A DNA stretch of 33,236 bases from a virus. Of this stretch, positions 1 through 33,236 are shown piece by piece. A program made the position numbers and the translations under genes. Each line of letters opens with the position of its first letter. Position 1 is the first letter of the stretch. Location of the stretch: positions 1 to 33,236 of IMG/VR virus record IMGVR_UViG_3300022905_000555; one strand, 5' to 3'. Under the pieces are notes generated by a model. It was not told where the DNA came from and did not search any database. It saw nothing but the letters and a program-made list of their open reading frames with translations.

Positions 1-211
1 CAACTGCAATCTTGCCTGCTTTAACTACACCGTCTGCTAAGAATTTCATACGCATTGCTTGTCGCATACGTCCTTCAGGTGTAAAATCCCAGTCATCATA
101 TTCTTTTCGAACTGCATCAGCGTTTAGCCAAACGCCACCGATCAACTCTGCAAGTGGTTCGGCAAGAGTACTCTTACCACTGCCGGGTAAGCCGAATATT
201 AAAATTTTCAT
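1..211 (-). CDS. APS-kinase-like P-loop kinase (partial, cut by left edge)
   Basis: Only the first 70 residues are in the window. They open with a short beta strand and a Walker A motif, GLPGSGKST at residues 7-15. A segment reading DWDFTPEGRMRQAMRM follows, which resembles the DxGFSxExRxxxxRR region of adenylylsulfate (APS) kinases. APS kinase phosphorylates APS with ATP to give PAPS, the sulfate donor of sulfotransferases. The start ATG (211-209) overlaps the stop of the zinc-finger gene by 4 nt (ATGA), so it is the last visible gene of the early operon begun at 6536. A sulfotransferase at 11484-12146 would be the natural user of PAPS. It could instead be another small-molecule P-loop kinase; the missing C-terminal part would decide. 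Confidence 0.6.
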   Translation of the reverse strand, partial: MKILIFGLPGSGKSTLAEPLAELIGGVWLNADAVRKEYDDWDFTPEGRMRQAMRMKFLADGVVKAGKIAV

Positions 212-897
212 AAATTGCTTTCCTTTGCAACATCTTTAACTAGTTGCACATCAGTAATTTGTTTTTTAAAACGCAACGCCCAATGAGCCGGATCTACAAT
301 ATTATAAATCATTCCTAATTGCTCATCGTTAAATTTACTTAGCATTGCTTTTCCACTAGAACAGTTAAGAATGAGCCACGGTGAAATCTTTCCGTCTTTA
401 ATATGCCATATTGCTCTATTAAGACTTACATAATGGAAATAATGATTCCATACACTATTATTTTCATTTGCCCATTCCATCATAGTCATAACACTACGTT
501 CTAACGCAGTTTCTACACCTTCTTTTTTGATTAACTCAATTGCATACTTTTCGTACATTTCTTCTCGACACCATTGGTCAAGTTTAACTCCGCTAGTTAC
601 AACATAATTAATATACTTCTCAGGATACAACGGCTTTACATTTGACACAAAGCTACCAAACTTTACAAATGCATTATAATATTGACTTTTACAAAACTCT
701 TCATATGTCTTGTCTTTCTTTGCGCCTGCACTTAATTTATAGAATTGGTTAAATGCAATGTATCCTAACTGCACACGTTTTTCATTTTTCTGTAAAGCTC
801 TGCGTTTTTGTTCACACATATGCACCATGAGAGTTTTTTCACGAGTGTATCCTGTCTTACAATATTCGCAGACGTATGGCTTTTCAGAGCTTGACAT
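208..897 (-). CDS. Zinc-finger-like protein of unknown function
   Basis: 229 aa from the ATG at 897. Longer in-frame starts exist, but this one overlaps the preceding gene by only 14 nt and puts a zinc-knuckle-like motif right at the N-terminus: C10-x2-C13-x12-H26-x-C28, followed by a basic stretch (KRRALQKNEKR). The rest is a mostly helical, aromatic-rich domain of about 190 residues with no catalytic motif I recognise. From memory, marine T4-like phages carry a similar conserved protein with the same N-terminal CxxC...H motif, function unknown. The finger and basic patch suggest nucleic-acid or protein binding (inference). It is translationally coupled at both ends, to the possible clamp-loader-like gene upstream and the APS-kinase-like gene downstream. 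Confidence 0.7.
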   Translation of the reverse strand: MSSSEKPYVCEYCKTGYTREKTLMVHMCEQKRRALQKNEKRVQLGYIAFNQFYKLSAGAKKDKTYEEFCKSQYYNAFVKFGSFVSNVKPLYPEKYINYVVTSGVKLDQWCREEMYEKYAIELIKKEGVETALERSVMTMMEWANENNSVWNHYFHYVSLNRAIWHIKDGKISPWLILNCSSGKAMLSKFNDEQLGMIYNIVDPAHWALRFKKQITDVQLVKDVAKESNL

Positions 898-1354
898 TTT
901 CGATACCGTATTCTTCTGCAAGTTCTTTGAGTTCTTTTTTTGTAGATATTCTAGCAAGTAATTCAACCTCGTCATTCTTTAAGTGGGGATAAACTTGTTC
1001 TAATAATTTTGTAGCAGATGCAGTACTGCCTTCTCTCTTCTTAAAACCAATCCATTGATGAAATTCGTTTTTTCCTGTATTACCACTCATACACAAAAGC
1101 TGCCATAATAGTTTCGGATGACCTTTGTCTTTACTTACTCCGATGTCATTAAAGTTCCTATTATAATATTCGTTAGTTTTAAAAATGGCAAGTTCTTGTG
1201 CTTCTCTACTTCCGCTAACAGAACTTACATATCTGTTCAACAACCAAAAGCTAATTTGCTTCTTGTGGTCATCTTCTAAGTGATCCCAAATCTTACTTTC
1301 GCCATTGTCGATCCAACTGAGGATTTCTTTTATTGCAATTTTTTCTGATGCCAT
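884..1354 (-). CDS. Conserved phage protein, possibly gp62-like clamp-loader small subunit
   Basis: 156 aa. The layout resembles the small clamp-loader subunit (gp62) of marine T4-like phages: a short helical N-terminus, an NR-x-SS element near residue 40 (LLNRYVSSV), a middle LLWQLL helix, a basic FHQWIGFKK segment near residue 100, and a C-terminal helix rich in K, E and L (ISTKKELKELAEE). In T4, gp62 works with gp44 to load the gp45 clamp. This match is pattern-level only. The usual partners 44, 45 and 43 are not in the window, and the neighbours are kdsB and a zinc-finger protein, so the assignment is tentative. The ATG at 1354 overlaps the kdsB end by 25 nt. It may equally be an unrelated small helical protein. 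Confidence 0.4.
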   Translation of the reverse strand: MASEKIAIKEILSWIDNGESKIWDHLEDDHKKQISFWLLNRYVSSVSGSREAQELAIFKTNEYYNRNFNDIGVSKDKGHPKLLWQLLCMSGNTGKNEFHQWIGFKKREGSTASATKLLEQVYPHLKNDEVELLARISTKKELKELAEEYGIENVKL

Positions 1355-2010
1355 GCGTCAACGTCCTCGGGTGAATTAATCTCTATACCATTAAAGTATA
1401 CACTATTACAGCCAATTTGCCAACCGTTTTTTAGCCAGCGCAACTGTTCAAGTTTTTCAATACGTTCTTCTGCTTCTACAAGTAAATGGGGATATGCTTG
1501 CAATGCTTGTTTGCGATAACCATAAACACCCAAGTGCCATTCGCCATATCCTGTCATGCCTCTGCCAAACCATAGAGCTTGATCACCTGCACGTACCATC
1601 TTAACACTGTTAGGATCGTTTTGCATTTTACTTGGCATTGTTGTGTACACTGTACTTACTTCATATTGAGATAGACTAGCAATACACGTTTCAATTAATT
1701 CAGCTGTAACATCAGGCATGTCACCTTGTACGTTTATAAACTGATCGTAGTCGTCAAGTGTACGCATTGCTACTGCGCCCGCGCATCGTTCTGTGCCGTT
1801 AGCGTAATCTGTTAGATCAATAATAACTTGATGTGGTTCAAACTTATCAGCAATACGTGTATCGTCTGTGAGTACATAAACATCATATCCTGTTTTGCGA
1901 CAGCGTTCGTACACTCTGCGTATCATAGGAATGTTATCCAGTGCTGCTAACGGCTTCCCTGGAAAGCGGGTGCTACCATAACGTGCAGGAATTAGTATTG
2001 CTGTATTCAT
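1330..2010 (-). CDS. kdsB: CMP-Kdo synthetase (3-deoxy-manno-octulosonate cytidylyltransferase)
   Basis: 226 aa, slightly shorter than bacterial KdsB (about 245-250). The N-terminal signature IPARYGSTRFPGKPLA (residues 7-22) is the classic nucleotide-binding motif of the KdsB family. YVLTDD and the NGTERCAGAV segment (residues about 71-80) also match, as does the FINVQGDMPDV acidic motif near residue 95 that binds metal and CTP. KdsB converts CTP and Kdo to CMP-Kdo, the activated sugar for lipid A inner core and for the Kdo linker of capsules. The start overlaps the kdsA stop by 4 nt (ATGA), so the two are translated together. The gene carries the catalytic motifs and looks intact. Bacterial origin by transfer is likely (inference). 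Confidence 0.9.
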   Translation of the reverse strand: MNTAILIPARYGSTRFPGKPLAALDNIPMIRRVYERCRKTGYDVYVLTDDTRIADKFEPHQVIIDLTDYANGTERCAGAVAMRTLDDYDQFINVQGDMPDVTAELIETCIASLSQYEVSTVYTTMPSKMQNDPNSVKMVRAGDQALWFGRGMTGYGEWHLGVYGYRKQALQAYPHLLVEAEERIEKLEQLRWLKNGWQIGCNSVYFNGIEINSPEDVDAWHQKKLQ

Positions 2011-2783
2011 TTTAATACACTGCTGATGGCAACAATATCTTCCACTACACGCTCGAAGTCTTCTAGGCGTAACATATTAGGACCGTCACTGGGTGCATTG
2101 TCAGGATCGGGGTGTACTTCTAAAAAGAAATTCCTAATCCCCAAAGCACTAGCTGCACGAGCCAAGCCAGGAACATAATCCCTATTCCCGCCGCTACTAC
2201 TTCCGTTGCCACCTGGCTTTTGTACTGAGTGCGTGGCGTCCAGTACAATAGGACAATCAAAATTATCAAGCATGTAATTAAGGCCGGTGAAATCAACAAC
2301 CAAAGTATTATATCCAAAGCTAGTTCCTCTCTCTGTAATCCAAACTTCTTTAGCGTCTTCGCACTTACTTAGTATTCCAGCAACGTCCCAAGGTGCAAGA
2401 AACTGTCCTTTTTTAATATTAACAATTTTATCTGTTTCACACGCACGTTGAATCAAATCAGTTTGGCGACAAAGGAACGCAGGAATCTGCAACACATCAA
2501 CTGCGTCTGGGTATGCACCCATTGCATCAATTTGTCCTCTAGTGTGTACATCAGTAAGAATTTTTAAACCAGGGATTTCTTTCTTCATGATTTCAAAATC
2601 TTGCATAGTACGTGCTAATCCAAGACCGCGTTTGCCGTTAATGCTTGTGCGATTTGCTTTGTCGTAACTAGCTTTAAAATAATAATCAATATCGTACTTG
2701 CTACAAACTCTTGCACATGTCTCTGCAATACTAATGCTCTGCTCTAGTGTCTCGTGTTGACACGGTCCTGCTATAATTCTCAT
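2007..2783 (-). CDS. kdsA: Kdo-8-phosphate synthase, metal-dependent type
   Basis: 258 aa TIM-barrel aldolase that condenses phosphoenolpyruvate with arabinose-5-phosphate to Kdo-8-phosphate. Family motifs run in order: IAGPC (residues 4-8), FKASYDKANRTSI, ILTDVH, LQIPAFLCRQTDL, NIKKGQFLAPWD, TERGTSFGYNTLVVD, LDATHSVQKPGG, FFLEVHPDPDNAPSDGPN. Cys8 in GPC, the His of DATHS, the Glu of LEVHP and the Asp of PSDGP correspond to the four metal ligands of the Aquifex-type enzyme; E. coli KdsA has Asn in place of the Cys. So this is a class II, metal-dependent KdsA. The product is expected in the host cytoplasm, fed by host arabinose-5-phosphate and the host Kdo-8-P phosphatase, since neither kdsD nor kdsC is visible here. 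It overlaps kdsB by 4 nt. Confidence 0.94.
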   Translation of the reverse strand: MRIIAGPCQHETLEQSISIAETCARVCSKYDIDYYFKASYDKANRTSINGKRGLGLARTMQDFEIMKKEIPGLKILTDVHTRGQIDAMGAYPDAVDVLQIPAFLCRQTDLIQRACETDKIVNIKKGQFLAPWDVAGILSKCEDAKEVWITERGTSFGYNTLVVDFTGLNYMLDNFDCPIVLDATHSVQKPGGNGSSSGGNRDYVPGLARAASALGIRNFFLEVHPDPDNAPSDGPNMLRLEDFERVVEDIVAISSVLK

Positions 2784-3127
2784 TTGTCGTCCTTTACTAC
2801 GTAATACATTGTTATTAATTGATCTAATAACTTTTCTAATGTAGGATGTTCTTGGGCAAGTCTACATAAATCTTGCCAGTCACTATATGACAATAAATCG
2901 CCTTGTGCTCTAGCTACTCCTGCAGGGTCACCACCTACTATCCAGCGTGGCAATTTGTTATTAGGAGGGTCACGATAACGAGCGTAGACAACACCGTCGC
3001 TACGCTCATATATCAATGCTTCACCTGAGATAAGTGCGCCCAAATTAGCCAACTGCTGTTCCGCTTGTGCGGCGTTTAATGTCACTGTGATTGAACTCTG
3101 CCCAATACAATTCAAATGCAACACCAT
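2780..3127 (-). CDS. Small unknown protein upstream of kdsA
   Basis: Up to 115 aa. I do not recognise it. It contains a GGDPAGVARAQGDLLSYSDW segment and a leucine-rich C-terminal helix (LEKLLDQLITMYYVV). The start is uncertain. The ATG at 3127 would overlap the last 28 codons of the cupin gene (83 nt), which is unusually long. A GTG at 3085 (TVTLNAAQAEQ, giving about 101 aa) or later TTG codons would shorten the overlap. The stop overlaps the kdsA ATG by 4 nt, with AAAGGA just upstream serving as the kdsA ribosome-binding site, so the gene is likely real and translationally coupled. A role linked to the neighbouring sugar genes is only a guess from position. Confidence 0.55.
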   Translation of the reverse strand: MVLHLNCIGQSSITVTLNAAQAEQQLANLGALISGEALIYERSDGVVYARYRDPPNNKLPRWIVGGDPAGVARAQGDLLSYSDWQDLCRLAQEHPTLEKLLDQLITMYYVVKDDK

Positions 3128-3398
3128 CTTCGATGCCTTCGAACTGATGAATCTTGCCTGGCTTAACTTGTGTAAATTCGCCTGGGCCTAAGATAGTTTC
3201 ATCGACTAGTCCTTGATCGTCTTGCCATACACGTATAAGCATCTTACCTGATTCTACAAAGAAGCCATTCCATTTAAATTCGTGTTCATGTTCTGAACAT
3301 TTAAATCCTGCTTTGTATTCGATACGGTGAAATTCTAGTACGCCATTTGCGTGAATTAATTCCGTTGATCCCCAAATTTTGCCTGCTTTAATTGACAT
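3045..3398 (-). CDS. Single-domain cupin protein
   Basis: 117 aa, the size of one cupin barrel. Cupin motif 1 is visible as CSEHEHEFKWNGFFVESG (residues about 34-51), with His37, His39 and Glu41 as likely metal ligands. Motif 2 is PGEFTQVKPGKIHQFEG (residues about 72-88), with His84. Small cupins of this type include sugar-phosphate isomerases and epimerases as well as binding proteins. Beside kdsA and kdsB, a role in sugar metabolism is plausible, for example sugar-phosphate isomerisation that could feed Kdo synthesis, but the sequence alone does not show the substrate. The ATG follows the upstream stop directly (TAAATG). Confidence 0.75.
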   Translation of the reverse strand: MSIKAGKIWGSTELIHANGVLEFHRIEYKAGFKCSEHEHEFKWNGFFVESGKMLIRVWQDDQGLVDETILGPGEFTQVKPGKIHQFEGIEDGVAFELYWAEFNHSDIKRRTSGTAVG

Positions 3399-3905
3399 TT
3401 ACATTAACCTTTCATATTCAATAATTTCACATTGTCTACTAATATCTTTTACAAAAAATGCACATAACGGATTTGTTCCTTCTGTAATCTGAACACTTAG
3501 TAATTGTCCGTTTTTCATTTTAGGAAAATACCATTTTACATCTGTATAGAAGTTTACAATATTAATAGATGCAAAGTCTGTTTTAAAGCTCTTCAACGGA
3601 TTATACAAAAATGCTTCAAACCCTCGATCGTTAATACTTGTTAATGGAAGTATTTCTAAGTCAGTTCCGCTTTCTGAACAGCCTACTGCAATACTCCAAT
3701 CTACTGGCATTGTAATTTCTTGTCCGCCAATATCTAATACCATTGCAGGTGCACTAAATGATTCTAGAAAAATTAATGGTACAAAGAAAAAATCCGGATT
3801 TTTAGGATCGCTATTATCTAGTACACTAAATCGTACATCGTCTTCAATTTGATCAGGCAAATCATCTAAGTTAAAGCATTTATTTTCTAATGTTAAAATT
3901 CTCAT
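3399..3905 (-). CDS. Unknown 168-aa protein next to uvsW
   Basis: 168 aa, unrecognised function. It is acidic at the N-terminus (LDDLPDQIEDDVRF) with a hydrophobic core segment (FFFVPLIFLESFSAPAMVLDIGG) that reads as beta strands rather than a membrane helix, since charged and small residues interrupt it. Only 5 nt separate it from the end of uvsW and nothing separates it from the cupin gene, so it belongs to the same early transcript. From memory, marine T4-like phages often have a conserved protein of this kind by uvsW, but I cannot give it a name. No catalytic motif, signal peptide or coiled coil is evident. Confidence 0.65.
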   Translation of the reverse strand: MRILTLENKCFNLDDLPDQIEDDVRFSVLDNSDPKNPDFFFVPLIFLESFSAPAMVLDIGGQEITMPVDWSIAVGCSESGTDLEILPLTSINDRGFEAFLYNPLKSFKTDFASINIVNFYTDVKWYFPKMKNGQLLSVQITEGTNPLCAFFVKDISRQCEIIEYERLM

Positions 3906-3910
3906 AATTT

Positions 3911-5374
3911 TTAATTCCAGTCTATTTTTTCAATCGTAAATGGGTATTGAGCTTCAGTATAGAATTTCTTACGCTGAGTTAAATGCCGCTTCGCAAACTT
4001 GCACGTCGATGTCAAGTCCCATATTTGTACGAAGTCTTTGTCTTTAGCCTTTCTTACGCCTCTACCAATGCTCTGAATAACACGAACAAAAGACTTGCCA
4101 GGTTCAAGAAGAACAAGATTAAAGATCCTCGGTATATTAAGTCCAACAGCGGCGACTCCGTAGGTTGCGATAATGACCTCATTAGTCCCTTCACGAATCG
4201 TATCATATGTTTCTTTCCTGTCTTTTACTTTAACAGCACCGCTAATAAATGTACTGCCCGGAATCATCTCGGCTAATGCTTGTCCGGCACTAATTCTGTC
4301 TACAAGAATAAGTGTGTTGCCTGTTTGCGATACCTTGTTCATCATCTTGCCAATGTATTCTAAGCGTTCAGTATTAGTTGTTAGGTATTTTAATTCGCTT
4401 TGATAATCAGTATGCACTACTGTATCAATTAGCTGACATACATTAACATGACACTCTGATAGCACGCCTTTGTCTTGTAATTCTTTTGCTGTAATCTGTC
4501 CAATCACTGGACCTAGACTTGCGTGAATACTTTCAAATTCAAACTTCTCTTTGGGCACTGTACCAGTTAGTCCCCAGCGAATTGGAGCATTTCTTAAGTT
4601 TCGTGTAAGCAAATTCTTTAGCACTTCTGCTTTGGCCTGGTGTACTTCGTCGACAATAACTGCGCTCACACCTTCAAGGAACTCTGCAAGTGATAATACT
4701 GCACTTCCGTCCTTGTGTTTCTTGTCAAGAATATTCAAACTCTGCCAAGTACAAATAGTATGAGTCTTACCGAGATTCTTTCTGTCTCCGAAGTACACCC
4801 CAACGTCAAGTCCGCAATTGATGTAGTCTTCTTCAGTTTGTTCAACAAGTGACTTGTTTGGAACAATAACTAGACTACGTCCGTACGGCTCGACCATATG
4901 CGATAATGTTGCTGTAGTAATTGTCTTACCTGCACCAGTAGCAATCTGTTGCAAGCTCTGCGGGTTAGCTAAGAAGTTGTTAATTGCATCAACTTGATAG
5001 TCTCGAAGCATAATGTCTTCGCCTTCAGCAGGATGACCTTTAGGCCATTTAACACCTTGGTCAGCCCAGTAGCTTTCTGTTACTGGTGTAAACTTTAAAG
5101 TAATAGGGTGTCTGTTGTCTTGAATGTCTACTATTTCGACATTATTTTTTCCAAGAATATCACAAACAACATCAAGATGATTGACGTAGCCTGTACCGCC
5201 AATGCCAAAAAAAGCAACTTTACCGTCCCATCGTCCCAGTTTATACTGGGGCATGTGTTTAGCATAAGGCACTTCAAACTTAAGAGCATTGGCGAGCTTT
5301 CTTCGTACATCTACATCTAGTCCTTCTAGTTTGATGTTTACTTCGTCTTCAATTATTAATCTACAACTAGCCAT
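3911..5374 (-). CDS. uvsW: RNA-DNA / DNA-DNA helicase UvsW
   Basis: 487 aa (T4 UvsW is about 500). After an N-terminal region of about 120 residues comes the superfamily 2 helicase core: Q-motif-like MLRDYQVDAI (122-131), Walker A ATGAGKT (145-151), DEVH box (242-245) and GLTGT (268-272, motif III). C-terminal RecA-like motifs follow, including IIATYGVAAVGLNIPR and QSIGRGVRK (motif VI). UvsW unwinds R-loops and branched recombination intermediates and helps switch T4 from origin- to recombination-primed replication. The ATG overlaps the preceding gene by 8 nt. Finding it in an early unit driven by a sigma70-type promoter fits a replication/recombination role, although T4 itself expresses uvsW late. 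Confidence 0.92.
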   Translation of the reverse strand: MASCRLIIEDEVNIKLEGLDVDVRRKLANALKFEVPYAKHMPQYKLGRWDGKVAFFGIGGTGYVNHLDVVCDILGKNNVEIVDIQDNRHPITLKFTPVTESYWADQGVKWPKGHPAEGEDIMLRDYQVDAINNFLANPQSLQQIATGAGKTITTATLSHMVEPYGRSLVIVPNKSLVEQTEEDYINCGLDVGVYFGDRKNLGKTHTICTWQSLNILDKKHKDGSAVLSLAEFLEGVSAVIVDEVHQAKAEVLKNLLTRNLRNAPIRWGLTGTVPKEKFEFESIHASLGPVIGQITAKELQDKGVLSECHVNVCQLIDTVVHTDYQSELKYLTTNTERLEYIGKMMNKVSQTGNTLILVDRISAGQALAEMIPGSTFISGAVKVKDRKETYDTIREGTNEVIIATYGVAAVGLNIPRIFNLVLLEPGKSFVRVIQSIGRGVRKAKDKDFVQIWDLTSTCKFAKRHLTQRKKFYTEAQYPFTIEKIDWN

Positions 5375-6536
5375 AAAATTTTGAATACTTCCTAAATGGG
5401 CTCATGCTCTCTTCTCTATAAACAATTAAGTCGCAATTGAATCCTACATAAGCGTTTACTAGTCTATCTAATCTACTGTTATAAGAGATAGCAGTGTGTG
5501 GTTTCCAGTCACCGTTAACTAAGAGTTTCGGTAATGTATCTGTACTAATATATACTATTTTTGTTGATTTGTCAACCCAATTATTCAATTTCCTATCTTT
5601 TACTAATGTATTAAATCCTACATCACTTCCGTCTAGTCTAAAAAGAACACTTGATGATTCAAACGGCAATATGTCTCTATAATAAGTTACTAATTCGTGT
5701 AGCTGTTCTTCTGCATTAATTTTATCTAAAATTATTAACAACGGAAATCTATCTAAATCCCAAAGAGCAGATAATACCGATTGTGTATCATATTCAATTG
5801 GACTTAACATGAGCTGTGCTGTTTCTCGATAAGCTATCTTGTTTAATAGTGTATCGTCTGGCAAGGTATCAATAGTTTCGATACCATACTTAAATCTTCT
5901 ATCAACATATTTGATTAAGTTTGTTTGATCAAGATCGCCTAATTCGTCTACTATTAATTTGCGAGCAGTTGCATTAACATTCTTAAGTTCTAAGTTATAG
6001 ATACCAGGAATATAATTTTCATGTGAGTTTTTTATTTGTTTAATTTTATTATAAACATCGATTAGTTCTGCATCAATCTCAAAACTTGTATCGACAAATT
6101 CAGTTAAGATTGAAAATACACTTTGTTCTGAATATTCAAATGTATGCTCGTGTGATCCTTTACTGTGCTCATATCCGGTAGCATTAGTTTTAGCTAATTC
6201 TAATTTTATAATATCTTTCTTACTAAACGGAAATCTAATTTTAATAGTATTGTCTATAATTTTAATATATTTGGTTCTGTCAATCTGACGCAATGGGTTC
6301 CGTAGTATATTAACAGCACCAACTACATCATACTCTAACGCAGTAAATTGATCAGCGTATGATAGTAGTTTTTCTTTAACTACTTCGTACTGACGATCAG
6401 TAAGTGCAACTCCTTTATGCACTTGGCGTGCAATACTTCGAAGAATTGTTTGATCGCTAGATTGGATTACAAAAGATACATTCCCTTGTAGTCCAGTCAA
6501 TAATTCAAGATATGATTCTATTGTTTTCTCAGCCAT
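5367..6536 (-). CDS. Unknown 389-aa protein, first gene of the uvsW operon
   Basis: 389 aa; I do not recognise the family. The N-terminal half is helical and charged, with a short His-rich loop (GYEHSKGSHEHTFEY, residues about 119-133). The C-terminal half alternates predicted strands and helices (FPLLIILDKINAEEQ; SSSVLFRLDGSD; TKIVYISTDTLPKLL) in a way that recalls a RecA-like or nucleotide-binding fold, but I see no Walker A or DExx motif. It is the promoter-proximal gene of the early operon and overlaps uvsW by 8 nt, so a role alongside UvsW in replication or recombination is plausible. A sigma70-type promoter places the transcript start at or next to the ATG. Confidence 0.7.
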   Translation of the reverse strand: MAEKTIESYLELLTGLQGNVSFVIQSSDQTILRSIARQVHKGVALTDRQYEVVKEKLLSYADQFTALEYDVVGAVNILRNPLRQIDRTKYIKIIDNTIKIRFPFSKKDIIKLELAKTNATGYEHSKGSHEHTFEYSEQSVFSILTEFVDTSFEIDAELIDVYNKIKQIKNSHENYIPGIYNLELKNVNATARKLIVDELGDLDQTNLIKYVDRRFKYGIETIDTLPDDTLLNKIAYRETAQLMLSPIEYDTQSVLSALWDLDRFPLLIILDKINAEEQLHELVTYYRDILPFESSSVLFRLDGSDVGFNTLVKDRKLNNWVDKSTKIVYISTDTLPKLLVNGDWKPHTAISYNSRLDRLVNAYVGFNCDLIVYREESMSPFRKYSKFYG

Positions 6537-6542
6537 ACAAGT

Positions 6543-6571
6543 AGTATAACGTATTATAGCTTACTTGTCAA
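6543..6571 (-). promoter_or_regulatory. Sigma70-type early promoter for the uvsW-kdsAB operon
   Basis: On the minus strand: TTGACA (6571-6566), 17-nt spacer, TATACT (6548-6543). The -35 lies inside the last codons of the upstream gene, and six bases separate the -10 from the ATG at 6536, so +1 should be at or next to the A of the start codon. Confidence 0.8.
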
Positions 6572-7405
6572 GTTATTTAATGGTAATCCTGCTGCAATTT
6601 CTTCTATAGTGTATTCAGTGTGAGCGTAGTCATTGAGCCATTGTGTTCTATCTGGCATCATTGGAGATTCTATATCGTGCATAAAGTCAATGTCATTACC
6701 GACGTCATACGCTAAAGATGCGGACCCTACAAACGCCGGAACGCCGTTTAGTACACTGTGTATGCCCGGGTTGCTGCTGTAGCTTACAGTAGCGTGTACG
6801 TTGTTAAACGACATATCAAAGTCATCATATGTACCATTTAATTTTACAGGATTTTGCCTGTATACATTTTTAAATTCTTTTTCGATATGTTGTAATGGGC
6901 ATCGAGGATGAGGCCGAAACAATATAGGACGATCAGTATGTGCTCTTATGCCATCTATAGTATTCATCACCCATTGACTCATCCTAGGCATATGTTGCCA
7001 CTGCAAACTTTTATCGTGCTGACCTGCTATTAGTATATACTCGCCGTCTGTACGCCAGGGCTTTAAAACAAGTCCGAGAAGATTAGCACGGTCACTAGTA
7101 TTCCCCATATCCCCAAAATAAGCATCTCTATTAATACCATTTAATCCCACCTTCCAAGTTGTGCCTCGTTTAATTCCACCGACTTCAAGTACTATAACTG
7201 GTTTCTTTTTGTTCTGTGCGTTCTTCCAAACAAGTTGGTTTTGAGCCATTCTTCCGTTAAACAGTACGCTCCAAATAACATCAACGTCGGAGTCATTGCT
7301 ATTATCGTCAGTGCTAAAACCAAGGGCGCGACAACCCTCTCGAAAAGCATCAAAGACAGGTTTGCTATTAAGTGCGCCATATTGTGTCCATAAACTAAAT
7401 TTCAT
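6554..7405 (-). CDS. Capsule-synthesis-like glycosyltransferase, paralogue 1 (RPHP motif)
   Basis: 283 aa from the ATG at 7405, which overlaps the previous gene by 11 nt. The upstream in-frame Met would give an 80-nt overlap. The C-terminal half has DRPILFRPHP (158-167), then SYSSNPGIHSVLNGVPAF (208-225), then a tail with TIEEIAAG. The HP motif followed by an S/N-rich loop and a GVP segment resembles the capsule-synthesis family (KpsS/KpsC type), whose members transfer beta-Kdo to build the capsule linker. The two genes upstream (8237-9169 and 9166-9993) share the same skeleton, so this is one of three tandem paralogues. Acceptor and donor are unknown; kdsA and kdsB in the same phage make CMP-Kdo an attractive donor (inference). 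Confidence 0.55.
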   Translation of the reverse strand: MKFSLWTQYGALNSKPVFDAFREGCRALGFSTDDNSNDSDVDVIWSVLFNGRMAQNQLVWKNAQNKKKPVIVLEVGGIKRGTTWKVGLNGINRDAYFGDMGNTSDRANLLGLVLKPWRTDGEYILIAGQHDKSLQWQHMPRMSQWVMNTIDGIRAHTDRPILFRPHPRCPLQHIEKEFKNVYRQNPVKLNGTYDDFDMSFNNVHATVSYSSNPGIHSVLNGVPAFVGSASLAYDVGNDIDFMHDIESPMMPDRTQWLNDYAHTEYTIEEIAAGLPLNNLTSKL

Positions 7406-8240
7406 TCCAGTATGCTTCTGTTCTATTAACCATAATGTCTTTCTTTTGTGACTTACCTGTATCCTTGCGTCCACCTTTCATATGATCCATCCACTTGCCT
7501 AGTGGACCATTAATAAGAGGATGCCCTCCGCCGCCTGACTTTGCTTCTTTGAGATACATTTCTGCACTGTAATCGTGTGATGGAAATTCGCTATATTTCT
7601 TTAGCAGCTCGCCAAACACATAACTGTCGTGCCATTCTTCTAATGTAAAGATACCGTTCTCAGCATCCTCGTACATACGCTCAAAGTCTTCTAAGAAACT
7701 GTGGCACACAGGATGATTTAGATTCATACCGTAGAAGCCACACTCTGGCCAAGTCTGCGATCCTTTACCTCTACCAACATATGTGATATAAGCATTGTTA
7801 GGAAGTAGTTCTGCAAAGTCTTCGTAATTCCAAGGACTGTGAATAAAGCTGTCTGCATCCATCCACACACACCACCCCTTAGAGCGTGTACAAGCGTCAT
7901 ACACTGCGTATGTTTTATTAGCGAACCTAACTGCATCCCACTTGAATTCTTTGTTCCAATCCTTGCGTGTGTGACGCTGTGGTTCATTGCTAACGTCTCC
8001 GTTAGCTTTAGGCACATCACGCCATTTGTCTTTAAATGCATTTAATTTAGGTAGCACTGCTTTTGCATCTAATATTTCAATACGAATTGGATCAGGATTA
8101 CGAGGAATACAATCTTCTGCATATACTAGCAGCTTAATACGCTTGTCTACTTTTGCAGCAAAGCTGTCTAAAAAACGCTGTCCGTATTTTACTAACCCTG
8201 ACGGATGAAATGTTGTTACTACTGTAATTTGTTTATTCAT
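7395..8240 (-). CDS. GT-A-fold glycosyltransferase (DAD motif)
   Basis: 281 aa from the ATG at 8240, whose first bases overlap the upstream stop (ATGA). It reads as a GT-A nucleotide-sugar transferase: an N-terminal strand ITVVTTFHPSG, then GWCVWMDADSFIHSPW (122-137) with the metal-binding DAD at 128-130, then an acceptor-side segment ECGFYGMNLNHP and EEWHDSYVFGELL. The DAD between hydrophobic residues and the later HDSYV acidic patch are typical of small phage and bacterial transferases that add hexoses to envelope glycans. No signal peptide or membrane helix is present, so it acts in the cytoplasm. Sugar specificity cannot be read from the sequence. Confidence 0.78.
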   Translation of the reverse strand: MNKQITVVTTFHPSGLVKYGQRFLDSFAAKVDKRIKLLVYAEDCIPRNPDPIRIEILDAKAVLPKLNAFKDKWRDVPKANGDVSNEPQRHTRKDWNKEFKWDAVRFANKTYAVYDACTRSKGWCVWMDADSFIHSPWNYEDFAELLPNNAYITYVGRGKGSQTWPECGFYGMNLNHPVCHSFLEDFERMYEDAENGIFTLEEWHDSYVFGELLKKYSEFPSHDYSAEMYLKEAKSGGGGHPLINGPLGKWMDHMKGGRKDTGKSQKKDIMVNRTEAYWNEI

Positions 8241-9169
8241 TTTGTTGCCCACTTCCTTAAATGTGTCCATGCTGTTCCGTCTTTAAGTTCGTCTAATGTC
8301 CAGTGCATCTGCGCCATTTTTTGGACCCAAAGTTCTCTATCAAATTCTTTTATATTTTCTAAATCTTTTAAATCAGAATGGGCAACGGCTGCTGCTTGGC
8401 TCCTGTCAGCGTCTAACACAAATACAGGAACACCCTGTATAGCAGCAGCAACAGCAGGACTGCTATTGTAATTAATGACAGCATGTGCATTTTCAAAATC
8501 TTGTAGTAAGTTTGCACTATGAGTTATAGTTACATTTGTCATTCTGTATCTAGCCAATGCACGTTTATGTTCTAGTATTTTTTTATCGCCTGGATGAAAT
8601 CTAATAACTATGGGTCTATCTGAATACTTTTTAACATGGGTAATAGTTTTAATTAACCAAGGAAGTACTGCTTGCCCGCCCATGCTCCATCCTCCGTCTC
8701 GCTGACAGCAAATTAATATATTTTTTCCGTTGTGTTGCATTGGCTTTAACGAAATACCTAAACGTTGTTGAATTAAATTCCACCGAGCAGGATCAGGAGT
8801 TGCGTTACAGTATTCGCCGGTATTTGGAAAAATACCGTCGTAACTAAATCTTAAAAATTTATTACGATTTTGAGGATCAGCATACAAAAATAAATTACTG
8901 TCTACAATAATGCTACGCTTATTATCTCGTTTTTGTTTTTCAAATACATCTTGTCGTAATTTTAAATGCAAACTGTTTTTACTATTTTCGTGAACAAACC
9001 CCTGCACTACTGCTACATCTGCATTTACAGGAGTATAGTCAGTTACAATAGTTCCTTGATCTCCGGAGCGCCATACACCTTCAATGAAGTTAACAATGAT
9101 TGCTGGTTTTTCAGGATTAGTGTTGCCTGGAGGAATACCCATTAGATACGATGCTACTTTTATAGTCAC
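8237..9169 (-). CDS. Capsule-synthesis-like glycosyltransferase, paralogue 2 (RFHP motif, GTG start)
   Basis: 310 aa if started at the GTG at 9169. I chose this start because GTGA overlaps the upstream TGA by 4 nt and an AGGAG sits 8 nt before it; the upstream ATG at 9196 would overlap by 31 nt. Domain order: N-terminal half with IVDSNLFLYADP and an RFSYDGIFPNTGEYCN segment, ILICCQRDGGWSMGG (151-165), DRPIVIRFHP (184-193), INYNSSPAVAAAIQGVPVFVLD, and a C-terminal WTLDELKDGTAW. The RxHP plus NSSP/GVP pattern matches the neighbouring paralogue and recalls capsule-synthesis (KpsS/KpsC-type) transferases. Of the three paralogues this keeps the fullest set of features. Likely a cytoplasmic transferase acting on envelope glycans. 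Confidence 0.58.
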   Translation of the reverse strand: MTIKVASYLMGIPPGNTNPEKPAIIVNFIEGVWRSGDQGTIVTDYTPVNADVAVVQGFVHENSKNSLHLKLRQDVFEKQKRDNKRSIIVDSNLFLYADPQNRNKFLRFSYDGIFPNTGEYCNATPDPARWNLIQQRLGISLKPMQHNGKNILICCQRDGGWSMGGQAVLPWLIKTITHVKKYSDRPIVIRFHPGDKKILEHKRALARYRMTNVTITHSANLLQDFENAHAVINYNSSPAVAAAIQGVPVFVLDADRSQAAAVAHSDLKDLENIKEFDRELWVQKMAQMHWTLDELKDGTAWTHLRKWATK

Positions 9170-9993
9170 TGAATAGTCTCCTGAAGTGTATTCCATGCAA
9201 ATCCGTTTTCCATTTCTTCTTGGGTAAATTGTGCATACGATAAGTGTTTCATAAATGCAAACATTTCATCTTCTGACGGGACTCTAGGATTTTCAATATT
9301 ATTTAACTCTGTTTCTGCAATTACTTGCGCAGCATTTGGGCCTAAACTTATAGCACATTTCCCTTCAATTAATGCTTCAGTTGCAGCAATGCTATTATAT
9401 GTTACTAAACAATGTACATCATTAGCAAGTGCTTGTTGAATTGTTTGATCAGTTACTCTAGAACTTCTGTTAGGTTTCATTCTAATTTCTATAGGGCGAT
9501 CAGTTAATGTTTTTATTTTTTCTACTAGCTGATTAGTCCAATCTTCAGCAGTGCCTTGATCCCATAAACTCATAACTTTATCACTGGGCGGGCATACTAA
9601 AATCTTACTGCCAGGAGTAAATGGTTTCCAAATATTATTCCAAGAACCCATAATAGTTGTTAGTCTATCATCCGAACGTTCAATTATTGGTCCAGAATTC
9701 TGTAAGGCGTTACGGGTTATTCTATGCCATCTTTTGTGTTTCCAGTTACCAAAATAACCAGTATCGATAGCATAAAATTCTCTATTTGTTTTCCAGCAAT
9801 GCTTGATTGCTTTTTGACTGCCGCCGCCGAGGCCTCTAATAACAAGAGTTGAAGTTGTATCTTTTTCTTTGTCCCAGTTCGAAGCAGCGCCGTCGGCGCC
9901 TTTAATAAAACTTTTTAGATAAGGATCATAGTCGTGCCCTTTGGCATTCCAATTAAATCCGCCTACACTGTCAATTGCAACTACTTTACCCAT
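9166..9993 (-). CDS. Capsule-synthesis-like glycosyltransferase, paralogue 3 (HP replaced by KP)
   Basis: 275 aa from the ATG at 9993, which overlaps the upstream stop (TAATG) and has GAGG just before it. It follows the same skeleton as its two downstream neighbours: DRPIEIRMKP (165-174), LVTYNSIAATEALIEGKCAISLG (196-218), and a tail with TQEEMENGFAWNTL that parallels TLDELKDGTAWTHL in paralogue 2. The conserved His of the HP motif is Lys here. If that His is catalytic, as proposed for capsule Kdo transferases, this copy may be inactive or altered in activity. An N-terminal RGLGGGSQKAIKHC loop is glycine-rich. It could be a partner subunit of the other two. Function is inferred only from the paralogues. 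Confidence 0.5.
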   Translation of the reverse strand: MGKVVAIDSVGGFNWNAKGHDYDPYLKSFIKGADGAASNWDKEKDTTSTLVIRGLGGGSQKAIKHCWKTNREFYAIDTGYFGNWKHKRWHRITRNALQNSGPIIERSDDRLTTIMGSWNNIWKPFTPGSKILVCPPSDKVMSLWDQGTAEDWTNQLVEKIKTLTDRPIEIRMKPNRSSRVTDQTIQQALANDVHCLVTYNSIAATEALIEGKCAISLGPNAAQVIAETELNNIENPRVPSEDEMFAFMKHLSYAQFTQEEMENGFAWNTLQETIQ

Positions 9994-10667
9994 TAGGACC
10001 TCATCATATTCTGTAATTCTATTTTCCATTCTGTATGGTACTCGCAGTTTCTATAATTTTCAAACCATGGGCCGCCTTCTGTATAATGTATTAATTTAGG
10101 AGTTTTGATGTTATCGTATACGCCTACTAAGTAGTTCCAGGTGTGATCTAATGCACCTACTTCTTCGTCCCTAAGCCAACTAAGGCGATGTAGATATGCT
10201 CCGTTAATTTCTGGATCATTAACTAAGTCTTGTGTAAGTCTAGCATTGCTAGGATGACCGCAGTTGATCAACATTACACTTGACCAGTTCTTGCGTGGAT
10301 AAACAGTTTGTTTCTGTCCGTCCATCTTCATGCCTTCTTTAGGAGTGTAATCGTGTTGTACACACATAACTGCATACCTATCGTCTGCTTGTGCAAATAG
10401 TTCTGCAATGTCTGTAGTAATCAACATGTCGCAGTCCATAAACACTGCCCATCCTTTAAAGTTCATTAGTTCAGGTACAAGAAATCGTGTAAAGGTAAAT
10501 TCAGTACTTGCAAGTTTATCAACTGGTCTAGTATACCATCCTGCATCTCTAAGCTCTTGTTGTTTTAACGGATGTACTACTGCATCTTTGCTTCTTGTTT
10601 GGATGCTGTGCTTGCACACTTGATATGCAATATCTTCCCGTGTATCGTATCCTACAAATACTTTCAT
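9993..10667 (-). CDS. GT8-like glycosyltransferase (DCD motif)
   Basis: 224 aa from the ATG at 10667 (TAATG overlap with the fusion gene upstream). The N-terminus MKVFVGYDTREDIAYQV is a typical GT-A start. GWAVFMDCDMLITTDIAELF (72-91) carries the DCD metal and nucleotide-sugar motif at 78-80. SSVMLINCGHPSN and, near the C-terminus, DHTWNYLVG with LIHYTEGGPWFENY give the His-rich metal ligand region of family 8 transferases. The pattern fits a retaining transferase of the GT8 kind using a UDP-sugar, working in the cytoplasm on a lipid-linked or LPS acceptor. It is second in the late sugar operon. Substrate cannot be read from the sequence. Confidence 0.75.
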   Translation of the reverse strand: MKVFVGYDTREDIAYQVCKHSIQTRSKDAVVHPLKQQELRDAGWYTRPVDKLASTEFTFTRFLVPELMNFKGWAVFMDCDMLITTDIAELFAQADDRYAVMCVQHDYTPKEGMKMDGQKQTVYPRKNWSSVMLINCGHPSNARLTQDLVNDPEINGAYLHRLSWLRDEEVGALDHTWNYLVGVYDNIKTPKLIHYTEGGPWFENYRNCEYHTEWKIELQNMMRS

Positions 10668-11443
10668 TAATCTTCTCTCTCTATATCTTCTTCTATACAA
10701 TGCTCTCCGTATTGTATTTCTACTATTCTACAAGGAACATCAAACGGATTAGTCAATTGATGCCATTCGCCTACTGGGATTTCAAATGCTTGATGTACTG
10801 TTAATTCTCTAGGTGGCAAACTGTATCCGTTTGGCATCTTACTGTGTACAATACACGCACCTTCACTAACCATCCAATGTTCTGAACGATAATCGTGTCG
10901 TTGCATGCTTAAACTTTTTCCCGGATCAACAGTAAGTTCTTTTACTTTGCATCCTTCGACTTCATGGAGTACACGATAATATCCCCATTGACGTTCTGTC
11001 TTAGGTGCTTTCCATTCGTCAAGAATCCAACTGCTTGAGTTTTTCTTATGCTCTCCACCAACTCCGAAAGCAAATTCGACATAGGGCATGCTTCCGTATA
11101 CTTTATATTCCGGAGTTGTTGTATTAGTTCTATCACCACCATTTGCAAAAATAACTTTTGTTTCAGTACCGTGTGTACTTAATGTATGAAAGATTGCCTG
11201 ACATGCTGTATTGTCGCTGTCGTCAAAACCTATGACCTTGTCCACACATGCTAATTCTTTAATAATAGCAACACGTTCTTCAAATGGCATAAACGGTCTG
11301 CCTTTTTTACGAGTCAACCAATTATCACTGTTAACTCCGACAATCAATTTAGAGCCAAGTTTTTTTGCTTCTTTAAAGTAGGCGATATGACCACTGTGAA
11401 GTGGGTCAAAGCCTCCTGTAACTAATACTACACGATGTTTCAT
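10667..11443 (-). CDS. Bifunctional nucleotidyltransferase-cupin fusion
   Basis: 258 aa in two parts. Residues 1-145 form a cytidylyltransferase of the TagD/HldE-like superfamily: GGFDPLHSGHI (10-20) with the HxGH motif at 16-19, plus VNSDNWLTRKKGRPFMPFEERVAII. Residues 150-250 form a cupin like the C-terminal domain of ManC/mannose-6-phosphate isomerase type II: WGYYRVLHEVEGCKVKELTVDPG, QRHDYRSEHW (181-190), IPVGEWHQLTNP (222-233). The first half would activate a sugar- or polyol-phosphate with CTP, and the second could isomerise or bind a sugar phosphate. The fusion suggests one dedicated precursor for the transferases downstream. It is first in the late sugar operon, with a late-type promoter 5 nt before its ATG. 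Confidence 0.8.
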   Translation of the reverse strand: MKHRVVLVTGGFDPLHSGHIAYFKEAKKLGSKLIVGVNSDNWLTRKKGRPFMPFEERVAIIKELACVDKVIGFDDSDNTACQAIFHTLSTHGTETKVIFANGGDRTNTTTPEYKVYGSMPYVEFAFGVGGEHKKNSSSWILDEWKAPKTERQWGYYRVLHEVEGCKVKELTVDPGKSLSMQRHDYRSEHWMVSEGACIVHSKMPNGYSLPPRELTVHQAFEIPVGEWHQLTNPFDVPCRIVEIQYGEHCIEEDIERED

Positions 11444-11448
11444 GTAGA

Positions 11449-11456
11449 TATTTATG
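11449..11456 (-). promoter_or_regulatory. Late-type promoter CATAAATA for the sugar operon
   Basis: Minus strand CATAAATA, then 5 nt, then the ATG at 11443. In T4 the octamer covers about -13 to -6, so +1 falls on the A of ATG. No separate ribosome-binding site is seen. Confidence 0.7.
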
Positions 11457-11470
11457 TATGTAGTTAATGC

Positions 11471-11478
11471 GCTAAATA
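11471..11478 (+). promoter_or_regulatory. Late-type promoter GCTAAATA for the sulfotransferase gene
   Basis: Plus strand GCTAAATA, then 5 nt, then the ATG at 11484. It faces away from the CATAAATA promoter at 11449-11456, so both units could be fired together by a late sigma factor. Confidence 0.6.
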
Positions 11479-11483
11479 GATAT

Positions 11484-12146
11484 ATGAGTTATTATATAGA
11501 ATCTAAAACACCAGCAGTTTTTATCCATATACCGAAAACTGCTGGGAGAAGTGTATTGACATTAATTAAAAATAATTACAATTACGAAATTATTCCCAAT
11601 GACAGGACTACTAATTTAAATTTTCATAGTACTTTAAAAGACGCAGAAGATTTTGTCAACGAGAAAGATCCTTATGTTTTTTCTATTGTAAGAAATCCTT
11701 GGTGCCGAACTGCTAGCTGGTTTTTCTTTAGACGAGAAGTTCTTCGACAAGGATTAAAGGCATTATATGCAGGTAAAAAAACTAACAAAGTTCAAGATAA
11801 TTATGATATAGTACTCGAAGAATATAACATTATGATTGATAGTTTTGAAAAGTGGTTAACTCGATATCATAATCATGCATGGGATAATACTTGGTTTAAA
11901 TTATCCGATAGTCAGAGTACATGGCTTAAATCTAAATCAATATCAGTTGATAAGGTTATTAAATTTGAAAACATTAACGAAGAAATAACCAACATTGAAA
12001 TATTTAAAAATATGTCGTTGCCTATAACTAACAAAGGCCCTAGTAACATATCTTATAGAGATATTTTTACAAATAGCTATACTGTTAATTTAATTAAATC
12101 GTTATATGAAGAAGATATAGATAATTTTGGTTATACATTTTCATAA
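11484..12146 (+). CDS. Sulfotransferase-family protein
   Basis: 220 aa. Two PAPS-binding signatures of membrane-type sulfotransferases are present: AVFIHIPKTAGRSV (11-24, the 5'-phosphosulfate loop) and FSIVRNPWCRTASWFF (66-81, the 3'-phosphate region). The C-terminal half is helical and charged with no transmembrane segment. A start at 11454 is possible in frame, but 11484 is preferred because a late-type promoter lies at 11471-11478. The enzyme would move sulfate from PAPS to a hydroxyl of a glycan. The APS-kinase-like gene at the window's left edge could supply PAPS. It is alone on the plus strand among sugar genes, and its last 6 nt overlap the end of the convergent glycosyltransferase gene. 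Confidence 0.78.
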   Translation: MSYYIESKTPAVFIHIPKTAGRSVLTLIKNNYNYEIIPNDRTTNLNFHSTLKDAEDFVNEKDPYVFSIVRNPWCRTASWFFFRREVLRQGLKALYAGKKTNKVQDNYDIVLEEYNIMIDSFEKWLTRYHNHAWDNTWFKLSDSQSTWLKSKSISVDKVIKFENINEEITNIEIFKNMSLPITNKGPSNISYRDIFTNSYTVNLIKSLYEEDIDNFGYTFS

Positions 12147-12914
12147 CCATTTTTTAGATTCCATATAAAATCTATCACTAATCTTTGCTGCGCCTTTGCC
12201 AGTCATTACTAATGCGCTGTCTGACTTCTTTGTATGATCACAAAATATTTTATCAATATGTGTAGTATTATATAATTTACTTTTTTCAACAAACGTATCT
12301 TGATCTAAAAATCCGTATACTTTTTTAGAAGTAAAAGAATTTGTTAAACTATTTCCCCAGTCAGTTAATAACGTATTCTTATTTCTAAATGCAACCAAAC
12401 TGACAACAAATCGATTGCCTTTAACAGACAAGCATCCGCAGTCATTAGTGCCTAACATTTTATTAATATCTATTGTACCTTTGCATATAGTATCCATATC
12501 ATATGCTGCTACTGGATGATTACCTGTCCATAGTTTTGATAATGTTATAAATCTATTACAAGCATATACCGAAAACGTCATTAGATGTTTCATTTTTTCT
12601 ACAAGCGTTTCTTCGTTGCAGAATGACAAACCGTGTTTTAATTTTTGTTTGTGTAGTTCGTCTATATGAGGATTTTCTAAATATTTTATAGATTCTAAAC
12701 ACAAGTCATTAATGTATATTTCGTCAATAAAGTCAGTTGTATAATTACACGGCAATAACTTTAAATCTTCTATATCATTATCATCAGGATTAATGATATG
12801 TACATGAATAGTTTTATCAGGATTGTAATGATTAAAACTTCTTACAAATACCTTGCCGTATTTTTTCCAGTACTTAGAGTCACCACCGGTGAATATAGTA
12901 GGGCTATCGATCAT
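12141..12914 (-). CDS. GT-A-fold glycosyltransferase (DMD motif)
   Basis: 257 aa. An N-terminal nucleotide-binding-like strand set (TIFTGGDSKYWKKYGKVFVRSF; TIHVHIINPDD) is followed by NHPVAAYDMDTICKG (132-146) with a DMD motif at 139-141. GCLSVKGNRFVVSLVAFRNKN and YGFLDQDTFVE follow, resembling the acceptor and second acidic regions of small GT-A transferases. No membrane segment. Its ATG overlaps the stop of the FkbM gene upstream (TAATG), so it closes the gene 32 operon. It ends in a 6-nt convergent overlap with the sulfotransferase gene. The family number and sugar are not readable; its place after two methyltransferases suggests work on the same glycan. Confidence 0.62.
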   Translation of the reverse strand: MIDSPTIFTGGDSKYWKKYGKVFVRSFNHYNPDKTIHVHIINPDDNDIEDLKLLPCNYTTDFIDEIYINDLCLESIKYLENPHIDELHKQKLKHGLSFCNEETLVEKMKHLMTFSVYACNRFITLSKLWTGNHPVAAYDMDTICKGTIDINKMLGTNDCGCLSVKGNRFVVSLVAFRNKNTLLTDWGNSLTNSFTSKKVYGFLDQDTFVEKSKLYNTTHIDKIFCDHTKKSDSALVMTGKGAAKISDRFYMESKKWL

Positions 12915-13552
12915 TACACGCCCTCGAATATATAGTCTTCGTTAATTTGATCTACTAATTTATAATTTAAAGATTTCATTAAGTCGAATACTGTATTAGC
13001 AGAGTAATTAAAGTTTTGCAATGCAGAATTAATTTCTAAACATATAATAGGTTTAAATTTTTTAATAGTCAAAAGTCCGCCGTTAATTGCATTAACTTCA
13101 AAGCCTTCAATATCTAAATGTATTAGGTCGCAACTGTCTAAATTTAAATCATCAATTAGCATTGTAGGTATTTTGCCTTTACCTGATATATAATAAGTTC
13201 CTATGTTTATACCTTTTTTAACATGTGATGCAGGCAATGCTATATCAACTAATTGGTGCGTATTACCTAAACATGATTGCATTTTAATAACATTGCTATC
13301 TTGCACATTTTTAACAAGACAAAAGAAATTTAACGGGTTAGGTTCAAATGTGTATACTGTATCAAAAATGCCTGCATAAATTTTAGTATAATACCCAACG
13401 TTTCCGCCTGCTTGAATACAAGTTTTTTTATTCTTAGCATAACCTGCTATTAGCTTAGGTTGTTCATCCCAATTGGCTTTTTGTTTATTTGCGTTAGTTG
13501 CGCCGATTGTTGGAAAATAAAACCCGTTAACTAAAGTTATATTATTTTCCAT
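12914..13552 (-). CDS. FkbM-family methyltransferase, copy B
   Basis: 212 aa. The SAM-dependent FkbM fold is recognisable from KTCIQAGGNVGYYTKIY (43-59, motif I), VYTFEPNPLNFFCLVKN (67-83), MLIDDLNLDSCDLIHLDIEGFEVNAINGG (about 131-159) and a KPIICLEIN strand. FkbM proteins methylate hydroxyls on sugars and other small or polymeric substrates. Motif I has Gln-Ala-Gly-Gly-Asn where the family usually has Asp-x-Gly-Ala-Asn. It is about half identical by eye to the next gene upstream, so the two are a tandem duplication that has diverged. It is likely to methylate a glycan made by the neighbouring transferases. Confidence 0.82.
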   Translation of the reverse strand: MENNITLVNGFYFPTIGATNANKQKANWDEQPKLIAGYAKNKKTCIQAGGNVGYYTKIYAGIFDTVYTFEPNPLNFFCLVKNVQDSNVIKMQSCLGNTHQLVDIALPASHVKKGINIGTYYISGKGKIPTMLIDDLNLDSCDLIHLDIEGFEVNAINGGLLTIKKFKPIICLEINSALQNFNYSANTVFDLMKSLNYKLVDQINEDYIFEGV

Positions 13553-13554
13553 TA

Positions 13555-14187
13555 TTAACTCTTATATTCAAATATAATGTCATCATCTACTATTCCAGTT
13601 TCAGTATATCCTAACTCGATTACTAACTGTTTAACATCGTTATTGGTATGATTATATTTTTCTGCTAGGCCATTTAATTCTAACGCAATTACAGGCTTGC
13701 AGCGTTTTATAGTTTCAATTGCACCTAGTAATGCAAACTTTTCAAATCCTTCGATATCTAAATGTATTAAATCTACAATCGAAAGATTAAAATTATCAAG
13801 TATTAATGTAGGAATAATTCCAGTACCTTTAACACGATACCCACCGCTGTTGGGCTTTTTATGATGTGTTTCATCATATGACAAATTTACAAAGTTTGTT
13901 TCGTTTCCTAAACATCCTTGAAACTTAATAGTTCTATTACTAGTATTTTTTGTTAGGCAATAAAAATTTATTGGATCGGGTTCAAATGTGTAAACTGTAT
14001 CAAAAATGTCTTCATACTTTTTTACATACATGCCAGCATTGCCGCCGGCTTGTACAACTACTCGCTGTTGTTTAGTATATGCAGATACGTTTGTAGGAAC
14101 ATCTTGTCTTCTAGACAAATATCTCCAGCAAGCAACGTCATGCTTGGGCCACCACCAACCGTCTCTAAGTTCTACTAAATGTTCCAT
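13555..14187 (-). CDS. FkbM-family methyltransferase, copy A
   Basis: 210 aa, same architecture as copy B: RVVVQAGGNAGMYVKKY (43-59), VYTFEPDPINFYCLTKN (67-83), a LILDNFNLSIVDLIHLDIEGFEKFALLGA stretch, and KPVIALELN. The N-terminus differs (GWWWPKHDVACWRYL), which may change substrate choice. The ATG at 14187 follows the GT25 gene by 4 nt with a CGGAATA element before it. FkbM methylation of surface sugars typically caps chain ends or changes recognition; in a phage this could alter receptor binding or mask the infected cell (inference). Copies A and B together suggest two methylation sites or acceptors. Confidence 0.82.
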   Translation of the reverse strand: MEHLVELRDGWWWPKHDVACWRYLSRRQDVPTNVSAYTKQQRVVVQAGGNAGMYVKKYEDIFDTVYTFEPDPINFYCLTKNTSNRTIKFQGCLGNETNFVNLSYDETHHKKPNSGGYRVKGTGIIPTLILDNFNLSIVDLIHLDIEGFEKFALLGAIETIKRCKPVIALELNGLAEKYNHTNNDVKQLVIELGYTETGIVDDDIIFEYKS

Positions 14188-14191
14188 GATA

Positions 14192-14887
14192 TTATTCCGT
14201 TTGATCAGTTTGTGTATGTGAAAACCTATCGTATAGGCTATTCATATTTAACATCACTACACTCGGAGTAGTATAATAGACATTACAATAATTTAAGTTA
14301 GGCTGTACATCAGCAGGTAATATCCCAAATTCTTTTGAAGCAGTTACTAGCTTGGTTGCACCTGATGGTTTAATAACATATCCGAAGGCACCTTTGATAT
14401 GATTATTATTCATATGTTTGAACGATCCTCTTTTTTCCGGAGCTCGTTCTTCTAATGGATGAATAGTAATCGGCTTGTCATATTCTAAATTTTGTAGATA
14501 TAATTCTTTTCCGGTGCCGTAGTATAAATGGCGAGTGTAATCTAAATTACAATAATCTTTAAATGAATTTAAAAAATTATCAGGTAATGAATTTATAAAA
14601 TATGCATCGTACTCTAGTACACCTATTGGTTTGTTTAAATCAATACACTTTTTCCAAAGAGTATAATGACTTAAAAAGCAGCCAAGAACTCCTATTGCTC
14701 GTATTTTTTGTTTGCCCCAATGATTGACTACTAATCCTTCGTCTTTCATTATTCCATCAATGTTAGAATAAACACCTTCGTGTAAGTGTACATTAATGTT
14801 GTATTTTTTTCCTGATTGAATCGCTTCGTTTGCTAATCGCGTACTTCGTTCGTCATTTTTTTTATAAATGCAAAAAAAGTCGATCAT
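14192..14887 (-). CDS. Family 25 glycosyltransferase (LPS biosynthesis type)
   Basis: 231 aa. The family 25 signature is clear: IRAIGVLGCFLSHYTLWKKC (63-82) followed by KPIGVLEYDAYF, where the EYDA acidic motif stands for the usual metal-binding ExDA. Further on, GAFGYVIKPSGATKLV matches the GAxGYVIxxxGAxxLL segment. Family 25 enzymes are LPS galactosyl- or glucosyltransferases and collagen transferases. The ATG overlaps the uvsY stop by 4 nt, so this envelope gene is fused translationally to the recombination operon. No signal or membrane segment is seen; it should act on the inner leaflet side of the host membrane. Confidence 0.85.
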   Translation of the reverse strand: MIDFFCIYKKNDERSTRLANEAIQSGKKYNINVHLHEGVYSNIDGIMKDEGLVVNHWGKQKIRAIGVLGCFLSHYTLWKKCIDLNKPIGVLEYDAYFINSLPDNFLNSFKDYCNLDYTRHLYYGTGKELYLQNLEYDKPITIHPLEERAPEKRGSFKHMNNNHIKGAFGYVIKPSGATKLVTASKEFGILPADVQPNLNYCNVYYTTPSVVMLNMNSLYDRFSHTQTDQTE

Positions 14888-15339
14888 ATAGAAGCATCTT
14901 CCATCCCTGCAACACGTAATTTAACCACGTTAGTAATTTGCCATTGCTTTTGATCAAGTGCTTTGAGCACACCTAACCATTTGTTACGCATAAGTGCAAA
15001 CTCGTTAATAATTTTTTCGTAGTCAACTACATCTGCTTCGCCATCAACATAACGCTCTACATCACGACTGCTCAATGCACGTTGATAGTTTTCAAGATAT
15101 TTTTTGAAGTACGAGCTACGCAACCTACGTAGCTCGATATTCAAGTAGTTCAAGATTGCTTCAATTTCTTGAAGCTGATTGAAACGATGTTCAACAATGC
15201 CTGGCATCTCAGCAGCAGCACGTTCTACATTACCTTTGAGTTTTACCTCATTTTTTGCAGTTAACAATTCAGTTTCATAATGCATTACTGCATCAGGAAT
15301 CTTACTAATGTCACGCGATACTTCTGAGTACCATCCCAT
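14884..15339 (-). CDS. uvsY: Recombination mediator UvsY
   Basis: 151 aa (T4 UvsY is 137). The conserved core LRRLRSSYFKKYLENYQRALSSRDVERYVDGE (about 70-101), then NEFALMRNKWLGVLKALDQKQWQITNVVKLRVAG at the C-terminus, matches UvsY of marine T4-like phages as I recall them. UvsY helps UvsX displace gp32 from single-stranded DNA and load its filament. The start ATG at 15339 follows GAGGATTAATA, so a GAGG Shine-Dalgarno is present. Co-transcription with gene 32 and uvsX supports the assignment, since these three act together in T4. Confidence 0.88.
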   Translation of the reverse strand: MGWYSEVSRDISKIPDAVMHYETELLTAKNEVKLKGNVERAAAEMPGIVEHRFNQLQEIEAILNYLNIELRRLRSSYFKKYLENYQRALSSRDVERYVDGEADVVDYEKIINEFALMRNKWLGVLKALDQKQWQITNVVKLRVAGMEDASI

Positions 15340-15341
15340 TA

Positions 15342-15572
15342 TTAATCCTCGTATTCGTCTTCGATGTCGTCTTGTTCGTCTAGTTCTAAGTAATACTGAA
15401 TAGCTGAATCTAAATATTTTTCAGTACCTAATGCACCTTTAAAATCTAAATCACTAACACCGTAGTCAGCTAGCATGTCAACATACTTTTCTGCTACAAT
15501 CTCTAGTTGCTTCTTATCAATGTACTCTTTAAACAACATCCATATATCACTGACTTGTTCTTCATTAATCAT
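15342..15572 (-). CDS. Small acidic protein between uvsX and uvsY
   Basis: 76 aa from the ATG at 15572, which overlaps the uvsX end by 8 nt; Met codons further upstream lie deeper in uvsX. It is helical (IWMLFKEYIDKKQLEIVAEKYVDMLADYG) with a C-terminal acidic tail (ELDEQDDIEDEYED). I do not know its function. The position, squeezed between uvsX and uvsY, suggests a helper of the recombination complex. The acidic tail could contact gp32 or the DNA-binding surface of UvsX (inference). It has no zinc or catalytic motif. Confidence 0.72.
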   Translation of the reverse strand: MINEEQVSDIWMLFKEYIDKKQLEIVAEKYVDMLADYGVSDLDFKGALGTEKYLDSAIQYYLELDEQDDIEDEYED

Positions 15573-16653
15573 TTGCAAAGTTTTCCTCAATTTGATCATC
15601 AGTTGCATCTTCTTCAACTTCTGCGGTATTTACCACGGTAGCTGTTTTTTCTGCATATTCTGACATAATCAAATCAAGTTTCTCGCCAATCCATTGCTTA
15701 CGATAATCAAGATGTTCAACGCCTGCTAAGTCAACGTACTTGAGTCGATTGCCTTGCTTTTCTAACAAGCCTTTCTTCTCAAACAATTCAACTAGACCTG
15801 AATAAGGATTCATACCAGTCTCGTAAGGAATCTTAACCTGCACACCTTCAAACGGTTTTGCATAGCGTGTCTTCATTACTTTACAACCAGCACGGATACC
15901 CATTACTTCTGAGATCTTATTGCCGTCTTCGTCTTCTTTCAACTTCATCTTTTTCATTGCAACAACAATACTTGATGCATAGATGAAGCCTGAGCCGCCG
16001 CTGATCTTGTCGTCTGGATCAAACATATCTTGTGAAGCATATGTATGGTTAGTACAAACTAAGCCTACATTGTAGCTACCAATCATGTTTACAGTATTAC
16101 GGACTAATGAAGTTAGTGCTTTAGGCTTACGACCCATATCACCCTTCATATCGCCCTTTTGGAACTGATCAACGTCAGTAGGTGTTAACAACATACCAAG
16201 TGAGTCAATTACAAACAATACTTTAGGACGATCTTCTTCAGCCATTGCTTTGTAATCTGTCATGAAAGTTGAAATAGTTTTCGCTACGTCATCAATCATT
16301 GCCATGTTAAGTTTAAGCAATTTATCTTCGCCTGTTTGCACACCTAGTGCATGCAACCAAGTTTCATCAAGTGCATTCTCTGAGTCAATTAGAACTACAA
16401 AGATGCCTTGATCTTGTGCGTGTTTGATAATGTTTCCTGAACAGAAATAACTCTTACCTGCTCCTGATTCACCTGCAAACACAGTTACCTTACCTAGCGG
16501 AACACCTTTGTGAAAGTCGCCACTGATAAGAAAGTTTAATGCGTATGATCCTGTTGAAATCCAATCAGTAGGATCGTTAAATCCAGCACTCACGCCTGAG
16601 ATGCTTTTAGTCAAGTCCTTGCGAAACTTGCTAACGTCAAATGATTTAGCCAT
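15565..16653 (-). CDS. uvsX: RecA-like recombinase UvsX
   Basis: 362 aa (T4 UvsX about 390). The RecA fold shows Walker A GESGAGKS (61-68), the VVLIDSENAL strand, Walker B VLFVIDSLGML, and a DNA-binding loop region followed by ISGGSGFIYASSIVVAMKK. UvsX forms filaments on single-stranded DNA, drives strand invasion and primes recombination-dependent replication. The start has a strong TTAGGAGAA ribosome-binding site. It lies between gene 32 and uvsY in one operon; a hairpin at 16680-16713 separates it from gene 32 and may reduce its expression relative to gp32. Confidence 0.95.
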   Translation of the reverse strand: MAKSFDVSKFRKDLTKSISGVSAGFNDPTDWISTGSYALNFLISGDFHKGVPLGKVTVFAGESGAGKSYFCSGNIIKHAQDQGIFVVLIDSENALDETWLHALGVQTGEDKLLKLNMAMIDDVAKTISTFMTDYKAMAEEDRPKVLFVIDSLGMLLTPTDVDQFQKGDMKGDMGRKPKALTSLVRNTVNMIGSYNVGLVCTNHTYASQDMFDPDDKISGGSGFIYASSIVVAMKKMKLKEDEDGNKISEVMGIRAGCKVMKTRYAKPFEGVQVKIPYETGMNPYSGLVELFEKKGLLEKQGNRLKYVDLAGVEHLDYRKQWIGEKLDLIMSEYAEKTATVVNTAEVEEDATDDQIEENFAND

Positions 16654-16679
16654 GTTTTCTCCTAAAAAAGCTGTAAAGG

Positions 16680-16713
16680 CTGTAGACTTGTTTCTAAAAA
16701 TACAAGCCTACAG
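16680..16713 (-). terminator. Hairpin between gene 32 and uvsX (attenuator or mRNA-end hairpin)
   Basis: A 12-bp stem with one G-U pair (arms 16713-16702 and 16691-16680) and a 10-nt loop. The run of six T lies about 11 nt beyond the stem, too far for a strong intrinsic terminator. It may act as a partial terminator or a 3' stabiliser of gene 32 mRNA. Confidence 0.6.
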
Positions 16714-16721
16714 CGTTGTTT

Positions 16722-17726
16722 TTACTGTCCTTGACGTGAGCGGATCATTGCAAGAATGTCCTGTGCACCGCCTGTTGCCGGTGCTGCTTCTGCTGTAGGA
16801 GCAGGCGTTGCAGGCACTGGGTCTGGAGTAAATGGTGCTTCTTCAGCAACTGGAGCAGGGCGTGGTGCAGGAGCACTTTGACTAACTGCTGTTGCATTAG
16901 GAGATGCTGCTTGAGTAGGATCGCCTGTGCGAGCTGCAACACCTGCAGGACGGAAGTAGTTACTCCAACGATCTGCATCATATGCTTCACCGTCTACTGA
17001 CGCTTCAAACATTTCTTTGATTACCTGTACCGCAGTTGCGTCTGGCTTCTTAGGAAGGAAGTCATTGAAGTTGTACAAACCATGCGTGTTAATTGCTTGC
17101 ATCTCTGTATCACTTAGTGGACGCTCACGACGTGCCCAATTGCTTGTGCCATAGTCTGCATAACCACCTTTAGATGTCTTGTTAAGACGGAAGTCAACAC
17201 CAGCAGTGTAATCTGTTGGCAATTCTTCCATATCTGGATCCATCAATGCTGCCTTAACAATTTGGAAAATTTGTGGGCCAATAATAAATCGACGGATTGG
17301 ATTTTCTGGTTTGTCTTCTTGTAACGGATTGTCAGTTACAAAACCTTGGAAAATGTATGAACGCTTTTTCCAGTACTTACGACCCATGTCTTCCAATGAA
17401 GGATCTTTAAACCAACCACGTACTTCTGAAAGGATTGGGCAAGATTCTCCGTACATTTCCATACATGGAACTTGTACTTGTACAGGGCGTGAATCAGTTT
17501 CACCTTTAATACCTGCGAATGGAAGTTTGATCATCAAACGTTCTTTCCAGAAGAAAGTGTTCTCAGTATCGCCATCTGGTAAGAAACGCATCGTTGCTGA
17601 TTCGCCTTCTTTAATATTCCAAAATGGGTAAATTGCGTTGTCACCGCCACCGGATGATTGTGCGTTGCCGCCTGAGCGGGCTTCTTGTTCTTTGAGCTTT
17701 GCTCGGATTTCTGCTAATGATGCCAT
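16722..17726 (-). CDS. 32: Single-stranded DNA-binding protein gp32
   Basis: 334 aa (T4 gp32 301). The basic N-terminal segment (AEIRAKLKEQEAR, 5-17) is the cooperativity region. The OB-fold core runs from about 30 to 250 (YPFWNIKEGESATMRFLPDGD; LPFAGIKGETDSR; RRFIIGPQIFQIVKAALMDPDMEELPTDYTAGVDFRL). Of the T4 zinc site only two cysteines are evident (C88 and C96), so zinc binding looks reduced or lost. A Pro/Ala-rich linker (about 255-315) leads to a short C-terminal helix DILAMIRSRQ rather than the strongly acidic T4 tail. The start has a perfect AGGAGG. The gene heads its operon behind a consensus sigma70 promoter and a 75-nt structured leader. Confidence 0.92.
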   Translation of the reverse strand: MASLAEIRAKLKEQEARSGGNAQSSGGGDNAIYPFWNIKEGESATMRFLPDGDTENTFFWKERLMIKLPFAGIKGETDSRPVQVQVPCMEMYGESCPILSEVRGWFKDPSLEDMGRKYWKKRSYIFQGFVTDNPLQEDKPENPIRRFIIGPQIFQIVKAALMDPDMEELPTDYTAGVDFRLNKTSKGGYADYGTSNWARRERPLSDTEMQAINTHGLYNFNDFLPKKPDATAVQVIKEMFEASVDGEAYDADRWSNYFRPAGVAARTGDPTQAASPNATAVSQSAPAPRPAPVAEEAPFTPDPVPATPAPTAEAAPATGGAQDILAMIRSRQGQ

Positions 17727-17754
17727 AGTATATGCCTCCTAAATGTTATGCCTA

Positions 17755-17801
17755 TGTGCTGTAGCGTTATTGCTACAAGTGCCTTAAAGTGTTATAGCAC
17801 A
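17755..17801 (-). promoter_or_regulatory. Structured 5' leader of gene 32, candidate autoregulatory element
   Basis: The predicted transcript starts near 17801. Its first six bases (UGUGCU) can pair with AGCACA at 17760-17755, enclosing a hairpin UGUAGC-loop-GCUACA (17777-17772 with 17765-17760). An alternative GUGC/GCAC pairing exists inside. T4 gp32 represses its own translation through a leader pseudoknot; this may be an analogue (inference). Confidence 0.4.
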
Positions 17802-17807
17802 GTAATA

Positions 17808-17836
17808 ATTATATACTGGTTTATAACGATTGTCAA
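17808..17836 (-). promoter_or_regulatory. Consensus sigma70 promoter for the gene 32 operon
   Basis: Minus strand TTGACA (17836-17831), exactly 17-nt spacer, TATAAT (17813-17808): a perfect host consensus. +1 is expected near 17801, giving a leader of about 75 nt before the gene 32 ATG. Confidence 0.88.
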
Positions 17837-17852
17837 GTCTTTTTTAAAGAAA

Positions 17853-17903
17853 AACTTAAAAACTTATGAGTGTTAGCAGATTAACGTAACCCTGCTAACT
17901 CTC
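17853..17903 (-). terminator. Intrinsic terminator after the 557-aa virion-type gene
   Basis: An 8-bp perfect stem (GTTAGCAG with CTGCTAAC, 17899-17892 and 17879-17872), extended by three pairs past one mismatch, 12-nt loop, followed by ATAAGTTTTT. The stem overlaps the stop codon and separates the late module from the gene 32 promoter. Confidence 0.65.
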
Positions 17904-19554
17904 TCATTCTGTCATAATCGCCTGTATCTGGTGCTTCCATTTGTTGTGGTTGAGTGCGCATTTGGAATTCTTCAAACTTAGCATTAATCTGTTCGATAAA
18001 CTGTTTCGCAGGTTCTATAAACTGCTCGCCGTAGTCTTTTTCAATCATTGTCAATACTGCTGTTTCACCTTTTGGAAACTGCCCTGACTCTTTGTCAAAG
18101 TAACTAAGGATGAACTCGCCTAATGGTGTCTTCTGTTCTTTTTCTTCCTTGTCGTTGCCTTCTTGAGGTGATCCGTCAGCACCAGTAACGTAGAGCAAAT
18201 CTTGTACTAGATCTGTATACATACCGTTAATAGCAGGAATTTCTTCACCATCATCACCAAAGTATTCGCCAGCAACTACATCTGCTGCGTCTTCGATCTT
18301 ACCTGCTTGTACTAACTGCATTGCTTTCTTAATGTCCGGATCACCGTATGCACCAATTTCGTTTGCTTCGAGATCAAAGTCTTTAAATAATTTCATTACC
18401 TTTTGTTCTACCGCAGGATTTGAGCCTTCTGCAAATTGACCCATCATTTCTTCAAAGCCTTGCTCTAGTGCAATTTCTTCTGGTACGCATTTGTTTACAC
18501 GTTTACCTTTGTTCTTACCTGTGCCTGCTTGTGTGCCGTCTTTTTTGTAACCATCCCAGCAATCCATTTCAGACATCAAGTCGTCTGCATTTAATTCTTT
18601 TGCTTTTGTTGCTTCACTAACTAGCTTGTAAATATAAGGAAATACATCTGCTAGTTCTTCGTTAAACTGTTTAATAGTTAGTTGGTCAATCCAATTCTCT
18701 GCAACATCTGCAGGAACATCTTCCATCATTGGTGTTTCAAATGCTGCAAACGATTCTTTATAGTAATTAGGTTTTTGCAAGCTCTCGATAGTCTTCTTAA
18801 CTGACTTAATGCGATCATGTACTGCATCCATATAGCCTGCTAGGCTTTCTGCCATAACAGCACTGCGTCCCATGTAATTTTTAAACTTGCGCAGCTTAGA
18901 CATTTCTTCACTTAGGCTAGTAATATGTGTGCCAAAATCATCAAATGGCTTGCCGCCTTCTGCTACGTGGCGAGCCATTGCTCTTGCACCACTTAAATGT
19001 TTGAATGGATATTTAAAACGTTCACCGTCTGCGCTTTCAATATAAATTGCACCAATGTTACGTGTGCGGCTAGCAGTAACTTCAGCATTAATACTTTCAG
19101 TATGTTTAACTACTAGTCTTGCGCCATCAACTTTTTGATAACTTACACGGTTTGTTCCGTACATTTTTGATTCAGCCATTGTTTCTTCTCCGGGGCGTTT
19201 TGCTAGGAATTTGTAATCTCTTTTATCTAGATTAGACTTAGTTATATCTCTTACACTATAATCTAACATACGTTTTTTTGAAAATACTCTTAACTCTTTT
19301 AAAAAATCATACCAAGCATCACGAGTAATTTCGTCTTGATTTTCCATAAAATCTTTTGAGTATATAACTGTTAAACCGCTATCTTCGTTGATACTTACGC
19401 TTACTTTGCCTAATCCGTTATAATCAAAATCAAAGAAACGAGCAGCACTAGGCTCGTTGGTTATTTCACCATTAGCATCGCCAATAGTAACCTTTGGAAA
19501 ACGTCCACGTATTTTGTTAAAAAGGTCTTCGCCTATCTTTTCAAATTCTCTCAT
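17881..19554 (-). CDS. Probable virion-associated protein, 557 aa
   Basis: 557 aa from the ATG at 19554; a TTG 15 nt earlier is in frame but lies within the late promoter. Function not recognised. Residues 1-220 look globular. A coiled-coil-prone stretch lies around 225-265 (DAVHDRIKSVKKTIESLQ). Residues 330-360 hold MDCWDGYKKDGTQAGTG and NKGKRVNKCVPEE, a Cys-Trp...Cys module of a kind I recall in other marine-phage structural proteins. The acidic C-terminal half ends in DYDRMRELAGLR, a terminal motif also common in such proteins. It directly follows gene 17 with a late promoter and its own terminator, fitting a late structural product, perhaps an internal head protein (inference). Confidence 0.6.
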   Translation of the reverse strand: MREFEKIGEDLFNKIRGRFPKVTIGDANGEITNEPSAARFFDFDYNGLGKVSVSINEDSGLTVIYSKDFMENQDEITRDAWYDFLKELRVFSKKRMLDYSVRDITKSNLDKRDYKFLAKRPGEETMAESKMYGTNRVSYQKVDGARLVVKHTESINAEVTASRTRNIGAIYIESADGERFKYPFKHLSGARAMARHVAEGGKPFDDFGTHITSLSEEMSKLRKFKNYMGRSAVMAESLAGYMDAVHDRIKSVKKTIESLQKPNYYKESFAAFETPMMEDVPADVAENWIDQLTIKQFNEELADVFPYIYKLVSEATKAKELNADDLMSEMDCWDGYKKDGTQAGTGKNKGKRVNKCVPEEIALEQGFEEMMGQFAEGSNPAVEQKVMKLFKDFDLEANEIGAYGDPDIKKAMQLVQAGKIEDAADVVAGEYFGDDGEEIPAINGMYTDLVQDLLYVTGADGSPQEGNDKEEKEQKTPLGEFILSYFDKESGQFPKGETAVLTMIEKDYGEQFIEPAKQFIEQINAKFEEFQMRTQPQQMEAPDTGDYDRMRELAGLR

Positions 19555-19559
19555 GTTAA

Positions 19560-19567
19560 TATTTATC
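19560..19567 (-). promoter_or_regulatory. Late-type promoter GATAAATA
   Basis: Minus strand GATAAATA, 5 nt, then the ATG at 19554. It overlaps the TGA stop of gene 17 (19568-19566). No Shine-Dalgarno lies between promoter and ATG. Confidence 0.72.
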
Positions 19568-21146
19568 AATAATTGCTGCTAATGAAGATCGGCATTGGTG
19601 CTTCGTAATCTTCTATATTTTCAGCTTGCGTAAATGTATTGTAGATTCTTGGATCCCAATCTTTTAGTACTGCCATCATTCTTATAGCAAGTAATGCAGC
19701 ACTAACAAGATCGTCTGTTTGTCCTGATTTTGATTGATAACTAGATCCTGTTGCTACGTAATTTTTAAGCTCTGATATAAATGGCTTACTGTGTATAATC
19801 ATTTTATCATTTTCGAGCATAGTTTTAAGTCTACTACATGCAGTAATTTTACTGCCGTGTGTAGTATTGAAACCTTTACGGAATTTCCTGACGTGACCTT
19901 TTCTAATTGGTTCGCTAACAAATAATCCTGGAATATTTTCCTCACCGAAGTCGTTTATAACGAGCAGTGCTGCTTCGCCGATACCGTTGTTTTCGACACT
20001 CCAGTAAATTCCGTTCTGGTTCCCTGTTTCCTGCGCAAGATACTTACATATATCTGCAAGCACTCTTATCTGCCCGGGAATAGCAGTCGTATTATGTTGC
20101 CACTCTGCAACTTGTTCGTAACTTGGTAATTCAAATACTTGTATAGCAGCATTATCGCCGCCTGTTCCCATACTAGGATCGAGTGCTACAGCATATGTAT
20201 ATTGGCTAGTTGGCTTCTTATACCAACGTGTTTGTCCCATATTAACTAACGGACTTGCGCCGTCCATTGTGGCAAGTTTTAAACTACTAATAAGTGTTTC
20301 ATCGAATACAAGGAATTCACAGTCGTATTCACGACGGAATCGTTCTTCGCCGATGCGTCCTAGTTCTTCTTGTTTCCATTTTTCATCGCGGTCTGGATGT
20401 TCCGTCCAGTAACTACGGAAACTATGGAAACCATTAATTCCTACTTCTTGTTCGTTACCGTGTTCATCAAACTTATCTTCTGCTTGTTTCCAAATAGTAG
20501 CAAATGTGTCTTCGTCACTGTTTGGTGTGCTTGTAAGAATTGCACGACCACCAGTTGCTAGTGTAGGAGATATTGAAGTCCAAAAGTCAACTGCTACGTT
20601 AGGCTGTACAAATGCAAACTCGTCACAGTATAGTAGTGATATAGACATACCACGTCCTGTGTTACCAGTTGTAGTAGCACTAACAATACGTGATCCGTTT
20701 TCAAATTCAATTGAGCCTTTGTTGTAGTTAGTAACACCAGCTCTAATATGATCTGGGCACAGTTCGTAAATGTAACGGATGCGTTGCATAATCTCTTGAG
20801 CACCTGTATATTTGTGTGCAGCAATAAGAATAGTTTGATCCGGATTAAACATTGCGTACCATGCTAGGTATACAGCAGCGCAAGTAGTTTTGCCTGTTTG
20901 TCTTGGTAGCATATTAATGTTGAAGCGGAAATTGTGATAACTTTTTAACAAGCGTTCTTGATATTCAAATGGATCAAATAACAACTTACCTTTTACTGGA
21001 TGTTGTATGTAAGCAAACTTACGAGCAAAGTACATATACCCGTCCGTAGGATCCATACACTTCATGAGGTCAGCAATCTGGGCCTCGGTAAATGATTCCT
21101 TCTTATTTGCTTTTTTAATTAAAACGCCGTCTAATGCTTTTGCCAT
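19566..21146 (-). CDS. 17: Large terminase subunit gp17 (DNA packaging motor)
   Basis: 526 aa from the ATG at 21146. An upstream in-frame start is rejected because a terminator lies between it and this ATG. ATPase domain: Walker A PRQTGKTT (81-88), Walker B LLYCDEF (171-177), then the coupling motif ILTSTPNS. Nuclease domain: AVALDPSMGTGGDNAAIQVF, YWSVENNGIGEA and the acidic TDDLVSAALLA near the C-terminus, giving the RNase H-like metal site. gp17 packs DNA into proheads at the portal and cuts the concatemer at headful. T4 gp17 is 610 aa; this compact form fits marine T4-like phages. Confidence 0.95.
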   Translation of the reverse strand: MAKALDGVLIKKANKKESFTEAQIADLMKCMDPTDGYMYFARKFAYIQHPVKGKLLFDPFEYQERLLKSYHNFRFNINMLPRQTGKTTCAAVYLAWYAMFNPDQTILIAAHKYTGAQEIMQRIRYIYELCPDHIRAGVTNYNKGSIEFENGSRIVSATTTGNTGRGMSISLLYCDEFAFVQPNVAVDFWTSISPTLATGGRAILTSTPNSDEDTFATIWKQAEDKFDEHGNEQEVGINGFHSFRSYWTEHPDRDEKWKQEELGRIGEERFRREYDCEFLVFDETLISSLKLATMDGASPLVNMGQTRWYKKPTSQYTYAVALDPSMGTGGDNAAIQVFELPSYEQVAEWQHNTTAIPGQIRVLADICKYLAQETGNQNGIYWSVENNGIGEAALLVINDFGEENIPGLFVSEPIRKGHVRKFRKGFNTTHGSKITACSRLKTMLENDKMIIHSKPFISELKNYVATGSSYQSKSGQTDDLVSAALLAIRMMAVLKDWDPRIYNTFTQAENIEDYEAPMPIFISSNY

Positions 21147-21150
21147 ATTG

Positions 21151-21157
21151 TATTTAC
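21151..21157 (-). promoter_or_regulatory. Possible late-type promoter GTAAATA before gene 17
   Basis: Minus strand GTAAATA, 4 nt, then the ATG at 21146, directly after a strong terminator. Without its own promoter gene 17 would be cut off from upstream transcription, which supports function. The first base of the octamer consensus is degenerate here. Confidence 0.5.
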
Positions 21158-21159
21158 TC

Positions 21160-21187
21160 AAAAAAATAGGACCCGAAGGTCCTATTT
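21160..21187 (-). terminator. Strong intrinsic terminator with UUCG loop
   Basis: Minus-strand stem AUAGGACC-UUCG-GGUCCUAU, extendable by two A-U pairs, running straight into seven T. The stable UUCG tetraloop and the T tract make this the clearest terminator of the window. It ends the transcript of the 267-aa gene. Confidence 0.92.
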
Positions 21188-21207
21188 GATCCGATCCCCA
21201 CCGTAGT

Positions 21208-22011
21208 TTATTTTTTCTTAAATTGCGGAGGTACTTCACCTTTTTTAGGCTTGCTACCTTTGTCTTTAAGTGCTTTCTTCATTGGCTCTTTTTTGTCGCC
21301 GTCTTTGTCAACATCAAGGAAGTCTGGCTTTGCTTTCTTCTCTTGTAGTGCTGCCATTAGTGCTTCTTTAATCGACTCTACTTCCATTTTGTATTCCATT
21401 GGATTATCGCCGCCAGCTACTACTTTATAACTTTTCTTTTCACGATTAAGACCGCCTGACAAATCTTTAGTCATCAGTTGTGTATCACCATACGCTTCGT
21501 CTGGTTCGTTAGCATAACCTTCATCAAACTTTGCTTCTAACCAAGCATTTAGTTCTTCTGGATCGACATCCATTTCTTCTGCTGCTTGATCCTGTGCATC
21601 TTCTGGTTCCATTTCATCTTCATCTGGTCCCATAAGTTCTTGTTTACGTGCAACAATTTTGTCCCATAACTCGTCGGTTATTTCAACGCCTGCGCCTTCT
21701 TCAACACTTTCTGGACCCATGTCTGGTTCGCCCATAATGCTTGATAAACGTTCCATGTCCATACGGGGTGAAAGCATTTTAGCACTAACTGGCTCTGCTG
21801 CGCCCATACCTGCATTTTTCATCATATTGATTAAATCTTCAACATGTTCAGTGCCGCTTGCATTTAAACTAACATTCATACTAACAGGAGTACCTTGATT
21901 CATTGGTGGTGCAGACGGCGGCATACCGCATTCAGCAACTGCTGATTCATTTAATTGTGTTTTTCCAGCATCAATAGCAGTCATGCGCTGGATCATATCT
22001 TTCATGTTCAT
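21208..22011 (-). CDS. Acidic virion-type protein with a DxDxDG motif
   Basis: 267 aa, low-complexity and acidic in the middle (EEGAGVEITDELWDKIV; PDEDEMEPEDAQDQAAEEMDVDPEELNAWL), basic at the end (about 225-267). Near the C-terminus KPDFLDVDKDGDKKEPMKKAL carries DxDxDG, a calcium-loop pattern that I recall repeated in structural proteins of marine T4-like phages. The basic tail KKGEVPPQFKKK could bind DNA. Function is not known; a prohead core or internal head role is possible given the neighbours 16 and 17 (inference). The gene follows the 163-aa gene by 2 nt and ends just before the UUCG terminator. Confidence 0.6.
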   Translation of the reverse strand: MNMKDMIQRMTAIDAGKTQLNESAVAECGMPPSAPPMNQGTPVSMNVSLNASGTEHVEDLINMMKNAGMGAAEPVSAKMLSPRMDMERLSSIMGEPDMGPESVEEGAGVEITDELWDKIVARKQELMGPDEDEMEPEDAQDQAAEEMDVDPEELNAWLEAKFDEGYANEPDEAYGDTQLMTKDLSGGLNREKKSYKVVAGGDNPMEYKMEVESIKEALMAALQEKKAKPDFLDVDKDGDKKEPMKKALKDKGSKPKKGEVPPQFKKK

Positions 22012-22013
22012 TT

Positions 22014-22505
22014 TTAGTTCTCCTGTGTAGCTGCACGTTCTTTGCTAGCTTTTTCTAGTTCTTTGAGCAAACCCATTACTCTATTTTCGCCTACGCTGTC
22101 TTGTGCAGACTCACCGCCCATATCTTCTTTAGTAATCAAAGGTTCGTATATTTCGTCCTCTGTTTCTTGTTGATACAGTTCTTGTGGTTCGTTTGGATTA
22201 CGTACAATAATTCGGCTTTGATCAACTGTACATGCTTTACCTAAATACTCTTGTAATACTTGTATAGTAGTTGGGTATTCAACTGAAGTTTCAAAGTACG
22301 TAACTTCCATATTTTGTAATTGTGGAAAGTCTAGTGGACGTTCCTGAATTGGTGTTTTTTTACCTGTTGTAAGATTAACAAGACCAAACTTTTTAAGTGC
22401 GGTTTCCATATGATCAGCAAAGTGCTCTGGAAGTTCTCCAGCAACTCCTATTTTAAAATCATAGGTCTTTTTTGATTCTGTTAATATGTCGCGAAATGAT
22501 CTCAT
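22014..22505 (-). CDS. Conserved late protein of unknown function, 163 aa
   Basis: 163 aa. It starts MRSFRDILTESKKTYDFKIGVAGELPEHF; a short SFxxxLTES-type N-terminus is common, as I recall, in marine T4-like structural proteins and may be a packaging or processing signal. Residues 20-110 look like a small alpha/beta domain (ALKKFGLVNLTTGKKTPIQERPLDFPQL), and the C-terminal 50 residues are acidic and helical. No enzyme motif is visible. It has its own late promoter (22527-22534) and a GAGG ribosome-binding site, and is followed closely by the 267-aa gene, so both should be made late with the packaging proteins. Confidence 0.65.
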   Translation of the reverse strand: MRSFRDILTESKKTYDFKIGVAGELPEHFADHMETALKKFGLVNLTTGKKTPIQERPLDFPQLQNMEVTYFETSVEYPTTIQVLQEYLGKACTVDQSRIIVRNPNEPQELYQQETEDEIYEPLITKEDMGGESAQDSVGENRVMGLLKELEKASKERAATQEN

Positions 22506-22525
22506 TTTATATAATCCTCTATAAA

Positions 22526-23029
22526 CTATTTATCTTTATCTAAGCCTTTAAGGCGCTCTAGAAGACTGTTTCTATCTGTAACAACATATCCTTGACCGTT
22601 GATCATGCCGTCATCGCCGGTACTACCTTCTTTGTCCATTTTTTCTTTTTTAAGTTGTAGCTCAACCATTTTTAATTTTTTATCTAGTTTAGCAACCTTG
22701 GCATCTAAGCTGGTTTTAAGCAAGCCGCCTGCAACTTCAAATACTCTACTAGCATAACGACTTTCTACATTCATACCAAGATCCATTAGATCGTCATATG
22801 CTTCCATTGCTTTGTCAGCAATTTCATTAAGCTCTTTATCAGCCATCTCGCCTAGTCCTTTAACTGCTGGCAATGCACTAGCAATTTTATCAAACTCTGC
22901 TATATCACGAAACGTTTTTTCTTGTTCCTTGAGAGCATAACTTTCTTGTTCTTTTTCCTGAGACTCTGCATTTTTAATAATATCTTTAGAGTCTGGTAAA
23001 TTTAATAAATCTTCTAATTTTTTTGTCAT
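22526..23029 (-). CDS. 16: Probable small terminase subunit gp16
   Basis: 167 aa, close to T4 gp16 (164). It is almost entirely helical: N-terminal DLLNLPDSKD, a long charged segment, then a central block (ALPAVKGLGEMADKEL; AMEAYDDLMDLGMNVESRYA; VFEVAGGLLKTSLDAKVAKLDKKLKMVELQLKKEK, about 100-133) that forms a coiled coil. A central coiled coil for ring assembly is the hallmark of gp16, and the DLGMNVESR region fits what I recall of cyanophage gp16. gp16 stimulates the gp17 ATPase and recognises DNA. In T4, 16 directly precedes 17; here two virion-type genes intervene, which lowers certainty. Confidence 0.62.
   Translation of the reverse strand: MTKKLEDLLNLPDSKDIIKNAESQEKEQESYALKEQEKTFRDIAEFDKIASALPAVKGLGEMADKELNEIADKAMEAYDDLMDLGMNVESRYASRVFEVAGGLLKTSLDAKVAKLDKKLKMVELQLKKEKMDKEGSTGDDGMINGQGYVVTDRNSLLERLKGLDKDK
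22527..22534 (-). promoter_or_regulatory. Late-type promoter GATAAATA with leader
   Basis: Minus strand GATAAATA overlapping the TAG stop of the preceding gene, then a 21-nt leader with GAGG before the ATG at 22505. This is the conventional, leadered arrangement. Confidence 0.75.
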
Positions 23030-23055
23030 GGGTCCAGTCCATTATGTGCTACTAT

Positions 23056-23063
23056 TATTTATC
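23056..23063 (-). promoter_or_regulatory. Late-type promoter GATAAATA with leader
   Basis: Minus strand GATAAATA, overlapping the TAA stop of gene 4, then a 26-nt leader before the ATG at 23029. Confidence 0.72.
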
Positions 23064-23496
23064 GTTTTCTACCTTGATGAAATATATCATCCTCAGTAAC
23101 AATACGGAAAAGAATTCCTTTTTGTTTGCACCAAGCTCTTGCAGCTTCCCATTTTGCTTGATTAATGACCCAATGTGCTTGATTATGTTTGCTACGGCCT
23201 AAGTTTTCTTTTATTGATTGGTTCTTAGGTTTAACTTCAATAAGCTCAACTCGCTGTGCTCCGTTTTTATCTGCATAAACAATAAAAAAGTCTGGTACAT
23301 AAATTGTCTGCTTGCCACTTAATGGATTTCTATAAGGTATGCGTACTGCTTCACTTGCCCATTGAGATATTGCAGCATGTTCGTCGCAAAATTTCATAAA
23401 AGTAAATTCCCAACCACTGCGGTATGTAGGAGTTTTATTTCCTACATATTTTTCAGGGTTTTTTAGATTAAATTTACCTTGTGCAAATCTCGACAT
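23059..23496 (-). CDS. 4: Head completion protein gp4 (nuclease-like)
   Basis: 145 aa, close to the T4 protein (150). Matching segments in order: YRSGWEFTFMKFCDEH (25-40), AISQWASEAVRIPYRNPLSGK (42-62), YVPDFFIVY with the PDF acidic motif near residue 70, and VELIEVKPKNQSIKENLGRSK. The E..PDF..EVKPK pattern is that of TnsA/restriction-endonuclease-fold proteins. In T4, gp4 (gp50) is needed to finish filled heads before tail attachment. The start has no clear Shine-Dalgarno and lies 1 nt after the stop of the previous gene, so it is probably translated by coupling. Confidence 0.8.
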   Translation of the reverse strand: MSRFAQGKFNLKNPEKYVGNKTPTYRSGWEFTFMKFCDEHAAISQWASEAVRIPYRNPLSGKQTIYVPDFFIVYADKNGAQRVELIEVKPKNQSIKENLGRSKHNQAHWVINQAKWEAARAWCKQKGILFRIVTEDDIFHQGRKR

Positions 23497-23497
23497 A

Positions 23498-23866
23498 TTA
23501 AACTAAAATATTTCTTTGATCAAATAGTTGTCCTACAGATGGATTTTTATATCCTAATGTACTAGTTTTTGATCTATTTAAATTAAGGATTTGTGCAACA
23601 ATATTGCTTAACTGGATATCATTAACACCCTTTAATGTGTCTAATAATTGGAATACTTTAACATTGTCAATATGTGCTTGTTGCAATAATACACTTGCTG
23701 TATTAATAGCAGCAGTTTGCTCAAAACCTCTTTTAAGAAAATATCCAATAACTGCATCAACTTCGCTTGCACTATATGATATTTCTGTATTATAATAATT
23801 GTTGAAGAACTTTTTAGTAAGTTCAGAATCTTGTTGGGTTGTAGAATCTGATTTAGCAGTAGCCAT
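23498..23866 (-). CDS. Conserved small late protein, 122 aa
   Basis: 122 aa, all-helical. A Ser/Thr-rich N-terminus is followed by FFNNYYNTEISYSASEVDAVIGYFLKRGFEQTAAINTASVLLQQA and VKVFQLLDTLKGVNDIQLSNIVAQILNLNRSKTSTLGYK. I recall proteins of this pattern in marine T4-like genomes next to gene 4, without a known function. There is no catalytic motif. The start is supported by AAGGAT 8 nt upstream. It sits between the tube-like 403-aa gene and gene 4, so a role in head or tail-end assembly is likely (inference). Confidence 0.66.
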   Translation of the reverse strand: MATAKSDSTTQQDSELTKKFFNNYYNTEISYSASEVDAVIGYFLKRGFEQTAAINTASVLLQQAHIDNVKVFQLLDTLKGVNDIQLSNIVAQILNLNRSKTSTLGYKNPSVGQLFDQRNILV

Positions 23867-23880
23867 AATTTATCCTTAAC

Positions 23881-25092
23881 TTATTTACTAGCATTAATTG
23901 CTTCATTTGCAAAATTTTGTAATTTTGCATTATTTGCAGTATCTGCTGTTAGTTGTTGTTCTATTTGTGATTGAACAGCTGGGGATGCAGCATTATACTC
24001 AGCGTAGCTAACTCCGCCCGCGCCTGCATTAAGTGCCTTTGCTGCAAAACTCTTAAGTGCAGATAAATTTGTTGTAAATGCATCTGTTATTGCTGATACA
24101 CCTTTATTAGATGTCGAAACATTGTTTATACGTGAAGTACTTGTGTTAGCTTGTGAATCAACTGTAGGCACACTAGTATTAGTTAATCCTCCCGGTAATT
24201 GATTAAAAATTCCAAATATACCTGCTAGCGGAGAATTATTCGAACTGTTTGTCATTCTAGGAACTACAAAATTATCTACATTTCGTCGTTCGTCAACAAG
24301 TGCAGGGTCAGCACTTGCATATGCAGCGTCAATCATATTCTTGTCTGCATACCCCAATGGGCTCATAACATTATCGTATCTAGTTGCATCATCAGTAAAT
24401 CCTCCAGGCTCGCCTCTATCACCGATGATTCCATGCGTATACATAACTGCTTCGTATGCAAGTGTAATACTATTTGAATTCATGTCTGCGCCACTGCTTG
24501 AGTCAACATTTCCATGATTCCATGCAGATATTAATGGGTTAACTAGAGTATATGCATACCAATTTCTTCTAGAAAGTTGATATATTGTTATACTATTAAA
24601 GAACGGCCCACGTATTCCAGTATTCATTCCGTATACCGGAATGCTACCATTTTTATATTTGTCACGTGCATCATATGCACCATTAAATGCTTGATTATTA
24701 CCATCATTAAAATAATAACGATAATATTCTTCTAACATTCCTCGAGTGATACCAGTATTATCATCGTGCAGTACAATATTAACATCTTGATAATCTATAC
24801 GAGTTTGTACATTCTTTTTACGATTATATTGTTGTTTATTTTCTACACTAATTCTATAACTTGGTAAATCTGCACTCTTAACTAACACTCCAATTTCTTT
24901 TTGAAATTTAAATGTATTGCTATTTGCACTATTTCCTACTTCCGGCATCGGAGTAAACAATACATGATACAAGAACTTAGTTTTAGGAGCCAATGCAAGA
25001 TTGTGCTCATTAAACAACTGATGAGCATGACGTGCATCTCGCAAGTGCAAGTCTAAATTAACATTCTGTAAATATGGATCTTTTAACGACAT
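23881..25092 (-). CDS. Tail-tube-fold protein, possibly gp48/gp54-like tube-baseplate protein
   Basis: 403 aa. Residues about 30-250 show the tail-tube pattern: PKTKFLYHVLFTP, GVLVKSADLPSYRISVENKQQYNRKKNVQTRIDYQDVNIVLHDDNTG, then FFNSITIYQLSRRNWYAYTLVNPLISAWNHGN. This parallels gp19 (ISRQVVDVTRPNVSFEQMTIDAYNSRTY...ITLTLREDAN). The C-terminal 150 residues are Ser/Asn/Ala-rich with helices. T4 has two such proteins that nucleate the tube, gp48 (364 aa) and gp54 (320 aa); this could be gp48 or a marine counterpart. It has its own promoter after the gene 19 terminator, fitting a low-copy tube component. The promoter is 5 nt before the ATG. Confidence 0.6.
   Translation of the reverse strand: MSLKDPYLQNVNLDLHLRDARHAHQLFNEHNLALAPKTKFLYHVLFTPMPEVGNSANSNTFKFQKEIGVLVKSADLPSYRISVENKQQYNRKKNVQTRIDYQDVNIVLHDDNTGITRGMLEEYYRYYFNDGNNQAFNGAYDARDKYKNGSIPVYGMNTGIRGPFFNSITIYQLSRRNWYAYTLVNPLISAWNHGNVDSSSGADMNSNSITLAYEAVMYTHGIIGDRGEPGGFTDDATRYDNVMSPLGYADKNMIDAAYASADPALVDERRNVDNFVVPRMTNSSNNSPLAGIFGIFNQLPGGLTNTSVPTVDSQANTSTSRINNVSTSNKGVSAITDAFTTNLSALKSFAAKALNAGAGGVSYAEYNAASPAVQSQIEQQLTADTANNAKLQNFANEAINASK
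23882..23888 (-). promoter_or_regulatory. Possible late-type promoter GTAAATA
   Basis: Minus strand GTAAATA overlaps the TAA stop of the 403-aa gene and lies 15 nt before the ATG at 23866, with AAGGAT between. Its first base deviates from the consensus. Confidence 0.4.
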
Positions 25093-25097
25093 GTAAA

Positions 25098-25105
25098 TAT
25101 TTATC
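25098..25105 (-). promoter_or_regulatory. Late-type promoter GATAAATA
   Basis: Minus strand GATAAATA, 5 nt, then the ATG at 25092. There is no room for a Shine-Dalgarno in the transcript if +1 follows T4 geometry. Confidence 0.75.
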
Positions 25106-25127
25106 CTTGTAGATTAACCGTGTACAT

Positions 25128-25163
25128 AAAGAAAAGCGAGAACTGAATTAACAGCTCTCGCTT
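25128..25163 (-). terminator. Intrinsic terminator after gene 19
   Basis: A 12-bp stem (AAGCGAGAGCTG with CAGTTCTCGCTT, one G-U pair), 6-nt loop TTAATT, then TTCTTT on the minus strand. It lies about 30 nt after the gene 19 stop. Confidence 0.82.
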
Positions 25164-25192
25164 CGAATAGCATTATACCAACCTAATTGCTA

Positions 25193-25837
25193 TTAATTGG
25201 TTACTACTGTACCGCCGGTAGCTGCTTGTGTAGCTCTTGTTACCGGTGCTCCAATACCAACGAATTCTTCGTCTGCACCAAATTGGATAGCGTTATCATA
25301 ACGAATAGTTAGTGAAGTAGTAACTGCTTCGTTAGTAGCATAAGCTAGCGTGTTGTAGTTAGCTGATTCAATGTAGCAGCCTACTAAGTGGAAACGATCA
25401 ATTACGTTTGCACCAGTTGCGCCGTTACCGCCATCTAGAATTTCAATTCTAGTTTGGAACTTGTAAGAACCACTTGATACTGCACTTGACTGTTCGAAGA
25501 AGTCGAACTGACGTTGTAGCTGCTGACCAACAATCTTTTGAACATTGTTGTTTGCATCTTCACGCAATGTAAGTGTAATTGGCTCCCATGTGTGCTTACC
25601 TGCAAGATATGTTCTTGAGTTATAAGCGTCAATAGTCATCTGTTCAAAACTCACGTTTGGACGAGTTACGTCTACTACTTGTCTTGAAATTTCTCTAACA
25701 CCATCTGGTCCACCAGTAGTGCCGAAGCTGTCTAAAAATACTCTAAAGCGATACTGTAACTTAGGCATCAATAATGATGAGTTTGATCCAGCACCCTCTG
25801 TAGGTATCGAAATATTTTGTAATGTTGTGATTGGCAT
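25193..25837 (-). CDS. 19: Tail tube protein gp19
   Basis: 214 aa (T4 gp19 163). Tube-protein features: LMPKLQYRFRVFLDSFG (23-39), REISRQVVDVTRPNVSFEQMTIDAYNSRTYLAGKHTWEPITLTLRED (about 47-93), VGQQLQRQFDFFE, then a C-terminal strand set ending in LTIRYDNAIQFG. gp19 stacks in hexameric rings to form the inner tube through which DNA passes. It lies directly after the sheath gene 18, as in T4, and has its own late promoter with a clear AGGAGAA ribosome-binding site and a strong terminator behind it, suited to very high output. Confidence 0.9.
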   Translation of the reverse strand: MPITTLQNISIPTEGAGSNSSLLMPKLQYRFRVFLDSFGTTGGPDGVREISRQVVDVTRPNVSFEQMTIDAYNSRTYLAGKHTWEPITLTLREDANNNVQKIVGQQLQRQFDFFEQSSAVSSGSYKFQTRIEILDGGNGATGANVIDRFHLVGCYIESANYNTLAYATNEAVTTSLTIRYDNAIQFGADEEFVGIGAPVTRATQAATGGTVVTN

Positions 25838-25854
25838 TCTATTCTCCTATACAA

Positions 25855-25862
25855 TATTTATG
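25855..25862 (-). promoter_or_regulatory. Late-type promoter CATAAATA with leader, gene 19
   Basis: Minus strand CATAAATA, then 17 nt containing AGGAGAA, then the ATG at 25837. The spacing is identical to that before gene 13. Confidence 0.82.
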
Positions 25863-25864
25863 CT

Positions 25865-25897
25865 TTAATGGGTGGACTTTTTTCATCCACCCATTAA
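25865..25897 (-). other. Perfect 12-bp hairpin between genes 18 and 19
   Basis: Arms TTAATGGGTGGA and TCCACCCATTAA pair perfectly across a 9-nt loop. No T run follows on either strand, so it is not a standard intrinsic terminator. It ends 2 nt before the CATAAATA promoter; it may protect the 3' end of gene 18 mRNA or pause polymerase. Confidence 0.7.
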
Positions 25898-25906
25898 GTA
25901 CGCATA

Positions 25907-28900
25907 TTAACCTAGTGCTGCAATTTCGCCTGTGTTCTTAATACGCAATGGAATGTAAATAAATTCAATTGCTTTAACTGGCTCAATTGCAATATCTAAG
26001 TATAGCTCGTTGCGGTCAATTCTACTTGGTGTATTGTTTGACTCGTCACATACAACTAGGAAGTCGTAAAGTGCTCTTAGTCCAACAAGCTCTAGTAGGA
26101 GTGAATCAGCTGCTGCTTTAACTTGATCGCGTGTGATCTTATCATTTGGTTCAAACAAGTATGGTCTTGCTAGTAGTTCTAACTGACCACGTAGGTAAAC
26201 AACCAAACGTGCTACGTTAATACGATCCAACGCACTTGCATTTCTTGCACGAGTTTTTTGACCAAATACAACTAAACCTGCGCCACTAATAAATGTAATC
26301 GGGTTAATTGCGTTTGAATACAATGTATCGCGCTGTCCAGTGTTAAGTGCCACTGAAACAAATTCGCCTTCTGCACTAACATAACCAGTTGCGCTTGCAT
26401 TAGTTACTCCACCACGTCTCGTTCCAGCTGGAGCAAACCAGGGGAATGCAACTTGGTCGTTTAGTACAATAGTACGTAATGCCATATGGCTCGGTGGTAC
26501 AACAACATTGTTACCTGCATTGTCGCTTGTAAAGCCCCATGGATAGTAAATACCGAAATATTCATCTCTGCTTACTAAACCGTCATCGTTGTCTTCAACT
26601 GCTAGTCTAACGTTCTGACCCCATTCATTTAATGATGTAGCATCTGGTGTTAGTCTTGCTGGTGTATCACCGACAACAAATCCAGTTAAACGACGATCGT
26701 AGTTTAAGCTGATCATTTCGCCGATTAGTTCTGGATAACCTGGGCAAGCAATTAGGTTAAACTGACGTGATTCTTCATCACGGATGTCTTGGTTGCTGTT
26801 AACCATTGCCTGTAGTGCCTGTACAACTGTCTTACGTTGTGCATGACGACCGAATGTACCTGAACCATCTTCGTTATTGCCTGAAGCAGTAACCCAACGA
26901 TGTGGATAATAGCTGTCCATTGATGCATCACCTTGACGTGGGTTAGTACCAGCTACATCAATGTAGTTACGATCAAAACGCTTAACGTTAAAGCCACTTC
27001 TACGTAGGTTCCATAGTAGCATACCTTTTGGATATAGTGCTGGATCTGGAGCATCTGGATCTAAGTAGTCACTTGTTAGCATTTCTGCAATAGTTGCGCT
27101 TGGTGCAACTAAAGTGCTGCCGCCATTGTCTGCTTGTCTTGCATCAGCAAACAGAATACCATTTTCAGTTGTTTGATCTGCTTTATCAAGTAATACCCAT
27201 GCAGCAAGAGTGCCGTTGTAACGATAAATCGCTGGATAGTTTTCGACATCTGCTGTGCTAATCCACAAATCACCAGTTTCAAGCGGATTGCCGTCGCTCT
27301 GTTCTGTTGGCTCAGCTGCGCTTACAATTGGTCCAGCTGGATCTGTGTCAACATAACCACCGTTTGAACTTTGATATCCAACCCAATCAGTACCGTTATG
27401 CAACATGATATCAACTTCGTCAACAATTGAGTTGTACCAAATTTCGCCGTCTGCTGTTAGGCTTAATGGCTCAGTGCCTGTTGCTGTATAGCTAAGTGGT
27501 TTCCAGTTTGAAGCAACATAATCGTTAGTTGCATCACCTGTTGGTGCAATGTAAAGATTAGCTGTTGCTGTAGCTGCATTGCCTGCGCCAGCGTTTGCAT
27601 CAGGATCAAATCCTTCAAACCCTGCATCAGTCATAAAGCCCGAACCTTCAGTAATGCGGAATTCACCACCTAGTTTATGTTGAATTACAATTCTGTTGCC
27701 AGAATCAACAAGTGCAACAATATTAGTAAATCCTGCTGCGTTAATTGTACTTGCAATATCTTCAGCAGCGCCAACACCGGTCACTGATGGTGTAGTAATA
27801 GCTTTTGATACGCGAGTTGCAGAACCTACAACGCTTTCTTCTATACTAAATGTATATACACCTGATAGTTGTGCAACAATCTTAGCACTCGAAATGCTAG
27901 TTGCACCTGTTGCTGCACGTGAATAAATCTTATAGCTTGCTAGTGGTGAAGTAGATTCTTCAACGTTTCCTTTTACATAAACTTGTCCAAGGGTTAAGTT
28001 TGATCCGCCACCTGTTCTATCAAGATTAAGAATAGCACCTTCTGGTGAAGTAAATACCGGAGCACTTACTGTATCCCATAGTGCAGTATCACCATTGTAT
28101 TGCTTAACACGGAAGTTTGCACCACCGTTAGGCACTGTTGTTTTAATCCAAAGTGAACCAGTCGGAGCAGGAGAAGTATCAGATGATTTGTATCCTGGAA
28201 CATCAGTGTGTGGTTTAATTTCTAGTCTAGGAGCAGAATATGTACCTGCAACAATACCAGTGTTAGTTAACAAAGCACCAGTTACGTTAGCAATAACAAC
28301 ATCAACGCCTGTTGAATAAATTTCAAGTACGCCGTTAATTGCTGTTGCAGTAATACCTGCGATTCCGGAACTATTAATTTCAGCTGCAAATTCTGCAATA
28401 GTATTTTCACCAACTTGTACAGTTACAGGAGTACCATTAATAGTAATCGACTCACCGTCTGCTGGAACTGCATTTGCAATCGATGCACGAACCGCAGAAT
28501 GACTTGCTGACCACCCAGTGCTACCAACTTTAACCCATGTGCCTGGATCATTATATGTAACAGCGCCTGCACTCGGTACTGTACCTGCAGACTTATACCA
28601 CACTTGTGTAGTTGTAGTAGTTGCATCAACTGCATAGCTACCAATTTGACCTATTGAACCTTTTGGTACATCGTTTGTTAAGTCAGTAGGCTCAGTAATA
28701 ACTAGTGGAGTTATTGATGTAAAACTTTGTCCGTTTACAGTAGTTACTGCTGCTGAATTCCATTCAAGAAGACCAAAGCCAGTAACTGCTGTGTCAAACC
28801 AATATGCACCATCTGCAGGCTCTCCGCCTGGAGCAGTTGCGCTAGGTGCTAGTTTAGCTGTGTCTAAATCTGCACGAACTACATATGCACGATTAGTAAC

Positions 28901-29206
28901 ACCTAGTAATGAATATGCAGTTTGTAAACCATATTCGTTAAGTTCTCCGCCATGTATCATGTTGCCGATACTATCCGAATAAAATAGCGGATCGCCAAAT
29001 GTTTCTCCTAGCTCTCTCTGGCTAGTGATTAAATATGCTTTTCCTGCGTTTGCTTGCAGTGTACCTGCTGCAATTCCTGCTCCGCTGCTACTAGTTTTAT
29101 TACTAGCAGAAGCAACAAAAATCATTGGTACTGTTCCGGCTGCGGCCGGAGTGTAGAATGATTCGTCAATTACATTGACTTCTACGCCTGGTGATACTAA
29201 TGCCAT
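25907..29206 (-). CDS. 18: Tail sheath protein gp18 with large insertion
   Basis: 1099 aa, against 659 in T4. The conserved sheath parts are the N-terminus (VSPGVEVNVIDESFYTPAAAGTVPMIFVASA, 4-34; ELGETFGDPLFYSD, 65-78) and the C-terminal third from about 700, including SDYLDPDAPDPALYPKGMLLWNLRRSGFNVKRFDRNYID, AFPWFAPAGTRRG, NPITFISGAGLVVFGQKTRA and RINVARLVVYLRGQLE. These carry the contraction core and the ring contacts. Between about 115 and 690 lies an insertion rich in Thr, Gly and Ala with repeated G-x-x-W modules (about 132, 198, 349, 587, 644). gp18 polymerises around the tube and contracts at infection. Long sheaths with surface insertions are known in marine T4-like phages. AGGAGA precedes the ATG. 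Confidence 0.93.
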   Translation of the reverse strand: MALVSPGVEVNVIDESFYTPAAAGTVPMIFVASASNKTSSSGAGIAAGTLQANAGKAYLITSQRELGETFGDPLFYSDSIGNMIHGGELNEYGLQTAYSLLGVTNRAYVVRADLDTAKLAPSATAPGGEPADGAYWFDTAVTGFGLLEWNSAAVTTVNGQSFTSITPLVITEPTDLTNDVPKGSIGQIGSYAVDATTTTTQVWYKSAGTVPSAGAVTYNDPGTWVKVGSTGWSASHSAVRASIANAVPADGESITINGTPVTVQVGENTIAEFAAEINSSGIAGITATAINGVLEIYSTGVDVVIANVTGALLTNTGIVAGTYSAPRLEIKPHTDVPGYKSSDTSPAPTGSLWIKTTVPNGGANFRVKQYNGDTALWDTVSAPVFTSPEGAILNLDRTGGGSNLTLGQVYVKGNVEESTSPLASYKIYSRAATGATSISSAKIVAQLSGVYTFSIEESVVGSATRVSKAITTPSVTGVGAAEDIASTINAAGFTNIVALVDSGNRIVIQHKLGGEFRITEGSGFMTDAGFEGFDPDANAGAGNAATATANLYIAPTGDATNDYVASNWKPLSYTATGTEPLSLTADGEIWYNSIVDEVDIMLHNGTDWVGYQSSNGGYVDTDPAGPIVSAAEPTEQSDGNPLETGDLWISTADVENYPAIYRYNGTLAAWVLLDKADQTTENGILFADARQADNGGSTLVAPSATIAEMLTSDYLDPDAPDPALYPKGMLLWNLRRSGFNVKRFDRNYIDVAGTNPRQGDASMDSYYPHRWVTASGNNEDGSGTFGRHAQRKTVVQALQAMVNSNQDIRDEESRQFNLIACPGYPELIGEMISLNYDRRLTGFVVGDTPARLTPDATSLNEWGQNVRLAVEDNDDGLVSRDEYFGIYYPWGFTSDNAGNNVVVPPSHMALRTIVLNDQVAFPWFAPAGTRRGGVTNASATGYVSAEGEFVSVALNTGQRDTLYSNAINPITFISGAGLVVFGQKTRARNASALDRINVARLVVYLRGQLELLARPYLFEPNDKITRDQVKAAADSLLLELVGLRALYDFLVVCDESNNTPSRIDRNELYLDIAIEPVKAIEFIYIPLRIKNTGEIAALG

Positions 29207-29237
29207 TATATTTCTCCTATTGGATGTATGCTAAGTG

Positions 29238-29245
29238 TATTTATT
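29238..29245 (-). promoter_or_regulatory. Late-type promoter AATAAATA with leader, gene 18
   Basis: Minus strand AATAAATA, then 31 nt including AGGAGA, then the ATG at 29206. It shares a 106-base divergent region with the HNH-like gene. Confidence 0.72.
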
Positions 29246-29301
29246 ACTTCCTAGAGAAAATGCCCTATATAACCTATGGAAAAAGGTACCGAAAAGGTGA
29301 G

Positions 29302-29308
29302 GTAAATA
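29302..29308 (+). promoter_or_regulatory. Possible late-type promoter GTAAATA before the HNH-like gene
   Basis: Plus strand GTAAATA, 4 nt, then the ATG at 29313. A GAGG lies at 29299-29302 and could be a Shine-Dalgarno with 10-nt spacing, so the motif may be chance. The 13 bases TAAATACAATATG are identical to those before gene 17. Confidence 0.35.
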
Positions 29309-29312
29309 CAAT

Positions 29313-29648
29313 ATGAGACCATTATGCAAGTGCGGCCAGCGTCCTGCGGCTATAAACTATAAAAAAGAGGACAAAGTTTATTATCGCAAACTATGCGAAC
29401 GCTGTCTGCGCAATGGCATCGGGCACGGCGTGCCTAAATGGAAGCAGCGCGGCTATGTCAAAAAAGACTTTTGTGAGAAATGCAATTTTAAATCAAAACA
29501 CACTGAGCAGTTCAATGTGTTTCATATAGATGGTGATTTAAATAATTGCAGTCCTACTAATCTTAAGACAATATGTGCGAACTGTCAACGTCTGTTGCAG
29601 AAGGAAGGTATCCGTTGGAAACAGGGAGACTTAGTCCCCGATTTTTAA
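29313..29648 (+). CDS. HNH-like zinc protein, conserved in marine T4-like phages
   Basis: 111 aa with four Cys pairs: CKCG (5-8), CERC (28-31), CEKC (54-57) and CANC (88-91). FHIDGDLNNCSPTNLKTIC (about 70-88) matches the HNH core (H-x-D-G then N-L before the last zinc pair). From memory, marine T4-like phages carry a strongly conserved protein of this form ending in KQGDLVPDF. It may be a nuclease or a structural DNA-binding protein; its conservation outside mobile introns argues against a simple homing enzyme. It lies divergently from gene 18 and overlaps the end of the dNMP-kinase-like gene by 86 nt on the opposite strand. Confidence 0.78.
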   Translation: MRPLCKCGQRPAAINYKKEDKVYYRKLCERCLRNGIGHGVPKWKQRGYVKKDFCEKCNFKSKHTEQFNVFHIDGDLNNCSPTNLKTICANCQRLLQKEGIRWKQGDLVPDF

Positions 29649-30141
29649 AGATAGTACGCATCAGTACTTCTACATTGTTTTTAAGTCTTGCTAGATCGCC
29701 ATTGTTGTCAATAGTGTAATCACACATCCATTGCTCAATACTCATTGAACTAGGATCTTCTTTTGGCAAATGATCACACCGATCGACCCAAATAGCATAG
29801 TCAAAGATTTCTTCATTTTGCATTGCAAAGAATTCTCTACGATTACGTAAGCCACAATAAATTTGATGATCTTTAAACAGGTTACGCCCTAGTCTTGCTA
29901 AATCGTCCTTACAGTAATCGTGAATCATATTGTACCATTCAGTACGATGATTATGTCGGTCTGCGTAACACTCTTCTTCGTTAGCATATCCGTATTCGTG
30001 TTTTAGTTCGTCAAAGATAAACAGCTCTGAACAAAACTTCGAACTTGATTCAAACTTATAACCGTAATCTTGTAAAATTTCACAAACGGTATCTTTGCCA
30101 TGTCTGCCATGACCAACTATTAATAATTTAGGTAAATGCAT
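29563..30141 (-). CDS. Deoxynucleoside-monophosphate-kinase-like P-loop protein
   Basis: 192 aa. The Walker A KLLIVGHGRHGKDTVCEIL (5-23) has the form GxGRxGKDT, which is frequent in phage dNMP and dephospho-CoA kinases. Later LRNRREFFAM and FDYAIWVDRCDHLP correspond to the substrate-binding and LID areas. T4 gene 1 encodes a dNMP kinase that phosphorylates dGMP, dTMP and hydroxymethyl-dCMP. The last 29 codons run antisense to the HNH-like gene. A sigma70-type promoter (30170-30198) gives it early expression inside a late region, fitting a nucleotide-metabolism role. A CTAAATA also sits 3 nt before the ATG. Confidence 0.7.
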   Translation of the reverse strand: MHLPKLLIVGHGRHGKDTVCEILQDYGYKFESSSKFCSELFIFDELKHEYGYANEEECYADRHNHRTEWYNMIHDYCKDDLARLGRNLFKDHQIYCGLRNRREFFAMQNEEIFDYAIWVDRCDHLPKEDPSSMSIEQWMCDYTIDNNGDLARLKNNVEVLMRTIFKNRGLSLPVSNGYLPSATDVDSSHILS

Positions 30142-30144
30142 TAT

Positions 30145-30151
30145 TATTTAG
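30145..30151 (-). promoter_or_regulatory. Possible late-type promoter CTAAATA
   Basis: Minus strand CTAAATA, 3 nt, ATG at 30141. By T4 geometry +1 would fall inside the start codon, so function is doubtful. The early promoter upstream is the better candidate. Confidence 0.3.
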
Positions 30152-30169
30152 AACTCCATTGTTCTAAAC

Positions 30170-30198
30170 AGTATACATTAGATAATAGTGCATGTCAA
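30170..30198 (-). promoter_or_regulatory. Sigma70-type promoter for the dNMP-kinase-like gene
   Basis: Minus strand TTGACA (30198-30193), 17-nt spacer, TATACT (30175-30170), the same -10 as the uvsW operon promoter. +1 is expected near 30163, giving a 22-nt leader with GGAG before the ATG at 30141. Confidence 0.82.
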
Positions 30199-30204
30199 GC
30201 GTTT

Positions 30205-30963
30205 TTATCCGATTAAGAATCCGTAGCCGTTTCCGCCTGCAACACCTTGACTAACTTCTTGTTCAAGTTTTTCCATTTCAGCAGTTGCTTCTGATTTTAG
30301 TGCATCACCGTTAAGTGTTGATCCACCTTGCGGACCTGCAATAGTAGCAAACTTTGAACGTGCTTCGCCTAGCATATATTTGCATGCTGCTAGTGTATAA
30401 TCTTTAAGCCACTGTATTGCCATGTAATCACTTAATAGCTGAGTGTCAGGACGATAATTGTACGCATAAATTAACAATGTTTCGTCTGCTGTAGGCTTCT
30501 GTAAAATAGTTAATTTTTTAGTGTTTGAATTCCATTTAAATTCAATAAAGCTACCAAACATACGTCCAACAAGTTCTTGGTATTGACTAAACATATCGTA
30601 TGTTGCTAGTCCTCCCATTTTAGAACTTGAAAGCAGATAGGTATTGGTATATGCTGCGTTAAAGGGTTCAAATGTAGAGCCACCTTCGTTACCGCTTGTG
30701 CGCGAACCAATACTTCTACGGAATAGTTGTCTAACTTCAACAACTTCTTGGGGCAACGTATATTCGTTTTGTTCAAGCACTGTTGGCATAAACAAGTATG
30801 ACTCTTCAACTGAATTATCGCTACGTTGACGATAACGGGTTAATGCTTTTTTCAAAGCTGTTTCGTAGTGAATTGGATCAAGTTCAACGTCGACCATGCC
30901 ACCGCCTAAAAAGGCATGTACATAGTCAAATACTTCTTGTTTTTGTGTTGCTAAATCAGCCAT
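30205..30963 (-). CDS. 13: Neck protein gp13
   Basis: 252 aa from the ATG at 30963, placed after GATAAATA and GGAGA; the longer frame runs through the promoter and is rejected. Segments DVELDPIHYETALKKALTRYRQRSDNSVEESY (about 24-55), EYTLPQEVVEVRQLFRR, FEPFNAAYTNTYLLSSSKMGGLATYDMFSQYQELVGRMFG and GPQGGSTLNGDALKSEATAEMEKLE match gp13 of marine T4-like phages as I recall it. gp13 with gp14 forms the neck that closes the packaged head and joins the tail. The gene faces 14 divergently across a 44-base region with paired late promoters. Confidence 0.82.
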   Translation of the reverse strand: MADLATQKQEVFDYVHAFLGGGMVDVELDPIHYETALKKALTRYRQRSDNSVEESYLFMPTVLEQNEYTLPQEVVEVRQLFRRSIGSRTSGNEGGSTFEPFNAAYTNTYLLSSSKMGGLATYDMFSQYQELVGRMFGSFIEFKWNSNTKKLTILQKPTADETLLIYAYNYRPDTQLLSDYMAIQWLKDYTLAACKYMLGEARSKFATIAGPQGGSTLNGDALKSEATAEMEKLEQEVSQGVAGGNGYGFLIG

Positions 30964-30980
30964 GCGTGTTCTCCATATAG

Positions 30981-30988
30981 TATTTATC
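30981..30988 (-). promoter_or_regulatory. Late-type promoter GATAAATA with leader, gene 13
   Basis: Minus strand GATAAATA, then 17 nt with GGAGA, then the ATG at 30963. Confidence 0.82.
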
Positions 30989-30994
30989 GTAACC

Positions 30995-31002
30995 GATAAA
31001 TA
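30995..31002 (+). promoter_or_regulatory. Late-type promoter GATAAATA, gene 14
   Basis: Plus strand GATAAATA, 5 nt, ATG at 31008. With the minus-strand copy at 30981-30988 it forms an inverted pair of octamers 6 nt apart, a divergent late promoter. Confidence 0.82.
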
Positions 31003-31007
31003 GTTAT

Positions 31008-32168
31008 ATGCCAAGAATAAGTTTATACAAACCAGAGCGCGGTAACGATTACTATTTCCTAGATCGACAGATTCAGGAGATGTTTACGGTTGGCGGTACT
31101 GATATCAACATACACAAGTATCTAGGACCAGAAAATCCAGATACAGGAACTGCCACAGCTGATCAGCCTCAATATGATGCTGTTAAGGAAACTAATATAC
31201 AGGACTTACTATTCCTAGAAAATAGAGATAGAAAATACGATCCAGACATTTATACAATGCGCGGCATTTATAATGTACAAGATATTGACTTCGATCTTAG
31301 TCAGTTTGGATTGTTTTTAAGTAATGATACATTGTTCTTGACAATACACATTAATAGTTCAGTTAAAACATTGGGCAGAAAAATAATGAGTGGTGATGTA
31401 ATTGAATTACCTCACTTAAAAGACGAATACGCTGCAAACGATTATAGTTTTGCATTAAAAAGATTTTATGTAGTTGAAGATGTTAATCGTGCTGCTGAAG
31501 GATTTTCGCAGACATGGTATCCGCACTTATATCGTTTAAAACTTAAACAAATATACGACGGACAAGAATACGCAGAGATACTTGACTTGCCTGCAGAAGA
31601 AGGTAGCGATACTACATTGCGTGATATTTTAAGTACATACGAAAAAGAAATGCAGATTAATGCTGCGGTGGTTGCACAAGCAGAAGCTGATGCTCCTAAA
31701 AGTGGATACGACATTAGTCATTATTACACAGTAAGTACAAACGATGACGGTAGCATTGCATTAACAACTGCTGATGAAACAGATTTAGATGCGTCAAATA
31801 TTACATATACAACTGACGAAATTGTAAGTAGACCAGAGCGAGAAGGTTATACAGGTTACCTAGTAGGAACAGGTGATGCTGCGCCTAACGGTGCTCCGTT
31901 TGGTTTTGGTATTTCGTTTCCTAGAGAAAACGTCAAGGGAGATTTTTACTTGCGTACAGATTTCTTACCAAATAGAATGTTTAGATATGACGGTCAACGC
32001 TGGGTTAAGGTCAATGACGATATTAGAATGACTCTAAGTAATACACTTGAGAGACAGACTCAAAAGTCTAGCTTTATCAATAATACTGCAACCAACACCA
32101 TAGGCGGCGAAGTTGTCGAAGAGCGTCAGAGCTTATCTAAAGCACTTAGACCCAAGGCGGATAATTAA
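31008..32168 (+). CDS. 14: Neck protein gp14
   Basis: 386 aa (T4 gp14 256). The N-terminal two thirds match marine T4-like gp14 as I recall it: MPRISLYKPERGNDYYFLDR, FTVGGTDINIHKYLGPE, NIQDLLFLENRDRKYDPDIY, DIDFDLSQFGLFLSNDTLFLTIHIN, GRKIMSGDVIELPHL, then FSQTWYPHLYRLKLK. A C-terminal module (about 308-337: NVKGDFYLRTDFLPNRMFRY then DGQRWVKV) is the same G-x-(W/Y) then (Y/W)DG-x-x-W unit repeated in the gp18 insertion. gp14 completes the neck under the head. The stop overlaps the gene 15 start (TAATG). Confidence 0.86.
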   Translation: MPRISLYKPERGNDYYFLDRQIQEMFTVGGTDINIHKYLGPENPDTGTATADQPQYDAVKETNIQDLLFLENRDRKYDPDIYTMRGIYNVQDIDFDLSQFGLFLSNDTLFLTIHINSSVKTLGRKIMSGDVIELPHLKDEYAANDYSFALKRFYVVEDVNRAAEGFSQTWYPHLYRLKLKQIYDGQEYAEILDLPAEEGSDTTLRDILSTYEKEMQINAAVVAQAEADAPKSGYDISHYYTVSTNDDGSIALTTADETDLDASNITYTTDEIVSRPEREGYTGYLVGTGDAAPNGAPFGFGISFPRENVKGDFYLRTDFLPNRMFRYDGQRWVKVNDDIRMTLSNTLERQTQKSSFINNTATNTIGGEVVEERQSLSKALRPKADN

Positions 32169-33236
32169 TGCAACACTTTTACGACGGACAAGTAAGACGT
32201 TATATTACGCAAATGATGCGTATTCTTAGTAACTTTCCTGTACAAGACGGGAAAGGTCAACAAAAAGTAGTGCCTGTAACTTACGGAGATTTGTCTCGCC
32301 AAGTTGCAAATATTATTAGAGAAAATAGTGAAAATAAATTACCTAGTGCTCCTAGAATTGCAGTTTATGTAACTGGATTAGAACTAGACAAAGATAGATT
32401 AACAGATGCAACTTATACTAGGTCTACTAATATTAGAGAACGTGCATATGATGATACTAATAATGAATACCTAAACACTCAAGGTAAAAACTATACAGTT
32501 GAAAGATTAATTCCTACACCGTATTTGTTACGCATTAATGCAGATATATGGGCATCAAACACAGATCAAAAGTTACAAATTTTAGAACAATTATTAGTAT
32601 TGTTTAATCCTAGTTTAGAGATGCAAACTACTGATAACTTTATTGACTGGACAAGCATTACCGTTGTTAATTTAGAAAATGTACAGTGGAGTAATAGAAG
32701 TGTTCCTATAGGAGTCGACAGTGAAATAGATATTGCTACATTAGGATTTAGTGTACCTATATACATATCACCGCCTACTAAAGTTAAAAAGATGGGCGTT
32801 ATTACAAACGTTATAACTAGTATGTTCGACGAATCATTAGGTACAATTGAAAGCGGAGTTAGTGCTCCTGAATTAAATGCATATGATGACACGCCTGTAC
32901 CTGGATCTACAACTAATGAATTTGGTTCAAAGGCAACTTCATTAGCAGCAAACGAAATGGCAAACGTTAATTATAACAGATACGGAGTATATGTTGACAA
33001 TGGGTCTGCTCAATTAATAAGCGGTGGCACTGTTGGTAATAAAAATTGGAGAGAAATTTTCGAAGCATTACCAGGTTATTATAGAGCAGATGTCAGTAGA
33101 CTGTTTTTAACTAGCACAAATAATGATAGTACAGTTACAGGAACATTCACACTCAATCCGTTTGACGAAGGCAAAATTGAAATTAATTGGGACACTGACA
33201 GTTTCCCTCAAGATACTGTGATTGCAGGGCGAACAA
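32168..33236 (+). CDS. 15: Tail-sheath stabiliser gp15 (partial, cut by right edge)
   Basis: 356 codons are visible and the frame is open at the window end; T4 gp15 is 272 aa, so this is a longer form. The N-terminus MQHFYDGQVRRYITQMMRIL, then VTYGDLSRQVANIIRENSEN, IAVYVTGLELDKDRL, NIRERAYDD and LNTQGKNYTVERLIPTPYLL, with DQKLQILEQLLVLFNPSLE and FSVPIYISPPTKVKKMGVI, follow the gp15 pattern of marine T4-like phages as I recall it. gp15 caps the tail tube and sheath and joins the tail to the neck. Translation should be coupled to gene 14 by the TAATG overlap. Confidence 0.85.
   Translation, partial: MQHFYDGQVRRYITQMMRILSNFPVQDGKGQQKVVPVTYGDLSRQVANIIRENSENKLPSAPRIAVYVTGLELDKDRLTDATYTRSTNIRERAYDDTNNEYLNTQGKNYTVERLIPTPYLLRINADIWASNTDQKLQILEQLLVLFNPSLEMQTTDNFIDWTSITVVNLENVQWSNRSVPIGVDSEIDIATLGFSVPIYISPPTKVKKMGVITNVITSMFDESLGTIESGVSAPELNAYDDTPVPGSTTNEFGSKATSLAANEMANVNYNRYGVYVDNGSAQLISGGTVGNKNWREIFEALPGYYRADVSRLFLTSTNNDSTVTGTFTLNPFDEGKIEINWDTDSFPQDTVIAGRT

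Follow-up and report, generated by a model that had tools for sequence, protein, structure and literature searches.

A probable glycan-building gene cassette with an optional kdsA–kdsB module in marine T4-like phages

A transferase cassette is widespread in one clade of T4-like phages, and kdsA and kdsB sit beside it as an optional insert. The carriers, marine T4-like phages that form an uncultivated clade, are represented here by IMG/VR record IMGVR_UViG_3300022905_000555, positions 1–33,236; this whole stretch of 33,236 nucleotides is the window, and the interval of interest is 1330–11443. The position of kdsA and kdsB beside three Kdo-transferase-shaped proteins probably indicates a Kdo-bearing sugar coat on the phages or the infected cell. 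We give about an even chance to the proposal that this is a glycan-building cassette in which phage KdsA and KdsB, together with host KdsD and KdsC, would raise CMP-Kdo for the phage's own transferases.

The presence of kdsA in marine T4-like viruses is already known. One marine T4-like viral genome has Gmd, WcaG, ManC, NeuA, KdsA and WaaG (PMC5332604), and kdsA and kdsB have been reported as auxiliary metabolic genes in viromes (PMC10653327). These reports place kdsA alongside glycan genes, as here; however, they are gene lists, and as far as those lists go they describe neither the coupled kdsAB slot nor the KpsC-like triplet, nor the change in the KdsB metal site (PMC5332604; PMC10653327).

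Gene layout, distribution and loss

On the minus strand, kdsB (1330..2010) and kdsA (2007..2783) overlap by 4 nt at 2007–2010, and both start with ATG and lack internal stops, bearing out the 4-nt overlap noted in a sequence-only reading of the window. kdsA shares a further 4-nt overlap with a gene for a small unknown protein (2780..3127, minus strand), which is kept in kds-less relatives and is thus not tied to Kdo synthesis. A single-domain cupin (3045..3398, minus strand; dN/dS = 0.07) is conserved along with the block. UvsW (3911–5374) and orf389 also lie inside the interval, which is therefore not one glycan operon. The minus strand then encodes three capsule-like proteins, CAP306 (6554..7405), CAP319 (8237..9196) and CAP287 (9166..10029), interspersed with or followed by the 'DAD' glycosyltransferase (7395..8270), a GT8-like glycosyltransferase (9993..10667) and a fusion of an HldE/TagD-like nucleotidyltransferase to a type II mannose-6-phosphate-isomerase cupin (10667..11443). 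CAP306 probably starts at 7405, as in its homologues, rather than at the listed ORF start of 7474, and the GT8 gene probably at 10667 rather than at the listed TTG at 10700. An adjacent tailoring gene on the plus strand encodes a Sulfotransfer_2 family protein (11454..12146); beyond it, on the minus strand, are the 'DMD' protein (12141..12914), two FkbM methyltransferases (12914..13552 and 13555..14187) and a GT25 glycosyltransferase (14192..14887).

Among 20 dereplicated groups, 10 carry both kdsA and kdsB, 3 carry kdsB only, 2 carry remnants and 5 have neither. An independent KdsB scan found kdsA upstream at 69 of 75 loci, with a gap of less than 30 bp at 59. A gene inserted between kdsA and kdsB in 11 loci, suspected to be KdsD, turned out to be URO-D. 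Three to four CAP paralogues were present in all of the large kdsB-bearing records tested (8/8). CAP genes with the same motifs persist in phages without kdsAB, so we rejected a strict dependence of the CAP proteins on these genes.

In one remnant group, KdsA is intact beside an 86-residue KdsB remnant; in the other, a 47-residue scar fuses the start of KdsA to the end of KdsB. Decayed copies in relatives, which the sequence-only reading had named as evidence against a working system, thus occur in a minority; loss of the Kdo module is therefore recurrent, whereas the transferase cassette is retained. Decaying passengers describe these two groups, not most relatives, in which kdsA and kdsB are full-length and under purifying selection (dN/dS = 0.16 for KdsA and 0.21 for KdsB). 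CAP306 has a similar value (0.20).

kdsC and kdsD, noted earlier as missing from the window, were also missing from all 18 related virus records, some of them fragments and the largest 155–237 kb. KdsD and KdsC do occur on contig C54, in the genome that holds locus L082, but this genome is a Neomarinimicrobiota metagenome-assembled genome with a phage contig binned in.

KdsA and a rebuilt KdsB metal site

By score and motifs, phage KdsA is a predicted canonical Kdo-8-phosphate synthase of the metal type (IAGPC). It matches TIGR01362 at equivalog level (325.7 bits; curated cut-off 314) and NF003543 at 338.1 bits (cut-off 242). The motifs KANR(T/S), KKxQF, DATHSVQ and SDGPN are present, and the catalytic and metal residues are nearly invariant across the phage set.

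KdsB is, as judged from its sequence, clearly a CMP-Kdo synthetase homologue, though not an ordinary one. It matches CTP_transf_3 (1.2e-26), its PDB matches are all CMP-Kdo synthetases (13/13), it is homologous over its full length to cellular KdsB (L-CKS, TIGR00466), and the motifs PARxxSxRxxxK, NVQGD, H-x-G-x-Y and LEQLR are all there. Yet it scores below the curated cut-off of TIGR00466 (118 against 155 bits) and below those of PRK05450 (174 against 193–234 bits). In E. coli numbering, the Mg-binding Asp235 is replaced by Asn in 57 of 60 phage-clade sequences, whereas all 22 sampled bacterial homologues keep it. Glu233 is nearly fixed in the phage clade (G233E), E101M is a further change, and the clade lacks a loop roughly 20 residues long. 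D100 and D235 are the Mg-A aspartates, corresponding to D95 and D219 in Aquifex (PMC3149649), and counterparts of the lost ligand are crucial in CMP-Neu5Ac synthetase (PMC2901514). D100 is retained in 60/60 phage sequences, and the other active-site positions checked are also invariant (R10, S13, R15, K19, Q98, R157, H181, E210 and Q211); of these, R10, K19, Q98, D100, H181 and E210 are common to phage and cellular enzymes. The earlier description of intact motifs in both proteins therefore holds for KdsA and fails for KdsB at D235N and the lost loop.

The phage KdsB sequences form a phage-only monophyletic clade whose stem is long, at 1.13 substitutions per site. A search for a D235N KdsB of phage type in bacteria gave 0 of 22 sampled loci, the sole close match (L082) being a phage contig.

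Capsule-like proteins and their neighbours

CAP319, CAP306 and CAP287 are paralogues with no Pfam match. For CAP319, the AlphaFold model has a pLDDT of 93.4 and its top 24 Foldseek matches in the PDB are all Kdo transferases; the top PDB matches of the CAP287 model are likewise Kdo transferases only. KpsC, KrkA and WbbB are the best matches of both models, at moderate TM-scores (0.3–0.55). Profile–profile comparison links the family to bacterial KpsC/KpsS (E = 6.7e-10). No useful match came from searching PDB sequences with profiles of the CAP and DAD families. The models thus place CAP319 and CAP287 in a modified GT-B fold whose nearest structures are the GT99, GT107 and GT140 retaining Kdo transferases, upholding the earlier likening of the three proteins to capsule Kdo transferases; CAP306 is assigned to this fold by homology. 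The sequence-only reading had named the lack of any glycosyltransferase-fold match as refuting, and this is not what was seen.

Like KpsC (GT107) and KpsS, the PF05159 Kdo-linker enzymes of E. coli group 2 capsules, the CAP proteins have a GT-B-like fold and are encoded together with Kdo synthesis, and CAP319 and CAP306 have the RxHP CMP motif and an SS/SN phosphate loop. The (K/R)XHP motif is found in 21/21 CAP319 and 24/24 CAP306 sequences (in the window's CAP306, GQHDKS, RPHP and SSNP are the motifs), whereas it is found in 0/14 CAP287 sequences, which have KP instead; most of the CMP site is retained. The Gln of QXXXD is kept in CAP319 and CAP306, but the Asp nucleophile at Q+4, invariant in the bacterial comparison set, is present in only 1 of 59 CAP sequences. 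The resemblance to GT99/GT107/GT140 thus extends to fold and partial motifs; membership of these families and CMP-Kdo as donor, like the mechanism, are putative. In further contrast to KpsC/KpsS, the CAP proteins are single soluble modules with almost no Pfam signal, and kpsMTED-like export genes were not seen. WbbB (GT99) and KrkA (GT140), retaining beta-Kdo transferases, differ likewise in having the nucleophile, at about 10–16% identity.

Of the neighbouring genes, the nucleotidyltransferase–cupin fusion is confirmed by matches to CTP_transf_like (1.3e-17) and MannoseP_isomer (2.1e-22), and the GT8-like, GT25 and two FkbM genes by their family matches. Several relatives fuse CAP287 to a GT8 domain, linking the CAP transferases with GT8. 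The DAD protein can be called GT2-like weakly, with 8 of 22 homologues matching Glycos_transf_2 (best 3.7e-5), and the supposed DMD transferase has no family match. One kds phage has a GT29 gene (CMP-sialyltransferase family) within its glycan island; as a general partner of the cassette it was rejected because it is rare.

Pelagibacter phage Mosig EXVC030M and the Caulobacter Ccr jumbo phages each encode two homologues of the CAP proteins (E = 1e-46 to 1e-19). As in the cassette, the Mosig glycan island holds a DAD-type transferase (a homologue of DAD) and a sulfotransferase, and the Ccr islands hold FkbM; unlike the cassette, neither Mosig nor the Ccr phages have KdsA or KdsB matches.

Possible product and acceptor

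In the pathway we infer, host KdsD would supply arabinose-5-phosphate, phage KdsA would condense it with PEP to Kdo-8-phosphate, host KdsC would remove the phosphate, and phage KdsB, in whose rebuilt Mg site Glu233 may replace Asp235, would make CMP-Kdo or the CMP derivative of a close ulosonate. At least one of the three KpsC-like transferases would then add Kdo or the ulosonate to a glycan that the nucleotidyltransferase–cupin, GT8 and DAD proteins may partly build, and that the FkbM, GT25 and sulfotransferase genes may vary. A 155-kb relative encodes no protein with three or more predicted membrane spans, and no phage exporter, flippase or polymerase gene was found in it, which suggests an acceptor assembled in the cytoplasm or carried out by host machinery. 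We slightly prefer a virion protein assembled in the cytoplasm over a host-exported envelope glycan. A Kdo-glycan system, as first proposed, is thus plausible, but the transferases do not strictly require phage kdsAB, the known Asp nucleophile is absent from them and the KdsB metal site is rebuilt; the computed evidence fits a glycan on the virion and one on the host surface alike. A more specific version, to which we give a low probability, is a CMP-ulosonate system peculiar to phages: a KdsB whose metal carboxylate has moved (E-x-N for G-x-D) would feed a viral family of KpsC-fold transferases that act without a covalent Asp–Kdo intermediate and attach Kdo or a related acid to phage particles, with the donor module gained or lost according to host supply.

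The same enzymes could instead act mainly on the host surface, adding a Kdo glycan to LPS or capsule precursors that the host exports and so blocking superinfection or the sticking of progeny to debris. This is the usual role suggested for known phage glycan clusters (PMC7824862; PMC5332604, as far as these accounts go), KpsC, KpsS and WbbB are envelope glycan enzymes, and an arms race is compatible with gene turnover at the kds slot; nevertheless, with all transferases soluble, the export genes missing as above and no lipid-carrier initiating enzyme recognised, we regard it as rather unlikely. Less probable still is a phage KdsB changed in function, activating another 2-keto-3-deoxy acid or being catalytically weak, with KdsA feeding a different product: the KdsB substitutions, loop deletion and long-stemmed clade, and the three groups with KdsB but no KdsA, would fit, but KdsA is canonical throughout and in most cases coupled to KdsB, whose remaining checked active-site positions are invariant.

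CMP-Kdo formation in E. coli is regarded as pathway-limiting, which would favour ordinary auxiliary metabolic genes sustaining host Kdo2-lipid A synthesis during infection. Although kdsA and kdsB are listed among marine viral auxiliary metabolic genes (PMC10653327), we consider this very improbable, as it leaves the linkage to the CAP cassette and the altered KdsB unexplained, and Synechococcus phage S-SCSM2R, whose own host is WH7803, has KdsA and KdsB in a glycan cluster although the LPS of two marine Synechococcus strains lacks Kdo (PMC4515613).

If the glycan-building reading is correct, 'LPS genes in viromes' would become a defined recurrent module instead of a list. Viruses would provide examples of transferases that use CMP-sugars yet lack the known nucleophile, and of a CMP-Kdo synthetase whose metal site has changed; both would be testable in vitro. 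The CAP homologues of Caulobacter phages and of a Pelagibacter phage in culture make part of the system accessible at the bench. Marine phages would then carry, for an acidic sugar usual in bacterial LPS and capsules, both a donor and transferases of their own.

Gene order and turnover of the kds slot

The 33-kb IMG/VR virus fragment encodes UvsW, UvsX, gp32, large terminase and a tail-sheath-like protein, from which we infer that its source is a T4-type myovirus. Its nearest cultured relatives are distant: the terminase matches those of PA5oct-type Pseudomonas jumbo phages at 53–54%, and UvsW that of Sinorhizobium phage Phosso at 56%. A 153-kb contig of the same phage clade (L082, PBPT01000082.1) is binned in a Neomarinimicrobiota MAG, possibly a host hint or a mis-binning.

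Dozens of contigs share the order NTcupin (a nucleotidyltransferase–cupin fusion; window 10667–11443, minus strand)-GT8-CAP287-CAP319-DAD (a weakly GT2-like glycosyltransferase; 7395–8270, minus)-CAP306-orf389-UvsW-orf168-cupin-orf115-[kdsA-kdsB]-orf156-ZnF, with GT8 and CAP287 merged in one ORF in several. In a census started from CAP306, 38 loci spanned the kds slot: 16 carried both genes, 6 kdsB only, 2 kdsA with a kdsB remnant, 1 a scar and 13 neither (10, 3, 1, 1 and 5, respectively, after dereplication at 97% UvsW identity). The scar, in L203, is a 47-aa ORF at about 12350–12500 that joins the first residues of KdsA (MKIIAGP) to the last ~40 of KdsB (LEQLRWLK...), direct evidence that the module was deleted there. 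Intact copies are under purifying selection, with median dN/dS of 0.157 for KdsA and 0.207 for KdsB (UvsW, 0.078). Among the 38 loci, decay of the pair, raised as a possible objection by the sequence-only reading, is seen in a minority, as the L203 scar and the kdsB remnants in 2 loci; most kdsAB copies are intact. In a diverged sister clade (L214–L227), the slot, bounded by cupin117 and orf156, is taken up by about 5 kb of other genes.

KdsA and a divergent KdsB

By profile and sequence comparison, the window KdsA (2007–2783, minus) is a canonical metal-type Kdo-8-P synthase, with catalytic motifs nearly invariant across relatives. Viral contigs held at least 373 relatives of KdsA, at the scan's sensitivity, and at least 441 of KdsB; best-80 relative lists are skewed to close relatives. 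In L066–L076, a 70% identical KdsA accompanies a cupin, with no KdsB match found, and adjoins a heme oxygenase, an outer-membrane beta-barrel protein and a PBP-like (phosphate-binding type) protein. A complete uroporphyrinogen decarboxylase gene lies between kdsA and kdsB at L046:3027–4004 and 10 other loci, and an S-adenosylmethionine synthetase gene lies directly upstream of kdsA in the L044 neighbourhood (L246:3913–5001), in a methyltransferase-rich genome.

Motifs of both enzymes had been called intact, which holds for KdsA and only in part for KdsB. The window KdsB (1330–2010, minus) has full-length homology to CMP-Kdo synthetases, yet scores under curated cut-offs. Numbered by alignment to E. 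coli KdsB, residues R10, S13, R15, K19, Q98, D100, R157, H181, E210 and Q211 are kept in 60/60 phage proteins, but 57 have Asn in place of Asp235, 58 have Glu at position 233, 58 have Met in place of E101, and nearly all lack the loop near residues 161–178. A separate viral-contig scan found 'EIN' in 69 of 75 KdsB. Asp235 and the loop segment, though of variable length, are kept in all 22 bacterial KdsB of a GTDB sample. Phage KdsB form a single clade (27 rows, SH-aLRT 99, stem 1.13), outside which fall that of cyanophage S-SCSM2R and the E. coli-like L019 and L029.

In Aquifex KdsB, D95 and D219 ligate Mg-A (PMC3149649); we equate D219 with E. coli D235. D209 and D211 bind the metal of CMP-Neu5Ac synthetase, which is severely impaired when they are replaced by Ala (PMC2901514). 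The E-x-N of the phage enzyme may mimic such a D-x-D, in which case KdsB with its altered metal site may still be functional. Downstream of kdsB, a conserved protein (208–975, minus) weakly matches a C2H2 zinc finger (E 0.006).

The capsule-like proteins

CAP319 (8237–9196), CAP306 (6554–7405) and CAP287 (9166–10029), all on the minus strand, are paralogues whose subfamily HMMs cross-match at 1e-14 to 1e-36. A Pfam search returned no match for these three and one weak Capsule_synth match among 59 CAP proteins. Compared as profiles, the family and a set of bacterial KpsC/KpsS proteins match over the half that binds CMP (probability 96.6, E 6.7e-10). Structural comparison covered AlphaFold models of CAP319 (pLDDT 93.4), whose top PDB matches were 24 consecutive Kdo transferases, from 1e-8, and CAP287 (pLDDT 87.2), with 21 Kdo transferases on top, from 8.5e-6. 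RxHP is present in all CAP319 and CAP306 (CAP287 has KP instead), and both subfamilies keep the Gln of QXXXD. The Asp of this motif, the nucleophile of Kdo transferases (PMC10148158, PMC12887879), occurs in 1/59 CAP proteins in the register of the sequence alignment.

By fold and CMP site, therefore, the CAP proteins look like CMP-ulosonate transferases, and the proposed resemblance to capsule Kdo transferases stands to that extent; membership of GT99, GT107 or GT140, the retaining Kdo transferases, appears to fail on a defining residue. In phages that lack kds, the CAP motifs show little change. Several proteins of the giant algal Tetraselmis virus 1 have the CAP319 fold (BFVD matches, E about 1e-18).

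Pathway context and the possible use of phage Kdo

Beyond the window, too, neither the KdsC nor the KdsD family was found in 18 IMG/VR virus records, possibly fragments. In a 155-kb relative, no ORF reached three predicted membrane spans at a simple hydropathy threshold, whereas the script did detect PsbA and PsbD in a cyanophage; hence the phage appears to be without an exporter, flippase or polymerase of its own. At L246:17763–18371 (minus) and L186:1105–1743, a GT29 (sialyltransferase family) protein is encoded within the glycan island of kds-bearing phages. Overall, the sequence-only reading was largely correct in its observation, and the donor and transferase part of its interpretation is plausible.

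A 2017 paper described a marine T4-like viral genome that carries KdsA and NeuA among its glycan genes and interpreted these as serving surface modification (PMC5332604). AMG lists from surface-water viruses include kdsA/kdsB (PMC10653327), and glycan clusters that combine cupins, HIGH nucleotidyltransferases and paralogous transferases are known from jumbo phages (PMC7824862). As far as these published descriptions extend, three things are new: the clade formed by phage KdsB, the triplet with a Kdo-transferase fold and the slot-wise pattern of gain and loss. S-SCSM2R, which infects Synechococcus WH7803, likewise carries KdsA and KdsB inside a glycan cluster, and the LPS of Synechococcus WH8102 and CC9311 contains no Kdo (PMC4515613). 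As an analogy and no more, this speaks against phage Kdo being meant simply for host LPS.
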